Position numbers and translations under genes: made by a program. This document shows positions 1 through 64,000 of a stretch of DNA of 64,000 bases, piece after piece. Below the pieces are notes generated by a model. The model had not been told where the DNA came from, made no database searches, and saw only the letters and a program-made list of their open reading frames with translations. The stretch comes from Acidiphilium rubrum (GTDB taxonomy: Bacteria > Pseudomonadota > Alphaproteobacteria > Acetobacterales > Acetobacteraceae), in contig NZ_FTNE01000012.1 of assembly GCF_900156265.1 (NCBI RefSeq), positions 1 through 64,000 on the forward strand, given 5' to 3'. The first letter of the stretch is position 1, and every line of letters begins with the position of its first letter.

Positions 1-2
1 TC

Positions 3-191
3 GAGGAACGCTACGGGCGCCGCTCGACGATCATCACCAGTCAAATTCCGCCGGCGCAATGGCACGACGTGATTGGTGACCCAACCTATGCGGACGCCAT
101 CCTCGACCGTCTGATCCACAATGCCCACCGGATCGAACTCAGCGGCGAAAGCCTGCGTAAGACCAGAAAGTCCAGCCCAAAAAACGCTTGA
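3..191 (+). CDS. istB: IstB-like ATP-binding protein, C-terminal fragment
   Basis: The open frame enters from the left edge and encodes the last 62 residues of a protein. The translated end contains [20 protein letters not shown] and later [20 protein letters not shown], which match the C-terminus of IstB, the DnaA/AAA-type ATPase that helps the IstA transposase choose targets. The Walker motifs would lie upstream, outside the window. The stop is followed by the terminal repeats of the element. Only the extent of the missing N-terminus is unknown; the family call is secure. Confidence 0.85.
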
Positions 192-243
192 CCCCAGGAG
201 AACGAGAGAGCAACAAAATCAGTAGCCACAGAGACCACCACCC

Positions 244-332
244 GGGCGAATAAATCTCGGAATTCCTGGGCGAATAAAGGTCGGAATGGTGGGCGAATTA
301 AAATCGGAATCAATGGGCGAATTCTCCGGAAT
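244..332. repeat. IS21 terminal transposase-binding repeats (four units)
   Basis: Four related units begin with GGGCGAAT and end in CGGAAT, at 244-263, 268-287, 291-310 and 315-332. The first three are 20 bases long and spaced about 24 bases apart. The outermost is shorter (GGGCGAATTCTCCGGAAT). Multiple direct terminal repeats of this sort are the known binding sites of the IS21 transposase. Confidence 0.8.
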
Positions 333-344
333 CCGCAGGCAATC

Positions 345-989
345 TCACGAGACGGCGCCGCCGGTGATTCGCCGGTCGGTGTTGCATTCGAGACACGTTT
401 TTATGATCAGGCTGGCGGCGCGGTGGAGGGTTGTGAGGTCGAGCGCGGGGGCGCCGGCTTGGGCGGCGGGCATGGTCGGCAGGTAGGGGATGTGGATGAA
501 GCCGGCGCGCATGGTGGGGTAGCGGGTGGTGGCGAGGTGCATTGTGGTGAAGGCGGTGGCGTTGCAGACGTAGGTGCCGGCGGTTTGGGAGATGTGGGCA
601 TCGATGCCTGCGGCGTGCAGGGCGGCCATGGCGGCTTTGATCGGCAGGGTGGTGAAGTAGGCGGCGGGGGCGTTGGGGAGGACGGGTTCGTCGATCGGGG
701 CGTTGCCTTCGTTGTCGGGGATGCGAGCGTCGATGATGTTGAGGGCGACGCGTTCGAGGCTGATGCCCTGGCGGTTGCCGGCGAGGCCGAAGCTGATGGT
801 GATGGCGGGCTGGTGGGTTTCGAGGGCGGTTTGCAGCGTGTGGTGGAGCGGGGCGAAGGCGCAGGGCAGGATGAGCGGGATGAGGGTGGCACCGGGCGGT
901 GGGGTGGTGGCCAGGGAATCGACCAGGAGGGCGGAGGGGTTGATGGTGTCGCCGTCGAACGGTTCGAAGCCGGTGATGAGGATGCGCAT
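345..989 (-). CDS. pcp: Pyroglutamyl-peptidase I (pyrrolidone-carboxylate peptidase)
   Basis: This 214-residue cysteine peptidase of family C15 removes N-terminal pyroglutamate from peptides in the cytoplasm. The catalytic triad is visible as Glu79 (ISLERVA), Cys142 (GTYVCNATAF) and His166 (AGFIHIPYLP), and the N-terminus MRILITGFEPF is typical. The start is the ATG giving that N-terminus; longer readings of the same frame are spurious. The gene is divergent from the glycosyltransferase, with about 40 bases between the starts. Its stop lies about 8 bases from the IS21 end. The last dozen residues (after ...IIKTCLE) extend past the usual end of the family, so the native tail could have been altered by the insertion. 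Confidence 0.92.
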   Translation of the reverse strand: MRILITGFEPFDGDTINPSALLVDSLATTPPPGATLIPLILPCAFAPLHHTLQTALETHQPAITISFGLAGNRQGISLERVALNIIDARIPDNEGNAPIDEPVLPNAPAAYFTTLPIKAAMAALHAAGIDAHISQTAGTYVCNATAFTTMHLATTRYPTMRAGFIHIPYLPTMPAAQAGAPALDLTTLHRAASLIIKTCLECNTDRRITGGAVS

Positions 990-1031
990 GGCCAGAGTAT
1001 AGGTGGGGTTGGCGGTGGCTGCGAAGGGGGG

Positions 1032-1937
1032 ATGATGCGCTGGTATTTTGCACTCGATGAGGCTGGGGCGCGTGGTGAGGCGGGGGCGTTGGCGCAGTTG
1101 GCGGTGATGTCGTCGCGGTTGTGTCCGGGGTTGGAGCCGCGCCTGTTGTATTATGGGGCGCGGGGTGAGTGCACGCGGTGGATGGAAGAGCGGGGGGTGA
1201 TGGTGATCGATGCGGTGCCGCCCTGCAGCGATGCGATGGCGGCGGCGACGGCGCGGGGGAGTTTTCGGGCGCATTCGGCGGGGCATTGGTTGCGGCTGGC
1301 GATTCCCGTGGTCGATCGGGATGCGGGGTTCGCGCTGTATACGGATTGCGATGTGGTGTTTTTGCGACCGATCGAATTCGGTGCGATCCGGCCGCGCGTG
1401 TTTGCGGCGGCGCCGGAGTTTGCGCCGGATGCCTGGAATTACTTCAATGCGGGGGTGATGGTGATGAACCTCCCGGCGATGCGGGCGGCGCAGGCGGGGT
1501 TCGAGGCGGTGATCAACGCCAGGCTGGATGAGGATCGCGGGGCGCAGTTCGATGATCAGGTGGCGCTGAACGAGGCGTTTCGGGGCTATTGGGACCGGCT
1601 GGACCCGGGGCTGAATGCCAAGCCGTACTGGCCGTATGATCCGCATGCCGGGATTTTGCATTTTCATGGGCCGAAGCTGGGCGGGATCGGGGCGATAGCG
1701 GCGGGGGAGTGGAACTGGGACGATCCGGTGGCGCGGGGCATCGGGGCGCTGTGTGCGGCGCATGTGCCGCGCTATGTGGCGTGGCTGGGGGATCTGGCGG
1801 AGCGGTTTCAGGTGATCGACATGGCGTGGGCGGTGCGGTTGCATCAGCTGGCCGGGCGGTTGGCGGCGTATGGGCGGCGGCATGAGGGGGCGGGGCAAGA
1901 TGTGTCGCTGCTGGGTTTTCGGATGTTCGAAAACTGA
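1032..1937 (+). CDS. GT-A fold glycosyltransferase
   Basis: A 301-residue protein with a GT8/GT32-like layout. A DxD metal and nucleotide-sugar motif sits at residues 105-107 within LYTDCDVVFLRP. Acceptor-side motifs YFNAGVMVMN and ILHFHGPKLG follow, as in family members that add a hexose from a nucleotide sugar. The acceptor cannot be told. Two consecutive ATG codons can start it; a purine-rich GAAGGGGG just upstream supports this region. No membrane segment is seen. The downstream gene is convergent and the next + strand signal is the small-RNA candidate. Confidence 0.75.
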   Translation: MMRWYFALDEAGARGEAGALAQLAVMSSRLCPGLEPRLLYYGARGECTRWMEERGVMVIDAVPPCSDAMAAATARGSFRAHSAGHWLRLAIPVVDRDAGFALYTDCDVVFLRPIEFGAIRPRVFAAAPEFAPDAWNYFNAGVMVMNLPAMRAAQAGFEAVINARLDEDRGAQFDDQVALNEAFRGYWDRLDPGLNAKPYWPYDPHAGILHFHGPKLGGIGAIAAGEWNWDDPVARGIGALCAAHVPRYVAWLGDLAERFQVIDMAWAVRLHQLAGRLAAYGRRHEGAGQDVSLLGFRMFEN

Positions 1938-1939
1938 CA

Positions 1940-1990
1940 TGCTGCATTGCACAAATTTAAGTTTGCAGGGGCGAAGGGTCGCGCTATATC
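1940..1990 (+). promoter_or_regulatory. Putative promoter with PhaR-like box upstream of sRNA candidate
   Basis: TTGCAG (1963-1968) and TATATC (1985-1990) are separated by 16 bases and form a plausible vegetative promoter. Immediately upstream, TGCTGCATTGCACAA (1940-1954) resembles the TGC/GCA-rich boxes bound by the polyhydroxyalkanoate regulator PhaR in alphaproteobacteria. The PhaR assignment is by resemblance only. Confidence 0.4.
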
Positions 1991-1996
1991 GATTAA

Positions 1997-2079
1997 CAGC
2001 AACGGCGACTCTGTCGCTGTCTGCTTTCTTGGACGTTTCCTCCCTAAACTTGGCGGCACGAAAGTGCCGCTTTTTTTTT
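1997..2079 (+). ncRNA. Candidate trans-acting small RNA with anti-Shine-Dalgarno segment
   Basis: About 83 bases lie between a promoter-like sequence and a strong terminator, with no open frame. The predicted fold has a 5' hairpin (1997-2023, CAG..CTG outer pairs and a GCGAC-TCT-GTCGC core). An unpaired stretch GTTTCCTCCCTAAACTT follows, and then the terminator hairpin. The exposed TTTCCTCCC is complementary to ribosome binding sites. This layout, two hairpins flanking an anti-SD single strand, is that of alphaproteobacterial sRNAs such as MmgR (the alpha-r8 group). Transcription is not shown. Confidence 0.5.
2053..2079 (+). terminator. Rho-independent terminator (7-bp stem, GAAA loop, nine T)
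   Basis: GCGGCAC-GAAA-GTGCCGC followed by nine T residues is an ideal intrinsic terminator on the + strand. It ends the sRNA candidate and would also stop transcripts coming from the glycosyltransferase. The opposite strand lacks a T-run on its 3' side. Confidence 0.9.
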
Positions 2080-2081
2080 GC

Positions 2082-3071
2082 CTATAGGGCGACGACGATG
2101 CGGCCGCGGACCTGGCCGGTGGTGATGGCATCGGCGGCGGCGGGGATGCCTGCGAGGCCGATGGTGGTGGTGATGGCCTCAAGCGATGCGAGGTCGAGCT
2201 CGGTGGCGAGGCGGGCCCAGGCGGTTTCGCGTTTGGCGCGGGGTGCCATCACGGAATCAATGCCGGCGAGGGTGACGCCGCGCAGGATGAAGGGCAGGAC
2301 GGTGGTTGGCAGGTCGCTGCCCTGGGCGAGGCCGCAGGCGGCGACGACGCCGTTGTAGCGCGTCTGGGCGAGGGCGTTGGCGAGGGTGTGGCTGCCGACC
2401 GAGTCGATCACGCCGGCCCAGCGTTCCTTGGCGAAGGGTTTGCCGGGGGCGGCGAGGGTTGCGGCATCGATGATGTCGGCCGCGCCGAGGGTTTGCAAAT
2501 AGGCGGCTTCGGATGCGGCGCGGCGTGAGGAGGCGAGGACGCGGAAGCCGGCGCGGGCGAGCAATGCCACCGCGATCGAGCCGACGCCACCGGCGGCACC
2601 GGTGACCAGGATATCGCCATTTGTCGGGGTGAGGCCGCCGGCCTCGAGTGCCATGACGCATAGCATGGCGGTGTAGCCGGCGGTGCCGATCGCCATGGTC
2701 TGGGCGGCGCTGAGGCCGGCCGGGCGGTGGATCAGCCAGTCACCGTTGACGCGGGCGCGGGCGGCGAACCCGCCGTGGTGGGTTTCACCGACGCCGAAGC
2801 CGTTCAGCAGGACCGCGTCACCCGCGGTGAAGCGTGGGTGGGTGGATTGGGTGACGGTGCCGGCGAAATCGATGCCGGGGATCAGCGGGAAGCGCCGGGC
2901 GATCGGGGCGCGGCCGGTAACGGCGAGGCCGTCCTTGTAGTTGACCGTGGAGTGGCTGATGGCGACGGTGACGTCGCCATCCATCAGATCGGCTTCGGTG
3001 ATGGTGGCGGGTTCGCAGATCTGGCCGGTTTCGGTCTTGCGGATGACGAGGGCTTGGAAGGCGTCGGTCAT
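2082..3071 (-). CDS. acuI: Acrylyl-CoA reductase / YhdH-type quinone oxidoreductase
   Basis: A 329-residue zinc-free medium-chain dehydrogenase of the YhdH/AcuI group, which reduces acrylyl-CoA (or related enones) with NADPH. The N-terminal GroES-like domain has STVNYKDGLA and PLIPGIDFAG. The nucleotide-binding motif ILVTGAAGGVGS lies at about residues 154-165, followed by SSRR, a positively charged patch suited to the NADPH phosphate. The C-terminus GQVRGRIVVAL is typical of the family. Length matches the family. The gene follows purA on the same strand after about 60 bases that hold a small hairpin. Confidence 0.85.
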   Translation of the reverse strand: MTDAFQALVIRKTETGQICEPATITEADLMDGDVTVAISHSTVNYKDGLAVTGRAPIARRFPLIPGIDFAGTVTQSTHPRFTAGDAVLLNGFGVGETHHGGFAARARVNGDWLIHRPAGLSAAQTMAIGTAGYTAMLCVMALEAGGLTPTNGDILVTGAAGGVGSIAVALLARAGFRVLASSRRAASEAAYLQTLGAADIIDAATLAAPGKPFAKERWAGVIDSVGSHTLANALAQTRYNGVVAACGLAQGSDLPTTVLPFILRGVTLAGIDSVMAPRAKRETAWARLATELDLASLEAITTTIGLAGIPAAADAITTGQVRGRIVVAL

Positions 3072-3133
3072 GGTGGTCTCCCGAAAATGGAAGGGACGCC
3101 CTGCTTTCCGATGGAAAGCGGGGTGTGGTTTGC

Positions 3134-4423
3134 CTAGTCGGCGAACGGGTCCTGCATGAGAATGGTGTCGTCACGCTCCGGGCTGGTCGAGAGCAGGGTG
3201 ACGGGGCATTCGACCAGTTCTTCGATGCGGCGGACGTATTTGATCGCCTGGGCGGGGAGTTCGGCGTAGGAGCGGGCGCCGCGGGTTGAGCCGGTCCAGC
3301 CTTCGATGGTCTCATAGATCGGCTGGGCCTTGGCCTGAGCGGCGGCGCCGGGCGGGAAATGTTTGAATTCGATGCCGTCGATCATGTAGCCGACACCGAT
3401 TTGCAGGGTTTCCATGCCATCGAGCACGTCGAGCTTGGTCAGGGCGAGGCCGGTGATGCCGCCGACTTTCACGGCCTGGCGGACCAGAGCGGCATCGAAC
3501 CAGCCGCAGCGGCGCGGGCGGCCGGTGACGACGCCGAATTCATGGCCGCGCTCGCCGAGCAGGCGGCCGGTTTCATCGAGCAACTCGGTCGGGAACGGGC
3601 CGGAGCCGACGCGCGTGCAATAGGCCTTGGCGATGCCGAGGACGCGGCCGATCGCATCCGGGCCGATGCCCGACCCGGCGGCGACCTGGCCGGCGACGGT
3701 GTTGGACGAGGTGACGAACGGGTAGGTGCCGTGATCGACATCGAGCATGACGGCCTGCGCGCCTTCGAACAGGATGCGCGCGCCGGATTTGCGGGCGGCG
3801 GCGAGGCGTTCCCACACCGGCTCGGCGAAGGGCAGGATCTGCGGTGCGAGGGCGAGCAGCTGGTCGCGCAGGGCGGCCTTCTCAAAAGTGGCGGCGCCGA
3901 GGCCGGCGAGCAAGGTGTTGTGGTGGAGCAGAAGCTCATCGAGCCGCCAGTCGAGCGTTTCGGGCTCCGCGAGATCGCAGACGCGGATGGCGCGGCGGGC
4001 GACTTTATCCTCATACGCGGGGCCGATGCCGCGGCCGGTGGTGCCGATCTTGCGGTCGCCGCGGGCGGTTTCACGCGCGGCATCGATCGCGGCGTGGACC
4101 GGTAGGATCAGGGGGGCGTTGTCGGCGATGCGGAGGGTTTCGGGCGAGATTGTCAGCCCCTGATCGCGCATGCGGGTGATTTCGGCCAGCAAGGCGACCG
4201 GGTCGATCACCACGCCGTTGCCGATGATACCGAGCTTGCCGCGCACCAGACCCGACGGCAGCAGCGAGAGCTTGTAGGTCTGGTTGCCGACCACCAGCGT
4301 GTGGCCCGCATTGTGGCCACCCTGGAAGCGGACGACGATGTCGGCGCGGGAGGCGAGCCAGTCGACCACCTTGCCCTTGCCCTCGTCGCCCCATTGCGCG
4401 CCGATGATGGTGACATTTGCCAT
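3134..4423 (-). CDS. purA: Adenylosuccinate synthetase
   Basis: PurA joins IMP and aspartate using GTP, the first step from IMP to AMP. The N-terminal P-loop-like GDEGKGK spans residues 12-18, and the catalytic Asp13 and His41 (GGHNAGHT) are in place. [24 protein letters not shown] and TKLDVLDG motifs follow. At 429 residues it has the normal length. It starts 3 bases after the hisZ stop, so the two genes are probably cotranscribed, linking histidine and purine synthesis as in many Rhodospirillales. Confidence 0.97.
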
Positions 4424-4426
4424 TGA

Positions 4427-5566
4427 TCAGAATCCTTGAAGAGCGACGGCGTGATCGTCACGCCAGACATGGGTGCAGAGCAGGCGTTTGGCCTCGGTGA
4501 TGTCGTCCGCCACCGGCAGCAAGCCGGCGATGGTGGCGAACTGCTGGTCGCGGCACGCCTGCGCCACCGAAGGCGGGGTGCCCGCCGGCAAAAACAGGCG
4601 CGGGCGCGCGGCGGGGCGGGGGGCGACTTTCAGGATCGTGTCCGGATACAAGGTGATGCCCGTCGCGGATTCGCCGTTGTCGCACAGATACCGCCCGCCG
4701 CGGCCAAGCTCGGCCTGGCGGCCGGGGGCGAAAATGGTGACCGCGACGCCGGTATGATAGCGATAGCCGCGGAACTCGACCGGATCGATCGTCAGGCGCA
4801 ACGCAGGCGCGCGATGGCGGATGGCGGCGATGGTGGCGGCCAGCCGGTCGGCCAAGCCACGCACGGCATCCGGCAAGGCGATTGCGGCGAGGGCCGCCAT
4901 GCCCGGCTCGGCGGGGCCGGCGGCTTCGAGCAAGGCGCGCAAGGTGGGGGCGAGCGCGCCGCCCAGGGCCGCGATGGCCGCGGTATCCTTGCGGTCGAGC
5001 GCGCGGACCAAAGCGGGCTGGCCCGCAGTGTCGCCCAGCAGCGCCGGAATCAGCGGCGGCATTGTGAGATCGATGCTGATGCTCGCCACACCCGCCGCTT
5101 CCAACGCCGCCGCCGCGGCAATGATGATCTCGGCATCCGCCTCCGGCAGGTCTGGGCCGATCAGCTCGATGCCGGCCTGCGCCACCTGACGCTCCGGCGC
5201 CAGATGCGAACCGCGCACCAGCAGACACTGCCCGGCATAGGCCAGACGCAACGGACGCGGCGCCGCCGCCAGCCTGGTCGTCGCGATCCGGGCGATCTGC
5301 GGCGTCGTGTCCGCGCGCAAACCCATCATGCGCTGGGACTCAGGGTCCATGAACCGAAACGTCTGCTCCGCCACCGCAGCACCCGAACCGGCAAACAACG
5401 TCGATTCGAACTCGACCAACGGCGGCTTGACACGCTGATAACCGTGCGCGCCAAATCGCGCCGTCAACGTCTCGGTCAGACGCGCCTCAGCCTCGGCATC
5501 CGGCGGTAATAAATCGGTGAACCCCACAGGCAACAACGCAGGATGAGGCGGTAAATCGTCAGTCAT
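4427..5566 (-). CDS. hisZ: ATP phosphoribosyltransferase regulatory subunit
   Basis: HisZ is a histidyl-tRNA-synthetase-like protein that lacks the anticodon domain and activates the short form of HisG in the first step of histidine synthesis. The 379-residue frame shows class II synthetase-like features: GFTDLLPPDA near the N-terminus, FRFMDPESQRMMGLRADTTPQIARI as motif-2-like sequence, and YHTGVAVTIFAPG with GGRYLCDNG near the end. The start is taken at the ATG giving MTDDLPPHPAL; upstream in-frame codons lie in repeat DNA. hisG is not in the window, so the pairing is inferred from the family. Confidence 0.9.
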   Translation of the reverse strand: MTDDLPPHPALLPVGFTDLLPPDAEAEARLTETLTARFGAHGYQRVKPPLVEFESTLFAGSGAAVAEQTFRFMDPESQRMMGLRADTTPQIARIATTRLAAAPRPLRLAYAGQCLLVRGSHLAPERQVAQAGIELIGPDLPEADAEIIIAAAAALEAAGVASISIDLTMPPLIPALLGDTAGQPALVRALDRKDTAAIAALGGALAPTLRALLEAAGPAEPGMAALAAIALPDAVRGLADRLAATIAAIRHRAPALRLTIDPVEFRGYRYHTGVAVTIFAPGRQAELGRGGRYLCDNGESATGITLYPDTILKVAPRPAARPRLFLPAGTPPSVAQACRDQQFATIAGLLPVADDITEAKRLLCTHVWRDDHAVALQGF

Positions 5567-5644
5567 GGCAACGGTCCCAAGTGCAGCGAGCCTATAGCAC
5601 CGGTTTCCGACATTGTACCAACCGGCCGGGCCGGTGCTGGAGGG

Positions 5645-5905
5645 AAGCAAGGCGGGGGGCTTTGCCCCCTCGACCCCCACTAAGGGCGGAGCCCTTAGAA
5701 CCCGCTAGTTTTAGGCAAGGGGAGGGCGCTGCCTCGGTGGTTAAGCTGATCTGAACTGTGTCGCCCTCCCCTTGCCTAAAACTAATGGATTTTAAAGCCC
5801 GGCGCGCGTCGCGCGCCTTATCATATGGTAGCGGGCATCTTGCCCGCGGGGCCTTTAACGGGGTCCAGGGGCAGAGCCCCTGGCCTTCTTTCTCTCCCCA
5901 GCACC
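5645..5905. repeat. Intergenic palindromic repeat, copy 1
   Basis: This gap between hisZ and the MBOAT gene holds a composite palindrome. A 22-bp perfect inverted pair, TAGTTTTAGGCAAGGGGAGG.. at 5706-5727 and its complement at 5763-5784, flanks about 35 bases. Outside it are CTAAGGGCGGAGCCCTTAG and a GC-rich cagagcccctgg arm. A second copy lies at 16350-16545 with the same arms but a different centre. No gene is seen here. Confidence 0.8.
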
Positions 5906-5983
5906 AACCCGCCGGGCGGTAAAATGCTGGAAATGGGTGATGGGCTGTGACATGGTGGCTTGCAACCTTGGCGGGTGTTTTCG

Positions 5984-7447
5984 GTGTTGTTCAACTCATC
6001 GGTGTTTGTGGTTGGGTTTTTGCCGTTGTTTCTGGCTGGTTTTGCGTTGGCGGGCTGGTGCTGGGGCGGGCGGGCGGCGTTGGTGGTGTTGTTGGTGGCG
6101 AGTCTGGTGTTTTACGGCTGGTGGCGGCCGGTGTTTGTGCCGTTGTTGGTGGGGTCGATCATTGGGAATTTTGGGCTGGTGCGGGTGATGCGCCGGTCGC
6201 GCGCGCGGTGGCGGTTTTGGTGGCTGGTTGTGGGGTTGGTCACGGATCTGGGGTTGCTGGCCTGGTTCAAATATGCGGGGTTGCTGGTGGCGACCGGGGC
6301 GGGGTGGTTGGGGGTGCGGGCGCCTGATCTGGGCATTGTGTTGCCGTTGGGGATCAGTTTTTTCACGTTTCAGCAGGTGATGTATCTGGTGGATTCGTAC
6401 CGCGACGAGGCGTTGGTGTGCGGGTTTCTGGATTATGCCTGTTTCGTCGGGTTTTTCGCGCATTTGCTGGCGGGGCCGATCGTGCGGCCACGGGAGATCG
6501 TGCCGCAGTTTGCGGCACTCGATGGGCGGGTGCGGCGGGATGATCTGGTGGCGGGGCTCGAGGTGTTTTTGCTGGGGCTGGCGAAGAAGCTGGTGCTGGC
6601 GGACAGTTTGGCGCGGTTCGCCGATCCGGGATTTCGGGCGGCAGCGGGGGGGCATTCGCTGTCGCTGGTAGAGGCCTGGGTGGCGTTGCTGGCGTATGGG
6701 GCGCAGATTTATTTCGATTTTTCCGGTTATTCGGACATGGCGATCGGGCTCGCGCGGATGGTGGGGGTGCGGTTTCCGCTCAACTTCCGCTCGCCATATC
6801 AGGCGCGCGACATTGCCGATTTCTGGCGACGCTGGAACATGACGCTGTCGGGGTTTTTGCGGGATTATTTGTATATCCCGTTGGGCGGCAACCGGCATGG
6901 CGCGGTGCGGCGCAATGTGAATTTGATGATCACGATGCTGCTGGGCGGGTTGTGGCATGGCGCGGCGTGGCGGTTCATGGCGTGGGGCGGGCTGCACGGG
7001 CTTTATTTGATCGTGAATCAGCAATGGCGCCGGACGGGCTGGCGGTTGCCTGCGCGCGTGGCGCAGGCGGTGACTGTGCTGGCGGTGTTGATTGCGTGGG
7101 TGCCGTTTCGGGCGGATAATCTGCGGGCGTGCTGGATCATGCTGCGCGGGTTGTGCGGCGCCGCGGGCGTGTTGCTGCCGGCGATGATCGTGAAGGCGTT
7201 GCCGATTTTACGGCATGTGGTGACTTCGGTGCCGGTGCTGCCGTATCTGGGGGCGGCGCGGACCATGAGCGTGGTGCAGGCCGCTGCGCTGCTGGCGTTG
7301 ACCTGGGGGATTATTCTGCTCGCGCCGGACATTCATACGCTGCGCGAGCGGGGGCGGAATGCAGCGCTGGTCGCGGGGTTCGCGTTTTCGGTGCAGGCGC
7401 TGTTTTTCGCGCCGTTCGCACGCCCCTTCATTTATTTTCAGTTCTGA
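5984..7447 (+). CDS. MBOAT-family membrane O-acyltransferase (AlgI-like)
   Basis: A polytopic membrane protein of about 487 residues. The family signature is clear: LGISFFTFQQVMYLVD, FDFSGYSDMAIGLA, NFRSPYQARDIADFWRRW and LGGLWHGAAW with the catalytic His at about residue 325. AlgI-type MBOATs move acyl groups, usually acetyl, across the membrane onto exopolysaccharide. The GTG at 5984 is preferred because it gives MLFNSSVFVVGFLP, the usual family N-terminus, with GGCGGG about 10 bases upstream; a TTG at 5960 would add eight residues. The stop overlaps the start of the SGNH-like gene (TGATG), so the two are likely partners. Confidence 0.88.
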   Translation: MLFNSSVFVVGFLPLFLAGFALAGWCWGGRAALVVLLVASLVFYGWWRPVFVPLLVGSIIGNFGLVRVMRRSRARWRFWWLVVGLVTDLGLLAWFKYAGLLVATGAGWLGVRAPDLGIVLPLGISFFTFQQVMYLVDSYRDEALVCGFLDYACFVGFFAHLLAGPIVRPREIVPQFAALDGRVRRDDLVAGLEVFLLGLAKKLVLADSLARFADPGFRAAAGGHSLSLVEAWVALLAYGAQIYFDFSGYSDMAIGLARMVGVRFPLNFRSPYQARDIADFWRRWNMTLSGFLRDYLYIPLGGNRHGAVRRNVNLMITMLLGGLWHGAAWRFMAWGGLHGLYLIVNQQWRRTGWRLPARVAQAVTVLAVLIAWVPFRADNLRACWIMLRGLCGAAGVLLPAMIVKALPILRHVVTSVPVLPYLGAARTMSVVQAAALLALTWGIILLAPDIHTLRERGRNAALVAGFAFSVQALFFAPFARPFIYFQF

Positions 7448-8463
7448 TGCGCCGGTTGGTGGTTTGCGCCCTGGCATCGATCGCGCTGTATCTGGCGGCG
7501 TTCGGGCTGGTGTTGCATCGGCCGCTCTCGGTCGGGATGTTGCGGCATGAAATGGCGGCGAAGCTGGCGCGGGGGGCGGTGCTGACATCGCCCAAGCTGG
7601 TGATACTGGCGGGGTCGAACGCGCCGTTTTCGCATTCGTGCCGGGTGATCGGGGCGATGCTGGGGATCAATTGCGAGAACGGCGGCGTGGCGGTCGGCAT
7701 CGGGCTCGATGATCTGTTCACGCGCTGGGCGGCGCTGCTCCATGCGGGGGATGTGGTGTATCTGCCGTTGGAGATGCAGCAATATGATGTGACGCCGGCG
7801 CAAAATCGCATGAGCATCGACGGCGCCTGGCTGTTTCGTGATGATCGGGGGTTGCTATGGCGGTTGGGCGTGGGGCGGTTCGTGGCCGGTGCGTTCGGCA
7901 ATACCATGCCGGATGGGCTGGAGGCACTGGCGGAAATGGCGGCGCATGCGGCGGGCATGGGGCATCCGCGGGCGTTGCTCGCGGCGCAATTCGATGCGGA
8001 GGGTGACCGGGTGGGCACCACGCTCGCAACGGCCGACCCGGCGTTTCTGGCGCTGCTGCACCGGGTGGACCCCCGCGCGCGCGGGATCAGGCGCGGTTAT
8101 GGCACCGCGATCATCGCGCGGTTCGTGCGCACCGAGGTGGCGCGCGGGGTGATCGTGATCGGTGGGTTGCCGACCGATTTCGACACGGTGGCGCTGCCGG
8201 ACGCGACGATTGCCGCGGTCCGCGCCGTGTTCGTGACGCGCGGCGGGTTGTTTCTGGAATTGCCCAACCATAGCCGGTATCCGCCCGCGGATTTTTATGA
8301 CAGCGAAGATCATCTGGCGCAGCCGTGCCAGTATCTGCATTCGATTGCGGTGGCGCGCGGGTTGGCGCCGCTGTTGCACCGGACGGTGGCGATGCCTTCG
8401 GCGGCGGTGCGGCATCGCGCGGGGCGTTGTCCTTCGGCGGTGGGGGTGGTGGCGGCCCGGTGA
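7447..8463 (+). CDS. SGNH hydrolase-like partner of the MBOAT acyltransferase
   Basis: A 338-residue protein with one N-terminal membrane segment (about residues 5-20), so probably anchored with its domain in the periplasm. The nucleophile region reads VILAGSNAPFSHS and the C-terminal YDSEDHLAQPC supplies a possible D-x-x-H pair, the two blocks expected of SGNH/AlgX-AlgJ-like O-acetyl transfer proteins. Sequence similarity outside these blocks is not recognised. The 1-base overlap with the MBOAT gene argues that it transfers the acyl group onto a secreted glycan. The substrate is unknown. Confidence 0.6.
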   Translation: MRRLVVCALASIALYLAAFGLVLHRPLSVGMLRHEMAAKLARGAVLTSPKLVILAGSNAPFSHSCRVIGAMLGINCENGGVAVGIGLDDLFTRWAALLHAGDVVYLPLEMQQYDVTPAQNRMSIDGAWLFRDDRGLLWRLGVGRFVAGAFGNTMPDGLEALAEMAAHAAGMGHPRALLAAQFDAEGDRVGTTLATADPAFLALLHRVDPRARGIRRGYGTAIIARFVRTEVARGVIVIGGLPTDFDTVALPDATIAAVRAVFVTRGGLFLELPNHSRYPPADFYDSEDHLAQPCQYLHSIAVARGLAPLLHRTVAMPSAAVRHRAGRCPSAVGVVAAR

Positions 8464-8546
8464 GGTGAGGGCGCGTACCCTTGTGCGGCCGGTTGGAACC
8501 GGCGGGCGTTCTGCGCCATAATCCGGGACGGCAACGCGGGGCGGGG

Positions 8547-9986
8547 ATGATGTACGACACGGTCATCAAGGGCGGCACGGTGGTGACGGCGGCGGAGCAG
8601 TTCGCTGCCGATGTCGGGATCGTCGGGGAGACGATTGCGGCGGTCGGGCATGATCTGCGCGGGGATCGGGTGATCGATGCCACCGGGTTGCTGGTGTTGC
8701 CGGGCGGGGTGGATACGCATTGCCATATCGAACAATTGCGCGCGGACGGCACGACCGACGAGGAGAGTTTCATCAGCGCCAGCGCCTCGGCGTTTGCCGG
8801 GGGGACGACCACGGCGATCACGTTTTCCACCCAGTTCAAGGGGCGCGCGATCGGGCCGAGCCTTGCCGAATATCAGGCGCGGGCGGCGCGCGGCATGATC
8901 GATTACGGGTTTCACCAGATCATCACCGATCCGACCGATGCGGTGATCCACGAGGAGATCCCGGCCCTGATCGCGGCGGGTATTCGCAGCCTCAAGGTGT
9001 TTTTGACCTACGACCCGCTGCATGTCGATGATCGCGGGTTTTTGCGCATTCTCGCCGCCGCACGCCGGCACGGCGCGCTGGTGACGGTGCATTGCGAGAA
9101 TTACGACGCCATCGGCTGGATGACCGAGGCCCTGCTCGCCGCCGGGCTGACCGGGCCTAAATATCACGCCTGGTCGCGACCCGTGGCGGTGGAGCGCGAG
9201 GCGACCATGCGCGCGATCGCGCTGGCCGAACTGGTCGATCAGCCGATTCAGATTTTCCATGTCTCGTGCAGCGAAGTCGCCGAGGAAATCGCGCGGGCGC
9301 AGGCGCGCGGCCTGAAGGTTTGGGCGGAAACCTGCCCGCAATACCTGACGCTCACCGCCGCCGATATGGACCGGCCGGGCTTTGAAGGGGCGAAATTCAT
9401 GTGCAGCCCGGCGCCGCGCGAGGCCGGTGCCGCCGCTGACCTGTGGGCGCAGATCCGGCGCGGGACCATCGATGTCATTTCCTCCGACCATAGCGGCTAC
9501 CGCTTCGATGGTACCGCCGGGAAGCGCAGCGCCGGAGCCGACGCATCGTTCCGCGATATTCCGAACGGGGTGCCCGGCCTCGGCGCGCGCATGATGCTGC
9601 TGTTCAGCGAGGGCGTCGCCACCGGGCGGATCAGCGCCAGCGATTTCGTGCGCCTGACCGCCTTCAACCCCGCACACCTGTTCGGGTTGACCCGAAAAGG
9701 CCGGATCAGCCCGGGAGCCGACGCCGATATCGTGCTGTGGGACGCCAAAGCGCAAATCACCCTGACCAATGCCACCATGCAACATGCGATCGATTACACG
9801 CCCTATGAAGGGAAGATCGTCACCGGACTCCCCATTACCACCCTGCGGCGCGGGATCATCGTGATGCATAACAATACCATAACCGCCGAACCCGGCAGCG
9901 GCCGCTTCATCCCCCGCGCCGCCTACGACCTCATCAAACCCACCGGCCACCTGGCCAACAACTTCAACCCATCGGCTTATGCTTGA
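8547..9986 (+). CDS. Dihydropyrimidinase / D-hydantoinase
   Basis: A cytoplasmic cyclic amidohydrolase of 479 residues that opens dihydropyrimidine or hydantoin rings. The binuclear metal centre is complete: His58 and His60 (VDTHCHIEQ), the carbamylated Lys150 (RSLKVFLTY), His182 (TVHCEN), His238 (QIFHVSCSE) and Asp314 (SSDHSGY). The start is one of two adjacent ATGs after a G-rich stretch. Pyrimidine-pathway partners (dihydropyrimidine dehydrogenase, beta-ureidopropionase) are not nearby, so a hydantoinase role is equally possible. The stop codon lies inside the left arm of the following palindrome. Confidence 0.88.
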   Translation: MMYDTVIKGGTVVTAAEQFAADVGIVGETIAAVGHDLRGDRVIDATGLLVLPGGVDTHCHIEQLRADGTTDEESFISASASAFAGGTTTAITFSTQFKGRAIGPSLAEYQARAARGMIDYGFHQIITDPTDAVIHEEIPALIAAGIRSLKVFLTYDPLHVDDRGFLRILAAARRHGALVTVHCENYDAIGWMTEALLAAGLTGPKYHAWSRPVAVEREATMRAIALAELVDQPIQIFHVSCSEVAEEIARAQARGLKVWAETCPQYLTLTAADMDRPGFEGAKFMCSPAPREAGAAADLWAQIRRGTIDVISSDHSGYRFDGTAGKRSAGADASFRDIPNGVPGLGARMMLLFSEGVATGRISASDFVRLTAFNPAHLFGLTRKGRISPGADADIVLWDAKAQITLTNATMQHAIDYTPYEGKIVTGLPITTLRRGIIVMHNNTITAEPGSGRFIPRAAYDLIKPTGHLANNFNPSAYA

Positions 9987-10070
9987 GTTGGGGGACTTGG
10001 GTGGGAGGAAGGAAGGCCAAGGGGCTCTGCCCCCTGATCTTGCTTTCCTCCCACCCAAGTCCCCCAACTC
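9985..10070. terminator. Long perfect inverted repeat between convergent genes
   Basis: A 25-bp perfect inverted pair (9985-10009, GAGTTGGGGGACTTGGGTGG.., and 10046-10070) encloses 36 bases rich in GGGGC/GCCCC. It lies between the convergent hydantoinase and AsmA-like genes. A hairpin this strong would probably work as a two-way transcription barrier, though neither side has a clear T-run. Confidence 0.6.
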
Positions 10071-10101
10071 ACACATAGACCGAGGGGTTGGTGTTGTGGG
10101 C

Positions 10102-12183
10102 TCAGGGGTGGTGGGTTTTGGTGAGTTCCTGGCGGTTGAGTTGGGATGTGGTGGGCTTGTGGCGGGTTTGGGATGTGGTGGGGTGGCTGGGTTTGCCGGG
10201 TTGGTTGGTGCGGACCTGGGTTTCGGCGGAGGAGACCAGGGCTTCGCACACGTGGGGGTCTTTGGTGCCGAACTGGATGGTTGGGATCAGGGCGAGCGGG
10301 GCGGCGACGATGCCGAGGGCGACGGCGGCGCCGCCGCGGAGGGCGAGCGGCGCTTTGGCGGGGCCGATGCTGGGTTTTTTCATGGTGCCGGTGATGTTGA
10401 TCGGCGAGGGGAGTGAGCCGATGCTGAAGTGTTTGGGTTTGGACTGGATGTGATAGTCGAGTGTTTCGGTTTTGAGGTTGACGGTACCGCCGCCACGCAC
10501 GATGGCTGTGCCGGTATCGAGCAGCAGGGTGCGGGTGCTGAGCAGGCCGTGGGCCAGGCCGAAGTCGCCGACGAAGCAACGCACGTCGGTTTGATGGGGC
10601 AGGCCGAGGGCGGCGATCAGGGCGTTGCCGAATTCGAGGCCGGAGAGTGAGACGAGCAGGGCGCTGAGGTTGCCGCCGGTCATGTAGAGGGCGAGGCCAC
10701 CGTTGCCGTTGCCGGCCCAGCTTGCGATGGAGTTGCCGGTGGCATCGAGGCTGGCTTTGCCTTGCAGCAGGCCGCCGCCTTTGAAGACGTGGGTTGCGGC
10801 CATCAGGGTGGCGATGTTGACGTTGTCGAAATCGACCTTGGCGACGGCGTGGATTTGTTTGTCGGGTTGCGGGGTGAGGGCGATGGTGCCGGCGATCTGG
10901 CCGGTGCCGACGCCGAAGCTGACCGGGTGCAGCGAGATGGCGCCGTTGACGATGCTGAGATTGACCGCGAGGCGGTCGAGCGGCATCGATTTTCCCACGA
11001 TGCTGGCGGCTTTGTAGGTCAGGTAGATGTTGGCGGCGTTGAGTTTGGGCAGGTTGAAGGGTTTATCGGGCAGCAGGTTGCTGTGTTCGGCCTGGGATTT
11101 GGCGATGGCGGCGCGTTGGGCGGGGCTGATGCCGGCTTCGTGGGTGCCGCCGGGTTTGGTGCCGATGAAGCCGCCGAGGTCGTTGAGATCGACGCGTTTC
11201 GAGGTCAGGTTCATGTGGACGACCGGTTTTGATGTGCCGTGGTCGACCGCGGCGCCGGGGTTTTCGTGGATGCTGCCTTCGAGGTCGCTATCGCCGACGA
11301 TGCCGTGGAAATCGGTGAAGTCGATATCGCCGGGGTGATAGGCGAGGTTGCCGGTGATGCGGTATTGCGGCGTGGCGGGGATGGGAATGCCCGTGAGGGC
11401 ATAGAGATCGGCCATGTTGGCGCCGGCGAGGGTGAGGTGGAGGTTGGCGCCGGCGAAGTGCAGCGGGTTCGCGACGGTGCCGATGAGGGCGACGTGGGTG
11501 GCACCGTTGGCGAGGGCGAGGTCGATCGGGAAGGGTTGGGTGGTGCTGCGGATGGTGAGCAGGGCGCCGGCGGTGAAGGTGCCGGTGATGGGTTGCTGGT
11601 TGTAGGTGCCCGTGGCGGTGGCGGCGAGTTGCTGGGTCTGGCCGGATTTGGCGACGACGCCGGTGGCGGACTCGGTTTTCACGGCGAGGTGGACATCGGC
11701 TTTCAGGGCGGGATCGACGAAGTGGATTTTGCCGGCTTTGATCGAGAGCGTGCCGATTTCGGGCGAGGGGGCTGGTTTGGCGGCCGGTTTGGTGGCGGGG
11801 ATGCTGTAGTTGGTGGATTTTTGCGGGGTTGCGACGGCATCGATCACCGGGTGGTCGAGGTTGATCGCGGGGATGACCGTGCGGCCGTGGAAGATGTAGT
11901 CGATGATGTTGATGCTGACGGTGAGGCGTTTGATGTCGGCGAGCGGGGCGTGGGTGGGGAAGCCCTGGGGATTGGCGACGACGACCTGATCGGCCTGCAC
12001 GGTGGTGACCCGGCCGAGGGCGACGTGCAGATGTTTGATGGTGACCTTGTGGCCGAGGCTGTTCGAGGCCTGGGAGTCGACGATGGGGATGAACCAGTCC
12101 CAGTTCCAGAACAGGGCGAGCAGGACGACTGCCGCGACCGGAATTGCGGTGGCGACCAGTGCGGTTTTGCCGCGTCGGGTCAT
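10102..12183 (-). CDS. AsmA-family envelope protein
   Basis: A 693-residue protein with one N-terminal membrane anchor (about residues 8-25, AVVLLALFWNWDWFIP) and a long periplasmic region of repeated beta-rich segments. Features fit the AsmA/TamB-like group, thought to bridge inner and outer membranes and move lipids: NSLGHKVTIKHLHVALGRVT near the start, then LAGIDLK-type strands such as VRGGGTVNLKTETLDYHIQS and GSLPSPINITGTMKKPSIGP near the end. After about residue 650 the tail is Thr/Pro/His-rich and looks disordered. It is transcribed alone and no partner is seen. Confidence 0.82.
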   Translation of the reverse strand: MTRRGKTALVATAIPVAAVVLLALFWNWDWFIPIVDSQASNSLGHKVTIKHLHVALGRVTTVQADQVVVANPQGFPTHAPLADIKRLTVSINIIDYIFHGRTVIPAINLDHPVIDAVATPQKSTNYSIPATKPAAKPAPSPEIGTLSIKAGKIHFVDPALKADVHLAVKTESATGVVAKSGQTQQLAATATGTYNQQPITGTFTAGALLTIRSTTQPFPIDLALANGATHVALIGTVANPLHFAGANLHLTLAGANMADLYALTGIPIPATPQYRITGNLAYHPGDIDFTDFHGIVGDSDLEGSIHENPGAAVDHGTSKPVVHMNLTSKRVDLNDLGGFIGTKPGGTHEAGISPAQRAAIAKSQAEHSNLLPDKPFNLPKLNAANIYLTYKAASIVGKSMPLDRLAVNLSIVNGAISLHPVSFGVGTGQIAGTIALTPQPDKQIHAVAKVDFDNVNIATLMAATHVFKGGGLLQGKASLDATGNSIASWAGNGNGGLALYMTGGNLSALLVSLSGLEFGNALIAALGLPHQTDVRCFVGDFGLAHGLLSTRTLLLDTGTAIVRGGGTVNLKTETLDYHIQSKPKHFSIGSLPSPINITGTMKKPSIGPAKAPLALRGGAAVALGIVAAPLALIPTIQFGTKDPHVCEALVSSAETQVRTNQPGKPSHPTTSQTRHKPTTSQLNRQELTKTHHP

Positions 12184-12300
12184 GATGTCGGCACCGGTGT
12201 CATCAAAAATTCCCCCTGAGCCGGATTGGCTCTGACGGGTGGATGTGGCGTCAGGGTGTCATGACTGCAATGAATGTTGATTTTTGCTCATGTTTTTCGC

Positions 12301-12735
12301 TCAGGCGAGCCGGATGACGCCTTTGGTGATGGCGATGTTGGCGTAGAGGCGGCGGTCGCCGGTGGCGACGATGGCGAAGCTGTCGCGGGCGATGCGGTAG
12401 AAATCGTGCCGGTCGGTGGTGGCCATTTGGGAGTGTGCGGCGCCGGCTTCGGTTGCGATGGCGCGGAGTTCGGCGACGGCGGGGGGGATGGTTGCGGGTT
12501 CGCCGACGACCTGCATGGTGAGCAGCGGGTGGGGGATGAAATCGTCGATCGGCAGGACGCTGAGGATGGCGCGGAGCATGGCGCTGGCATCGCTGCCCTG
12601 GGCGGTGATCAGGCGTTTGGCGCAGGCGGCGGCGGGGAAATTGGCATCGACGATGGTGATGGTGTCGCCGTGGCCCATGGCGCGCAGGGCGTGGAGCAGG
12701 TCGGCGGTGAGCAGGGGATCGAGGCCGCGGAGCAT
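12301..12735 (-). CDS. FucU/RbsD-family sugar mutarotase
   Basis: A 144-residue member of the RbsD/FucU family, which speeds interconversion of alpha and beta anomers so that a kinase or isomerase can use the sugar. The N-terminal half has LLHALRAMGHGDTITIVDANFP, with the conserved His22 and Asp30; near the end is YANIAITKGVIRL, which matches FucU more than RbsD. The start codon is 10 bases after the rbsK stop, making it the last gene of the sugar operon. It could act on fucose, ribose or the sugar brought in by the adjacent transporter. Confidence 0.85.
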   Translation of the reverse strand: MLRGLDPLLTADLLHALRAMGHGDTITIVDANFPAAACAKRLITAQGSDASAMLRAILSVLPIDDFIPHPLLTMQVVGEPATIPPAVAELRAIATEAGAAHSQMATTDRHDFYRIARDSFAIVATGDRRLYANIAITKGVIRLA

Positions 12736-12745
12736 GGCGATGTCC

Positions 12746-13642
12746 TTAGTTGGTGAGCAGAGCGGTGATTTCGGCTTGACTAGGCATGGCGGGTTGGGCG
12801 CCGGGTTTGGTGGCGGCGAGGGCGCCGGCGGCGTTGCCGAAGGCGACGGCTTCGGCGAGGGTGGCGCCGCGTTCGAGCGCGCTGGCGAAGCCGCCGGCGA
12901 AGGCATCGCCGCAGCCGGTGGTGTCGACCACGGCAACATCGTGGCATTTCAGGGCGAAGGTGCCGTGCTCGCTGGCCCAGACGACGCCATCGGCGCCGAG
13001 GGTGATGATGGCGGCACGGTGGCCGGCGGCGAGGCTGGCGGCGGCTTGGGCTGCGTCATTCAGATGCGGCAGGCCGAGCAGGGCGGCGGCTTCGGTTTCG
13101 TTGACCAGCAGGATGTCGGCGGCGGCACGCAGGCGGGTGCTTGTTGCGGCGTCGATCCCGGCGATCGGGGAGGCGTTGAGGATGGTGGTGCCGCCGGCGG
13201 CGCGGACGCGGGCGGCGGCGGCGAGGACGGTGGGGATCGGGATTTCCAGCTGGGTCAGCAGGATGGTTGCGGGCGGGAGGGCGGGCGGCAGATGGTCCGG
13301 CGTGAGGTCGTGGTTGGCGCCGGGGATGACGATGATGCGGTTTTCGCCGCCGGCTTCGACGGTGATGATGGCGATGCCGGTGGGGGTGGCGGTTCGGATG
13401 GTGGCGGCGCAGTCGATCGCCTCCACGGTGAGGGCGTGCACCAGGGCTTCGCCGTAGGCATCGCGCCCGAGGCAGCCGATGAAGTTGATGGCGGCACCGG
13501 CGCGGCGGGCGGCGACGGCCTGGTTGGCACCTTTGCCGCCGGGGTAGAGCGCGTAGTCGCGCCCGAGCACGGTTTCACCGGCGGCGGGGGCGCGCTCGGT
13601 GCGGGCCACGATATCCATGTTCGCGCTGCCGAGAACGATCAT
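12746..13642 (-). CDS. rbsK: Ribokinase (PfkB family)
   Basis: A 298-residue PfkB-family sugar kinase. Substrate-side motifs NMDIVARTERAPAAGET and GGKGANQAVAARR lie in the first 50 residues. The catalytic motif DTTGCGDAFAGGFA, with its Asp, lies around residue 250; the usual GAGD reads GCGD here. The start codon overlaps the LacI stop by 4 bases (ATGA), indicating coupled translation. It probably phosphorylates the sugar imported by the upstream transporter; ribose is the family default and not proven. Confidence 0.88.
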   Translation of the reverse strand: MIVLGSANMDIVARTERAPAAGETVLGRDYALYPGGKGANQAVAARRAGAAINFIGCLGRDAYGEALVHALTVEAIDCAATIRTATPTGIAIITVEAGGENRIIVIPGANHDLTPDHLPPALPPATILLTQLEIPIPTVLAAAARVRAAGGTTILNASPIAGIDAATSTRLRAAADILLVNETEAAALLGLPHLNDAAQAAASLAAGHRAAIITLGADGVVWASEHGTFALKCHDVAVVDTTGCGDAFAGGFASALERGATLAEAVAFGNAAGALAATKPGAQPAMPSQAEITALLTN

Positions 13643-14613
13643 GGCGTGGATTGGCGTTCGATCAGGGTGACCGGCAGGCGATGCTGCGTGGCGGCGTGAT
13701 CGGGGTGGGCGATGCGGTCGAACAAGGTGGCGACGGCTTGTGCGCCGAGGGCTGCGACCGGTTGGCGGATGGTGGTGAGCGGGGGTTCGGTGAGGGCGGC
13801 CCAGGGGATGTCATCGAAGCCGATCACCGCGACATCGTGCGGCACGATGCGGCCGAGGCTGCGCAGGATGCGCAGGGCGCCGATCGCCACGACATCGCTG
13901 GCGGCGAACACGCCATCGAGCCGCGGATCGGCGAGCCAGGCGGTGGCGGCTTCGGGCAAGGCGAAGGTGAAGGGCAGTTCGTGGTGCCAGATCAGGGTAA
14001 GGTCGGTGGCGTTGGCGAGGAAACCTTCGACCCGCGCGGCTGCACTCGGCGAGGCGGCGGGGCCGGCGAGCAGGCCGATGCGGTGGCGGCCCTGGGCGCG
14101 GAACGCGGCCGCGACCAGGGCGCCGCCGGCGCGGTGGTCGGCGCTGATACTGTCGAACGCGGCGAGGGCGGGGCTGGGACGATCGAGAATGACGGTGGGG
14201 CCGGTGGGCAGGGGGTGCGGCGCATCGGTGCCGGGTATCCAGATGATGCCGTCGGCCCGTTCGGCCAGGGCGGCCAGGGCTTCGGCTTCGGTTGCCGGGT
14301 CGCTGCCGCTGCTGGCCAGGATGAGGGCGTGGTTGCGCGCCCATGCGGCATCGGTAACGGCTTGGGCGAGGGCGGGGAAGAACGGGTTCGCGAGGTCAGG
14401 CAGGAGCAGCCCGATCGCGTGGTGGCGGCCGGTGCGCAGGGCGCGGGCGGACGGGCTGATCCGATAGTCGAGCGCGGCCAGCGCGACCTCGACCCGGGCG
14501 CGGGTTTCCGGGGCGACTGGCTTGGTGTTGTTCAGGACGAACGACACCGTGGCGGTGGAGACGCCGGCGCTGTTCGCGACATCGCGCAGGGTGGGGCCGC
14601 GGGCGCGCTTCAC
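13639..14613 (-). CDS. LacI-family transcriptional regulator
   Basis: A repressor with an N-terminal helix-turn-helix (LRDVANSAGVSTATVSFVLN) and hinge (ALDYRISPSARAL), followed by a periplasmic-binding-protein-like sensor domain (IGLLLPDLANPFF, IGFDDIPWAALTEPPLTTI). The start is set at the GTG giving VKRARGPTLRDVA, 7 bases after the ATPase stop. An upstream ATG reading through the ATPase gene is less likely. Expected length is about 324 residues. Located inside the operon, it most likely controls this same sugar operon. A near copy of its first part lies in the mosaic at about 18.0-18.15 kb. Confidence 0.88.
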   Translation of the reverse strand: MKRARGPTLRDVANSAGVSTATVSFVLNNTKPVAPETRARVEVALAALDYRISPSARALRTGRHHAIGLLLPDLANPFFPALAQAVTDAAWARNHALILASSGSDPATEAEALAALAERADGIIWIPGTDAPHPLPTGPTVILDRPSPALAAFDSISADHRAGGALVAAAFRAQGRHRIGLLAGPAASPSAAARVEGFLANATDLTLIWHHELPFTFALPEAATAWLADPRLDGVFAASDVVAIGALRILRSLGRIVPHDVAVIGFDDIPWAALTEPPLTTIRQPVAALGAQAVATLFDRIAHPDHAATQHRLPVTLIERQSTP

Positions 14614-14620
14614 CGGCCGG

Positions 14621-15361
14621 TCAGACTTCGCCGCCGGCGATGGCGGCGACGATGCGGGTGCGGTCAACCTCCTGCGTGCGCCAATGCGCGATGGTACGGC
14701 CGGCGCGCATGACCCAGACACTGTCGGAGATACGCATGACCTGTTCGAGATCGTGACTGATGACCAATTGCGCGATGCCCTCGCCGCGCAGATTGCCGAT
14801 CAAGGTTTCGACCGCGCCGCGCTCGCGCAGGCCGAGTGCGGCGGTGGGTTCATCCATGATGACCAGAGCCGAGCCCCAGCTTGCCGCGCGGCCGATGGAG
14901 ATGGATTGACGCTGGCCGCCCGACAGGCGACGCACCTTGGCGCGCACCGGCGGCATGTTGACCAGCAGGCGGCTGAGCTTGGCATGGGTTTCATCGATCA
15001 TGCGGCGCCGATCGAGCCAGCGGAACGGGCCGATGCCGCGCTTGAGCTCGCGGTTGAGATACATATTCTGCCACACGGTGAGATCTTCGACCAAAGCGAG
15101 ATCCTGATACACCGTTTCGATACCGACCGCACGGGCCTCGGTCGGGGAGGCGAAATGGATCGGCGCACCCTTGAAGGCGATCGTGCCGGAATCGGGCGGG
15201 TGCACGCCGGTGATGCAGCGGATCAGGGTGGATTTGCCGGCGCCGTTGTCACCCACCAGGGCAGTGACCTCACCGGCCGGGCAGATCAGTTCGGCCCCGC
15301 GCAACGCTTCGACCGCGCCGAAGGATTTTTTCAGATCGTGGATTTCGAGAATGGGGCTCAT
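14621..15361 (-). CDS. Sugar ABC transporter ATP-binding protein (FrcA-like)
   Basis: A single-domain ATPase of 246 residues that drives CUT2-type sugar import. Walker A GDNGAGKST is at residues 37-45, the Q-loop is in VYQDLAL, the signature is LSGGQRQS, Walker B is ALVIMDEP and the switch His is in VISHD. Most CUT2 ATPases (RbsA, XylG) carry two fused domains of about 500 residues; the one-domain form matches FrcA of the fructose/mannose/ribose transporter. The start overlaps the permease stop by one base. Confidence 0.9.
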   Translation of the reverse strand: MSPILEIHDLKKSFGAVEALRGAELICPAGEVTALVGDNGAGKSTLIRCITGVHPPDSGTIAFKGAPIHFASPTEARAVGIETVYQDLALVEDLTVWQNMYLNRELKRGIGPFRWLDRRRMIDETHAKLSRLLVNMPPVRAKVRRLSGGQRQSISIGRAASWGSALVIMDEPTAALGLRERGAVETLIGNLRGEGIAQLVISHDLEQVMRISDSVWVMRAGRTIAHWRTQEVDRTRIVAAIAGGEV

Positions 15362-16308
15362 TATTTCTGCAACCGGCTCAGGACCGCGGCGGCGATGACG
15401 ACGATGCCGACCGCCATCGGCTGATAATATTCCGACACCTGCAACAGCGTGAACCCGTTCAACAGCGTGGTCAGCACCAGCGCGCCGGCCACCGTGCCAA
15501 GCACCGCCGCCCTGCCGCCGAACAGTGAACTGCCGCCGAGCACGACCGAGGCGATCGAGGTCAGCAATTGCGAGGTCTGCAACGACGGGTCGGACCCGCC
15601 GGTGCGCGCAACCAGCAAAATAGCCGCCAGGCCGACCAGCGCACCATCGATCACATAGACCGCGATTTTCATCCGGTCGGTCGGAATGCCCATGTTGCGG
15701 GCGGCATCACGGTTGCCGCCGGTCGCCAGCACGTGCGTGCCGAACGCGGTATGCGTAAACAACAGATGCGCGCCCGCCGCGATCAAAATGGCAATCAGGT
15801 AGAAATATCGGATCGGGCCGATCGAACCCAGCGCCAGGCCCTGCAGGAAATGACTGTTCACCGCAAAGGACTGTCCGCCGCTGACGATCAGCGCCACACC
15901 GTTCATCACGCCCAGCATGCCCAGCGTTGCGATGAAATCGTTCACCTTCAGCTTCGCGATCACCAGACCGTTCACGACGCCGACCAGCGTGCCCGCCAGA
16001 ATCGCCGCGATGATCGAAACCGGCATGCCCAGCCCGCCATTATAGGCCAGCCCGAATACCACCGCCGCCCAAGGGAGATTCGCCGCGATCGATAGATCGA
16101 TGCCGCCCGTGACAATCGAAAACTGCTGCGCCGTGGCCAACACCAGCAAAATCGAGGCCGATACCAGCAAGTCACTGATGTTCGCCCAGGTCAGGAAAAA
16201 TGGCGTCAATACCGAAAACACGGCCCCAATCACCACCAACCCGATCAACGCCGCATTGTCCCCCCAAAACCCCGGGTCCCGCAGCATCACCCCCACCCGG
16301 TTGGTCAT
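15361..16308 (-). CDS. Sugar ABC transporter permease (RbsC/FrcC family)
   Basis: A 315-residue inner-membrane protein with about nine or ten hydrophobic segments. Family motifs are FSIVTGGIDLSIAANL, the cytoplasmic EAA-like region ALATGGNRDAARNMGIPTDR and VLGGSSLFGGRAAVLG. It forms the channel for the binding protein and ATPase of this operon. Unusually, about 270 bases of palindromic repeat DNA separate it from the binding-protein gene, which may lower expression of permease relative to binding protein. Confidence 0.9.
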   Translation of the reverse strand: MTNRVGVMLRDPGFWGDNAALIGLVVIGAVFSVLTPFFLTWANISDLLVSASILLVLATAQQFSIVTGGIDLSIAANLPWAAVVFGLAYNGGLGMPVSIIAAILAGTLVGVVNGLVIAKLKVNDFIATLGMLGVMNGVALIVSGGQSFAVNSHFLQGLALGSIGPIRYFYLIAILIAAGAHLLFTHTAFGTHVLATGGNRDAARNMGIPTDRMKIAVYVIDGALVGLAAILLVARTGGSDPSLQTSQLLTSIASVVLGGSSLFGGRAAVLGTVAGALVLTTLLNGFTLLQVSEYYQPMAVGIVVIAAAVLSRLQK

Positions 16309-16349
16309 ACGCTTAGACCTATGGTTGTGGGGGTTGGCTTGTGGGACGA

Positions 16350-16545
16350 AGAAGGCGAGGGGCTCTGCCCCTCGACCCCGCTAAGGGCGGAGCCCTTAGA
16401 ACCCGTTAGTTTTAGGCAAGGGGAGGGCTGTCCAGACCAGATCGACGGAGCTACCAAGGTAGCGCCCTCCCCTTGCCTAAAACTAGTGGATTTTAAAGGC
16501 TCCGCCTTTAACGGGGGTCCAGGGGGCAGAGCCCCCTGGCCTTGC
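16350..16545. repeat. Intergenic palindromic repeat, copy 2 (inside sugar operon)
   Basis: The same 22-bp inverted arms as copy 1 lie at 16407-16428 and 16464-16485, with CTAAGGGCGGAGCCCTTAG outside and cagagccccctgg at the far end. The spacer differs from copy 1. It fills the gap between the binding-protein and permease genes, where its hairpins could act as a partial terminator or RNA stabiliser. Confidence 0.8.
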
Positions 16546-16579
16546 TCAGCCGACACGCCAATCCCCACGACCATCGGTC

Positions 16580-17608
16580 TCAGGGTGTGCCGAACGGGTC
16601 GGTGAAGGTGAAGAAGGGGCGGGGAAAGGATTTCAGGGCTTTCGCGGCGTTTTGGGGGGTGATCAGTTTGATGGGGGCGGTGACGTGGGCGGGGATGGAT
16701 TTGCCCATGGCGAGTTGGTGGCAGGCCTGGACCGCCATTTCGCCTTCGGCGTAGGGGTATTGCGAGACGGTGCCGGAGAGTTTGCCGGATTTGACGGATT
16801 CGAGGGCTTCTTTGACGCCATCGATGCTGACGACTTTGATGGTGGCGGATTTGCCGGCGTTGGCGATGGCTTGTGCGGCGCCGAGGCCCATTTCGTCGTT
16901 GGCGGCGAAGATGCCGTTGAGATCGGGGTGGACGCGCAGCATGGCTTCGGCTTCGGTCAGGGCGCGGCTGCGTTCGTAGTCGGCGGCTTCGGCTTGCACG
17001 ACGGTGAGTTTGCCGGCGGTGGTGCTGCGGAAGGCGTTGTCGCGGTTGATGCCGTTTTCTTCGCCGGGAATGCCTTGCAGGATGGCGACGTTGCCTTTGT
17101 CGTGCAGCATTTTCAGCATGTAAGCGCCGGCGATCTGGCCGGCGTTGGTGTTGTCGGACCCGATGAAGCTGGTGATGGTGAGGCCGGCGGCTTTGACGGC
17201 GGCGGGATCGAGGCCGCTGTCGAGGTTGATGATCGGGATGTGTTTGTTCGAGACCGGGATCAGCGGCGTGATGATGTTGGTGGCGTTGACGGGGACGACG
17301 CCGAAGCAGGTGAAGTCTTCGTTCGCCATGGTCGAGATTTTGGCATTTTCGCCGATCGAGTCGGTTTCGGTGGCGCCGGCCTGCACGCTGACGGGGATAT
17401 GGAGTTTTTTGCCTTCGGCGACGGCGCCGTCGCGCAGGGCGCGCCAATACGGGTTGCCGAAGTCACGGACGATGATGGCGACGCGGGTTTTTGGCGTTGC
17501 GGCATGGGCCGGGGCGCCGGCGAACAGGGCAATGGCGCTGGCCGACGCGGCGGCGAGCAGGGACTTCAGCGCGCCGGCGCGGGCCGGCCGATTGTGGCGA
17601 TGATTCAT
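16580..17608 (-). CDS. Sugar ABC transporter periplasmic binding protein
   Basis: A 342-residue type 1 periplasmic binding protein. The first 36 or so residues form a signal peptide ending APAHA. The mature part has VAIIVRDFGNPYWRALRDGA, NLDSGLDPAAVK, AILQGIPGEENGINRD and GIFAANDEMGLGAAQAI, typical of RbsB/FrcB-like sugar receptors. The start ATG is preceded by GGAGGAAT at proper spacing. It is the first gene of the sugar operon, upstream of permease, ATPase, regulator, kinase and mutarotase. The exact sugar cannot be read from sequence. Confidence 0.9.
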   Translation of the reverse strand: MNHRHNRPARAGALKSLLAAASASAIALFAGAPAHAATPKTRVAIIVRDFGNPYWRALRDGAVAEGKKLHIPVSVQAGATETDSIGENAKISTMANEDFTCFGVVPVNATNIITPLIPVSNKHIPIINLDSGLDPAAVKAAGLTITSFIGSDNTNAGQIAGAYMLKMLHDKGNVAILQGIPGEENGINRDNAFRSTTAGKLTVVQAEAADYERSRALTEAEAMLRVHPDLNGIFAANDEMGLGAAQAIANAGKSATIKVVSIDGVKEALESVKSGKLSGTVSQYPYAEGEMAVQACHQLAMGKSIPAHVTAPIKLITPQNAAKALKSFPRPFFTFTDPFGTP

Positions 17609-17676
17609 TGATTCCTCCGCATGATTTTGTTGATCAGGTTCATTAATTTGGACGTCTTCATAGCGCAACCCAACGG

Positions 17677-17692
17677 GGTTAATCGATTTATA
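17677..17692. promoter_or_regulatory. Possible LacI-type operator upstream of the sugar operon
   Basis: The palindromic core AATCGATT (17681-17688) within GGTTAATCGATTTATA has the central CG expected of LacI-family operators. It lies about 70 bases upstream of the binding-protein start. Assignment to the regulator in the operon is inferred from position only. Confidence 0.3.
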
Positions 17693-17748
17693 TTGTGGGT
17701 CGGGTCGATTGTAAATGGCGAATCGTGCTGGCGATTTAGGTCGGTGTC

Positions 17749-18290
17749 GCCATTCCCACGCGGCGGGCCGTGGTCTAGGCTCCGGCAAAGATCGTAGTGA
17801 CGCGATGACACCCAGCTATGTCCAGGGATTGAGCGCGACGCCTCGGCTTGGCGTGACGATTGGGGCGGCGCTGGAGGCGGCGGCGCGGGCGCATCCGGCG
17901 CGGGATGCGTTGATCGCCTGCGCCGAGGGAGTGCGGCTGGATTATGCGGCGTTCGATGCGCAGGTTGATGCGTGCGCGGCCGGGCTGATTGCGTTGGGGC
18001 TTGAGCGGGGCGATCGGCTTGGTGTTGTTCAGGACGAACGACACCGCGGCGGCGGAGACGCCGGCGGTGTTCGCGACATCGCGCAGGGTGGGGCCGCGGG
18101 CGCGCTTCACCGGCCGATCAGACCTCGCCGCCGGCGACGGCGGCGCCGATCGAGCCAGCGGACCGGGCCGATGCCGCGCTTGAGCTCGCGGTTGAGATAC
18201 ATATTCTGCCACACGGTGAGATCTTCGACCAAAGCGCGATCCTGATACACCGTTTCGATACCGACCGCACGGGCCTCGGTCGGGGAGGCG
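17749..18290. pseudogene. Mosaic of duplicated gene fragments (acyl-CoA ligase, LacI, ABC ATPase)
   Basis: Three copied pieces are joined. 17749-18017 closely matches the upstream region and first about 70 codons of the acyl-CoA ligase at 20636-20904. 18018 to about 18146 matches 14521-14648 (start of the LacI gene and end of the ATPase gene). From there to 18290 it matches up to 15152 (middle of the ATPase gene), skipping about 350 bases, with a short GCGGCG shared at the junction. The pieces differ from their sources by scattered point changes. None makes a complete protein. The copy is a rearrangement scar, not an expressed gene. Confidence 0.85.
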
Positions 18291-18376
18291 GGATGCTCGT
18301 GGAGACATAGGATGGAGTCGGTCTTGTCCAGATCTTCCGGAACGTTTGTTGCGACGGGGACGCCGACGCTCTGCTT

Positions 18377-18545
18377 TCAGCCGACCGGCGCGCTTTCGTG
18401 GTAGATGTTCGAACGGTGCGGCAGATTAAGGGTGCCATAGAGCCGTGTGGCGAGGGCCTCCATGAAGGATGTTTCGAGCGAGGCCCGGCCGGAGCCATAC
18501 CGGTCCGTGGCATTGAGCGCTGTGTTGCAAGGGTCGCGCCCGATT
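18377..18545 (-). pseudogene. Fragment of a YdeP/FdhF-like molybdopterin oxidoreductase
   Basis: The minus strand reads DRYGSGRASLETSFMEALA and LYGTLNLPHRSNIYHESAP before a stop. This resembles the SGRAS..EA..L..LYGTNN.PDCSNMCHES segment of YdeP-type formate-dehydrogenase-like oxidoreductases. The cysteine positions are changed and no start or remaining domain is found. It appears to be a decayed remnant. Confidence 0.4.
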
Positions 18546-18760
18546 TCGTCGCATGCGGATTACCACGATACAGCCGTGTGAGGGTCGGTTGCGGGGGGCA
18601 GGGCAATCTCAAGGGATGTCGCGCGACTGGGCTAGACTCCTTGGTTTTGTCTCGGTGGATGGGGCAGTCGAGCTGTCCGATGTGTCGGGATTCTTTACAT
18701 TTTTGAATCTAATTGTTGCGAATAACTTTTAACCTATTGATTCAGATAGATAAATATTTT

Positions 18761-18775
18761 TGGCACGGTGTTTGC
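18761..18775 (+). promoter_or_regulatory. Sigma-54 type -24/-12 promoter of the PEP-CTERM gene
   Basis: TGGCAC, five bases, TTGC is an exact match to the RpoN consensus. It sits in an AT-rich stretch about 120 bases before the start codon. Farther upstream, TTGAATC (near 18704) and GATTCAG (near 18740) form an inverted pair that might bind an enhancer-binding protein. PEP-CTERM genes in other bacteria are known to be controlled by RpoN with the PrsK/PrsR two-component system. Confidence 0.7.
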
Positions 18776-18898
18776 TTTAAAAAAAGCGCTACAAAATTGG
18801 ACATTTAAAGAGCAATCTGCCGTGGTGGCGGACGCGAGGATTGGGTCGGCGGGGACCGCCTAACAGTTCTGATGTCCTTAGACGATGGAGACTTAACA

Positions 18899-19702
18899 AT
18901 GCGTATTGCGACGATTTTATTGGCGAGTGCTCTGGCGGCGGCGGGCTCTGCGGCGGTTGCCCATGCAGGCACCAATCTCGTTACGAACGGTGGGTTTGAA
19001 CAAACCTCCCCGTCGGTGACGACGAGCACTCAGTTCGGCACGGGTAAGTTGAACGGGTTTACCGCGTCTCAGTTCATCACGGGTTGGACCGGTAACAATG
19101 GCTATGAACTCTGGTTTCCAAGCGCCACGGCATCGACCACCCAGGATGCGTACTCGGAATGGGGTCAAGGGTCTAATTCTAATACTGGAGTTGAGAAGCT
19201 TTGGTCGGGCTCAGCTCCGACGGTGACGGCCTCGCCGGATGGCGGCGCGTTTATCGGTCTCGATGGCGATCCGACGAACGGCGTCAGCAGCAGCATCAGC
19301 CAGGCGATTTCGAATCTGGTATCGGGCAGCACCTATACCGTGTCCTTCGACTGGGCGGGCGCACAGCTTCAGAGCCGTACAGGCGCAACGACTGAGCAGC
19401 TGGCGGTTTCGTTCGGCGGTTCGACACAGAACACCAATGTTTTGAATAATGCGAGCAAGGGTTTCACCGGTTGGCAGACTGCGTCGTTCAACTTCGTCGC
19501 CAACGCAGCCAATGAGACGCTGTCGTTCCTGTCGATCGGGACGCCGACCGGCTACCCGCCGGTGGCGCTGCTCGATGGCGTTTCGGTGCAGAAAGTGGCC
19601 GTGCCGGAGCCTTCTTCGCTCGCGCTGCTTGGTGCGGGTCTGGTCGGGCTTGGTCTGGTGATCCGCCGCCGGCGTACGGCGCGGAAGTCCGACAAGGTCT
19701 GA
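18899..19702 (+). CDS. PEP-CTERM domain exported protein
   Basis: A 267-residue secreted protein. A signal peptide spans about residues 1-23 (AAAGSAAVAHA). The body starts NLVTNGGFEQ and is Ser/Thr/Gly-rich, like carbohydrate-binding beta-sandwich domains. The C-terminus is a sorting signal: VPEPSSLALLGAGLVGLGL with PEP at 236-238, a short membrane helix, then RRRR. Exosortase (EpsH/XrtA) cuts such tails, usually in exopolysaccharide-producing bacteria; it is not in the window. The ATG has GATGGAG 8 bases upstream; an upstream in-frame ATG would break the signal peptide. The body function is not known. Confidence 0.85.
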   Translation: MRIATILLASALAAAGSAAVAHAGTNLVTNGGFEQTSPSVTTSTQFGTGKLNGFTASQFITGWTGNNGYELWFPSATASTTQDAYSEWGQGSNSNTGVEKLWSGSAPTVTASPDGGAFIGLDGDPTNGVSSSISQAISNLVSGSTYTVSFDWAGAQLQSRTGATTEQLAVSFGGSTQNTNVLNNASKGFTGWQTASFNFVANAANETLSFLSIGTPTGYPPVALLDGVSVQKVAVPEPSSLALLGAGLVGLGLVIRRRRTARKSDKV

Positions 19703-19735
19703 GTCTGGACGACGATACCATCGTCTGGGGATACA

Positions 19736-19763
19736 ACCGCTCGGGCTTGACGGCCCGGGCGGT
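19736..19763 (+). terminator. Hairpin after the PEP-CTERM gene
   Basis: ACCGCTCGGGC and GCCCGGGCGGT pair around TTGACG with one mismatch, shortly after the stop codon. A T-run is lacking, so termination would be weak. It may partly isolate the sterol-desaturase-family gene downstream. Confidence 0.4.
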
Positions 19764-19793
19764 TGCTTCACGTTGGGCTTGGGGGGGTTTGCA

Positions 19794-20597
19794 ATGCAAG
19801 CATTTATTCTTGAAGCACTTCGGCTGACGGTCTGGCTCGTGTTGCTGGCGGCGATTTTCGTGCCGCTCGAACGGTTGGTCGCGGTGCGGCCGCAGCGGGT
19901 GTTTCGCAAGCAGATTGCGATCGACCTGGCGTATTACGTGATGAACTCCGTATTGATCGGGGTGGTTCTCGCGGTACCGCTTTCATTGCTTGGGGCCGCT
20001 GTTCATAATCTGATGCCCGGTGGGTTTCTGGCCGCGGTTGCGGGTCTGCCGGTTGGTGTTCGGCTGGGCTTATCGGTGCTGCTGGCCGAGACGGGGTTTT
20101 ACTGGGGGCATCGGTGGTCGCACGAGGTGCCGCTGCTCTGGCGGTTTCATGCTGTGCACCATAGTGCCGAGGAAGTTGATTTTCTGAGCAATACCCGGGC
20201 GCATCCGGTCGACATGGTATTGACCCGGCTGTGCGGGTTCGTTCCGGTATTCGCGTTGGGGCTCGCGCAAGGGCCGGCGCTACCGGCGGTGGTTGTCGTG
20301 ATCGGGACGATGTGGGGCTTTTTCGTGCATGCCAATGTGCGTTGGCGGTTCGGGTTTCTGGAGTCGGTTGTTGCAACGCCGTTTTTTCACCGGTGGCATC
20401 ATACCAACGACGCCTGGCGTGACCGAAACTACGCCGCGATGCTGCCGGTGCTCGACCGGGTGTTCGGCACGTTTCATCTGCCGGCGGCTTGGCCGACCGA
20501 ATACGGCATCGACACGCAGATGCCGGCCACGTTAGGTGGCCAGTTGATGAGCCCGCTTGGTCCGCGCGGGCCGAGCGTCATGACCGTCCGCGAGTAG
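19794..20597 (+). CDS. Sterol desaturase / fatty acid hydroxylase family protein
   Basis: A 267-residue membrane protein with about four hydrophobic segments and the histidine boxes of the di-iron membrane oxygenase family. His106..His110 are in HRWSHE, His119..His122-His123 in HAVHH and His199..His202-His203 in HRWHH, with an extra conserved His137 in NTRAHP. Such proteins hydroxylate or desaturate lipids, sterols or carotenoids using oxygen. The substrate is not evident. The ATG at 19794 follows a G-rich stretch; a TTG seven codons earlier is less likely. Confidence 0.85.
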   Translation: MQAFILEALRLTVWLVLLAAIFVPLERLVAVRPQRVFRKQIAIDLAYYVMNSVLIGVVLAVPLSLLGAAVHNLMPGGFLAAVAGLPVGVRLGLSVLLAETGFYWGHRWSHEVPLLWRFHAVHHSAEEVDFLSNTRAHPVDMVLTRLCGFVPVFALGLAQGPALPAVVVVIGTMWGFFVHANVRWRFGFLESVVATPFFHRWHHTNDAWRDRNYAAMLPVLDRVFGTFHLPAAWPTEYGIDTQMPATLGGQLMSPLGPRGPSVMTVRE

Positions 20598-20691
20598 GGT
20601 CGTGCCGCAGCACGGGTGAAACGCCCCGCGCGATCGCCATTCCCACGCGGCGATCCGTGGTCTAGGCTCCGGCAAAAATCGGAGTGACGCG

Positions 20692-22332
20692 ATGACGCCA
20701 AGCTATGTCCAGGGGTTGAGCGCGACGCCGCGGCTTGGCGTGACGATTGGGGCGGCGCTGGAGGCGGCGGCGCGGGCGCATCCGGCGCGGGATGCGTTGA
20801 TCGCCTGCGCCGAGGGTGTGCGGCTGGATTATGCGGCGTTCGATGCGCAGGTTGATGCGTGCGCGGCCGGGTTGATTGCGTTGGGGCTTGAGCGGGGCGA
20901 TCGGGTCGGGATTTTTTCGCCGAACAATGTTGCCTGGGCGGTGCTGCAATTTGCCTCGGCCAAGGCGGGGTTGATCCTGGTTACGGTCAATCCGGCGTAT
21001 CGGGTTTCCGAGCTGGAATTCGCCTTGAATGCCGTGCAGTGCAAGGCGCTGGTGTTGGCGCGGCGGTTCAAGAGCAGCGATTACGTTGCGATGCTGGAGA
21101 GTATTCCGCCGGCGCGGCTTGCGCATCTGCGCTGGCGGATCGTGATCGGCGATGGGCCGGCGCCGGCGGGGATGATGCGGTTCGACGATGTTGCCGCCGG
21201 GGCGACCGATGCGGCGCGGACAACGCTTGCCCGTTTGCGCCTGGATTTGCAGTTTGATGATCCGATCAACATTCAGTTCACCTCGGGGACGACCGGCGCG
21301 CCGAAGGGGGCGACGTTGTCGCACAACAATGTGTTGAACAACGGGTTTTTCGTGGGCGAGGGGATCGGGCTGCGGGCTGGGGACCGGATTTGTATTCCGG
21401 TGCCGCTGTATCATTGTTTCGGCATGGTGATGGGTAATCTCGCGGCGGTGACGCACGGGGCGGCGATGATCTATCCCGGTGAGGGGTTCGATCCGCGCGC
21501 GACGCTGGCGGCGGTAAGCGATGAGCGATGCACGCATCTGTATGGCGTGCCGACCATGTTCATTGCGGAGTTGGAGCATCCTGCGTTTGGCGAATTCGAC
21601 CTGTCATCGCTGCGGGGTGGCATTATGGCCGGGACGTCCTGCCCGATCGAGGTGATGCGGCGGGTGATGGAGCGGATGCATATGCCCGAGATTACCATTT
21701 GCTATGGCATGACCGAGACATCACCGGTGAGTTTTCAGTCGGCGGTGGATGATACGGCAGAGCGGCGGGTGGCGACGGTGGGGCGGATTCATCCGCATCT
21801 GGAGGTCAAGATTATCGATCCGGAGGGGCGGATCGTGCCGGTGGGTGAGCGGGGCGAGATTTGCACGCGCGGGTATTCGGTGATGCTCGGGTACTGGGAT
21901 CAGGCGGAGAAGACCCGCGAGGTGATTGATCAGGCGGGGTGGATGCATACCGGCGATCTCGGCGTGATCGATGCCGAGGGGTATTGCACCATCGTGGGGC
22001 GCAGCAAGGATATCGTGATCCGGGGTGGCGAAAACATTTATCCGCGCGAGGTCGAGGAGTTTTTGTTCCGTCATCCGAAAGTGGCCGGGGCCTCGGTGTT
22101 CGCGGTGCCGGATGCGCGGTTCGGCGAGGTGCCGTGCGCATGGATTCAGCCGGCGGCGGGCGAGAGCGTGACGGCGGAGGAGATCGTGGCGTTCTGCGAG
22201 GGGCAGATCGCGCATTACAAGATTCCGCGCCATATCCGCATCGTCGAGGGGTTTCCGATGACGGTGACCGGCAAGATCCAGAAATTCATCATGCGGGATA
22301 TCATGGTCGCGGAACTGGGGATCGCGGGCTGA
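20692..22332 (+). CDS. Acyl-CoA synthetase (AMP-forming, fatty acid type)
   Basis: A 546-residue adenylating enzyme that activates a carboxylic acid, probably a medium or long fatty acid, to its CoA ester. The P-loop-like [15 protein letters not shown] starts at residue 197; [23 protein letters not shown] and the catalytic-Lys tail [10 protein letters not shown] are all present. It most resembles the ACSF2-type branch. Its first 70 codons and 5' flank are duplicated in the mosaic at 17.7-18.0 kb. It is convergent with panE and stands alone. Confidence 0.9.
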
Positions 22333-22344
22333 TCGAGGTCCGAA

Positions 22345-23307
22345 CTAACGCTGCGCGCGTTGGCGGGTGAGGGCGAGGATGGTTGTGCTGATCGGGACCG
22401 GGATTCCGACCCAGCCCGCGATTTCGACGACGGCGCCGAGCAGGGCCTCGATTTCGATCGGGCGGCCGCGTTCGAGGTCTTGCAGCATCGAGGTTTTATG
22501 GGCGCCGACGTCGGCGGCGCCGGCGATTCGCTTGTTAAGATCGATGCTGAAGCGGGCACCGAGCGCTTCGGCGACGGCCTGGCCTTCGGCCATCATGGCG
22601 CGGGCCACGGCGCTGGTGCCGGGGTCGGCGGTGATGCGGTCGAGCGTGGCGCCGGTGAGGGCGCTGATCGGGTTGAACGCCATGTTGCCCCAGAGCTTGA
22701 CCCAGATATCGTCGCGGATGCGCGGGCGGAGCGGTGCTTTCAGCCCGGCGGCGATCAGGGCGCGGCTGATGGTCTCGGCGCGGTCGGTGCGCGTGCCATC
22801 GGGTTCGCCGAGCACGAAGCGGTCGCCGTAGGTGTGGTTGATCACGCCGGGTTCGAGGATTTCGGCGGCGGGGTAGACCACGCAGCCGAGCGTCTGGCCG
22901 GGCGGCAGCGCCTCGGTGACGGCGCCGGTGGGATCGACCGCGGTGATCCGGCGATCGGTGAAGGGGGCGGGCAGGCCGTGGGTGTACCACCAGGGCACGC
23001 CGTTGATGGCGGCGATGATGGTGGTGGCGGGGCCGATCAGGGGGCGGAGTTGCGGCAGGGCGGGTTCGATGCCCTGGGCTTTCAGCGTGATCAGCACGTA
23101 GTCCTGCGGCCCGAGGTCCGCCGCGTCGGCGACGCGGGGGCGGGTCGTGATGCGTTCACCGCCGGAGAGCAGGATCAGGCCGTTCGCCTCGATGGCGGCG
23201 CGATGGGGACCGCGCGCGACGATCGAGACATCGGTGCCGGCGGCTTGAAGCCGGGCTGCGACCAGGCCGCCGATGGCGCCCGCCCCGAAGACGCAGATCC
23301 GGCTCAT
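22345..23307 (-). CDS. panE: 2-dehydropantoate 2-reductase
   Basis: A 320-residue NADPH-dependent reductase of the PanE/ApbA family, which makes pantoate for coenzyme A. The N-terminal GAGAIGG at residues 8-14 binds the cofactor. Catalytic-region motifs LKAQGIEPAL, GNMAFNPISALTG (with Asn and Lys of the family nearby, VKLWGN) and RPIEIEALLG are visible. Its ATG overlaps the stop of the upstream ligase by four bases. Because family members outside CoA synthesis exist and the partner is an acyl-CoA ligase, a catabolic 2-oxoacid role is possible. Confidence 0.82.
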   Translation of the reverse strand: MSRICVFGAGAIGGLVAARLQAAGTDVSIVARGPHRAAIEANGLILLSGGERITTRPRVADAADLGPQDYVLITLKAQGIEPALPQLRPLIGPATTIIAAINGVPWWYTHGLPAPFTDRRITAVDPTGAVTEALPPGQTLGCVVYPAAEILEPGVINHTYGDRFVLGEPDGTRTDRAETISRALIAAGLKAPLRPRIRDDIWVKLWGNMAFNPISALTGATLDRITADPGTSAVARAMMAEGQAVAEALGARFSIDLNKRIAGAADVGAHKTSMLQDLERGRPIEIEALLGAVVEIAGWVGIPVPISTTILALTRQRAQR

Positions 23308-24821
23308 GCGGTGACGAGCCCGAGGCGCTGGGCGAGGCCGATGCGCTGGACCTTGCCGGTGGCGCCTTTGGGGATGGCATCCATGATCAGGATCTGGCGG
23401 GGCACTTTGAACGGTGCGAGGCGGGCGGCGGCGAAATCGCGGACGTCCTGCGCGGTGAGGGAGCTGCCGGGTCGCGGCACCACGATGGCGGCGACCTCCT
23501 CGCCGAGTTTGGCGTGGGGCACGGCGAAGGTGCAGGCTTCGGCGACGCCTGGATGATCGAGGAGGGCGACGTCGACTTCGAGTGGGCTGATTTTTTCGCC
23601 GCCGCGGTTGATCATTTCCTTGAGCCGGCCGGTGAGGTGCAGATAGCCATCGGCATCGAGGCGGCCTTCATCGCCGGTGCGGAACCAGCCGTTGGTGAAG
23701 GCGCGCGCGGTGGCTTCGGGGTTGCCGGCGTAGCCCAGGGTGACGTTGGGGCCACGGATGACGACTTCACCGGTGGCACCTTGGTCGAGCAGGGTGCCGG
23801 CGTCGTTCATGATGGCGATTTCGGGGCCGGCGGGCAGGCCGACCGAGCCGGGCTTGCGGGGGCGTGGCGGCAGCGGGTTCGCGGCCATCTGGTGGGCGGC
23901 CTCGGTCATGCCGTAGGCCTCGATCACCGGGGCGGCGAATACATCTTCCAGTTCGGTCATGACCTGCGGCGGCAGCGAGGCGGAGGAGGAGCGGATGAAG
24001 CGCAGGCGGGCGGCGCGCATGGCGGCGGGCTCGCCGCGCACGCGCATCAGGATGGCCTGGTGCATGGTCGGGACGGCGGTGTACCAGCTGGGTTGGACTT
24101 CGTGCAGCCAGGTCGCGAAGCGGAAGGCGTTGAAGCCGGGGGTGCAGCAGACGCGCGCGCCGGCGGCGAGGGAGGCGAGCGTTGCAGCGACCAGGCCGTG
24201 GATGTGGAACAGCGGCATCACGTTCAGGCAGGTATCGTCGGCGGTGAGGGCGAGGCTGGTGGCGATGTGATGGGCGGATGCGGAGAGGTTGCGGCCGGTG
24301 AGCGGCACGATTTTCGGCCGTGCGGTGGTGCCGGAGGTGTGGAGGACCAGGGCCTCATCGTCCGGTTCGGCGGGGCCGGGACGGGACGGCGGGGTTTGGG
24401 GCAGGCTTGTGCAATCGAGCGTGAAGGCGCCGGCCGGGGCGGTTTCGGTGAGTTCGATCAATGGGATGGCGAGCCGGGACGCGACGGTGCGGACCGGCGA
24501 TGCGGTGCCGGCCGCCACGATGACCGCGCGCGGGCGGAGATCGTCGAGGTAGAATTCGAACTCCGCCTCGGTATAGGCCGGGTTGAGCGGGGCGGCGGCG
24601 GCCATGGCGGCGATGGCGATGAAGGCGGTGGCGGCTGCCGGGCCGTTGGGCAGCACGATCGCGACGCGGTCGCCCCGGCCGATGCCGTGGGTGTTGAGCG
24701 TGGCGCATGTTGTGCGGACCAGCGTGGCGAGGCCGGGGCCGTCAAGCCAGGGCTGGCCCGGCGCGCCGACCGTGGCCGGGCCGGTGTGGCTGGTTGCAAG
24801 ATGGTGGATTGTTTCGCTCAT
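23304..24821 (-). CDS. AMP-dependent acyl-CoA ligase (oxalate-CoA ligase-like)
   Basis: A 505-residue adenylate-forming enzyme. Motifs are LHTSGTTARPKIVPLTGRN, YGMTEAAHQMAANP, GWFRTGDEGRLD and the C-terminal PKGATGKVQR with the catalytic Lys. The MTEAAHQMASNPLPP-like stretch is typical of the Pcs60/AAE3 group, which makes oxalyl-CoA. The start is set at the ATG giving MSETIHH, preceded by GGAGAC; an ATG seven codons farther up lacks this site. It is translationally coupled to panE. Confidence 0.85.
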   Translation of the reverse strand: MSETIHHLATSHTGPATVGAPGQPWLDGPGLATLVRTTCATLNTHGIGRGDRVAIVLPNGPAAATAFIAIAAMAAAAPLNPAYTEAEFEFYLDDLRPRAVIVAAGTASPVRTVASRLAIPLIELTETAPAGAFTLDCTSLPQTPPSRPGPAEPDDEALVLHTSGTTARPKIVPLTGRNLSASAHHIATSLALTADDTCLNVMPLFHIHGLVAATLASLAAGARVCCTPGFNAFRFATWLHEVQPSWYTAVPTMHQAILMRVRGEPAAMRAARLRFIRSSSASLPPQVMTELEDVFAAPVIEAYGMTEAAHQMAANPLPPRPRKPGSVGLPAGPEIAIMNDAGTLLDQGATGEVVIRGPNVTLGYAGNPEATARAFTNGWFRTGDEGRLDADGYLHLTGRLKEMINRGGEKISPLEVDVALLDHPGVAEACTFAVPHAKLGEEVAAIVVPRPGSSLTAQDVRDFAAARLAPFKVPRQILIMDAIPKGATGKVQRIGLAQRLGLVTA

Positions 24822-25141
24822 GTGCCGTCTCCTCGGGACCATGTCTCGCGCGGTTCGATCGGGGCGGCAAGGGCGGGCGATCCTTGCGATACGGCAATGT
24901 GACGTTTGTCACATCCAGGTGGACCGCAATCGCGTAGTCACGCCTGCATGGTATTTGTCGTTAGCCAGATGTGGGACGTTCGATGAACCCGATCGTCGTC
25001 TTCGCCGCAAGGCCGCGGCTATGATGCTTGTGGGATGCGCACGTCTCTTGATTTCGTGTTTTCGGGCTCCCTCTGTTACCGTCACTGGCGCGTTTGACAT
25101 CCGTCCCGCCGAAATCAGAATAACCGCAAGAGGAACCGACC
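24822..25141. other. Divergent intergenic region with one promoter-like site
   Basis: About 320 bases separate the ligase (minus strand) and the hypothetical gene (plus strand). TTGACA at 25094-25099 and AGAATA at 25117-25122, spaced 17 bases, would drive the + strand gene with a very short leader. No repeat, RNA gene or other open frame with support was found. Confidence 0.4.
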
Positions 25142-25675
25142 GTGCTGCTGACCTATACTGATACCAATGTTGTCAGATTTCCGCGGGAGTTGCGCTGCTT
25201 CGATCTTGATGCGCTGATTGCGGTGGAGCCGGATATCATGCAGGCGGATCAGCTATCGGAGCGGTATGAGCTTGATATTCTACCGTTCGACCTGATCGAT
25301 GTGGCGGAGACCGAGGCGCGGGAGCGGATTGCCGCGTTGAATGCGGCGGACGCGGCTGCGTTTCAGGCAACGTTGCGCCGGATGAGCGCGCAAGCATTTG
25401 CCCGGGCGATTGAGCTATGTATCCATGCGAAGAAGGTCGATGCGCGTGCCCGGCGCCTGCGGCGGCAGGCCGATGCGGCGAAGCCGGCCGAGTTCGGGTT
25501 CCTTAACGTCTGTGCCGAGGATGCCGAGCGTACCGCCGCGATCGCGACGCTTGCTGCGCTGACCGAAGCGCACCGTGCCCGGGGCATCGATGCCGCGGTG
25601 TCGTTGAAGTTGCAGGGTTGTGATCGGTTCTTTCCGTTCGGGCTGGTGACGCTGCCGGCTGGCAAGCGGGGCTGA
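25142..25675 (+). CDS. Hypothetical protein
   Basis: A 177-residue soluble protein that I do not recognise. It starts at GTG with AAGAGGA about 8 bases upstream. The middle part is helical and Ala/Arg/Glu-rich (VAETEARERIAALNAADAAA, then RARRLRRQADAA). The last third returns to a mixed pattern with KLQGCDRFFPFGLVTLP. No signal peptide, membrane segment or catalytic motif is seen. It is a lone gene ending about 25 bases before the 3' end of the tRNA on the other strand. Confidence 0.6.
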   Translation: MLLTYTDTNVVRFPRELRCFDLDALIAVEPDIMQADQLSERYELDILPFDLIDVAETEARERIAALNAADAAAFQATLRRMSAQAFARAIELCIHAKKVDARARRLRRQADAAKPAEFGFLNVCAEDAERTAAIATLAALTEAHRARGIDAAVSLKLQGCDRFFPFGLVTLPAGKRG

Positions 25676-25700
25676 GCCGGTTGGCTGTGCGCTGATTGCG

Positions 25701-25777
25701 TGGTGCGCCGGGCAGGACTTGAACCCGCAACCAAACCGTTATGAGCGGTCCGCTCTAACCAGTTGAGCTACCGGCGC
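25701..25777 (-). tRNA. tRNA-Ile (anticodon CAU, lysidine type)
   Basis: All arms fold: acceptor GCGCCGG/CCGGCGC, D-arm TAGCTCAACTGGTTAGAG, anticodon stem GACCG/CGGTT around CTCATAA, and T-arm GCGGGTTCAAGTCCTGC. The 3' CCA is encoded. CAU could mean methionine, but the variable-loop run TTGGTTG is the form found in the minor Ile tRNA read as AUA after TilS modification. A Met identity is the alternative. Confidence 0.85.
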
Positions 25778-25883
25778 ACACCGGGCCTGTATGAGCAAGC
25801 CGCTCGGTCTGGGCAAGGGGGGCGATTGGCAATGGCGGGCTGGGCTTGTATGAGGCGCGCGGGATTAGCAGGAGAGTTTTTCC

Positions 25884-26408
25884 ATGGATGTGAGCAAGCT
25901 TTCGGCCGGCAAGGCACCGCCGTCGGATATTCATGTAGTGATCGAGATCCCGCAGGGGTCGGCGGTGAAATATGAGGTCGACAAGGACAGCGGGGCGATC
26001 ATGGTCGATCGGTTTCTGTTCACGCCGATGGCCTATCCGGCGGCTTACGGGTTCATCCCGGGCACGCTGGCCGATGACGGCGACCCGGCGGATGCGCTGG
26101 TGCTGACGCCGGCGGCCGTGGTGCCGGGCGCGGTGATCCGGGCGCGGCCGATCGGGGTGCTGCGGATGGAAGATGAGGCCGGGATGGATGAAAAGATCGT
26201 CTGTGTGCCGCATGACAAGATCCATCCGCAGTGGAGCGACATCAACGAGGTTTCACAATTGCCGGCGATTACGCGCGACGCGATCGAGCATTTTTTCACC
26301 CATTACAAGGACCTCGAGAAGGGGAAATGGGTAAAGGTGACCGGTTGGGAGGGTCGTGCGGCGGCCGAGGCGGCGATTGCCGGGAGTTTGGCGCGGTATA
26401 AGGGTTAG
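25884..26408 (+). CDS. ppa: Inorganic pyrophosphatase
   Basis: A 174-residue family I soluble pyrophosphatase, which hydrolyses PPi to drive biosynthesis. [18 protein letters not shown] and the metal-binding [10 protein letters not shown] (Asp65, Asp67 and Asp70) are in place, as is [10 protein letters not shown] near the C-terminus. Length is standard for bacterial hexameric enzymes. The gene ends just before a palindromic repeat element that probably serves as its terminator. Confidence 0.96.
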
Positions 26409-26415
26409 GTTAGGG

Positions 26416-26535
26416 CTTCTTTTTTTTGCAAAAAAGAAGAAAAAGCGTTTATTCGTAGGGTCGTGCTGGTGAAACCGCCCACGGCCCAGATTAAAAAAGT
26501 TTTTTGCTGCTTTTTTACAAAAAAGCAGTGCTCCT
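26416..26535. repeat. 120-bp element with A/T-hairpin inverted ends, copy A
   Basis: The left end CTTCTTTTTTTTGCAAAAAA and the right end GCTGCTTTTTTACAAAAAAG are each small hairpins and together form imperfect inverted ends around about 60 bases. Copies B (27530) and C (50747) share the ends but not the centre. It follows ppa and could terminate transcription both ways. Confidence 0.8.
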
Positions 26536-26661
26536 TTTGGCGGCCTAGCCTTAGGAGACTGCGCTAGCAAACCGTTGCCGATATGATCTTGAGTCTGACC
26601 AGACCGATCATCATGTGCTTCGCTTCGAACGGAGTGAAACGCATGATGATTGGGGTTTGTT

Positions 26662-27528
26662 GTGGCTGAGGGCTCCAAGGCTGCTGGATCGGACTCGCCG
26701 CATCTGGATCAGGGCGAGCAGTCGCAGGCCGCGCAGCATTCCGGGCTGCGGCCACTGGTGATTCACGAAATCATCCGTGAAGAGGGTGAGGACGAGCTTG
26801 AGCGATCGAACGGCGCGCTGACGCTTTCGGGGTTTGCCGCCGGCCTGTCGATGGGGTTTTCGTTTCTGACCGAGGCGTTGATCCGCGCGGATCTGCCGGC
26901 GAGCACGTGGCGGCATCTGATCGCGAGTTTTGGCTATAGCGTCGGGTTTATCATCGCGGTGCTGGGGCGGCAGCAATTGTTCACCGAGAGCACGCTGACC
27001 GCGGTGCTGCCGCTGTTGACGCGGCGTGATGGTGCGACGGCGGTGGCGATCGGGCGGTTATGGGCGATCGTGCTGGTGATGAATTTGGTGGGAACCTGGG
27101 TGTTTGCCGCGCTGTTGCTGGTGCATGGCGTATTCTCGGATGCGGTGGTGGCCTCGCTCGGGGTGATCGGGCGTGAGGCGGTGCATGCCGCGTTCGGTGT
27201 GACCTTCGTGAAGGCGATGTTTGCCGGTTGGTTGATCGCGCTGATGGTGTGGATTCTGCCGAGCGCGCGATCGGCGCGGTTGCTGACCGTGCTGCTGATC
27301 ACCTATGTGGTTGCGATCGCCAAGCTATCCCACGTGGTCGCGGGGTCGGCTGAGGCGGCCTATGCCGTGCTGACCGGTACGGCTTCGCTGGGGCAGTATT
27401 TTGGAGGGTTTCTGGCGCCGACTTTGCTTGGAAATATTTTGGGCGGCGTGGCGCTGGTGGCGCTGTTGAATCATGGGACTGTGGCTGAGGAAATTCATGA
27501 GGGTGAGAATAAGGATAAGGGAGGGTAG
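26662..27528 (+). CDS. Formate/nitrite transporter (FNT) family protein
   Basis: A membrane channel of about 288 residues with six hydrophobic segments. The first 45 residues are polar and acidic (REEGEDELERSNGALTLS), then SGFAAGLSMGFSFLTEALI, the family's first helix, follows. QQLFTEST and a C-terminal NILGGVALVALLNHG fit the FocA/YfdC branch. The GTG at 26662 is chosen; a TTG four codons earlier is also possible. It transports a small monovalent acid such as formate or nitrite in the family; the substrate here is unknown. Confidence 0.85.
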   Translation: MAEGSKAAGSDSPHLDQGEQSQAAQHSGLRPLVIHEIIREEGEDELERSNGALTLSGFAAGLSMGFSFLTEALIRADLPASTWRHLIASFGYSVGFIIAVLGRQQLFTESTLTAVLPLLTRRDGATAVAIGRLWAIVLVMNLVGTWVFAALLLVHGVFSDAVVASLGVIGREAVHAAFGVTFVKAMFAGWLIALMVWILPSARSARLLTVLLITYVVAIAKLSHVVAGSAEAAYAVLTGTASLGQYFGGFLAPTLLGNILGGVALVALLNHGTVAEEIHEGENKDKGG

Positions 27529-27529
27529 G

Positions 27530-27650
27530 ACTTCTTTTTTGTAAAAAAGAAGCAAAAAACTTTTGTTTGTCTTGGACTGTGCCCGTGGAAACGCCCGTAC
27601 CCTGAATTAAAGAAAGTTTTTTGCTGCTTTTTTACAAAAAAGCAGTGCTT
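27530..27650. repeat. 120-bp element with A/T-hairpin inverted ends, copy B
   Basis: The left end CTTCTTTTTTGTAAAAAAGA and right end GCTGCTTTTTTACAAAAAAG match copy A; inner AAAAAACTTT and AAAGTTTTTT extend the arms. It separates the convergent FNT and epimerase genes. Confidence 0.85.
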
Positions 27651-27653
27651 GCT

Positions 27654-28520
27654 TCACTCACTTGACGTCCCGCGCTCGCTCTCAAGTATTCCCGCCAGTC
27701 CCTCGCGATACGTCGGGTACCGCCAGGCGAGGTTCAGGCTGGCTTTGGTGCGCTGGTTCAGCACGACGCGATTTTCGCCCCAGAACGAGAGCGCCATGGG
27801 TGACATGCTGCGTTTGGCATCGTCGAACGCGATCAGGGGGGGCGGTTCGATGCCGAGGAGGCCGGCGGCGTAGGCGATGACGGTGGCGCTGGGAGCGGGC
27901 TCGTCGTCGCTGAAGTTCAGGGTGCGGGTGCCGGTTGTGGCGGTGGCGATGGCGGCGAGTGTGCCGTGGGCGATGTCATCCACATGGATGCGGCTGAATT
28001 TATGGTCGGGTTTGTCGATCCGGCGGGCGGTGCCGTCGCGCAGATCGTCGAGCACCGAGCGTCCGGGGCCGTAGATGCCGGCGAGGCGCATGATGTCGAT
28101 CGCGCAGCGGTGCGACCGTTGGGACCAGGCGGTTTCGGCGGCGACGCGGCGGCGGGTGCGGTCGGTGCCGGGGGCGGGCGGGGTGGTTTCATCGACCGTG
28201 CCGCCGCCGTGATCGCCATAGATGCCGGTGGTCGAGCAATAGCCGATCCAGCGCAGGTGGGTGGCGGCTTCGAGGCTGGTTTGGTGCAGCGTCAGGACCG
28301 GATCGCCGGATTCGGTGGGCGCCGCGGTGACGACGAGGTGGGTGGCGGTGGCGATGGCGGCGCCGGCTTCGGTGAAGGGGATGAGTGCGATGCCTGCGGG
28401 GGCGTGCTTGGCGGCGGGGTTGCGCGCGGTGGCGGTGACGCGAAAGCCGGCGTTGCGTGCCGCGATGGCGATGGCGCGGCCGGAGAAGCCGAGGCCGGCG
28501 ATGACGAGATGATCGTTCAT
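27654..28520 (-). CDS. NAD(P)-binding SDR-like protein (YeeZ type)
   Basis: A 288-residue extended short-chain-dehydrogenase-like protein. The N-terminal IAGLGFSGRAIA (residues 7-18) is the dinucleotide-binding turn, and YCSTTGIYGDHGGGTVDE with RLAGIYGPGRS mirror the active-site side of YeeZ-type epimerase-like proteins, whose substrates are unknown. The start overlaps the dedA stop by 4 bases, so the two genes are cotranscribed. The stop lies at the edge of repeat copy B. Confidence 0.8.
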   Translation of the reverse strand: MNDHLVIAGLGFSGRAIAIAARNAGFRVTATARNPAAKHAPAGIALIPFTEAGAAIATATHLVVTAAPTESGDPVLTLHQTSLEAATHLRWIGYCSTTGIYGDHGGGTVDETTPPAPGTDRTRRRVAAETAWSQRSHRCAIDIMRLAGIYGPGRSVLDDLRDGTARRIDKPDHKFSRIHVDDIAHGTLAAIATATTGTRTLNFSDDEPAPSATVIAYAAGLLGIEPPPLIAFDDAKRSMSPMALSFWGENRVVLNQRTKASLNLAWRYPTYREGLAGILESERGTSSE

Positions 28521-29158
28521 GATTGCTCGCGGCGCGCACGGGCGGCGGCGATGCGTTCCAACCTGTCGCCATGGCGGTGGAACAGCAGGATGGTGACGAC
28601 GACCGCGATGCCGATGGCAACCGCGATCGCAACACCGATGGGGCCGGCGACGTGTTCGATCTGTTTGCCGAAAACATAGGCGGCACCGCCGTAGAGGGTG
28701 GCCCACAGGATGCTGGCGATGCTTTGGAACACGACGAAGCGCCGCCAGTCCATCATGGTGACGCCGGCGATGAGGGCGGCGAGGGCGCGCAGTACTGCGA
28801 AGAAGCGGCCGAATACCACGATTTTACCGCCGTGATTGGCGAACAGCCAGCGCCCCGCGAGCAGGCGGCGTTCGGTGAGGCCGATGCGCGAGCCGTGGCG
28901 CAGAATGGTCGGGTAGCCGGCGCGCCGGCCGATCCAGTAACCAAGGACGCCGCCGATGATGGCGCCAAGCGCGGCGCTGGCGATCAGGATGAAGATATCG
29001 ATCCGGTGGGTGGTGCCGGCATAGATTGCGGCCGAGACCAAAGCGGTTTCGCCTGGGAGCGGCAGGCCGAGGCTTTCGAGCAGGATCAGGAGTGCGACGG
29101 CGACGCTGCCGTAGGCGGCAATCCATGGTTCCATCGCGTGGTGAAAGAAGTGGAGCAT
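28517..29158 (-). CDS. DedA-family membrane protein
   Basis: A 213-residue inner-membrane protein of the DedA/VTT family, proposed to flip undecaprenyl phosphate or phospholipids. Family marks are LLESLGLPLPGETAL near residue 30, GYWIGRRAGYP, and FGRFFAVLRALAALIAGVT, with the essential acidic and Arg residues (Glu in PGE, Arg in GRF). The ATG has AAGGGAT upstream. A basic tail (RLERIAAARARREQS) faces the cytoplasm. Confidence 0.9.
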   Translation of the reverse strand: MLHFFHHAMEPWIAAYGSVAVALLILLESLGLPLPGETALVSAAIYAGTTHRIDIFILIASAALGAIIGGVLGYWIGRRAGYPTILRHGSRIGLTERRLLAGRWLFANHGGKIVVFGRFFAVLRALAALIAGVTMMDWRRFVVFQSIASILWATLYGGAAYVFGKQIEHVAGPIGVAIAVAIGIAVVVTILLFHRHGDRLERIAAARARREQS

Positions 29159-29235
29159 TGATCCCTTGGTGGGTTGGTTATTTTGATAAGGTTTACCGGC
29201 TTCCCATGTAACGCAAAATCTCCGATAGTCATGGC

Positions 29236-29430
29236 ATGACTGAGCCGGAAACTGAAATCGACACGCTTGACCGCCTGGAGGCTGCTCTGGGCCAGATCGC
29301 CGCGCGGGCGGCGCGAACCGATGCGGCGGCTGCGGCGTGTACGCGCCCGGATGTGGCGGCGGCGCTCGATCGGCTGATCGCGCAGTTGCGCGATGCGCTC
29401 GCATCGATCGGCGAAGCGGAGCACGGGTGA
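29236..29430 (+). CDS. Small coiled-coil protein upstream of zapA
   Basis: A 64-residue Ala/Asp/Arg-rich helical protein (LDRLEAALGQIAARAARTDA) with heptad-like spacing. It sits one base before zapA, the usual place of a short DUF4164-like protein in alphaproteobacteria. It has no known activity; a role with ZapA at the division site is inferred from position only. Confidence 0.7.
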   Translation: MTEPETEIDTLDRLEAALGQIAARAARTDAAAAACTRPDVAAALDRLIAQLRDALASIGEAEHG

Positions 29431-29431
29431 G

Positions 29432-29755
29432 ATGGCGCAGGTAACCATTCGGATCAACGGATATTCGTACGCCGTGACCTGCGAGGATGGGCAGGAGCCG
29501 CGCCTGACGGAGATGGCATCGGAGATCGACCGGCGGATCAGCAGCATCAAGGCGATCGGCGGGCAGTCGGGTGAATCGCGGTTGCTGGTGCTGGCGTCGC
29601 TGCTGCTGGCTGATGAATTGCACGATACCAAGGCGGCGCTGGACATGGCGAAGGCGAGCAAACCGGCCAAGCCGTCCTCACCCGAGCATAACGCGCGGCT
29701 GCGGCGCATTGCCGCGCGTGCGGAAGAGATTGCAGCGGACCTCGCGGAGTCCTAA
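29432..29755 (+). CDS. zapA: Cell division protein ZapA
   Basis: A 107-residue ZapA that bundles FtsZ filaments at mid-cell. The N-terminal beta domain AQVTIRINGYSYAVTCEDGQ and helix LTEMASEIDRRISSIK are diagnostic; a coiled coil follows to the end. The first ATG of MAQVT is used; an upstream in-frame codon overlaps the previous gene. The gene order zapA, 6S RNA, formyl-THF cyclo-ligase is conserved across proteobacteria. Confidence 0.92.
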   Translation: MAQVTIRINGYSYAVTCEDGQEPRLTEMASEIDRRISSIKAIGGQSGESRLLVLASLLLADELHDTKAALDMAKASKPAKPSSPEHNARLRRIAARAEEIAADLAES

Positions 29756-29761
29756 GTTATG

Positions 29762-29925
29762 TCGGCGAGGCTGCCCGGTGCGTCAGGCACGTTCATCCCC
29801 GGGGCCAATAAGTACTCCCAGGGAGCTGGCTCTGTCGGAACCGTGGTTCCGGTATTTCCGGCGCCCACCTGCTCTGCAGGCCTTGGGAGGATGACATCGT
29901 CAACGGCCAGGGCGGCTTCGCACAT
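29762..29925 (+). ncRNA. ssrS: 6S RNA
   Basis: The non-coding stretch directly after zapA. A closing stem pairs GGCTGCCC (29769-29776) with GGGCGGCT (29910-29917). Inside it lie further complementary GC-rich runs (CCCCGGGG, CTCCCAGGG against CCTTGGGAG), leaving a large central bulge, as needed to mimic an open promoter bound by RNA polymerase. Identification rests on the conserved position and fold; ends are approximate. Confidence 0.7.
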
Positions 29926-29942
29926 GATTCCATTGTTTCTCA

Positions 29943-30575
29943 ATGAGTGACGAGACGGCGTTTTTTGCCGCGATCGAGCCGGTAAGTGCGACTTTGAGGG
30001 TAACACCGAAAGACTGCGTAGATGCGGGCGGATACATTCCGCGAAAGCGATTTTTGTTTTTGCCACTGATATTCTTGGACCTTGCAGCAATTTCCGCATT
30101 TCTGAATTATGAATGGCTATATTACGCCGTACACCAGGGCTTACGCGAGGGGATCAATATCAGCGGACATGCCGCTGCACTCGTCGGTGTAGCATTGGCC
30201 GATGATATCTTCATCTCAACGGCAATTAGCGCCGTTGTGCTGTCTCTCATGTATTTTCTTGGCTACCGAGCAGCGCTTAGTGGACTTGCGAAACGAGCGC
30301 GCGATGCGCGGGGTGATGTGCCACGCGAGGTTGATATATCGTTGGATTTAAATGGTTTGCACGTCCAGGATTTCAGTTCAAGGCTAGACCATCCTTGGAC
30401 GGACGTATCGGATATGATCGAAACGGGGCGGATTTTCAGAATTGGAATATTGGGAACTTCATGGATCGTTCTGCCGAAGCGCGACTTGGACGAGGGGTTT
30501 GTAACCGCGCTCGGCCAATTGAAAGTCGCGTTGCGTGATCGGACCCAGGCCAGATCGGCAGCGCGTCGCCGGTAA
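29943..30575 (+). CDS. YcxB-like membrane protein
   Basis: A 210-residue protein with two hydrophobic segments (about 38-56 and 80-105) and a C-terminal soluble domain. HPWTDVSDMIETGRIFRIGI and SWIVLPKRDLDEGF match the YcxB-like domain, whose function is unknown. It sits between 6S RNA and the formyl-THF cyclo-ligase, where most relatives have nothing, and its stop overlaps the next start (TAATG). Codon use is slightly less GC-rich than the neighbours, hinting at a later arrival. Confidence 0.65.
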   Translation: MSDETAFFAAIEPVSATLRVTPKDCVDAGGYIPRKRFLFLPLIFLDLAAISAFLNYEWLYYAVHQGLREGINISGHAAALVGVALADDIFISTAISAVVLSLMYFLGYRAALSGLAKRARDARGDVPREVDISLDLNGLHVQDFSSRLDHPWTDVSDMIETGRIFRIGILGTSWIVLPKRDLDEGFVTALGQLKVALRDRTQARSAARRR

Positions 30576-31153
30576 TGCCGATGGATGACGACACATGCCG
30601 CGATGCCAAGCGCATGGCACGACAAGTGGCGTCGGCGCGACGACGCGGGGATAATGCCGCGCAAGCCGGTATGCGTTTGATGGCGCATAGTCTCAGTGTT
30701 TGTAAGCCGCAGGCAGGGGCAGTCGTATCCGGCTTCTGGCCGATCGGCGATGAGATCGATGTGCGGCCTTTGATGCTGGCGCTGGCACAGTTCGGGCACG
30801 AATTATGCCTGCCGGAGACGCCGAAACGCGGTCTGCCGCTGATATTCCGGCGCTGGGTGCCGGGCGAGGCGCTGGTGGCAGGTCGGTTCGGTACGTCGCA
30901 TCCGGTCGGAGACGTGGTGGTGCCTGACTTCGTGCTGGTGCCCTTGCTGGCGTTCGACCGGGCGGGCAATCGGCTGGGGTATGGTGGTGGGTATTACGAT
31001 CGGACGCTGGCGGGACTGCCGGGGGCGTTTCGGTTGGGTTGCGCGTTTGCCTGCCAGGAAATTCCGGCGGTACCGGTGGGACCGAAGGATGAGCGGTTGG
31101 ATGCTGTGGCGACGGAGCTTGGGGTGATCAGGATGGATGGACGAGCCGCATGA
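30575..31153 (+). CDS. 5-formyltetrahydrofolate cyclo-ligase
   Basis: A 192-residue enzyme that converts 5-formyl-THF to methenyl-THF with ATP. The signature RLGYGGGYYDRTL starts at residue 133 and binds ATP/Mg; FWPIGDEIDVRPL and LPETPKRGLPL complete the folate side. It is the usual neighbour of zapA and 6S RNA (ygfA in E. coli). The start overlaps the YcxB-like stop, and the stop overlaps the aminotransferase start (ATGA). Confidence 0.9.
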   Translation: MPMDDDTCRDAKRMARQVASARRRGDNAAQAGMRLMAHSLSVCKPQAGAVVSGFWPIGDEIDVRPLMLALAQFGHELCLPETPKRGLPLIFRRWVPGEALVAGRFGTSHPVGDVVVPDFVLVPLLAFDRAGNRLGYGGGYYDRTLAGLPGAFRLGCAFACQEIPAVPVGPKDERLDAVATELGVIRMDGRAA

Positions 31154-32307
31154 TTGATTTGATGGGAATTTCGCAGATTCCGCGCTCGAAGATCGGTGAT
31201 ATCGGGCGGATCGCGTTCGGTGATCGCTCGGTGGTCAATCTGGCGTTCGGGGAGTCCGATTTCGCGCCGCCGGAAGCGGCGACAGCGGCTTTGATGCGGG
31301 CGGTGGCGGCGGGTGATACGCATTATGTCGATAGCCGCGGCAAGCCGGCGTTGCGGGCGGCGCTGGCGGATTATTTGACGGGGCTGCATCGATTGCCGGT
31401 GGATGAGGGGCGGATCGTGGTGACCGCTTCGGGTATGGCGGCGATTGCGGTGGCGTTTGCCGCCATCGTGCGGGCCGGGGATCGCGTGGTGATCCATGAG
31501 CCGGAGTGGCCGAATTTGGCCGGTGCGGCGCTGGCGCGTGGGGCCGAGGTGACGCGGTTTGGGCTGGATGAGGATGGCGCGGGCGGGTTTCGGCTTGATC
31601 TGGCGCGGCTGGACACGGTGCTGGCCGGCGCCCGGGTGTTCTGTTTGAATTCGCCCAACAACCCGACCGGGTGGATGGCGAGCGACGCCGAGGTGGCGGG
31701 GGTTCTCGCACTATGCCGGCGGCATGGCGTGTGGCTGCTCTCCGATGAGGTGTATTCGCGTCTGACCTTCGATGGGGCGGTGGCCGCACCCTCCGTGCTG
31801 GATCATGCGCTGCCGGATGATCGGGTGATGGTGGCAAATTCGGTGTCGAAAACCTGGGCGATGACCGGGTTTCGGGTGGGCTGGCTGGTGGTGCCGGCGG
31901 GGCTGCGCGATGCGATCGGCGAGTTGACCGAGGCGACGCATTCGACCGTGGCACCCTATTCGCAGGAGGCGGCACTGGCGGCGCTGGGGTGCGAGGATTT
32001 CGTGGCGGATTTCCGCGATTTCTGTGCACGCGGGCGGGCGATCGTGCTGGAGGGGCTGGCGGGGTTGAACCGGGTGCAATTGCAGGCGCCGGCGGCGAGT
32101 TTCTATGCCTTCGCGCGGATCGACGGTGTGGATGACAGCCTGGCGTTGGCGCGGCGCCTGGTGGTGGAGCACAAGGTGGCTGTGGCGCCCGGTGTGGCGT
32201 TCGGTGCGGCGGGGGAAGGGCATTTGCGGGTGTGTTTTGCGCAGAGCCCGGAAAAACTGGCGCGCGCGATGGATCGGTTGCGGATGGGTCTTGCGGCGCT
32301 AACCTGA
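31150..32307 (+). CDS. Class I/II PLP-dependent aminotransferase
   Basis: A 385-residue fold type I aminotransferase. The PLP Lys is at about residue 234 (SVSKTWAMTGFRVGW); NSPNNPTGWM and LLSDEVYSRLTFDG bind the ring and phosphate, and HLRVCFAQSPEKL carries the substrate-carboxylate Arg near the end. Members of this aspartate-aminotransferase-like group act on many 2-amino acids, so the substrate is not assigned. It is coupled to the folate gene upstream. Confidence 0.88.
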   Translation: MIDLMGISQIPRSKIGDIGRIAFGDRSVVNLAFGESDFAPPEAATAALMRAVAAGDTHYVDSRGKPALRAALADYLTGLHRLPVDEGRIVVTASGMAAIAVAFAAIVRAGDRVVIHEPEWPNLAGAALARGAEVTRFGLDEDGAGGFRLDLARLDTVLAGARVFCLNSPNNPTGWMASDAEVAGVLALCRRHGVWLLSDEVYSRLTFDGAVAAPSVLDHALPDDRVMVANSVSKTWAMTGFRVGWLVVPAGLRDAIGELTEATHSTVAPYSQEAALAALGCEDFVADFRDFCARGRAIVLEGLAGLNRVQLQAPAASFYAFARIDGVDDSLALARRLVVEHKVAVAPGVAFGAAGEGHLRVCFAQSPEKLARAMDRLRMGLAALT

Positions 32308-32312
32308 TCTTA

Positions 32313-32897
32313 ATGAATTTGCGCTATAGACTGCGTGTGAAGATTTTATTTATCATCTTTGCGTTGTGGCTGCCGGTAACGGGTTGGGCGCGCACCATTT
32401 TGCCGACCGCATCGTTGCCGGATCGGGCGATGACGCCCGGGGCGATCAATCCGGCTGTGACGCCGGGGACGATCGATCAGACGATTTGTGTGCGGGGATG
32501 GACGCGATCGGTGCGGCCGGGCGTGCGCTATACCGAGCGGCTGAAAAAATCGCAGATCCGGGCTTATGGTTACGCGGATACCAGGCCCTGGAAGTACGAG
32601 GAGGATCATTTGATCCCGCTCGATCTGGGAGGATCGCCTGATTCGCCGCTCAACCTGTGGCCGGAGCCGCATTTCGGGCCGGGTGAATGGGGATCATACG
32701 CCAAGGATCGGCTGGAGGCGCGGATGGTGCGGCTGGTGTGCCGGCGTCAACTGTCGCTCGATAAGGCGCGGGCGATGATGGCGGGGGACTGGGTGGCGGC
32801 GTACCGGCGCTATCTGGGGCCTGAGCCGGATAATTCACGGCCGGAGCGGCGATATCGGGCATATCATGGCGGCTATTGGCACCATCACGGCTGGTAG
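32313..32897 (+). CDS. Secreted HNH-like protein
   Basis: A 194-residue protein with a signal peptide (about residues 1-25, ILFIIFALWLPVTGWA). The core KYEEDHLIPLDLGGSPDSPLN followed by NLWPEP resembles HNH nuclease folds (DH-IPL-LGG...NLWP). Residues after it form a helix and a His/Tyr/Gly-rich tail. Small exported proteins of this sort are widespread but unstudied; nuclease activity is only inferred. GTG eight codons later is an alternative start. Confidence 0.65.
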   Translation: MNLRYRLRVKILFIIFALWLPVTGWARTILPTASLPDRAMTPGAINPAVTPGTIDQTICVRGWTRSVRPGVRYTERLKKSQIRAYGYADTRPWKYEEDHLIPLDLGGSPDSPLNLWPEPHFGPGEWGSYAKDRLEARMVRLVCRRQLSLDKARAMMAGDWVAAYRRYLGPEPDNSRPERRYRAYHGGYWHHHGW

Positions 32898-33018
32898 ATG
32901 GCGCGGTTCGGCGTGTGCGATCGATCGATTTGACCCTGCTTGCTTGTCTTTGCCTTGACGATGCTCATTTAGTGAAGACGGTGCGGTGTGCCGCGTCAAT
33001 GTCATGGAAGCGAGCGCA

Positions 33019-34095
33019 ATGACCACGGCTTATATCAACCGGATTGGCACTGCGGTGCCCGAAAACGATATTCATCAAGGGTTTGTCGATTACGCGCGAA
33101 CCATGCTGGACCCTCGTAAGGCCGCGGTGTTTTCGCGGATGGCGGAGCGCGCCGCGATCGGGCATCGGTATTCGCATCTGGCCATGGGTGATCTGGTCGC
33201 CGGGGATGTCGATGCGCAGGATTTCTACCGGCGTGGCGACTTTCCCGATATCGGTAAGCGGATGGCGCAATATGAGCGAACCGCGCCGGAATTGGCCGGT
33301 CAGGCGATCGGTGCGCTGGGGTTGGGCGACGCGATGGATGGGATTACGCATCTGGTCGTCGCTTCATGTACGGGTTTCACGGCGCCGGGGCTGGACCAGC
33401 ATATCGCGTGGCGATTGGGCCTGCGGGCGGATGTGCAGCGGACGCTGGTAGGGTTCATGGGGTGTTCGGCCGCGGTGCCTGCGCTGCGGATTGCGCAGGC
33501 GGCGGTGCTGGCCGATCCGGCGGCGAAGGTTCTGGTCGTCAACCTCGAACTTTGCACGCTGCATTTGCAGGAGACCGATGACCTTGAAACCGCGCTGACG
33601 TTCATGCTGTTCGGCGATGGCTGTGCGGCGACGCTGGTGACCGCGGAGCCCGAAGGGTTTGCGATGGCGGATTTCCGGGCAGCGACGATTCCCGAAACGG
33701 AGGATCTTATCACCTGGCATATCGGGGCGCAGGGGTTTCTGATGCATCTTTCGGGCGGGGTGCCGGGCAAGATTGCGCAGGCGTTGCGCGAGGATCTGGC
33801 GCGGTCGGATGCGGGCGGGTTGCTGCGCGGCGAGGGGACCCAGGCGGTCGACTTATGGGCCGTCCACGGCGGCGGGCGCACGGTGCTCGACGCGGTCGAG
33901 TCCGGGTTTGGGCTCGCGCCGGAGGCGTTGGCACCGTCACGCGCGGTGCTGTCGGCGCATGGCAATATGTCATCGGCGACCGTGATGTTCGTGCTCAAGC
34001 GGATGATGGAGCGGGCGACCGCGGGCGCGCGCGGCATGGCGATGGCATTCGGGCCCGGCATGGTGGCCGAAACGTTCCGGTTCAGCGTGGTGTGA
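33019..34095 (+). CDS. Type III polyketide synthase
   Basis: A 358-residue chalcone/stilbene-synthase-like condensing enzyme. The full catalytic triad is present: Cys149 (FMGCSAAVPAL), His283 (WAVHGGGRT) and Asn316 (SAHGNMSSAT). Such enzymes extend acyl-CoA starters with malonyl-CoA to make resorcinols, pyrones or phenolic lipids. The start is placed at ATG 33019, with GGAAG 8 bases upstream; an ATG five codons earlier lacks a binding site. It begins a three-gene run with a methyltransferase and a flavoprotein, like SrsA-SrsB-SrsC of Streptomyces phenolic lipid synthesis. Confidence 0.9.
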   Translation: MTTAYINRIGTAVPENDIHQGFVDYARTMLDPRKAAVFSRMAERAAIGHRYSHLAMGDLVAGDVDAQDFYRRGDFPDIGKRMAQYERTAPELAGQAIGALGLGDAMDGITHLVVASCTGFTAPGLDQHIAWRLGLRADVQRTLVGFMGCSAAVPALRIAQAAVLADPAAKVLVVNLELCTLHLQETDDLETALTFMLFGDGCAATLVTAEPEGFAMADFRAATIPETEDLITWHIGAQGFLMHLSGGVPGKIAQALREDLARSDAGGLLRGEGTQAVDLWAVHGGGRTVLDAVESGFGLAPEALAPSRAVLSAHGNMSSATVMFVLKRMMERATAGARGMAMAFGPGMVAETFRFSVV

Positions 34096-34165
34096 CGGTG
34101 CGCCACACGGTTCGTCGCGGGACTAGACGGTTTTTGCTTCGTTTTGCTTGCTGACGGAATATCAC

Positions 34166-34852
34166 ATGACCCTGACCTACCGCAGTACCGAACCCGAAGT
34201 CATGGACGACCCTGGCCTTGATCCTGCGGTTTATGCGCGCTGCATCGGCGATCTGGCGAAGGTGAACCGGGTGACGTTCACGCATCGGCCGGTGTTGCGC
34301 TGGTTGGCCGCGGTGGCGCCGGCGGGTGGGGTGTCCGTGCTTGATGTCGCGTTTGGCGATGGGGATTTGCTGCGGGCGATTGCACGCTGGGCAGACAAGC
34401 GCGGCGTTGCAATGCGGTTGAGCGGGATCGATCTCAATCCGCGCAGCGCCGTGGCCGCGCGCGCGGCGACGCCGGCAGGCATGGATATTGTCTATCGCAC
34501 CGGCGATGTATTCGAGGCGGCGCCGGACCCGAAACCCGATTTCATCGTGACGTCGCAATTCACGCATCATCTGGATGACCGGCAATTGGTGCAGTTTTTG
34601 CGCTGGCTGGACCGGACGGCGGAACGAGGGTGGTATATCACGGATCTGCATCGGCATGCGGTGCCGTATTACGGGTTTCGGGTGCTGGCGCGGCTGATGG
34701 GGTGGCACCGGATTGTGGCCTCCGACGGAACGGTTTCGATCGCGCGAGGTTTTCGCCGGGGCGATTGGCAGGCAGCACTCGCGGCGGCGGGCGTGCAGGC
34801 GGATATTCGCTGGCAGTTTCCGTTCCGGTACGGCGTGTCGCGCGCGTCATGA
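34166..34852 (+). CDS. SAM-dependent methyltransferase (polyketide tailoring)
   Basis: A 228-residue class I methyltransferase. SAM-binding motif I reads VLDVAFGDGDLLRA near residue 60, where Ala replaces the first Gly of the usual GxGxG; IDLNPRS is the acidic strand-2 motif. FIVTSQFTHHLDD resembles motif post II of UbiE-type enzymes. It lies between the polyketide synthase and the flavoprotein, with its stop overlapping the next start (ATGA). Likely role: O- or C-methylation of the resorcinol or pyrone product. Confidence 0.8.
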   Translation: MTLTYRSTEPEVMDDPGLDPAVYARCIGDLAKVNRVTFTHRPVLRWLAAVAPAGGVSVLDVAFGDGDLLRAIARWADKRGVAMRLSGIDLNPRSAVAARAATPAGMDIVYRTGDVFEAAPDPKPDFIVTSQFTHHLDDRQLVQFLRWLDRTAERGWYITDLHRHAVPYYGFRVLARLMGWHRIVASDGTVSIARGFRRGDWQAALAAAGVQADIRWQFPFRYGVSRAS

Positions 34853-35970
34853 CAGCAATTGTCGTGGCCGGTGGGGGATTGGCGGGTGCCGCCGCCGCCG
34901 CTGCGCTGGCGCGGGCGGGCAGGGACGTTACGGTGCTCGAGCGTGATGCGGCGCCGGCGCACAAGATTTGTGGCGAGTTTCTGAGCGTCGAGGCGCAGGC
35001 TTCGCTCGCGGCGATCGGCTTTGACGCCGCAGTGCTGGGTGGCCACCGGATTTCACGGCTGCGCCTGGTGCGCGATGACGCGGCGGTGAGCGTCGGGCTG
35101 CCGTTCGAGGGATTGGGGATCACCCGGCGGCGGCTTGATGCGGCGTTGCTCGACCACGCGGCATCATGCGGCGCGGTCGTGCGGCGCGGCGTTGCCATCC
35201 GCGGGGTGGATTGCAGCGATGGGCTGCGACTGGATTTGGCCGGCGAGGCGCCGATCCGCCCGGATATGCTGCTGCTGGCCACCGGCAAGCACGACCTGCG
35301 CGGCGTGCGGCGACAGGCGGCCGAACCGGAAGCGCTGGTCGGGTTCAAAATGTATTTCCAGCTGAACCCCGCGGCGCGGCAGGCGCTGGCCGGTCATATC
35401 GACCTGATCCTGTTCGACGATGGCTACGCCGGGTTGCAGATGGTCGAGGACGGTATGGCCAACCTGTCGCTGTTGGTCGACCGGGCGCGGTTGCAGCGTG
35501 TCGGCGGCACCTGGACAGCACTGCTGGCCGATTTAGTAAAACGCAACACCCTGCTGGCGGACCGGCTGATCGGCTCCGTGCCGCTGCTCGAACAACCGCT
35601 GACGATTTTTCGCGTGCCCTACGGCTTCGTCCACCGGCCGACCGCGAACGACCCGGATCGTATATACCGCCTGGGCGATCAGGCCGGGGTGATCCCCTCG
35701 TTCACCGGCGATGGGATGGCGATCGCCCTGCACAGCGCAACCCGCGCGGCAAATGCGATCATCGCCGGACACACCGCATCCGCCTATCACCGCGCCCTGC
35801 GGCGCGACATCAGCGGGCAGATCAGGCGCGCCGCCGCCCTCTATCGCCTCGCCCGCATGCCGCTGGCGCAACGCGCCCTGTTCGGCGTCGCCGGCACGTT
35901 CCCAAGCCTCCTGCGCCTCGCGGCCCAGTACACGCGCGTGCCGCCCCGGGCGCGGTCGGCGCTGTACTGA
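34849..35970 (+). CDS. FAD-dependent oxidoreductase (polyketide tailoring)
   Basis: A 373-residue flavoprotein of the PHBH/geranylgeranyl-reductase superfamily. The N-terminus IVVAGGGLAGAAAAAALARA binds the ADP of FAD, KICGEFLS is near residue 42, and the C-terminal GDQAGVIPSFTGDGMAIAL closes the FAD site. Its place after a type III polyketide synthase and methyltransferase suggests hydroxylation of the aromatic product to a quinol. The reaction is inferred from the SrsC analogy. Confidence 0.82.
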   Translation: MTAIVVAGGGLAGAAAAAALARAGRDVTVLERDAAPAHKICGEFLSVEAQASLAAIGFDAAVLGGHRISRLRLVRDDAAVSVGLPFEGLGITRRRLDAALLDHAASCGAVVRRGVAIRGVDCSDGLRLDLAGEAPIRPDMLLLATGKHDLRGVRRQAAEPEALVGFKMYFQLNPAARQALAGHIDLILFDDGYAGLQMVEDGMANLSLLVDRARLQRVGGTWTALLADLVKRNTLLADRLIGSVPLLEQPLTIFRVPYGFVHRPTANDPDRIYRLGDQAGVIPSFTGDGMAIALHSATRAANAIIAGHTASAYHRALRRDISGQIRRAAALYRLARMPLAQRALFGVAGTFPSLLRLAAQYTRVPPRARSALY

Positions 35971-35989
35971 GGAGGGTGTTGCGGGTGGT

Positions 35990-36045
35990 AGTGAAGGTAA
36001 GTAACGCCAGGGCAGAACCCCTGGCCTTACTTCCTTAGCCATCAC
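35990..36045. repeat. Small intergenic palindrome
   Basis: GAAGGTAAGTAACGCCAGGG and CCCCTGGCCTTACTTCCTTA form an imperfect inverted pair between the flavoprotein gene and ftsY, which are convergent. It shares the CCAGGGGC-type core seen in the larger repeats and may terminate both transcripts. Confidence 0.55.
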
Positions 36046-36063
36046 CTCCGGAACCCCTGAGTA

Positions 36064-36990
36064 TCAGACCGGATCGGCGCCGGTGAGGGCGCGGGCGAAT
36101 TCGGTGGCGTCGAAGGGGCGCAGGTCGGCGGCTTGTTCGCCCACGCCGACGGCGTGGATCGGCAGGCCGGTGGATTCCGCGAGGGCGACGACGACGCCGG
36201 CGCGGGCTGAGCCGTCGAGTTTGGTGACGATCAGGCCGGTGAGGTCGACCATGTCTTTGAAGGTTTTGACCTGGGTGAGTGCGTTTTGGCCGGTGGTGGC
36301 GTCGAGGGTGAGGAGGATCGCGTGGGGGGCGGTCGGGTCGCGTTTTTTGATGACGCGGATGATTTTTCGCAGTTCTTCCATGAGCGCCGCTTTGTTGTGC
36401 AGGCGGCCGGCGGTGTCGATCAGCAGGATTTTGGCACCTTCGCGTTCGGCGCGGGTCATGGCGTCGAAGGCGAGGCCGGCGGGGTCGGCGTCCTGTGCGC
36501 CGATGACGACCGGGGCGTGCGCGCGGTTGCCCCAGATTTGGAGCTGTTCGACGGCGGCGGCGCGGAAGGTATCGCCTGCGACCAGCATCGGTTTCTGCCC
36601 GGCATCCGCATAGATTTGGGCGAGTTTGCCGATGGTGGTGGTTTTGCCCGTGCCGTTGACGCCGACCATCAGGATGACGAAGGGTTGTTTGGTCTCGTCA
36701 ATGGTGAGCGGTTGGGCGACGGGGGCGAGGATTTTCGCGATTTCATCGGCCAGGGCGGCGCGGATTTCGGGCGGTGAGACATCCTGACCGAAGCGGGCGC
36801 GGCGGAAGGCGCGGATGACTTTGGCGGCGACGGTGGGGCCAAGGTCGGCGGCGATCAGCAGTTCTTCGAGTTCTTCGAGCGCGAAATCGTCGAGTTTGCG
36901 TTTGGTGAAGGTATCCGTGATGCCGGTTGTCAGTTTGGTGGTGCTGCGGGTGAGGCCGGCCTTGAGGCGGGAGAAGAAGCCGAGCGCCAT
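36064..36990 (-). CDS. ftsY: Signal recognition particle receptor FtsY
   Basis: A 308-residue SRP GTPase that docks ribosome-SRP complexes at the membrane. GVNGTGKTTTIGKLA is G1, DTAGRLHNKAALMEEL is G3 and TKLDGSARAGVV is G4. The protein starts nearly at the N domain and lacks the long acidic A domain of E. coli FtsY, as is common in alphaproteobacteria. Its ATG overlaps the mtaB stop by one base. Confidence 0.96.
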   Translation of the reverse strand: MALGFFSRLKAGLTRSTTKLTTGITDTFTKRKLDDFALEELEELLIAADLGPTVAAKVIRAFRRARFGQDVSPPEIRAALADEIAKILAPVAQPLTIDETKQPFVILMVGVNGTGKTTTIGKLAQIYADAGQKPMLVAGDTFRAAAVEQLQIWGNRAHAPVVIGAQDADPAGLAFDAMTRAEREGAKILLIDTAGRLHNKAALMEELRKIIRVIKKRDPTAPHAILLTLDATTGQNALTQVKTFKDMVDLTGLIVTKLDGSARAGVVVALAESTGLPIHAVGVGEQAADLRPFDATEFARALTGADPV

Positions 36991-38225
36991 TATGCGGTTT
37001 CCAGGGTGATCGAGGTGGCATCGGCGCCGGTGACGCGGCCGGTGACGAGGCTGCCGGGGATGGCGCTGGTGGCGAAGCGGACCGGCGCGAAGGTTTCCGA
37101 GTGGCCGTTGGAGGGTGATTCGGCGAGGGCGGTGATAGTGCTGCCGATCATGGATTTGAAGCGGGCGGCGGCGCGGCGTTCGCCGGCCTGGCGCAGTCGG
37201 GCGGCGCGGGCGCGACGTTCGGCCATCGGCAGGGCGGGGATGCGGGCGGCGGGCGTGCCGTTGCGGGCGCTGTAGGGAAAAACGTGCAGATAGTCGAGCC
37301 CGGCTTCGTCGATCAGGCGGAGGCTGTCGTTGAACATGGTTTCATCCTCGGTCGGGAAGCCGGCGATCAGGTCGGCGCCGAAGGCGATGCCGGGGCGCAG
37401 CGCGCGGGCGCGGGATGTGGCCTCGATCACGTGGTGGCGGAGGTGGCGGCGTTTCATGCGTTTGAGGATCATATCCGACCCGGCCTGCACCGAAAGGTGA
37501 AGGTGGGGCATCAGGCGGGGTTCGTGTTCGATCACGTGCCAGAGATCATCGTCGATTTCAGCGGGGTCGATCGAGGACAGGCGCAGGCGCGGCAGTTCTG
37601 GGATGGCGGCGAGCAGGCGGCGGACGAGGTGGCCGAGTTTGGGTGTGCCGGGCAGGTCGGCGCCATAGGAGGTGAGATCGACGCCGGTGAGGACGATTTC
37701 CTGATAGCCGTTGGCGACCAGGGTGCGGATTTGATCGGCGATTGCGCCCATCGGGATCGAGCGGGACGGGCCGCGGCCGTAGGGGATGATGCAGAAGGTG
37801 CAGCGATGATCGCAGCCTTGCTGAACCTCGATGAAGGCGCGAGACCGGGTGCCGAACCCATCGATCAGATGGGCCGCGGTCTGGCGGACCTGCATGATTT
37901 CGGCGACCAGAACCGGTTCGGTCGCTATCCAGGCCGCTTGCGTGAGTTTTTCGACATTGCCGATGACGCGGGTGACACCGGCGATGGTGCGCCAGGAGTC
38001 CGGGTCGATCTGCGCGGCGCAGCCGGTGACGATGATATCGGCGCCGGGATTGGCGCGATGGGCGCGGCGGACGGCCTGGCGGGCCTGGCGTTCGGCTTCC
38101 GCGGTGACGGCGCAGGTGTTGACGATGATGGTATCGGTGAGGTTCGCGGCCTCGGCGTGGCCGCGCATGACTTCGGATTCGAAGGCGTTGAGCCGGCAGC
38201 CGAAGGTGAGGATGTCGATGCTCAT
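36990..38225 (-). CDS. mtaB: tRNA t6A37 methylthiotransferase MtaB
   Basis: A 411-residue radical-SAM enzyme that adds a methylthio group to t6A at position 37 of ANN-decoding tRNAs. The N-terminal domain has three cluster cysteines (FGCRLN, NTCAVT, TGCAAQ); the radical SAM motif is [15 protein letters not shown]; a TRAM-like domain ends the protein. It sits between dapF and ftsY, the usual order in alphaproteobacteria, and overlaps both. Confidence 0.94.
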
Positions 38226-39055
38226 GCGGGCAGCAGTTCGGGGGCGATGGTGCCCTCGTAGACCAGGGCGACCGGGCCTTCCATCAGGACGTGGTTGTCG
38301 TCGCGCCAGGTGATGGTGAGGATGCCGCCGTCCATTTCAATCTCGGCGCGCCGGTCGGTGAGGCCGCGGCGGTGCGCGTTGACCAGGGCGGCGCAGGCGC
38401 CGGAGCCGCAGGCCAGCGTGAGGCCGGCGCCGCGTTCCCAGACGCGCAGGCGGATGCGGCCGCGTCCCTCGATCCGGGCGAAGCCGATATTGGCGCGTTC
38501 GGGGAAGATGCGGGCGTGTTCGAGGCGGGGGCCGATGCTGTCGAGCGCGAGATGCTTGAAGTCTTCGATGAAAAACGTCGCGTGGGGGTTGCCCATCGAG
38601 CAGGCGGCGGGGTTTTCGACCGGGCCGAGCGCGAGGCGGAGGTTGAGTGTGTCCATCGGTTCGAGCAGGGGGATGTCCTGCCAGTTGAACAGGGGTTCGC
38701 CCATGTCGATTTCGACGAGGTTGGGGCCTTTGATGGTGGCGGCGAGGATGCCGGCGCTGGTCTGGATGGTGAGAGCGCGCGCACCGGTTTCGGCGGCGAG
38801 CAGGGCGGCGACGCAGCGGGTGGCATTGCCGCAGGCGCCGGATTCCGAGCCGTCCGCGTTGAGGATACGCATGAAGGCGTCGGCCGTCGGTGCGTTTTCG
38901 ATCAGGATGATCTGATCGCAGCCGATGCCGCGCCTTCGGTCGGCGATGGTGGTGGCCTGGGCGGTCGTGAGCGGAATGGCGTGCGTGCGGGCGTCCAGCA
39001 CGACGAAGTCGTTGCCGGCGCCGTGCATTTTCACGAAGGAGAGGCTGGCGTCCAT
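38222..39055 (-). CDS. dapF: Diaminopimelate epimerase
   Basis: A 277-residue racemase that turns LL- into meso-diaminopimelate for lysine and peptidoglycan. The two catalytic Cys are in [10 protein letters not shown] and [25 protein letters not shown] is the typical N-terminus. The ATG of MDASLSFV is chosen; a longer reading has no support. It is the first gene of the dapF-mtaB-ftsY operon. Confidence 0.96.
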
Positions 39056-39098
39056 GGTGCCCCGGTATATGGCGTTGGGGCGGTGGTTGGAAGGGTGG

Positions 39099-40571
39099 CT
39101 ATTCGAGGGGGAGGCTTGCGGTGGTTTCGGCCAGGTCTGGATGGGCGGCCTTCGCGCGTCGATAGAGCGCTGCGCCGATGATCGCCATGACCCCGCCCTG
39201 GAACAAGGGCTGCACATAGAAGGGCGCGTGCGCCAGGATGATCACGGAACGCATGAACGCGAGGGTCACGACGATCGAAAGCAGTGCGATCGGGATCGTG
39301 AAGACCGAATTGCGGAAGGGGCGCGACCATGGGCTGGCTCGGAATCGTGGGTTCAGCCGAAGATTGAGGGCGGCGACCGCGACGGCGAGCCAGACGAGCA
39401 GAATGGTGATCGACCGGGCGACCACGCCGAACGCCCAGCCGATATAGGTGGCTTGCAGGAGAAACAGCGAGGCGAGCACCACCGTGAGCGTAAGGGCTGC
39501 GACAGGGGCATGGCGACGCGAGGTTTGCGCGAAGATCGGCGGCAGCAGGCCATCCTCGGCCCAGGCGAACAGCATGCGGGATGTTACGACCATTTGCGGC
39601 GCGAGGGTTTTGCCGACGATGAGGGCGATGATCAGGCCGATAACGGCAGCAACGTCATGCGGGGCGGTAAGCCCGAGAATTCCCGGCGCCGTGACCAGAT
39701 TGGCGTGTTTGTGCTTGATCAATGCCTCGGCGGCCCACCACGGCGCGGCATGGAGCAGGGCGGCGCTGACCAGGGTGAACAGGATGACCGAGGTGATCCA
39801 GGCGAGCAGGATGCCGCGCGGCATGGTGTGTTCGGCATCGCGGGTTTCCCCGGACAAAGCGGGTGCGCCGGACAATCCGCCATAAGCAAAGATGAACAGG
39901 GTGCATACGGCCAGAAACGCGTGGGCATCGAACGGGCCGGGGTGGGGTGGTGCGGTCAAGGTGAGGCCGGTGCGGGCACCGGCGGTGCTGACGAAGGTGG
40001 CGGGGCTGGTGGTGAACCCGATGATGCAGACGGCGAGAGCGGTGAGCGCCACAAGAATCAGGAGAATCGTGACGAGACGGCCGTAGTCGCGGATGCCGGC
40101 GATATGAATCCCGTAGATAACCCACAGGGCGGCGAGGCCGGTGACGACGTGACCGAGCGGAGTCAGGATGGCGTGGCCGCCCGGAATGCCGGCGGCGATC
40201 AGGGCATTGCCGAGGAAATTGCCGAAGGCGAACGCAATGAAGCCCATGGCGGCGGTGATGCTGGCCCACCAGACGAAATGCAGGATGAATCCGAGCGGCA
40301 GGTTCAGGGCACGGACCGTCCATACATATGACGATCCGGCGCGCGGCATGGCCTGGGAAAAGCGCGCGTACAGGAAGACTTTCAGAAAGATGACCGCGCC
40401 CGTGACGAACATTGCCAACGGGACGAGATTTTTTATGGCCGGATAGACGCCGATGCTCTGGGTGACCACGAAATTGATCCCTGCACCGTATTCCTGCGTC
40501 ACAGCGGAGGCGACGATGGCGATCAGGCCCAGGGATTTTTCGAGTCGGTAGGTGGGTATGGCGGCGCTCAT
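39099..40571 (-). CDS. APC-superfamily amino acid permease
   Basis: A 490-residue inner-membrane carrier with about 12 to 14 hydrophobic segments. [20 protein letters not shown] and [15 protein letters not shown] in the first third, and [18 protein letters not shown] in the middle, are like those of amino acid/polyamine/organocation carriers. The substrate is not evident. The start overlaps the nth stop by 4 bases, so it is transcribed with the repair gene. It lies upstream of dapF on the same strand. Confidence 0.85.
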
Positions 40572-41293
40572 GATTTGCCTTTCGATATCGCGGCCACAGA
40601 TCGTGATGCGGCGGAGGTCGGCTTCGGTTTGTAAACGCACCACCCGGCACCTGGGCAGCGCCAGCATTCGGGTTTGCGGGCTTTGCAGATGTAGCGGCCG
40701 TGCAGGATCAGCCAGTGGTGGGCGGGGCGGAGCATGGCCGGTGGGATGCGGGCGACCAGGCCGTCTTCGACCTGGCGGACATTGGTTCCGGGCGCGAGGC
40801 CGGTGCGATTGCCGAGGCGGAAGATGTGCGTGTCGACCGCCATGGTGGCGTGGCCGAACACTTCGTTGAGCACGACGTTGGCGGTCTTGCGGCCGACGCC
40901 GGGCAGAGCTTCGAGCGATTCGCGGTCGGCGGGGACGTCGCCGTTGTGGCGTTCGAGCAGCAGATGGGACAGGGCGGCGACGTTTTTCGCCTTCGCCTGC
41001 CAGAGCCCGATCGACCGGATGTGGCGCGCGATGCCGGTCGCACCCAGGGCGGCCATCGCCGCAGGATCGGGCGCTTCGGCGAACAGGGCGGGGGTGGCTT
41101 TGTTGACCGCGGCATCGGTCGTCTGCGCGGAGAGGACGACGGCGACCAGCAGGGTGAACGGGGTGGTGTAGACGAGTTCGGTCTGCGGCGTCGGGTTGTT
41201 CTGGCTGATGGCGGTGAGGAAGGGGGCGATATCGGCCCGCTTCATCAATTTCGGTTTGATTTGTCTGGGTTTTGGCGCTTGTGCGGTCGGCAT
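40568..41293 (-). CDS. nth: Endonuclease III
   Basis: A 241-residue base-excision repair glycosylase/AP lyase for oxidised pyrimidines. The helix-hairpin-helix LPGVGRKTANVVL contains the catalytic Lys, VDTHIFRL supplies the catalytic Asp, and the 4Fe-4S cluster is C-x6-C-x2-C-x5-C (CKARKPECWRCPGAGWC). The first 20 residues are Lys/Pro-rich and longer than in E. coli; an internal ATG (MKRADIAPF) may be the true start. Confidence 0.94.
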   Translation of the reverse strand: MPTAQAPKPRQIKPKLMKRADIAPFLTAISQNNPTPQTELVYTTPFTLLVAVVLSAQTTDAAVNKATPALFAEAPDPAAMAALGATGIARHIRSIGLWQAKAKNVAALSHLLLERHNGDVPADRESLEALPGVGRKTANVVLNEVFGHATMAVDTHIFRLGNRTGLAPGTNVRQVEDGLVARIPPAMLRPAHHWLILHGRYICKARKPECWRCPGAGWCVYKPKPTSAASRSVAAISKGKS

Positions 41294-41377
41294 GGCGGAT
41301 TAGTGTCGGGGTGGGGCGGGTTTGGCAAGGCTGCCGTCGGCTCTTGCGGTGACGGGAATCGATGCGAAACTAAGGCT

Positions 41378-41896
41378 ATGTCCGACACCATCGCCGCTGA
41401 CCTGGGGCCACCCCCGATTTTCGAAGCCATTTTGACGCCGCACCGCAGCATGGACCGGCGCGGGATGTATGTCGTGTTCGGGGTGATGGCCGCGGGATCG
41501 TTCCTGGTGACCAGCCTGATGTATTTCCTTGGCGCGTTTCCGGTGATCGGGTTCAATGGCGCAGAGCTGGTTCTCGCGATCGTGCTATATTCGATGAACA
41601 TGCGCGGCGCGCGGGCTTCGGAGGTGATTCTGCTGACCGAGGCCGGGTTGACCATTACCCGAACAACGCCGCGCGGGCGACGGACCCAGGTTTCGATGGC
41701 GCCGGGGTGGTTGCGGGTGCAACTCGAAGAAAACGCCGGCAGCAATCCGATCCTGTCGATCGCAAACCGCGAGGGGCGGCATATTGTCGGCATGGCGCTC
41801 GGCGAGGCGGAGCGGCGGGATTTGGCGGCGGCGCTGGGTGATGCGTTCGCGCGCCTGCGCTCCCCGCGTTTCGACAACCCTCAGACGCGAAATTAA
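41378..41896 (+). CDS. DUF2244-like membrane protein
   Basis: A 172-residue protein with two adjacent hydrophobic segments (about 33-75: YVVFGVMAAGSFLVTSLMYF and ELVLAIVLYSMN) followed by a soluble domain (VILLTEAGLTITRTTPRGRR, WLRVQLEE). This is the DUF2244 layout, found beside cytochrome or repair genes in alphaproteobacteria, with no known function. It is divergent from nth, as often seen. Confidence 0.75.
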   Translation: MSDTIAADLGPPPIFEAILTPHRSMDRRGMYVVFGVMAAGSFLVTSLMYFLGAFPVIGFNGAELVLAIVLYSMNMRGARASEVILLTEAGLTITRTTPRGRRTQVSMAPGWLRVQLEENAGSNPILSIANREGRHIVGMALGEAERRDLAAALGDAFARLRSPRFDNPQTRN

Positions 41897-41947
41897 CAGA
41901 AGTTTTCTGCTTCTGTTTTTTGAAAAAGTAGCGCCTTCTGCGCGCTT
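41897..41947. repeat. Degenerate half of the A/T-hairpin element, copy D
   Basis: AGAAGTTTTCTGCTTCTGTT and the following TTTTGAAAAAGTAGCGCC resemble the right end of copies A-C, with no matching left end. It lies between the DUF2244-like gene and the MFS gene. Confidence 0.45.
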
Positions 41948-41965
41948 CACTTTTTTCGGTTGCGT

Positions 41966-43114
41966 ATGCCCTTACCCTTGATAGCGCTGATCGTCGCGAG
42001 TTTCGCGATCGGCACCAGCGAGTTCGTGATTGTCGGTCTGGTGCCCGAGTTGGCGCGGGACTTCGCGGTATCGGTGCCGCAGGCCGGGTATCTGGTGACC
42101 GCCTACGCGCTCGGGGTGACGTTCGGCTCGCCGTTCGTGGCCGTGTTGGTCGGGCGATGGCAGAGGCGCACCGCACTGATTTCATTGATGGGCGTGTTCG
42201 TGCTGGGCAATGCGCTGTGCGCGCTGGCCCCCGGTTATTGGACGATGATGGCGGCGCGAGTGATCACCGCGCTGTCGCATGGCGCGTTTTTCGGGATCGG
42301 CTCAGTGGTCGCGGCGGATCTCGTCCCGCGCGAAAAACGGGCGCGGGCGGTGGCGCTGGTGTTTCTGGGCCTGACCATGGCGAACGTGCTGGGCGTGCCG
42401 GCGGGGACGATTCTGGGGCAGGCGGCAGGCTGGCGCGCGACGTTCTGGGCGGTGATGGCAATCGGGCTGCTGTCGATGGCGGCGATTGCCGTTTTGTTGC
42501 CGAAGGGCATGCCGGGTGGCAGCGGGCGGTTGCTGAACGAGGTGCGGATTCTGGGCCGCACACAGGTTCTGCTGGCGATGCTGATGGCGGTGCTGAGTTC
42601 GATGAGCCTGTTCAGCGTGTTCACCTATATCGCGCCGCTGCTCGAAAAGGTGAGCGGCCTGTCACCGCATTGGGTGAGCGTTGCCTTGCTGATTTTCGGC
42701 GCGGGGTTGACGGCCGGCGGCCTGCTCGGCGGGCGATTGGCGGACCGGCACTCGGCGCGGACCATCGTGCTGACGTTTTCGGCGCTGGCGGTGATCCTGG
42801 TGGTGCTGCGGCTGGTGAGTTTCAGCGGTGTGCTGGCGATTGGCGTGTTGCTGGTGTGGGGGATTGCGGTGTTCACGATGGTGTCGCCGTTGCAGACGCG
42901 CGTGATCGACTACGCACGGGATGCGCCGAACCTGGCGTCCACCATCAATCAGGGCGCGTTTAACCTGGGCAACGCGGCAGGGGCATGGGTTGGCGGCGCG
43001 GCGCTGGGCGTTGGTGTCAGCTATTTGGATCTGCCGTTGGTGGGTGCCTTGATGGCTGTGCTGGGCCTAGGCGTCGCACTGTGGACCTTCCGGCTCGAGC
43101 AGCGGACCGCCTGA
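41966..43114 (+). CDS. MFS transporter (AraJ/DHA1 type)
   Basis: A 382-residue major facilitator with 12 hydrophobic segments. ASFAIGTSEFVIVGLVPELA starts the first helix, and GRWQRRTAL marks the conserved loop between helices 2 and 3. These features and VPAGTILGQAAGWRATFW, the helix 5 motif, fit drug or sugar-efflux antiporters of the AraJ group. The start is ATG 41966; a TTG two codons before is possible. No regulator is adjacent, so the export substrate is open. Confidence 0.85.
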   Translation: MPLPLIALIVASFAIGTSEFVIVGLVPELARDFAVSVPQAGYLVTAYALGVTFGSPFVAVLVGRWQRRTALISLMGVFVLGNALCALAPGYWTMMAARVITALSHGAFFGIGSVVAADLVPREKRARAVALVFLGLTMANVLGVPAGTILGQAAGWRATFWAVMAIGLLSMAAIAVLLPKGMPGGSGRLLNEVRILGRTQVLLAMLMAVLSSMSLFSVFTYIAPLLEKVSGLSPHWVSVALLIFGAGLTAGGLLGGRLADRHSARTIVLTFSALAVILVVLRLVSFSGVLAIGVLLVWGIAVFTMVSPLQTRVIDYARDAPNLASTINQGAFNLGNAAGAWVGGAALGVGVSYLDLPLVGALMAVLGLGVALWTFRLEQRTA

Positions 43115-43139
43115 GGGCTGCATCATGAGGCGATCAGCA

Positions 43140-43721
43140 TCAGTCCTCCCGCGGTATCGCTTGTTCGACCCGGCGGTCTGGGATGAGCCAAAGTAGGGCG
43201 ACCAGGGCGTAGAGGGCATCGGCCAGGGTGGTGTTGATGAAGGCGAGGATGATTCCGGTGGTGTAGAGGATGGGGGAGGTTTTGCCTTTCAGGTCGCGCC
43301 CGAGTGCCTTGGAGAGGGCCGAGTTGTTGCCTTGGGCGCGGATGATGGTGGTTTGCAGGATGTACCAGGCGATGGCGGGCATCAGCAGGGCGAGGCCGTA
43401 GAGGGCGGTTGGGATTGGGGCGGTGTGGTGTGCGCCGAGCCAGGCGGTGGCGAAGGGGATGAGTGACAGCCAGAACAGCAGGTGCAAATTGGCCCAGAGG
43501 ATGGCGCCGGTGACGCGCGGGACGAGCTGGAAGAAATGGTGGTGGTTGTTCCAGTAGATTGCGACATAGACGAAACTGAGGATGTAGCTGACGAAGGTTG
43601 GGGCGGCGGTGGCGAGTGCGGTGAGGCTGGTGCCGTGCGGGATTTTCAGGTCGAGCACCATGATGGTGATGATGACGGCGATGACGCCATCGCTGAAGGC
43701 GGCCAGACGGTCTTTTTCCAT
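43140..43721 (-). CDS. TMEM175-family potassium channel protein
   Basis: A 193-residue six-helix membrane protein. The N-terminal RLAAFSDGVIAVIITIMVLD carries the FSDG motif that lines the pore in TMEM175-type channels (DUF1211). Further helices include SFVYVAIYWNNHHHFFQLV and LFWLSLIPFATAW. Bacterial members conduct potassium weakly. It lies downstream of groEL, past the terminator. Confidence 0.85.
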   Translation of the reverse strand: MEKDRLAAFSDGVIAVIITIMVLDLKIPHGTSLTALATAAPTFVSYILSFVYVAIYWNNHHHFFQLVPRVTGAILWANLHLLFWLSLIPFATAWLGAHHTAPIPTALYGLALLMPAIAWYILQTTIIRAQGNNSALSKALGRDLKGKTSPILYTTGIILAFINTTLADALYALVALLWLIPDRRVEQAIPRED

Positions 43722-43780
43722 TCCTGGAGCTTTTTCATGGTTTCAAAATCGGTGCAACGCGGCGTGGTCGGTTCGGCAAA

Positions 43781-43813
43781 AAGAAAGGCCGTGGATTGCT
43801 CCACGGCCTTTTT
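43781..43813 (-). terminator. Terminator of groESL
   Basis: AAAGGCCGTGG (43784-43794) and its complement (43801-43811) pair around a 6-base loop, just downstream of the groEL stop. On the minus strand the stem is followed by CTTTTT. The + strand also has a short T-run, so it may work both ways. Confidence 0.85.
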
Positions 43814-43837
43814 GACGTATCAGCGGAAGGCGGTGGA

Positions 43838-45511
<1,674 letters not shown>

Positions 45512-45529
45512 TTATGGGGTCGGGAAGGT

Positions 45530-45847
45530 TCAGGCGGCCTTTTTCTTGGCGGCCGGAGTGCCTTCGATGACGCCCATGATGTCGGATTCCTTCATGATCA
45601 ACAGCTCTTCGCCGTCGAGCTTCACTTCGGTGCCGGACCATTTGCCGAACAGGATGCGGTCGCCGGCCTTGACGTCGAGCGCCACGATTGCGCCGGCTTC
45701 ATTGCGCGCGCCTGCACCGACGGCGATGACTTCGCCTTCCATCGGCTTTTCCTTGGCGGTGTCGGGGATGATGATGCCACCGGCGGTCTTTTCCTCGGCG
45801 TTCAGCCGGCGGACGACCACACGGTCGTGGAGGGGACGGAATTTCAT
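45530..45847 (-). CDS. groES: Co-chaperonin GroES
   Basis: The 105-residue lid of the GroEL chamber. [15 protein letters not shown], the mobile-loop region [18 protein letters not shown] and [20 protein letters not shown] are typical. It is the first gene of the operon and is preceded by a promoter overlapping a CIRCE operator. Confidence 0.98.
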
Positions 45848-45920
45848 CGGATCGCTCCTGATTTGGTTACGGTCGTAAACGGCTCAGCCGGCGCCGACCC
45901 TGAAGAGGCATCAGGCGCTG

Positions 45921-45947
45921 CTAGCACTCTCATCGGGAGAGTGCCAG
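45921..45947 (-). promoter_or_regulatory. CIRCE operator (HrcA binding site) of groESL
   Basis: AGCACTC, nine bases, GAGTGC is the inverted repeat bound by HrcA; the outermost bases differ slightly from consensus. It lies about 75 bases before groES, just after the predicted promoter, so HrcA binding would block early transcription and relieve it after heat shock. Confidence 0.9.
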
Positions 45948-45949
45948 AC

Positions 45950-45977
45950 GTTTAAATCTTGGGTGGTGATGTGTCAA
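45950..45977 (-). promoter_or_regulatory. Vegetative promoter of groESL
   Basis: On the minus strand TTGACA (45972-45977) and TTAAAC (45950-45955) are spaced by 16 bases directly before the CIRCE element. This is a normal sigma-70 layout; no separate heat-shock sigma-32 site is evident. Confidence 0.7.
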
Positions 45978-46121
45978 GGCCGGCAGCAGTTTGGGGTGTT
46001 GAGTGCTAATCCGTTGATATCGCAGATTTTTCTTGCCAGACCCCCCGGTTGTCATGCCATGTTCATGAAACAGAGGACGCGGTGGCACAAGGTTTTTTCA
46101 ACGGATTATGAGGGTGATGCC

Positions 46122-46379
46122 ATGAGTTTAAGTAAGCAATTACAAGGGTATCGGCTGACGACGGCGGAAATTTTGTATCATATGCCGGATCATCCGGGCG
46201 TTTTGCAGAGTTTTGTCTGGCAGGAGTTGGACATTGCGCCGCGCTACCCGGTTCTGAACGGATTTCTGGCGTTTTGGGCGCGGCAGATCGAGGGGCGGTT
46301 GCACTCGGTACGCGTGGGTTCGGCGGCGTTGATTTCGCCGGGTGAGATGCGGCATGGAAGTTTGCTGACGTTGCAATAG
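46122..46379 (+). CDS. usg: Usg family protein
   Basis: An 85-residue conserved alphaproteobacterial protein of unknown function. LQGYRLTTAEILYHMPDHPG, WQELDIAPRYPVLNGFLAFW and EGRLHSVRVGSAALI match the family. The ATG of MSLSKQL is chosen, with AGGGTGAT just upstream. It is named after its place near trp genes in other bacteria; none are here. It is divergent from groES. Confidence 0.85.
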   Translation: MSLSKQLQGYRLTTAEILYHMPDHPGVLQSFVWQELDIAPRYPVLNGFLAFWARQIEGRLHSVRVGSAALISPGEMRHGSLLTLQ

Positions 46380-46525
46380 TCCCGGGCGACTGCGGATGGC
46401 GTGAACGTCGCGGGCGTTAGCGTTGCGCGGCGGACACGGCGCGGGTTTTTGGATTGCCCAGCCGCGTTTGGTCAGTAAATTTTAACGATTTGGTGCGATA
46501 AGTGCTCGTCTTGCAAGGTCGGGCA

Positions 46526-47368
46526 ATGAGTCGGTTGGCGTTCATCTTCAGGTTGGTGGGTGTGCTGTTTCTGCTGGCGGTGACAGGGGTGGTCGCGCGG
46601 GCGGATGGTGTGGCAGTGGCGCTCAATCCGGCGGTGATTGCGGCGGAAACCCGTGTGGCGCTTGGATTTGCGGTGCAGGGTACTCGGTATAGTGAGGGTT
46701 TCGCCGGCGCATCGGACCAGGAAAGCGGCGTGCTGCCGGGTTTTAGCGCGGAGGCATCGCGCTTGGGGTCGCTGTTGGGAATGCCAGGCATTTATTCCGG
46801 CGTGGTGTATGATTTTGCCGGCGGTCCGCTGGCCTATAATGGGTTTATCCAGGGTGGCGCGGCACCGGGATTGTCGCCGTATGACGCGACCGATCATGCG
46901 CGCTTCAATTCGATTGAAGTGCGATTGGGGAGGGCGTTGGCGCTTTCGACGGCGGTCGATGTGATTCCGTTTGTCACGGCCGGGTATCAGAACTGGTATC
47001 GCGATGTCGGAGGTGCCGGTGGGTACGGTGAGTTCTACCGGGCGGCGATCGCTGGTGTCGGCGCGCGGTTCGACGTTGCAGTGAGTGATCGGTTAGTGAT
47101 TTCAGCGACGGCGGAGGGGCTTGCGGTGGTTGGCGGGCGTGCTTCGGCGCCCGCCTTGGGGTTTGCTGCGGGATTTGGGACCAGCGGTGAGGAGGCGGTT
47201 CATCTCGGTGCCGATTGGCGGTTGAGCAATGCCTTGCATCTGTTCGCCGGGCTTGGGGTTCGGCACTTCAATTATGCCGGATCGGCGTTGAACAATGGTT
47301 TTTACGAGCCGCCGAGTAGTACGCTGGTGGTGCGCAGTGAAGTTGGGGTGGCATTCGGCTTTCGGTGA
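46526..47368 (+). CDS. Predicted outer-membrane beta-barrel protein
   Basis: A 280-residue protein with a signal peptide (about 1-28, VLFLLAVTGVVARA). The mature part alternates hydrophobic and polar residues in strands ending with aromatic residues (VIPFVTAGYQNWY, LHLFAGLGVRHFNYAG), and the chain ends in Phe-Gly-Phe-Arg, close to the aromatic terminus of OmpW/OmpA-like barrels. No named family is certain. The ATG at 46526 follows AAGGTCGGG. It sits just before the phage block and is likely the last host gene here. Confidence 0.65.
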   Translation: MSRLAFIFRLVGVLFLLAVTGVVARADGVAVALNPAVIAAETRVALGFAVQGTRYSEGFAGASDQESGVLPGFSAEASRLGSLLGMPGIYSGVVYDFAGGPLAYNGFIQGGAAPGLSPYDATDHARFNSIEVRLGRALALSTAVDVIPFVTAGYQNWYRDVGGAGGYGEFYRAAIAGVGARFDVAVSDRLVISATAEGLAVVGGRASAPALGFAAGFGTSGEEAVHLGADWRLSNALHLFAGLGVRHFNYAGSALNNGFYEPPSSTLVVRSEVGVAFGFR

Positions 47369-47464
47369 CGCCGACCGGGAAACACAAATGATTCCGAGGA
47401 TTTTTCCGGGTCAGGAAAATAATTTCTAACACGACGTTATTTTAGCTTTCCCACCTGCCCCAGT

Positions 47465-48916
47465 TTGGGCTATCCATTCTTTCATGATGAGGTTTTATGT
47501 ACGGACACGGCGTTGAAGTGTTCGGCAGGCGACGACGATCTGGGCCCAGCGGCCTCGTCGGGCGGGGTGACGGACTTCAAGGCCTTTGCCGAGACGCTGT
47601 GTGCGACATGGGGGCAAAAGCCGGCCCGGCATCATCTGGTATTGATCGATGCGCTACAGCGAGTGGCGGATGGGTCGACCGACCGGTTGATGGTGCAGAT
47701 GCCGCCGGGTGCTGCCAAGTCGACCTACGCTTCGGTGCTGTTTCCGGCGTACTGGTTTGCCTCCAAACCGCAGAGTGAGGTGATCGCCGCTTGCCATACT
47801 GCTTCCCTCGCCGAACATTTCGGCCGGCGGTTGCGTGGTGTGATCGCCGAGCAAGGCGCACCGTTCGGTCTGGCGCTGGAGGCGAACAGCCGATCCGCTG
47901 GGCGCTTTTCGCTGACGGGTGGCGGGCAATATTTCGCCGCGGGTGTGCGCGGCCCGATTACCGGACGGCGGGCTGATCTGATCCTGATCGATGATCCAGT
48001 GAAATCCTGGGCGGAAGCTGACAGCAAGGTTGCGCGACGCTCGCTGTTCGACTGGTATCGGGCGGAGTTGCTGTCGCGGTTGAAGCCGGGCGGGCGGGTC
48101 GTGTTGATCATGACGCGCTGGCATGTGGATGATCTGGCGGGGCGGTTGATGAAGGAGGATCAGAACTGGTCCACACTGCGGTTTCCCGCCTTGGCCGAGG
48201 CTGATGATCCGCTGGGACGGGTGCTTGGCGAGGCGCTCTGGCCCGAGTGGCAGACTACAGCCGAAATCATCCGCCGGCGCGAAACGGTCGGCAAGCGGGT
48301 TTTTAGTGCGCTCTATCAACAAAGTCCGACAGTGGATCAATGTGAGGCGTTCGATGTGCCGCTGCTCGGCCGATTTACCGGCACGCCTGCGGTGGTGCGT
48401 ACCGTTCGGGCTTGGGATCTGGCCGCGACGGTTGCGTCGCCGGGTCGTGATCCTGACTGGACCGTGGGCTTGAAATTGGGGGCGCTGGAGGACGGGCGGT
48501 TGGTGGTGCTCGACGTTATTCGGGTGCGCGTGGGCCCGGCAGAGGTCGAGCGGTTGTTGGTGCAGACGGCGCGGGGCGATGGCGTGGCGACCATAATTTC
48601 CCTGGCGCAGGACCCTGGGCAGGCCGGGGTTGCGCAGATGGCTTATTTGAAGCGTGCGCTTTCGGGTTTCAACGTGGTTTCGAGCCCTGAGACCGGTTCG
48701 AAACTGGTGCGGGCGTTGCAGTCTTCGGCGGTGATCGGCCGTGGCGGGATGCTGCTGGTCGATGCTCGATGGACAGCTGATTTTATTGAAGAACTGCAAT
48801 TATTTCCGAACGGCGACAAGGATGACCAGGTCGATGCACTATCCCGGGCGGTTACGACAATCGGGGAGATACCGGCGGTCAGTCGGACGGCTTTGCATAC
48901 TCTGATGGGGCGATAG
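47465..48916 (+). CDS. Phage terminase large subunit
   Basis: The packaging motor that pumps DNA into the head and cuts it. Walker A is MPPGAAKST at about residues 79-87, Walker B is LILIDDP, and MTRWHVDDLAGRL follows as in T4-like enzymes. The nuclease acidic residues lie in RAWDLAAT and KDDQVDALSRA. The true start is uncertain: the frame opens at TTG 47465, but GTG 47567 (VTDFKAFAETL) has a G-rich stretch upstream and fits family length well. No small terminase gene precedes it. Confidence 0.88.
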   Translation: MGYPFFHDEVLCTDTALKCSAGDDDLGPAASSGGVTDFKAFAETLCATWGQKPARHHLVLIDALQRVADGSTDRLMVQMPPGAAKSTYASVLFPAYWFASKPQSEVIAACHTASLAEHFGRRLRGVIAEQGAPFGLALEANSRSAGRFSLTGGGQYFAAGVRGPITGRRADLILIDDPVKSWAEADSKVARRSLFDWYRAELLSRLKPGGRVVLIMTRWHVDDLAGRLMKEDQNWSTLRFPALAEADDPLGRVLGEALWPEWQTTAEIIRRRETVGKRVFSALYQQSPTVDQCEAFDVPLLGRFTGTPAVVRTVRAWDLAATVASPGRDPDWTVGLKLGALEDGRLVVLDVIRVRVGPAEVERLLVQTARGDGVATIISLAQDPGQAGVAQMAYLKRALSGFNVVSSPETGSKLVRALQSSAVIGRGGMLLVDARWTADFIEELQLFPNGDKDDQVDALSRAVTTIGEIPAVSRTALHTLMGR

Positions 48917-48919
48917 AAG

Positions 48920-50332
48920 ATGTTTGAAACGATCTGTCAGACGATTCCTGCCGATCCGCACATGGCGCCGCGGGCGCGGCGGATCGAACTCTATCGGCGG
49001 GTGTTGGAGGGGACGATCTACGATGCGCTGCCATATGCGTTCGGCGACGAGCGGAACGGCGCGGGAGAATATATTCCGCTGCGGGCACGCCGGCCATCGG
49101 TTCGGTATGGGTTGTGCCGCATCGTAGTGGAGGATTCGGTAGCGCTGCTGTTCAGTGCCGGGCATTTTCCGGCGGTCGTGTGCGAGGACCCGGCCATCGA
49201 GGCATTACTCGGCGATGTGATGCGCGAATGCCGCTTGAACGAGGTGATGATCGATGCGGCGCTGCGCGGATCGGTCGGGTCGGTCGCGATTCTGTTGCGG
49301 GTTCTGAAGGGGCGGTTGTTCTGCTCGGTGTTGGAGACGCAGCATCTGACGCCCGTGTGGCAGGAGGATGCGCCCGACACGCTGGCATCGGTGACTGAGC
49401 GCTACAAGGTTCGGGGTGCGGAGTTGCTGGTGCAGGGTTATCCGGACGTTGATCCTGGGCAGTTCTACTGGTTTCAGCGGGTCTGGGATGGCGGTGGTGA
49501 AACCTGGTTTCTGCCTCAGGCCGTGGCCGATGAGGCGCTGCCGCAGATCGACGAGGGGCGGAGTGTGCGGCATGGGCTGGGGTTCGTGCCGATCGTGTGG
49601 ATCAAGAACTTGCCGGGTGGCGATGGGATCGACGGGGCCTGCACGTTCAGGGCGGCAATCGATACCGGCATCGAGATCGATTATCAGTTATCGCAGGCGG
49701 GCCGTGGCTTGAAATATGCGTCTGATCCGACGTTGCTGATCAAGGAACCCGCCACCACCGATCGCGAACTGGTCAAAGGCGCTGGTAATGCTCTGATCGT
49801 CTCCGAGAAGGGTGATGCCAAGCTGCTGGAGATTGGGGGCACAGCTTCGGCCGCGGTGATCGATTATGTGCGGACGCTGCGCGAGATGGCGTTGGAAAGC
49901 GTGCATGGTAACCGGGCCAATGCGGACCGGCTGAGTGCTGCGCAATCGGGTCGGGCGCTGGAGTTGATGAACCAGGGTCTGATCTGGCTCGCGGACAATT
50001 TGCGGATTTCGTATGGCGAGGGTGGGTTGCTCGCTTTGCTGCGCATGGTGCTGCGGGCACGGGCGCGATTTGCGATCCGGGTGATGGGGCAGGCGATGCC
50101 CGATGTGGATGCGGACGTGCGGCTGAGTTTGCGGTGGCCGCGGTGGTATCCGGCCTCGGCGGATGATCGGCTGAAGGAGGCGCAGGCGATTGCGACCTTG
50201 GTGAACGCTGGGCAGATGTCGCGCGAGACGGCTGTGAAATCGCTCGCGTCGAGCCATGCGGTGGTCGATGTGGCGGCGGAGCTTGACCGGATTGTTGCGG
50301 AACAAGATCAATCTCAACAGGATGTGGCATGA
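48920..50332 (+). CDS. Phage portal protein
   Basis: A 470-residue protein that forms the dodecameric vertex through which DNA passes. It follows the terminase by three bases. RSVRHGLGFVPIVWIKNLPG and LSQAGRGLKYASDPTLLIKE, then MALESVHGNRANADRLSAAQ and LLRMVLRARARF, resemble SPP1-type portals, with the wing and long stem helix in that order. Its stop overlaps the start of the next gene (ATGA). Confidence 0.8.
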   Translation: MFETICQTIPADPHMAPRARRIELYRRVLEGTIYDALPYAFGDERNGAGEYIPLRARRPSVRYGLCRIVVEDSVALLFSAGHFPAVVCEDPAIEALLGDVMRECRLNEVMIDAALRGSVGSVAILLRVLKGRLFCSVLETQHLTPVWQEDAPDTLASVTERYKVRGAELLVQGYPDVDPGQFYWFQRVWDGGGETWFLPQAVADEALPQIDEGRSVRHGLGFVPIVWIKNLPGGDGIDGACTFRAAIDTGIEIDYQLSQAGRGLKYASDPTLLIKEPATTDRELVKGAGNALIVSEKGDAKLLEIGGTASAAVIDYVRTLREMALESVHGNRANADRLSAAQSGRALELMNQGLIWLADNLRISYGEGGLLALLRMVLRARARFAIRVMGQAMPDVDADVRLSLRWPRWYPASADDRLKEAQAIATLVNAGQMSRETAVKSLASSHAVVDVAAELDRIVAEQDQSQQDVA

Positions 50333-50736
50333 GTGAAGACAGAACGGATGATGGATCGCCGCCGGCTGATTGGCAGGCGCGGGCTGAGGCGGCCGAGCTG
50401 GCGCTGGGCGCGGTGCAGCGGGAAGCCGGTGAGCGGCTGAAGCGTGCGGAGCTCAAGGTTGAGGCGGTGCGCGCGGGGATGGTCGATCTCGATGGGCTGA
50501 AGCTGATCGATCTGGATGGTGTGGCGTTGGCGGAGGATGGGTCGGTTGCCGATCCGGCCGGTATCATGGTGGCGTTGAAGCGTGCGAAGCCATGGTTGTT
50601 CGGGGCCGGGTCGTCATCCTCGACGGCGGCGGTGCCGCGGGCCGAGCCGCCGCGGGCGCGGCATGCGCGGGAGTTGAGTGAAGAGGAGTGGCGGTCGGCG
50701 CGGGCTGCGTTGTTACGGCGGGCGGGGAGTCAGTGA
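50329..50736 (+). CDS. Probable phage scaffolding protein
   Basis: A 135-residue protein: an Ala/Glu-rich coiled-coil stretch (WQARAEAAELALGAVQREAG), then VDLDGLKLIDLDGVALAEDG, a low-complexity Ser/Ala/Pro linker and a basic C-terminal helix (EEEWRSARAALLRRAGS). The position between portal and capsid, the coiled coil and the basic end fit a capsid scaffold. No protease is adjacent. The family is not firmly recognised. Confidence 0.6.
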   Translation: MSEDRTDDGSPPADWQARAEAAELALGAVQREAGERLKRAELKVEAVRAGMVDLDGLKLIDLDGVALAEDGSVADPAGIMVALKRAKPWLFGAGSSSSTAAVPRAEPPRARHARELSEEEWRSARAALLRRAGSQ

Positions 50737-50746
50737 GAAAGGAAGG

Positions 50747-50866
50747 CTTCTTTTTTGCAAAAAAGGAGCAAAAAACTTTTCTTCGTTGAGGTACGTGCCG
50801 GTCCAATTCTACAGACTAAAGTAATAGAAGTTTTTTGGTTCTTTTTTACAAAAAAGAACAGCTTTC
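50747..50866. repeat. 120-bp element with A/T-hairpin inverted ends, copy C (in phage operon)
   Basis: CTTCTTTTTTGCAAAAAAGG and the right end GGTTCTTTTTTACAAAAAAG correspond to the ends of copies A and B, with inner AAAAAACTTTT and AAGTTTTTT arms. It splits scaffold and capsid genes. Copies A and B lie between host genes, so this is a host-type repeat in the phage block. Confidence 0.85.
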
Positions 50867-50927
50867 TTATTTCGCCGCGCCTCCGCAGGAAGCGCGGTTT
50901 TTTTGCGTTCATCGCAAGGGGACAAAC

Positions 50928-52250
50928 ATGGGTATTTCCAATTTTCCGGCATCTTTGCAGCCGATCATTCAGCAGGGGTTTCTGGAGCGTGAGTTCGAGC
51001 AGGCGCTGCGGTCGCGGCTGGGCTACCGGATGGTGGCGGACCGCGAGAGTTTCGCCGTCGGGATCGGCGAGACGCTGACCAAGACGAGGGCAGGGCTGAA
51101 ACCATCGGTTACGACCCCGTTGGCGGCCAGCACCAATACCAATCTGGACAATGGTTTGACGCCGCAGGGCTGGGGTGTCGAGCAATATACTGTGACGCTG
51201 AATTTCTATGCAGCGACGCAGGATTTGAATATGGTGACCAGCCGCGTGGGAATTGCGTCGCAGTTTTTGCAGAACGCTTCGACCAATGGCGAGCAGGCGG
51301 CACGCAGCCTTGATGAGCTGGCGCGGAATGCGTTGTTCGCGCCGTATTTCGGCGGCAATACCCGCGTGCTGACGACGCTGGGCACCACCGGTCCGACGAT
51401 CGCGGTTGATGACGTGCGTGGATTCACCACGATTTATGTCAATGGCGTGCAGACGGCGGTTTCGGCTTCCTATCCGTTGGAGGTGACGGTGGGGAGCAGC
51501 GTGTATTCGCTGATTTCGGTGACGCCGGATTTGAACAGTACATCGTCGACACCGGGTGGTCTTTCGGGCCAACTGACGTTTGCCAGTGACGTTGTTGTCA
51601 GTGACGGCACGGCCGGCAATCCGGTGATTGCGGCAACGGCGAGCAAGATCATCCGCCCGTCCGGCCTGCTCACGACATCGGCCCTGCAGGCGGGCAATAC
51701 GTTGACGATGTCGGTGCTGCTGGATGCCGTGGCCTCGTTGCGGCAGAATGCGGTGCCGGAAATCGATGGCGCGTATAATTGCTATCTCGATCCGGTCTCG
51801 GCGCGGCAGCTGTTTTCCGATCCTGATTTCCGGCAGTTGTTTCAGGGTGCGACTTCGAACAACCCGGTGTTTCGTCAGGGCATGGTCAATGATTTCCTGG
51901 GTCTGCGGTTTGTCACGACGACCGAGGCGATCGTGCAGCCGCTCACGAATTCGGGTGGCCTGGCCATACGGCGGCCGATTATCTGCGGCAAGGGCGCGCT
52001 GATCGAGGCGGATTTTGCCGGGATCGGGGCGGAGGATGTCGCGCCGAAGGATGCGCTCGTGAACATTATCGACAGTGTCGCGATGGTCACGCGTGAACCG
52101 ATCGATCGGCTGCAGCAGATCATTGCCCAATCCTGGTACTGGATCGGCGGGTTCTGTGCGCCTTCCGACACGACGACGACCCCGATCGTGGTGCCGACCG
52201 CGACAAATGCGAATTTCAAGCGGGCGGTGATGATCGAGCATATCGGCTGA
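50928..52250 (+). CDS. Phage major capsid protein
   Basis: A 440-residue protein with AAGGGGAC before the ATG. SLDELARNALFAPYFGGNTR, QYTVTLNFYAATQDLNMVTS and IDRLQQIIAQSWYWIGGF are like N4 gp56-type HK97-fold capsid proteins. A region at residues 155-245 rich in Ser/Thr/Gly looks like an inserted domain. It follows the scaffold and repeat copy C. An upstream in-frame ATG reads through the repeat and is not used. Confidence 0.75.
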   Translation: MGISNFPASLQPIIQQGFLEREFEQALRSRLGYRMVADRESFAVGIGETLTKTRAGLKPSVTTPLAASTNTNLDNGLTPQGWGVEQYTVTLNFYAATQDLNMVTSRVGIASQFLQNASTNGEQAARSLDELARNALFAPYFGGNTRVLTTLGTTGPTIAVDDVRGFTTIYVNGVQTAVSASYPLEVTVGSSVYSLISVTPDLNSTSSTPGGLSGQLTFASDVVVSDGTAGNPVIAATASKIIRPSGLLTTSALQAGNTLTMSVLLDAVASLRQNAVPEIDGAYNCYLDPVSARQLFSDPDFRQLFQGATSNNPVFRQGMVNDFLGLRFVTTTEAIVQPLTNSGGLAIRRPIICGKGALIEADFAGIGAEDVAPKDALVNIIDSVAMVTREPIDRLQQIIAQSWYWIGGFCAPSDTTTTPIVVPTATNANFKRAVMIEHIG

Positions 52251-52262
52251 AGGAGATCGATC

Positions 52263-52568
52263 ATGTCGTCAGGAGCTTCGTTACCGTTCCGGCCTGCCGG
52301 GACGGCTTCCGTGGCCGGCTCGACCAGTGCAGCGTCCGTCGCGCTGGTCGGCGGCGGATCGAGCGTGCTGGTGTACAATGCGGCGGGGTCGGTTGCGTTC
52401 GTGCGGTTTGGTATGACGGGGGTTACCGCAGGGGTGCGTGATACCCCTGTGCCGCCTGGCGCGCGCATGCTGGTGGACGCCGGGCAGCTGGTGACGACCG
52501 CCAGTGCGGTGCTGGGTTCGGGCACTGGGTCGGTGTTTTTCACGCGTGGTGACGGCTCGGTGTATTGA
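52263..52568 (+). CDS. Hypothetical phage head protein
   Basis: A 101-residue Ser/Gly/Val-rich beta protein (SSVLVYNAAGSVAFVRFGMT) with an AAGGAGATCGATC leader. It sits directly after the capsid gene and may be a head decoration or stabilising protein; that role is inferred from place and size only. Confidence 0.6.
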   Translation: MSSGASLPFRPAGTASVAGSTSAASVALVGGGSSVLVYNAAGSVAFVRFGMTGVTAGVRDTPVPPGARMLVDAGQLVTTASAVLGSGTGSVFFTRGDGSVY

Positions 52569-52569
52569 G

Positions 52570-52974
52570 ATGTCGGGCAGCTATGACAGCGCGCCTGGGG
52601 TTTTGACCGAGGCGCAGAAGGTCGATGTACGGCGGTTCTGCGGCTATCCCGCCTATGGTGCCGGGGCGTCTGGATTTCAGTCCTGGCGGTTCTTCCAGGC
52701 TTATGGTTCGCTCGAGTACCGGATGAATAATTTTGCTCCGACCGAGGTTGTGGTTGTGGTGAATTATCTGGCGACCTTGAACGGGCTGGAGGCGGCGGTG
52801 CCGCTGGCGAGCGGTAATCTTGATACCGATGCTGCGGCGAGTTGGCAGCATAACCACCGCGAAGTGCGCGATCGCGATGCGCTGTTCGATGGCTGGCGGC
52901 GGCGGCTGTGCGGTTTCATCGGGGTGCCGCCGGGGCCTGCTTTGGAATCTGCCGGCATCACTTTGATTGTTTGA
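52570..52974 (+). CDS. Phage head-tail connector-like protein
   Basis: A 134-residue soluble protein. VLTEAQKVDVRRFCGYPAYG opens a helical N-terminus and RDALFDGWRRRLCGFIGVPP is near the end. Its place after the capsid suggests a connector or adaptor between portal and tail. No known family is certain. Confidence 0.55.
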   Translation: MSGSYDSAPGVLTEAQKVDVRRFCGYPAYGAGASGFQSWRFFQAYGSLEYRMNNFAPTEVVVVVNYLATLNGLEAAVPLASGNLDTDAAASWQHNHREVRDRDALFDGWRRRLCGFIGVPPGPALESAGITLIV

Positions 52975-52981
52975 GGATTGC

Positions 52982-53626
52982 ATGGACGGTGTCAGGCTGG
53001 CTGACCGCATCGCGTATGGCGGGGGTATGGCGGCGCGCAAGGCGGGCGTGATCTGTGATGCGTACCGACCGCGGGATGGTGCTTGCCCGATTGTGGCGGT
53101 GAACCGGACGGTGCGGCTCGCGGTGCTATCGGTGCCGGTTTCGGGTTCGGCGCGCGGGCCGGCGCCGTTCGGGGTGCCGTATCGTCAGCTTGTACTGGAT
53201 CAGGCGTATGTTGCGCCGGGAGATTACATTGCCGGGCCGTTGGGGGTGTTGCTGGTGGCGACCAATGAGCCACCGGCGCCGGTGCTGGGCGTGCAGTGCA
53301 ATGAGACGGTGACGCTGTGGCGGCCGGGTTCGCAGGTGTTGGCGGGGGTCAATCCGTATGGGGCGATCCTGTCGGGGACGGCGACCGCTGTTCTTGCGGG
53401 GTTTCCGGCGGCGCTGTTGCCGGGGGGCGTGAGTGATCGTGGGCGGGTCGGGCTGCCGGACGATACCAAGCTGCCGGGGTATGTGGGCGCGGTTGCGGCG
53501 GTTGCCGGGCTCACGCCGCAGGTGGCCGATATTGTGCGCGATGCGCGGGGGCGACAGTTCGTGGTGGATGCGGTGATCGCCTATGGCGGGATCTGGCGGC
53601 TTGCACTGACTGAAAGTGTGATGTGA
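52982..53626 (+). CDS. Hypothetical phage connector/tail-completion protein
   Basis: A 214-residue beta-rich protein (RLAVLSVPVSGSARGPAPFG, TVTLWRPGSQVLAGVNPYGA). Start is ATG 52982; a TTG five codons earlier is weaker. The stop overlaps the next gene's ATG by one base. It occupies the usual place of neck proteins; function is not recognised. Confidence 0.55.
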   Translation: MDGVRLADRIAYGGGMAARKAGVICDAYRPRDGACPIVAVNRTVRLAVLSVPVSGSARGPAPFGVPYRQLVLDQAYVAPGDYIAGPLGVLLVATNEPPAPVLGVQCNETVTLWRPGSQVLAGVNPYGAILSGTATAVLAGFPAALLPGGVSDRGRVGLPDDTKLPGYVGAVAAVAGLTPQVADIVRDARGRQFVVDAVIAYGGIWRLALTESVM

Positions 53627-54471
53627 TGGCGGACCAGGCGGATGTTGAAAACGCGCTGGCTGCGCTGGTCGCGACTGCGGTGTATCCGAACGGAACGGGC
53701 GAGGTTTCAGCCGTGGTGGGGCCTCGTGGTGCGGTGACGTGCCGGGTGTATCGCGGCCTGCCGAACGCGCCGGCGCTGGAGGCTGATCTGGCGCAGGGGG
53801 TGATGCACGCCACCGTGTTCACGGCCGATCCTGTGGTGAAGAATACGACGCGGTTTCCACGGGTCTGGCAGGCTGTGGCGCCGGTGCCCGCTACACTTTC
53901 GGTGATGATTGGGAACCAAGCAGCGACTTTTTCGGGCGTGTGTGCGGCCGGGCAGTTGGCCGGGATTGCGGTGGATGGGGCGATTTTTCCCTATGCGGTG
54001 CAGGCGCGCGACACGCCGCCGACGGTTGCGAGCAATCTGGCGGCGCTGCTGCGGGCGGCGGGATGGTTGGTCGACTACGCCGGCACGACCGTGACGGTGC
54101 CGGCGGCGCGGCTGTTCACCGCGCGCGTGGTGGCGGGCGGCCTGGCGCTGCAGGAGATCAAGCGGCAGGTGCAGGCGTTTCGGATTTCGCTGTGGTGCCG
54201 TGACCCGCTGACGCGGGATGCGGCGGCGGCTAAGATCGATCCGGCATTGGCGGCACCGAACTTCATTCAGCTGGCGGATGGGTCGTGCGGCCATCTGGTT
54301 TTTGCGGGCGGGACGAGCACGGATGCGGGTGCGGATGCCGCGCTGTACCGGCGCGATCTGATTTATACTGTTGAATACCCGACAACGCTGGCCGCTATCA
54401 CGCCTGCGATGCTGTTCGGGGTTGGCGGTATTGAGGCGAATGGCGCGTTTATTGCCGGTATATCCGGTTAA
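53626..54471 (+). CDS. Phage tail-terminator-like protein
   Basis: A 281-residue protein lying between connector and sheath genes. VENALAALVATAVYPNGTGE resembles the start of tail completion proteins, and VQAFRISLWCRDPLTRDAAA with DLIYTVEYPTTLAAI is the type of beta-sheet segment seen in them. The adjacent genes support a role in closing the tail tube. The call is made on layout and weak resemblance. Confidence 0.55.
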   Translation: MADQADVENALAALVATAVYPNGTGEVSAVVGPRGAVTCRVYRGLPNAPALEADLAQGVMHATVFTADPVVKNTTRFPRVWQAVAPVPATLSVMIGNQAATFSGVCAAGQLAGIAVDGAIFPYAVQARDTPPTVASNLAALLRAAGWLVDYAGTTVTVPAARLFTARVVAGGLALQEIKRQVQAFRISLWCRDPLTRDAAAAKIDPALAAPNFIQLADGSCGHLVFAGGTSTDAGADAALYRRDLIYTVEYPTTLAAITPAMLFGVGGIEANGAFIAGISG

Positions 54472-54480
54472 GGAGATTTC

Positions 54481-54618
54481 ATGACAATCAAGATGGTAGT
54501 GGTGAAGCCGTTTGGCGGCTTCAAACGCGGTGACATGATTGCCGATCCGGCGGCGATGGCGAAGATCGTGGCCGATGGCCATGCGCAATCGGTCGTGCGC
54601 GTCATGGCGGAGGGCTGA
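54481..54618 (+). CDS. 45-residue phage protein before the sheath gene
   Basis: A short frame with an AAGGAGATTTC leader encodes MTIKMVVVKPFGGFKRGDMI and ends in VVRVMAEG. It begins 9 bases after the tail-terminator-like gene and ends 3 bases before the sheath gene, with good binding sites on both sides, so it is very likely translated. KPFGGFKRGD is like the short SH3-like proteins found before sheath genes in other phages. Confidence 0.7.
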   Translation: MTIKMVVVKPFGGFKRGDMIADPAAMAKIVADGHAQSVVRVMAEG

Positions 54619-54621
54619 GCA

Positions 54622-56178
54622 ATGCCGATTTCACAGGCGGGTGCGCTGAACACGACCGCGTTGATCGTGCCGGATTTGTACGTGCAGATCGTGCCGCCGC
54701 AAAGCTTGCTGCTCAACGGTGTGCCGACCGACGTACTGGGTGTGGTGGGTAGTGCGAGTTGGGGGCCGGTGAACGAACCGATGATCGTGGGCTCGATGGG
54801 CGATTACGCGACCGCGTTCGGCCCAGTGGTGGCGCGCCAGTATGACATCGGGACGGTCGTGGCCATCGGTGTGCAGCAAGGGGCATCCAATTTCCGTTGC
54901 GTGCGGGTGACCGACGGGACCGATACGGCGGCGTCGGTTTCGATTCTGGGCGCGCTGACCTTGACCGCTTTGTATACCGGCAGCCTGGGTAATGCCCTGG
55001 TTGCGACTGTTTCGGCCGGATCGGCGGCGAATTCCTGGCGGGTGACGATTGCTTTGCCGGGGCAGACGCCGGAGGTGTTTGACAACATCATCGGCAGTGA
55101 CGCGGCATTCTGGCAGGCAGTGGCGAGTGCGATCAACACGGGTACCGGCCCGATGCGCGGCGCATCGCGCCTGGTGGTGGCGAGTGCCGGTACGTCCTCT
55201 TTGGCACCATCGGTGGGGGCGTTTCCATTCCTGGCGGGTTCGCCGGGTACCGATGGGGCGACCGCAATGACCTCGGGCATGGTGATCGGTCAGGATGTGC
55301 TGCCCCGATCGGGAATGTATGCGCTGCGGGGCCAGGGTTGCAGCATCATTGTGCTGGCCGATCTTGATGATCCGACACAATGGAGCACTGAGGTTGCGTT
55401 CGGACTCGATGAGGGCTGCTATATGATCCTGGCGGGGCCGCCGGGCGATACGATCGCGAACGCGGTTCTGACGAAGCAGACGGCCGGCATCGATTCCTAT
55501 GCAGCCAAGCTGATGTTCGGCGATTGGCTGTGGTGGTATGATCAGGCGAACGGCGTGACGCGTCTGGTTTCGCCGCAGGGGTTTGTGGCGGGGCGGCTCG
55601 CGAATTTGTCGCCGGAGCAGTCTTCGCTGAACAAGCCGTTGTATGGTGTGGTCGGGAGCCAGAAATCCGGTCAGGCGGTGGCGGGGACCAGCAATACGTA
55701 TTCGACGGCTGACCTGGCGGCACTGCTCTCGGCGGGGATCGACGTCATCAGTAATCCGCAGCCGGGTGGTGCATTCTGGGGGGTGCGTGGGGGGCATAAT
55801 TCATCGTCCGACAGTGCGACCAATGGCGATAACTACACTAGGATGACCAATTATATTGCTGATACGCTCTCAGCCGGGATGGGCGGGTATGTCGGACAAT
55901 TGGTCAATACCACGCTGTTCCAGAATATCCGCTCGACGTTGCTGTCGTTTTTGAACGCAATGCTGGGCCAGAGGATGTTGGGTTCGACCAACGGCTCGCT
56001 GCCTTTTGCGGTGGTGTGCGACATCTCGAACAATCCGCCCTCGCGCACGGGCCTGGGGTACGTGCAGGCGGATGTGCAGGTGCAGTATCAGGCGATCAAT
56101 GAAAAATTCATCGTCAATGTCGAAGGCGGGCAGACCGTGCAGGTCAGTCAGCAGACGTTGCCGCTGGGAACCGTGTGA
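54622..56178 (+). CDS. Phage contractile tail sheath protein
   Basis: A 518-residue protein whose contraction drives the tube into the host. TDVLGVVGSASWGPVNEPMI near the N-terminus, a variable outer domain (about 90-330), then NLSPEQSSLNKPLYGVVGSQ and the C-terminal NFIG-like NNPPSRTGLGYVQADVQVQY are hallmarks of sheath proteins. The tail tube follows. It proves a myovirus-type tail. Confidence 0.9.
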   Translation: MPISQAGALNTTALIVPDLYVQIVPPQSLLLNGVPTDVLGVVGSASWGPVNEPMIVGSMGDYATAFGPVVARQYDIGTVVAIGVQQGASNFRCVRVTDGTDTAASVSILGALTLTALYTGSLGNALVATVSAGSAANSWRVTIALPGQTPEVFDNIIGSDAAFWQAVASAINTGTGPMRGASRLVVASAGTSSLAPSVGAFPFLAGSPGTDGATAMTSGMVIGQDVLPRSGMYALRGQGCSIIVLADLDDPTQWSTEVAFGLDEGCYMILAGPPGDTIANAVLTKQTAGIDSYAAKLMFGDWLWWYDQANGVTRLVSPQGFVAGRLANLSPEQSSLNKPLYGVVGSQKSGQAVAGTSNTYSTADLAALLSAGIDVISNPQPGGAFWGVRGGHNSSSDSATNGDNYTRMTNYIADTLSAGMGGYVGQLVNTTLFQNIRSTLLSFLNAMLGQRMLGSTNGSLPFAVVCDISNNPPSRTGLGYVQADVQVQYQAINEKFIVNVEGGQTVQVSQQTLPLGTV

Positions 56179-56190
56179 GGACAATAGATC

Positions 56191-56619
56191 ATGCCATATA
56201 ACAGTTTTTCAGTCGGCAATGACTGCCAGATCGTGGTGATGGGGCCATTTGGCCGGATCGATCTGGCGTTCGTCACCGGGTTCGAGGTGAGCCAGGTTAC
56301 GCAGAGCGTGCGGATCGATCGGCTGGATGGGGTGCAGCTGGGTGCCGAACTGCCGCGCGGGTGGCAGGGTAGTTTCGCACTGGACCGGGGCACGTCGGTC
56401 GCGGATGATTTCATGGCGCAGATCGAGCAGGCGTATCTGGCGGGGCAGGCAATTCCGCCGGGAACGCTCTATCAATATGTTAGTGAAGTCGATGGTTCGA
56501 CCTCGACCTATCAATACGAGGGCGTGGTGTTCAAGCTCAGCTCGGCCGGTATGTATCGCGGTGACGCACCGGTTGCGCAGAAGCTCGACTTCTTTGCATC
56601 GACCAGGAAGCGGGTATGA
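56191..56619 (+). CDS. Phage tail tube protein
   Basis: A 142-residue protein, the partner of the sheath. GPFGRIDLAFVTGFEVSQVT opens the beta-barrel, and STYQYEGVVFKLSSAGMYRG then KLDFFASTRKRV closes it, as in P2 FII / Mu tube proteins. The last codons overlap the chaperone gene (ATGA). Confidence 0.85.
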   Translation: MPYNSFSVGNDCQIVVMGPFGRIDLAFVTGFEVSQVTQSVRIDRLDGVQLGAELPRGWQGSFALDRGTSVADDFMAQIEQAYLAGQAIPPGTLYQYVSEVDGSTSTYQYEGVVFKLSSAGMYRGDAPVAQKLDFFASTRKRV

Positions 56620-56921
56620 GCGATCGGGTGATCGAGGATGCGCGTGGGCGGCAGTTGAGCCTGCGAACGCTGACGATGCTGGACCGTTTGCGTTTGTTCA
56701 AGGCTCTGGGTGCGAATTTATCGATGAACGACGCGTATCTCGGCGTGGCGTCGCTCGCGGCTTCGGTAACCGCGGTGGATGGCGTGCCGCTGCTGTTTCC
56801 GGCGAGCGAGGCGGCGGTGGAACATGCGGTCGAGCGGTTGGGCGAGGAGGGGATCGAGGCGGTTGCCTTGGCGCTCGATGCTGATGACGCCGGCGCGGTA
56901 AAGGCGCTGGCGGGAAACTGA
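56616..56921 (+). CDS. Phage tail assembly chaperone, short form
   Basis: A 101-residue Ala/Leu/Asp-rich helical protein (DRLRLFKALGANLSMNDAYL, then EEGIEAVALALDADDAGAVK) between tube and the next tail gene, the place of gpE/G-type chaperones. It ends right at a slippery heptamer, so a part of the ribosomes should continue in the -1 frame to make the long form. Confidence 0.8.
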   Translation: MSDRVIEDARGRQLSLRTLTMLDRLRLFKALGANLSMNDAYLGVASLAASVTAVDGVPLLFPASEAAVEHAVERLGEEGIEAVALALDADDAGAVKALAGN

Positions 56922-57088
56922 GCCGGCACCCCGCGTTGATCGACTGCCTGTATCTGGTCGGGCGCGGGGTGCCGTTCGATGTGGCGTTTTCGCTGGGTGA
57001 GGCGGAACGCCTGGCGTTCGTTGTGGCGTGCGGCGAGTTGGACGGGCTGGAATTCGATTGGAAGACCATGCTGTGGGGGACGCCATGA
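56616..57088 (+). CDS. Phage tail assembly chaperone, long form (-1 frameshift product)
   Basis: The zero frame is read to 56918, then shifts back one base at GGGAAAC. The new frame reads LSRHPALIDCLYLVGRGVP, then FDVAFSLGEAERLAFVVACG and LEFDWKTMLWGTP, adding about 57 residues before the stop at 57086-57088. That extension has no start codon or binding site of its own, and DWKTM-like ends are typical of gpE'/gpGT proteins. The stop overlaps the start of the next gene. Confidence 0.8.
56912..56974 (+). promoter_or_regulatory. Programmed -1 ribosomal frameshift signal
   Basis: The heptamer G GGA AAC (56912-56918) fits X XXY YYZ in the zero frame and is followed at once by TGA. After a 5-base spacer, a 12-bp perfect stem (56924-56935 with 56963-56974, CGGCACCCCGCG and its complement) encloses a 27-base loop. 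All three parts of a classical signal are in place. Confidence 0.88.
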
Positions 57089-58104
57089 TCGTACCGCGGG
57101 ATGGGGCGGGCGTGCGCTATGCGCGGTTTGGCGGGGCCGCTGGTCGGCGCTTGGCGAAATCGTTGGCGCTGGGACTGCGGGGGGCACCGCGCCGGGTTTT
57201 GGCGATGCGTGTGCTGGCGGCGCGCGTGATGCCTTGGCGCGCCGGTGCCGGCGCTGCGTTCGGGCGGATCGCGCGTTCATCGCCCGGAGTGACCGTTCGC
57301 CTCGCTACCGGGCGCCCGGATGATGCGGTGCATGTCGGTGGTGCCGGATTCGGGATGCGGCGGGCTGAGTCGTTCAGGGGATCGGTTGTGGGGCGCGTGC
57401 GGCGCTCTGAATGGTCGTTTGAGAGGTTGCGGACAGGGCGTGCGGGGCCTGGCGTGCCGATTTGGGCTGGGGGTCTGCGGGGACTCCCGCCGGGGCTGAT
57501 CAGGCGGGCTGAGGTCGCGGCAAAGCTCATGAAGACGGTTCCGCGAAATCTTGCAGGTGGTGCTTCGCCCATTGGTGCCGCGGGAGGGGCTGACAGATTC
57601 GTGTGGATTATCCCGCGACGTATTGATGATCGGCTTAGCGGGCGTTGTGCGGCAGCGGGTGTCCGAAAAATCCGGACGGTCCGGCGTATGCTCGCATCAC
57701 GCCAACCGATGTCGAGATATGACGTAGCGCCTGAAAGCGGCGGCGTTGTTGTGCGGGCGATGGCGCCGGTGGCGCGGGATCGCGGTGGCCGGTTGGGTGA
57801 TCAGGGCTTTGATGGGCGCCGGCCGGCGGCGGTCGATCCAACGGTTAGGGTTGATGAGCACCGACGCCGGGTTGTCACCCACCAGGGCGTGGTGGACCGG
57901 CGGCTCGACCGGCAGCCGGTGGGGCCGGTCGAGACTAGGGGGCACTTTGGTGAGCGGCTGACCGGGGCGGCGATCGTGCCTGAAGATATGGCGCGGATGG
58001 TGCGTGATCTGTTTGCCGATGAGGCGCGGCGACCGCCTTCGGGCGTGACCGGGTTCGATGGCGCGCTTTCGCCGATATTTCCGGGACGCAAACCGGGGTT
58101 TTGA
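57085..58104 (+). CDS. Unrecognised Arg-rich protein in the tape-measure position
   Basis: A 339-residue protein with about one Arg in six residues, few Lys, no membrane segment and no coiled coil. It starts MIVPRDGAGVRYARFGGAAG, overlapping the frameshift product's stop, and ends SPIFPGRKPGF. Codon third positions are GC-biased as in neighbouring genes, so it is coding. In P2-like and Mu-like phages this slot, between the chaperones and the U-type protein, holds the tape measure (about 600-1000 residues). This protein lacks its features. It may be a short unusual tape measure, a replacement, or an unrelated insert. Confidence 0.7.
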   Translation: MIVPRDGAGVRYARFGGAAGRRLAKSLALGLRGAPRRVLAMRVLAARVMPWRAGAGAAFGRIARSSPGVTVRLATGRPDDAVHVGGAGFGMRRAESFRGSVVGRVRRSEWSFERLRTGRAGPGVPIWAGGLRGLPPGLIRRAEVAAKLMKTVPRNLAGGASPIGAAGGADRFVWIIPRRIDDRLSGRCAAAGVRKIRTVRRMLASRQPMSRYDVAPESGGVVVRAMAPVARDRGGRLGDQGFDGRRPAAVDPTVRVDEHRRRVVTHQGVVDRRLDRQPVGPVETRGHFGERLTGAAIVPEDMARMVRDLFADEARRPPSGVTGFDGALSPIFPGRKPGF

Positions 58105-58119
58105 GATCAGGAGTCTGGC

Positions 58120-58806
58120 ATGACGTCGGTTGCGGTGACGCTTGGTGGTGTCGCATTTCGGGATTTCGAGGTGCCGGCCGAGATCAAGTTTGGCGGTACG
58201 CAGCGGTTGGCGGTGCATCAGCCGGTTGGTGGTGGCCGCGTAGTGGATGTGCTCGGTGCGGCGGCGGGTGAGATTACGTTCGGCGGGACATTTTCCGGAC
58301 CGGATGCGGCGTTGCGGGCGCAAGCGCTGGATGTGGCGCTGAACATCGGCGCGACCCTGCCGCTCGCATGGGACGGATTTGCGTTTAGCGTGGTGATCAC
58401 CGCCTTCACTGCGACGTATCAGAAGCCTTGGTGGATCCCTTTTCAGATCACCTTGTTGTCCGTCGAGAATCTGGTGACGGCGATACCCTCTGCGCTGGCG
58501 CAGGCCGGGCTTGATATTGCCAGTGCGGCCGGGTTCGGTGGCTTAAGTGGTGTTTCGCTGGCCGGTGTTTCCGCCGGCAGTTCTGCCGGTATCGCGGCGG
58601 GCCAGGCGAGCCTTGCGGAGGCGGTGAGCGGGGCTGGATCGGTGCTGAGCGCGGCAACGACTCTTTTTTCAGGAGGGGTAGGTGCCGCGCAGCCGATCGG
58701 GGCCTTGGCCGCTCTGGGGGCGGCATCATCGACGCTGGCCGGTGCCGCGGCGGCGCAGGCCTACCTGGGACGAGCTGCGGCAAATGTCGGACTGGGGGCG
58801 TTATGA
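58120..58806 (+). CDS. Phage GpU-like tail protein
   Basis: A 228-residue protein. The first half (QRLAVHQPVGGGRVVDVLGA, GEITFGGTFSGPDAALRAQA, TLPLAWDGFAFSVVITAF) resembles gpU-type tail-tip proteins. The second half is a long Ala/Gly/Ser-rich helical region (GLAA-type repeats) with no known homologue that I recall. It follows the Arg-rich gene and precedes the X-like gene, as U and X do in P2-related phages. Confidence 0.6.
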   Translation: MTSVAVTLGGVAFRDFEVPAEIKFGGTQRLAVHQPVGGGRVVDVLGAAAGEITFGGTFSGPDAALRAQALDVALNIGATLPLAWDGFAFSVVITAFTATYQKPWWIPFQITLLSVENLVTAIPSALAQAGLDIASAAGFGGLSGVSLAGVSAGSSAGIAAGQASLAEAVSGAGSVLSAATTLFSGGVGAAQPIGALAALGAASSTLAGAAAAQAYLGRAAANVGLGAL

Positions 58807-58994
58807 GCGAAACCATGGTGACGGTGGTCGGTGGTAATCTATTCGCGATTGCAGCGCAGTATCTGGGTGATGCCACGCAGTGGATTCGGATTGCACAGGC
58901 GAATGGTCTGCGCGACCCGGTGTTGAGCGGTGTGGTGACCTTGGCGCTGCCCCCGGTTGATCCACAGGCAACGGGTGGTGTGCCGAATGTCTGA
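58803..58994 (+). CDS. Phage tail protein X (LysM-like)
   Basis: A 63-residue protein, MVTVVGGNLFAIAAQYLGDA then TQWIRIAQANGLRDPVLSGV, with the LysM-like fold that tail protein X uses on the baseplate hub. The start overlaps the previous stop (ATGA) and the end overlaps the D-like gene by 8 bases. Confidence 0.8.
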   Translation: MSETMVTVVGGNLFAIAAQYLGDATQWIRIAQANGLRDPVLSGVVTLALPPVDPQATGGVPNV

Positions 58995-60012
58995 CACGCT
59001 TGCATCGGCGGTTATGGCGCGTCCGGTATCGCTGGCGGTGGCGATTGATGGGGCGCCGGTTGCTGGGGTCGAACGGCTGGAACTTTTGCAGTGCGGGCAT
59101 TTCGCGGCTGATCGGTTTCGGGTGATGCTCGCTGCCGGTGCGGCGCCGGGCGGAGCAGCGGCGTTTGCCGGATTGCAGGCAGGGACCGTAACGATTGCGA
59201 TCGGGCTGGGTGGTGGGGTTGTATCGGGCGATCCCATACTGACCGGGCAGCTCGATAATGTCGCGGTGGATTTCGGAGCCGGGCAGATCGTGCTCTCGGG
59301 ACGTGATCTGTCGGCGCGACTGATCGACACCGAGGTCGGCCAGAGCTTTGCCAATCAGACCGCCAGCCAGATTGCCGAGGCGTTCGCGGCGGACGCGGGC
59401 TTGGCAGCGAACGTCACCGCTACGAGCACGCCGGTTGGGCAGTATTACGAGTTGGCGCATATGCGGACCGCCCTGGGTATGCACACGCGGCATGCGACGC
59501 GGTGGGACTTGCTCGCCGGATTGGCGGCGGTCGAGCAGTATTCGTTATCCGTGATCGGGACCGTGCTGAATTTCGGGCCACCCGCACCGGCGCCAACCTC
59601 GTTGGTGGTGTTCGGGCGTGATTTGCTGACGCTGGTGGTGGATCGCGCTCTGGGCCTAGTGGCGCCTCCGGTGACCGTGACAAGCTGGAATCCCAAATTG
59701 AAGCGACGCTTTTCCAACACGGTCGGGTCCTCTGGCGGCACCGCCGCCGGTGGCGTGACGCTCCTGCGGCCTAATCTCACGCAGGCGGAGGTGGATCGGG
59801 AAGCGGCGGCGCGGCATGCGGCGCTGGCGGCCCAGGCGGTGTTGCTGCGGGCAAGCATGCCGGGGGAACTGACGATGGTGCCGGACAGCGTATTTGCCTT
59901 GCAGGGGACCGGGACGGTGTTCGACGCGTCGTATGTGGTGCGGACCATCGAGCGGAGTGTCGATATTCGGCAGGGATTCGTGCAGCGCTTTGAAGCGTTG
60001 CAGGTGGCATGA
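58987..60012 (+). CDS. Phage baseplate hub protein (gpD-like)
   Basis: A 341-residue hub protein. PVSLAVAIDGAPVAGVERLE starts the first domain, ITIGLGG-type strands and VDFGAGQIVLSGRDLSARLI follow, and DLLAGLAAVEQYSLSVIGTV with PVTVTSWNPKLKRRFSNTVG is the second domain. Order and content match gp44/gpD-type late control proteins. Confidence 0.8.
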   Translation: MSDTLASAVMARPVSLAVAIDGAPVAGVERLELLQCGHFAADRFRVMLAAGAAPGGAAAFAGLQAGTVTIAIGLGGGVVSGDPILTGQLDNVAVDFGAGQIVLSGRDLSARLIDTEVGQSFANQTASQIAEAFAADAGLAANVTATSTPVGQYYELAHMRTALGMHTRHATRWDLLAGLAAVEQYSLSVIGTVLNFGPPAPAPTSLVVFGRDLLTLVVDRALGLVAPPVTVTSWNPKLKRRFSNTVGSSGGTAAGGVTLLRPNLTQAEVDREAAARHAALAAQAVLLRASMPGELTMVPDSVFALQGTGTVFDASYVVRTIERSVDIRQGFVQRFEALQVA

Positions 60013-60557
60013 TGGATGGGTTCTGGAATGCCGTGAAGGCGCGGGCGGCGGCGTTGGATGGGATGAGCGGTCAGGCGCGGTTTGGCATCGTCGCGAGTTT
60101 CGATGCATCGGCTTACGCCGCGCGGGTGATGCTGCAGCCGGAGAATGCACTATCCGGGTGGCTTCCGGTGCTCAGCTCATGGATTGGTGCTGGCTGGGGG
60201 ATGGCGGCGCCATTGTCGCCGGGGGATCAGGTTATGGTGCTCGGGCAGGAGGGCGATGCTGAGCAGGCGGTGGTGATCGGGCGCGTATGGTCGAATGCCG
60301 AGCCGACGCCGGGGGCACCGGTAGGCGAGTTCTGGTTGGTGCATCAGACCGGGTCGTTCATCAAACTGAAGAATGACGGCACGATAACGTTGCAAGCGAG
60401 CACGGTTTCGATCCAGGGGGATTTGATGGTGAGTGGCGAGATTTCCGATCTGGCGGGTGCGCATGGTACTGTCGATCGTCTGCGCCAGGCATATGACCGG
60501 CACGTGCATGCCGATCCGCAGGGTGGGCAGACCGGTGTGCCATCGGTGGTGGTGTGA
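60009..60557 (+). CDS. Phage baseplate assembly protein V (spike)
   Basis: A 182-residue central spike protein. The OB-fold region has ARFGIVASFDASAYAARVML and APLSPGDQVMVLGQEGDAEQ, and beta-helix strands follow (GTITLQASTVSIQGDLMVSG). The end has HVHADPQGGQTGVP, like the HxH iron-binding tip of gpV. It overlaps the D-like gene by 4 bases. Confidence 0.88.
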   Translation: MMDGFWNAVKARAAALDGMSGQARFGIVASFDASAYAARVMLQPENALSGWLPVLSSWIGAGWGMAAPLSPGDQVMVLGQEGDAEQAVVIGRVWSNAEPTPGAPVGEFWLVHQTGSFIKLKNDGTITLQASTVSIQGDLMVSGEISDLAGAHGTVDRLRQAYDRHVHADPQGGQTGVPSVVV

Positions 60558-60919
60558 TGGCGGATGCGGCATTGGTATTTGGCGGTGATCTGGCCATCGG
60601 GGTGTCGGGTGATCTGGCGCTTGCCGGCGGGTCCGGCTTGACCGAGCAGCGGGTTTTACGACGGCTCTTGACCAATCCTGGTGATTATATCTGGCAGTTA
60701 TCCTACGGTGCCGGGTTGGGTCAGTTTGTCGGTGTGGCCGGGGCGGCGGGCGCAGTTGGTGCGGTGACGCGCGCACAGCTTCTGGCAGAGGCCCGCGTTG
60801 CGCAATCGCCTTTGCCGCAGATTGCGGTCGAGCAGACCGGTACCTCGGGAATTGCGCTTACGATTGCGTATCAGGACGCGATGACCGGTCAGGCGACCGC
60901 GCTGACCTTGCCCGTCTGA
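60557..60919 (+). CDS. Phage baseplate wedge protein (GPW/gp25 family)
   Basis: A 120-residue protein. DLALAGGSGLTEQRVLRRLL, TNPGDYIWQLSYGAGLGQFV and RVAQSPLPQIAVEQ are like gp25/W, which starts sheath assembly at the baseplate. A GTG one codon earlier could also start it. Confidence 0.85.
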   Translation: MADAALVFGGDLAIGVSGDLALAGGSGLTEQRVLRRLLTNPGDYIWQLSYGAGLGQFVGVAGAAGAVGAVTRAQLLAEARVAQSPLPQIAVEQTGTSGIALTIAYQDAMTGQATALTLPV

Positions 60920-60993
60920 TATCGAGTTTGGGTTGAGGCGTTTGGGCGGCCTTGCTCGCGGAAACGGCTGTTTCCGGATTTAGAGGATATTTC

Positions 60994-62118
60994 ATGCCAT
61001 TATCGTTACAGAATTTCACCGCGATGGTGGAGCAGATGGCGGCTGCCGTGCAGGGGGCCGCGACGCAGGTGCTGGATCTGACTGTTGGCTCGGTCTTGCG
61101 CGCGATTCTGGAGGCGAATGCGTCGCTCGGATTGTGGCTGCAATGGTTGATCGTCGAGGTTTTGCAGACGACGCGATTGGCGACCAGCAGCGGCACCGAT
61201 TGCGATAGTTTCGGGGCAGATTTCGGGTTCGTGCGATTACCGGCCTCGACGGCGGGGGGCGTTGTTACATTCGGCCGGTTTGCACCCGTGCTATCGGCTT
61301 TTGTGCCGGTTGGGACGACGGTGATGACCAGCGATGGCAGCCAGAGTTTCACTGTCAGCGCGGATACGAGCAACCCGGCCTATAGTGCTGGCTCGGGCGG
61401 TTATGGGCTCGCAGCGGGCATTGCCTCGATCGATTTGCCGGTAGTGGCCGTGGTGGCGGGGGCGGCGGGCGATGTCTTGGCGGGGACGATTGGGCTACTG
61501 ACGAGCGCTATCCCCGGGATCGATACCGTGAGCAACGCGGCACCGATGACCGGCGGGTTGGATGCGGAGAGCGATGCGGCGTTCAAGGCCAGGTTCGGCA
61601 ATTATCTGGCCAGTTTGTCACGCGCGACGCCAGATGCGATCGAGGAGAGTGTGGCTGGTGTGCAGCAGGGATTGTCGGTTTCGGTTGCCGAGAACGTCGA
61701 TCAGACGGGTGCCGTGAGCATGGGCAGTTTTGTCGTCACGGTCGATAACGGGACCGGGGCACCGCCGGCCGGTTTGTTGGCGAGCATCGCTGCGGCGGTG
61801 AACGCAGTGCGGCCGGTAGGTACCCGGTTTGCGGTGCAGGGTCCGGTGGTTGTTAACGCCGATGTATCGATGACACTGACGTTGGCGCCGGGGGCGCAGG
61901 CGCCGGTGGTGATTGCGGCGGTGAGTGATGCGATTTCCGCCTATATCGAGTCGTTGCCGGTGGGCGCCGGGTTGCCCTACTCGCGGCTTGCACAGATCGC
62001 CTATGACGCGTCGAGTGCTGTGGTCAATGTGACCGACACGGTCTTGAACGGCACCACGGCCGATTTGGTACCGCCGTTGTTTGGTGCCGTGCGGGTCGGT
62101 ACGGTTAGCGTGGCCTGA
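60994..62118 (+). CDS. Phage baseplate J-like protein
   Basis: A 374-residue baseplate wedge protein. LTVGSVLRAILEANASLGLW, GTDCDSFGADFGFVRLPAST, MTGGLDAESDAAFKARFGNY and DNGTGAPPAGLLASIAAAVN are the classic Baseplate_J segments. A gap of about 70 bases separates it from the W gene; TAGAGGATA lies before the ATG. Confidence 0.88.
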   Translation: MPLSLQNFTAMVEQMAAAVQGAATQVLDLTVGSVLRAILEANASLGLWLQWLIVEVLQTTRLATSSGTDCDSFGADFGFVRLPASTAGGVVTFGRFAPVLSAFVPVGTTVMTSDGSQSFTVSADTSNPAYSAGSGGYGLAAGIASIDLPVVAVVAGAAGDVLAGTIGLLTSAIPGIDTVSNAAPMTGGLDAESDAAFKARFGNYLASLSRATPDAIEESVAGVQQGLSVSVAENVDQTGAVSMGSFVVTVDNGTGAPPAGLLASIAAAVNAVRPVGTRFAVQGPVVVNADVSMTLTLAPGAQAPVVIAAVSDAISAYIESLPVGAGLPYSRLAQIAYDASSAVVNVTDTVLNGTTADLVPPLFGAVRVGTVSVA

Positions 62119-62121
62119 GCG

Positions 62122-62799
62122 ATGAGCGGATCACAGGTTCCGTCCGGTAGTTCGGCCGACATGCTAGCGCGGCTGAAGGCAGTCTTGCCGACACGATGGT
62201 TTGCAGATGCCACGCCGGTGCTCGATGCCGTGCTCGGGGGCGTCGCGGCGGTGTGGGCGGCTTTATATGCGCTGATCGGGTTCGCTGCGTTGCAGACGCG
62301 GATTGCGACCGCGAGCGGACCATTTTTGGATATTGCGGCGCAGGATTATTTTGGTACCGCATTGACCAGACGGGCGGGTGAGACCGATGCTGCGTTCAGT
62401 GCGCGGATCAGGTCGAATCTGTTGGCACCGCGCGCGACCCGGGATGCGCTGATTGCGGCACTGATTGTCGAGACGGGTCGGGTTCCGGTGGTATTCGAGC
62501 CGTTTAACACCGGGGATACCGGTGGTTATTCAAGTAACACGCTCGGCTACAACGCCATGGGCGGCTACGGAAGCCTGATGTTGCCGTATCAATGCTTCGT
62601 GACGGCGTACCGGCCGGTTGTCACGGCGTCCGGGAATAATGGTGGCTACAATTTTGGACCAGGGGGTTACGCGACCGCGCCGATGGCGTGGAGCGATCTG
62701 GCCGATGACCCGGGCTTGATCACCGATGCCGAGATCTATGCCGCCATTGTCGGGGTGCTGCCGGTGAACGGCGTTGCGTGGACCCGGCTTTCCGACTGA
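62122..62799 (+). CDS. Phage tail protein I-like (gp48-like)
   Basis: A 225-residue protein in the P2 I position between J and fibre. SSADMLARLKAVLPTRWFAD starts the chain; LDIAAQDYFGTALTRRAGET and SARIRSNLLAPRATRDALIA are like the part of I/gp48 that links baseplate and fibre. The middle has a Gly/Tyr/Asn-rich insert (TGGYSSNTLGYNAMGGYGSL). Confidence 0.75.
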   Translation: MSGSQVPSGSSADMLARLKAVLPTRWFADATPVLDAVLGGVAAVWAALYALIGFAALQTRIATASGPFLDIAAQDYFGTALTRRAGETDAAFSARIRSNLLAPRATRDALIAALIVETGRVPVVFEPFNTGDTGGYSSNTLGYNAMGGYGSLMLPYQCFVTAYRPVVTASGNNGGYNFGPGGYATAPMAWSDLADDPGLITDAEIYAAIVGVLPVNGVAWTRLSD

Positions 62800-62847
62800 G
62801 CGGGCGTGGCTTCTGAAACGTTTTTGTTGTCAATCAAGGGATATTTC

Positions 62848-64000
62848 ATGGATCGCACGATCGTCTATCCGGGCGCCATTCCGCTCGACACGGATATTCT
62901 GAATATCAATCGTAACGTGCTCGTTGGCATCGGTGCGCTGAACGCGGCGGTGTTTGGCACCGGCGTCGTCGCCGATGGGCTGGCCTGTTCACCGACTGTG
63001 CCAGCCTCATTGACGGTGACGGTCGCGCCTGGTTCGATCACCCAGTATGGGCCGGTGGACGCCAATGGTTATGGTAGCCTGACGGCGGATGTGGCGGAAC
63101 AGACGGTCAAGACAGGGATCAACCTCGATCCTGTGACGTTCACGCTTGCGGCGCCGAGCAGTTCGGGCCAGTCGGTCAATTATCTGATCGAGGCGACGTT
63201 TTCCGAAGTCGACACTGTGCCTGTGGTGCTGCCATATGTGAATGCCGCCAATCCTGCCGTGCCGTACTCCGGGCCAAATAATTCCGGTGGGGCGCAGGAT
63301 ACCGTGCGGATCGAGCGCGTGCAGTTGCAGGTCAAGCCCGGTGCCGCGGCGGGCGCCGGGACGCAGACGACGCCCGCGGTCGATGCGGGATGGGTTGGGT
63401 TGTATGTGGTTACGGTCAATTACGGACAGAGCGCGATCACGGCCGCGGATATCGTGACGATGCCGACCGCGCCGTTTCTGAGCTTCAAATTACCACAGCT
63501 GCGTCCTGGTTTTTCTGCGATCCAGGTTTTTGAATCATCCGGCAGTTTCGTGGTTCCGGCGGGTGTTTCGCAGGTGAAGGTTACGGCGATCGGCGGTGGT
63601 GGTGCTGCGGGGTATCACGCGACTTTGCCCGGTGGCGGCGGCGGCCAGGGTGGCACGGCGATCGATGTGATCGGTGGTTTGGTGCCCGGGCAGGTGATTG
63701 CGGTGGGTGTTGGTTCGGGCGGGGTCCCGCCGAGTAGCGCGGGCGATGGCGGCGCCGGCGGGACCTCGAGCTTCGGCGCTTATTTGTCCGCGTCAGGCGG
63801 GGGCGGCGGGCAGGGCGGGACGACGGCGCTGTTTGCAACCGCCGGCGGTGCTGGCGGCATGGGTCGGGGCGCGCGGATCGTTCAGGCTGGGGCGATGGGC
63901 TGTGATGGCATCACGATCGCATCCCGGGGAGGTGATGGTGGTGGCGACGGTCGGGGTCGGGGTGCCAGTGGGCCGGTTGCCGGATTCGCGGCGACCGGAT
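62848..64000 (+). CDS. Phage tail fibre protein, N-terminal part
   Basis: The frame starts at ATG with CAAGGGATATTTC upstream and stays open to the window's edge (384 codons). The start DRTIVYPGAIPLDTDILNIN and a beta-rich block (VTVAPGSITQYGPVDANGYG) would bind the baseplate. From about residue 230, VFESSGSFVVPAGVSQVKVT leads into a Gly-rich region (GGGGQGGTAIDV, GDGGAGGTSSFG) typical of fibre tips that bind cells. The end is not seen. Confidence 0.85.
   Translation, partial: MDRTIVYPGAIPLDTDILNINRNVLVGIGALNAAVFGTGVVADGLACSPTVPASLTVTVAPGSITQYGPVDANGYGSLTADVAEQTVKTGINLDPVTFTLAAPSSSGQSVNYLIEATFSEVDTVPVVLPYVNAANPAVPYSGPNNSGGAQDTVRIERVQLQVKPGAAAGAGTQTTPAVDAGWVGLYVVTVNYGQSAITAADIVTMPTAPFLSFKLPQLRPGFSAIQVFESSGSFVVPAGVSQVKVTAIGGGGAAGYHATLPGGGGGQGGTAIDVIGGLVPGQVIAVGVGSGGVPPSSAGDGGAGGTSSFGAYLSASGGGGGQGGTTALFATAGGAGGMGRGARIVQAGAMGCDGITIASRGGDGGGDGRGRGASGPVAGFAATG

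What the first reader, a model, noticed from the sequence alone, without database searches (positions are those of the whole stretch)
57085..58104. Arg-rich 339-residue protein where a tape measure should be
The tail block has all expected P2/Mu-type genes except the tape measure. The only gene in its slot is short, about 17 percent Arg, and lacks coiled coil or membrane segments. It might be a tape measure for a very short tail, or the system may set tail length by another means.
Basis: partly seen in the sequence, partly recalled or inferred. Interest (0 to 1): 0.65.

Follow-up and report, generated by a model that had tools for sequence, protein, structure and literature searches.

The report
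Shrunken tape measure in phage-derived element
The odd arginine-rich gene is most likely a shortened, rebuilt "ruler" protein for the tail of a virus-like particle that this group of acid-loving bacteria appears to have inherited and kept in working order for a long time.

Summary
The ORF is real: 57085-58104, 339 aa, 17.4% Arg, pI 11.9, no membrane segment, no confident fold. Best reading: a reduced tape-measure protein (TMP). Its last ~45 residues match the C-terminus of slot proteins of other genera and of long ORFs (770, 709, >=578 aa) that hit a PHROG tape-measure family. The block is not an ordinary prophage: terminase-to-fibre genes (46.5-72.5 kb) lie between groES/usg and ppk1 in the Acidiphilium genomes read, are under purifying selection (dN/dS mostly below 0.2) and diverge in step with PPK1 (sheath r = 0.95): a gene-transfer-agent-like contractile particle, packaging untested. 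The linker is nearly unconstrained (dN/dS 0.46-0.79) yet stays open and almost Cys-free; its Arg content is what base composition predicts. Four acetic acid bacteria phages give 0.128-0.134 nm of tail per TMP residue, predicting ~44 nm here. In nine Acidocella-group loci the slot is empty; 8 of these genomes have the gene elsewhere, 7 at the cluster's far end. In two of them the same C-terminal module also ends separate proteins, one with an effector-like domain, so it may load cargo. "TMP for a very short tail" is partly supported; tail length was not measured.

The parts
57085..58104 (+). Reduced tape-measure protein (339 aa): N-terminal motif (RDxxGxR), variable Cys-poor linker, RAxAPV-like motif, conserved C-terminal ~45 residues
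57967..58104 (+). Conserved C-terminal module shared with long TMPs
56616..56921 (+). Tail assembly chaperone, short form (phrog_20383; role from position and frameshift)
56912..56918 (+). Slippery heptamer GGGAAAC for -1 frameshift; of 76 related chaperone genes examined 60 have GGGAAAC, 14 AAAAAAC, 1 GGGAAAT, 1 none
56919..57088 (+). -1 frame extension of the chaperone (ends FDWKTMLWGTP), overlapping the TMP start as ATGA
46526..47368 (+). 280 aa, no family match; position suggests small terminase subunit (inference)
47465..48916 (+). Large terminase (Terminase_6N/6C)
48920..50332 (+). Portal (SPP1_portal)
50329..50736 (+). Probable scaffold (Phage_scaffold match below its cut-off)
50928..52250 (+). 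Major head protein (phrog_1357)
52570..54471 (+). Three conserved genes of unknown function between head and sheath (phrog_14539, phrog_14605, phrog_13532), connector position
54622..56178 (+). Tail sheath
56191..56619 (+). Tail tube (phrog_12993; function inferred from position)
58120..58806 (+). 228 aa protein after the TMP, GpU-like by position (phrog_21362)
58987..60012 (+). Baseplate hub / tail protein (phrog_52, phrog_177)
60012..60557 (+). Baseplate V / spike (Phage_base_V)
60557..60919 (+). Baseplate W-like (phrog_975, weak)
60952..62118 (+). Baseplate J
62122..62799 (+). Tail protein I-like (phrog_26379; name from position)
45530..45820 (-). groES: left host flank shared by the genus
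46122..46379 (+). usg: left host flank shared by the genus

Best explanation
ORF 57085-58104 is the tape-measure protein, reduced and rebuilt, of a vertically inherited, contractile-tailed, gene-transfer-agent-like particle of Acidiphilium. Inferred working: tube rings polymerise around it as around any TMP; the frameshifted chaperone pair coats it; its conserved C-terminus docks on the hub; the linker, whose sequence hardly matters beyond staying open and Cys-poor, sets a tail of about 44 nm, roughly half that of the phages compared. Shown: slot, conservation of the ORF in the genus, homology of the C-terminus to long TMPs, purifying selection on the structural genes and on the C-terminus, genus-wide synteny. 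Inferred: ruler function, tail length, DNA transfer.
For: Slot between frameshifted chaperone and GpU-like gene. C-terminus homologous to slot proteins of other genera (hhalign probability 98.4, E 5e-15) and to four long ORFs not used to build the profile (E 4e-13 to 3e-9); three of these four hit PHROG tape-measure family phrog_28 (E 9e-10, 6e-11, 4e-4; the fourth has no hit). L163 (770 aa) lies 1.5 kb past a 64%-identical sheath and aligns by hhalign (probability 90, E 2e-6). A C-terminal match lies in the slot in 58 of 68 loci with tube and U (22 of the 58 supplied rows to that profile); of the other 10, nine were searched genome-wide and 8 of the 9 have it elsewhere, L108 was not. C-terminal 45 codons dN/dS 0-0.22 against 0.46-0.79 for the middle in 3 pairs. 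Same host flanks: groES/usg in 7 of 7 relatives whose fetched DNA reaches there, ppk1 in 7 of 7. Sheath versus PPK1 identity r = 0.954 over 21 pairs; portal 0.91, J 0.95, MCP 0.78. Calibration: 645 aa/86.1 nm, 742/98.9, 742/95.0, 805/104.6 (PMC8566455 Table 1; gene lengths).
Against: No TMP family matches the ORF itself. No membrane segment or long confident helix. Homology covers only ~45 of 339 residues; the N-terminus of other slot proteins (AYxIGIRLAL) is absent here, and even that matches phiKX1 only weakly (probability 10). ORF length varies 256-339 aa in the genus, odd for a ruler unless tails vary too. Particles have not been seen; no transduction data. dN/dS of the large terminase is 0.24 in one pair. 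A few structural genes outside Acidiphilium have an in-frame stop (7 in 6 of 80 loci). The cluster sits at another site in Acidocella (rpmI-rplT), so vertical descent is shown within the genus, not between genera. Two of the four calibration phages (phiKM1, phiAP1) showed no sheath match to ours.
Confidence: 0.74

Rival explanations
1. The protein is mainly a cargo carrier: the C-terminal module docks proteins in the tail lumen and the rest is a minimal or degenerate payload; tail length is set by something else.
For: In Acidocella-group assemblies G259 and G260 proteins encoded away from the structural genes end in the same module. One (L137, 377 aa) has an N-terminal domain with matches in 5 of 248 family genomes; the four I read are untagged, 181-228 aa, and two of them lie beside a signal-peptide protein homologous to L137's neighbour.
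Against: 65 of the 76 listed matches of the module in 248 family genomes lie on a contig with a sheath match; of the other 11, three were read: two long TMP-like ORFs and a cluster fragment. No Pfam, NCBIfam, PHROG or PDB match shows an enzymatic domain in the tagged proteins. The N-terminal part of G260's cluster copy has one weak partial match in 248 genomes. The window ORF has no foldable N-terminal domain.
Confidence: 0.12
2. Tail length is set by other means and the ORF is an accessory basic protein, for example one that binds DNA in the tail.
For: High pI, no ruler-like helix; length not conserved.
Against: C-terminus homologous to true TMPs in the same slot; Arg content is what base composition predicts, so a selected basic character is not shown.
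Confidence: 0.09
3. A decaying gene of a defective prophage.
For: Middle dN/dS 0.46-0.79; the hexamer model sees coding only in the last 71 residues.
Against: Homologue in 10 of 13 genomes; in 9 linkers Cys is 2 of 1978 codons against about 71, and stops 0 against about 33, expected from dinucleotide shuffles; structural genes of the Acidiphilium loci have no in-frame stop in the aligned parts (L030-L035) and are under purifying selection.
Confidence: 0.05

Closest known systems
Tape-measure proteins of acetic acid bacteria myophages phiKX1/phiKX2, phiKM1, phiAP1
   Same: Same gene slot; phiKX1 shares sheath (52%), portal (44%), MCP (50%) and a loosely alignable C-terminus
   Different: 645-805 aa; the three scanned (phiKX1, phiKM1, phiAP1) have PHROG tape-measure matches, the window ORF none. 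phiKM1 and phiAP1 sheaths did not match ours
RcGTA tape measure g11 and the GTA of Rhodobacter capsulatus
   Same: Short TMP (113 + 83 + 20 residues) and 49-nm tail (PMC7296036, passages)
   Different: RcGTA's tail is siphovirus-like without sheath (recalled) and its TMP has a 113-residue helix; ours has a sheath and a disordered linker. No direct sequence test was made between the two
Classified GTA groups (type I, type II, Brachyspira; PMC9662315 abstract, outline and passages)
   Same: Phage-derived, vertical descent
   Different: The tails described in the passages seen are non-contractile or absent; that text has no hit for Acetobacteraceae. Packaging and transfer untested here
phiAO1 particle of Acetobacter orleanensis (LC644971)
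   Same: 43-nm head, 46.6-nm tail, no integrase, host-like genes interspersed
   Different: No sheath match to ours in the search of that collection; homology not otherwise tested

Membership tests
Phage tape-measure protein | Gene lies between frameshifted tail chaperone and baseplate genes | tested here: met
Phage tape-measure protein | Sequence homology to proteins recognised as TMPs | tested here: met
   C-terminal ~45 residues only
Phage tape-measure protein | Direct profile match to a known TMP family (usual, not essential) | tested here: not met
   the four slot or relocated proteins tested from other genera also have none
Phage tape-measure protein | Long helices / hydrophobic segments (usual, not essential) | tested here: not met
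Phage tape-measure protein | Its length sets tail length | not testable with these tools
   Prediction 43-45 nm from four phages
Gene transfer agent | Vertical transmission with the host genome | tested here: met
   Within the genus; between genera the site differs
Gene transfer agent | Structural genes kept by purifying selection, no phage replication or integration genes in the cluster | tested here: inconclusive
   Purifying selection met. No integrase, repressor or replication match in the genes scanned; not every small ORF was scanned by every library
Gene transfer agent | Packages host DNA, at best part of its own genome; induced in few cells | not testable with these tools
   -
Tailocin | Lacks head and packaging genes | tested here: not met
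   Terminase, portal, head protein present

The most novel reading that the evidence does not exclude
The C-terminus of a tape-measure protein has become a portable loading tag for the tail of a domesticated, head-bearing contractile particle: the ruler gene has shrunk to tag plus neutral tether, has moved within the cluster, and in some Acidocella the tag ends separate proteins with an effector-like domain encoded beside an envelope partner, so one particle could deliver both DNA and proteins.
Probability: 0.2. Interest if true: 0.88.

Novelty: new variant of a known kind. Interest (0 to 1): 0.64.

Why it matters
It offers a natural series, from long TMPs to a C-terminal anchor on a free-evolving tether, to ask what a tape measure really needs: length, sequence or only its ends. 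It also points to a contractile-tailed GTA candidate spread over a family of bacteria. In my searches no listed title or abstract start describes one; the library holds open-licence papers only and most listed papers were not opened. PMC12142844 (passages) reports phage-like contigs with P2/Mu-type baseplate genes that align to Acetobacteraceae genomes and names GTAs as one general fate of cryptic phages; whether those contigs are this element was not tested.

Tried and rejected
Wrong-frame or frameshifted-TMP idea: the other two forward frames have many stops and the C-terminus is conserved in this frame. "Selected Arg-richness": not supported, base composition suffices. "TMP lost in Acidocella": nine loci have an empty slot, but the tagged gene was found in 8 of those 9 genomes; in 7 it lies downstream of the fibre genes on the cluster contig, in L092's genome on another contig beside rpmI-rplT, and in L040's genome it was not found. 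In the tree these nine do not form one clade (L050, L060 and L074, with a filled slot, fall among them). "Second TMP in the window genome": only a sub-threshold PhageMin_Tail hit on another contig (C41); fetched, not read. My gene call 44288-45466(+) is an artefact: dN/dS above 2; a 550-aa minus-strand ORF (43838-45490), presumably groEL (not scanned), overlaps it. SleB-like hydrolase guess for L137: no Pfam, PHROG or PDB support. A loose regular expression missed the slot ORFs of L031 and L034; replaced by a profile. One 145-aa row (L079) adjoins N bases. L108 has a 334-aa slot ORF but no profile hit. Left out: G001 from alignment A1 and from the linker statistics (97% identical to G002); 17 of 80 loci from the tree, for lack of sheath, MCP or portal. 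The text of PMC8566455 gives a mean tail of 156 nm that does not fit its own Table 1; I used the table only, and left out phiAX1 and phiAO1, whose annotation (first 40 kb of phiAX1; all of phiAO1) names no sheath. The paper's PHAST result calls phiKX1 incomplete and phiKX2 questionable. The Cys deficit is against shuffles; coding sequence in general is poorer in Cys than shuffles (recalled), and over 58 family slot ORFs Cys is 112 of 20076 residues, so it is strongest in Acidiphilium.

Full report
Observation. The ORF is at the stated place: ATG 57085 to stop 58104, 339 aa, 17.4% Arg. Its ATG overlaps, as ATGA, the stop of a -1 frame extension of the chaperone gene 56616-56921; the slippery heptamer GGGAAAC lies at 56912-56918. 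In 76 related chaperone genes 60 have GGGAAAC, 14 AAAAAAC, 1 GGGAAAT and 1 none. So the ORF follows a chaperone pair of the frameshifted kind, the normal place of a tape measure (recalled). Pfam and PHROGs give no match to it. AlphaFold2 on nine homologues gives mean pLDDT 40.

What evolves and what does not. Ten of 13 genomes of the genus have one homologue each. The genus is Acidiphilium: contigs of G010 (151309 bases) and G003 (274167) have the lengths of named Acidiphilium sp. PA and A. iwatense contigs and match over the same block. Nine of the ten, aligned (G001, 97% identical to G002, left out), share an N-terminal motif RDxxGxR, an AP motif (RAxAPV-like) and a C-terminus LF[AG]DEARRPPSGVTGFDxxLSPIFPGRKPGF or close to it. 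In three close pairs the middle has dN/dS 0.71, 0.79 and 0.46, the last 45 codons 0.22, 0.09 and 0 (few changes in the third pair). Other genes of the cluster run from 0 to 0.29, most below 0.2; the highest are s281 0.29, a 61-codon fibre fragment 0.28, hub 0.26 and large terminase 0.24, each in one pair. In nine linkers Arg is as expected from dinucleotide shuffles (mean z 0.42), while Cys is 2 of 1978 codons where about 71 are expected and stops are 0 where about 33 are expected. The linker therefore behaves as a translated tether whose sequence is almost free.

Identity. Slot proteins of other genera share the C-terminus (A1 against 24 of them: hhalign probability 98.4, E 5e-15). Eleven that I chose align from an N-terminus like AYxIGIRLAL...DLAALD through a Pro/Ala-rich linker; that N-terminus is absent in Acidiphilium. 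The C-terminal profile A6 (34 rows) then found long ORFs not used to build it: L164 578 aa (runs to a contig end), L163 770 aa, L161 639 aa, L165 709 aa, counted stop to stop. Three of the four hit the PHROG tape-measure family phrog_28 (E 9e-10, 6e-11, and 4e-4 for L165; L161 has no hit); Pfam has no TMP match for any. L163 lies 1.5 kb past a 64%-identical sheath, and hhalign places its last 45 residues on A6 (probability 90, E 2e-6). So the ORF carries a tape-measure C-terminus. The link to phiKX1's 742-aa TMP alone is weak.

The element. From 46.5 to 72.5 kb lie terminase, portal, scaffold-like, head, connector-position, sheath, tube, chaperone, TMP, baseplate and fibre-like genes, with no integrase, repressor or replication match in those scanned. 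The same order occurs in the relatives fetched (the first gene, 280 aa, has no match in G005 and G007), between groES/usg and ppk1 wherever the DNA reaches (7 of 7 left, 7 of 7 right). Identity of sheath, portal and J follows that of PPK1 (r 0.95, 0.91, 0.95; MCP 0.78; 21 pairs of 7 genomes). A sheath homologue occurs in 112 of 248 genomes of the family (54 of 102 genera), which includes phage-type copies below 60% identity and a few weak matches. A five-gene FastTree of 65 rows (63 of 80 loci, window, phiKX1; supports not shown) sets the group apart from phiKX1, with Acidiphilium and the Acidocella group adjacent. I call this GTA-like, not a GTA: packaging and transfer were not tested.

Length. 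Of 68 fetched loci with tube and GpU-like gene, 58 have a C-terminal match between them, stop to stop 145-503 aa, median 327 (22 of the 58 supplied rows to the profile; the 145-aa row adjoins N bases). Four acetic acid bacteria phages give tail nm/TMP aa of 86.1/645, 98.9/742, 95.0/742 and 104.6/805 (PMC8566455, section 7 read; gene lengths), 0.128-0.134 nm per residue; two of them, phiKX1 and phiKX2, share our sheath family. That predicts 43-45 nm for 339 aa and about 33-45 nm across the genus. RcGTA, for comparison, has a 49-nm tail with a TMP of about 216 residues (PMC7296036, passages), so the factor is not universal.

Movement and reuse. In nine Acidocella-group loci the slot is empty. 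The tagged gene was found elsewhere in 8 of these 9 genomes; in 7 it lies past the last fibre-like gene of the cluster, and rpmI-rplT follow it in these 7 and in L092's genome. Two of these genomes have extra tagged ORFs on contigs with no structural gene in the ~20 kb read: G259 C44 (478 aa) and C83 (377 aa), G260 C16 (313 aa); and G260's cluster copy has an extra ~280-aa N-terminal part. The first ~185 residues of the C83 protein have matches in 5 of 248 genomes, including the window's own (G000:C64, 45% identity); the four read are stand-alone proteins of 181-228 aa. In the window's genome and in G091 they lie beside a signal-peptide protein homologous to the C83 protein's neighbour (38% and 33% identity); in the other two the neighbour is a different one. 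This looks like an effector-partner pair fused to the tape-measure tag. No domain database supports an activity, both assemblies are metagenomic, and such extras are rare: 65 of 76 matches in the family lie on a contig with a sheath match, and of the other 11 only three were read.

Literature. In the GTA papers looked into (PMC9662315 abstract, outline and passages; PMC10883770, a term search with no hits; PMC10783043 passages; PMC9022992 passages) I saw no mention of this element. PMC12142844 (passages) mentions phage-like contigs aligning to Acetobacteraceae genomes and GTAs as a general possibility. PMC10975493 (one passage) gives phiKX1 a myoviral morphology. Searches: no listed title or abstract start describes a contractile-tailed GTA in this family.

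Noticed in passing
L137:10212-11345 (-) and 11485-12204 (-) (G259:C83); L129:12615-14051 (+) with 11899-12618; L131:13214-14155 (+) with 11863-12717: Stand-alone Acidocella-group proteins that end in the tape-measure C-terminal module, each with an upstream ORF whose start looks like a signal peptide or membrane anchor (read by eye).
   Followed up: partly
L166:546-1133 and 1147-1665 (-) (G000:C64): The window's own genome holds an untagged relative of the N-terminal domain of that protein, next to a signal-peptide protein.
   Followed up: partly
L122/L123, L124, L125, L127, L130, L132, L134 (Acidocella group): The tape-measure gene has moved about 16 kb to the 3' end of the cluster, beside rpmI-rplT.
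   Followed up: yes
L014 (G010:C86, Acidiphilium sp. PA), between sheath and tube: About 1.4 kb of extra DNA between sheath and tube; the first ~17 residues of the tube are not aligned there. Looks like an insertion; not identified.
   Followed up: no
L020 (G002:C18), 3' end of the cluster: The 714-aa gene reads only 489 aa here and the next gene lies about 1.4 kb further on than expected; possibly an insertion.
   Followed up: no
G189:C2:356065 and 371084; G226:C1:3422039 and 3436490: Two sheath genes about 15 kb apart on one strand in two genomes of one genus (Acidisoma silvae contig for G189); the second copy shows no tube or baseplate match in the 12 kb read.
   Followed up: partly
L052, L053, L104 (one MAG, CAIYCW01): Three copies of the cluster in one metagenome assembly, two in opposite orientation on one contig.
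   Followed up: no
L140, L141, L145, L152, L153: In other genera with sheaths of 46-57% identity the slot also holds a short ORF (254-346 aa) with its own shared ending, (V/F/I)DE(L/I/M)...QY(P/A)...SxG.
   Followed up: partly
L160 (LC644971.1, phiAO1): The record called phage phiAO1 mixes terminase and baseplate genes with catalase, peroxiredoxin and superoxide dismutase genes; its particles have 43-nm heads and 46.6-nm tails.
   Followed up: partly
L130:12260-12787 (Acidocella group): A muramidase-like gene (holin-associated N-acetylmuramidase model, E 7.5e-11, below its cut-off) lies between the fibre genes and the relocated tape-measure gene.
   Followed up: no
G000:C41:25274-25585 (L136): Sub-threshold PhageMin_Tail match in a 541-aa ORF, perhaps the tape measure of another prophage.
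   Followed up: no
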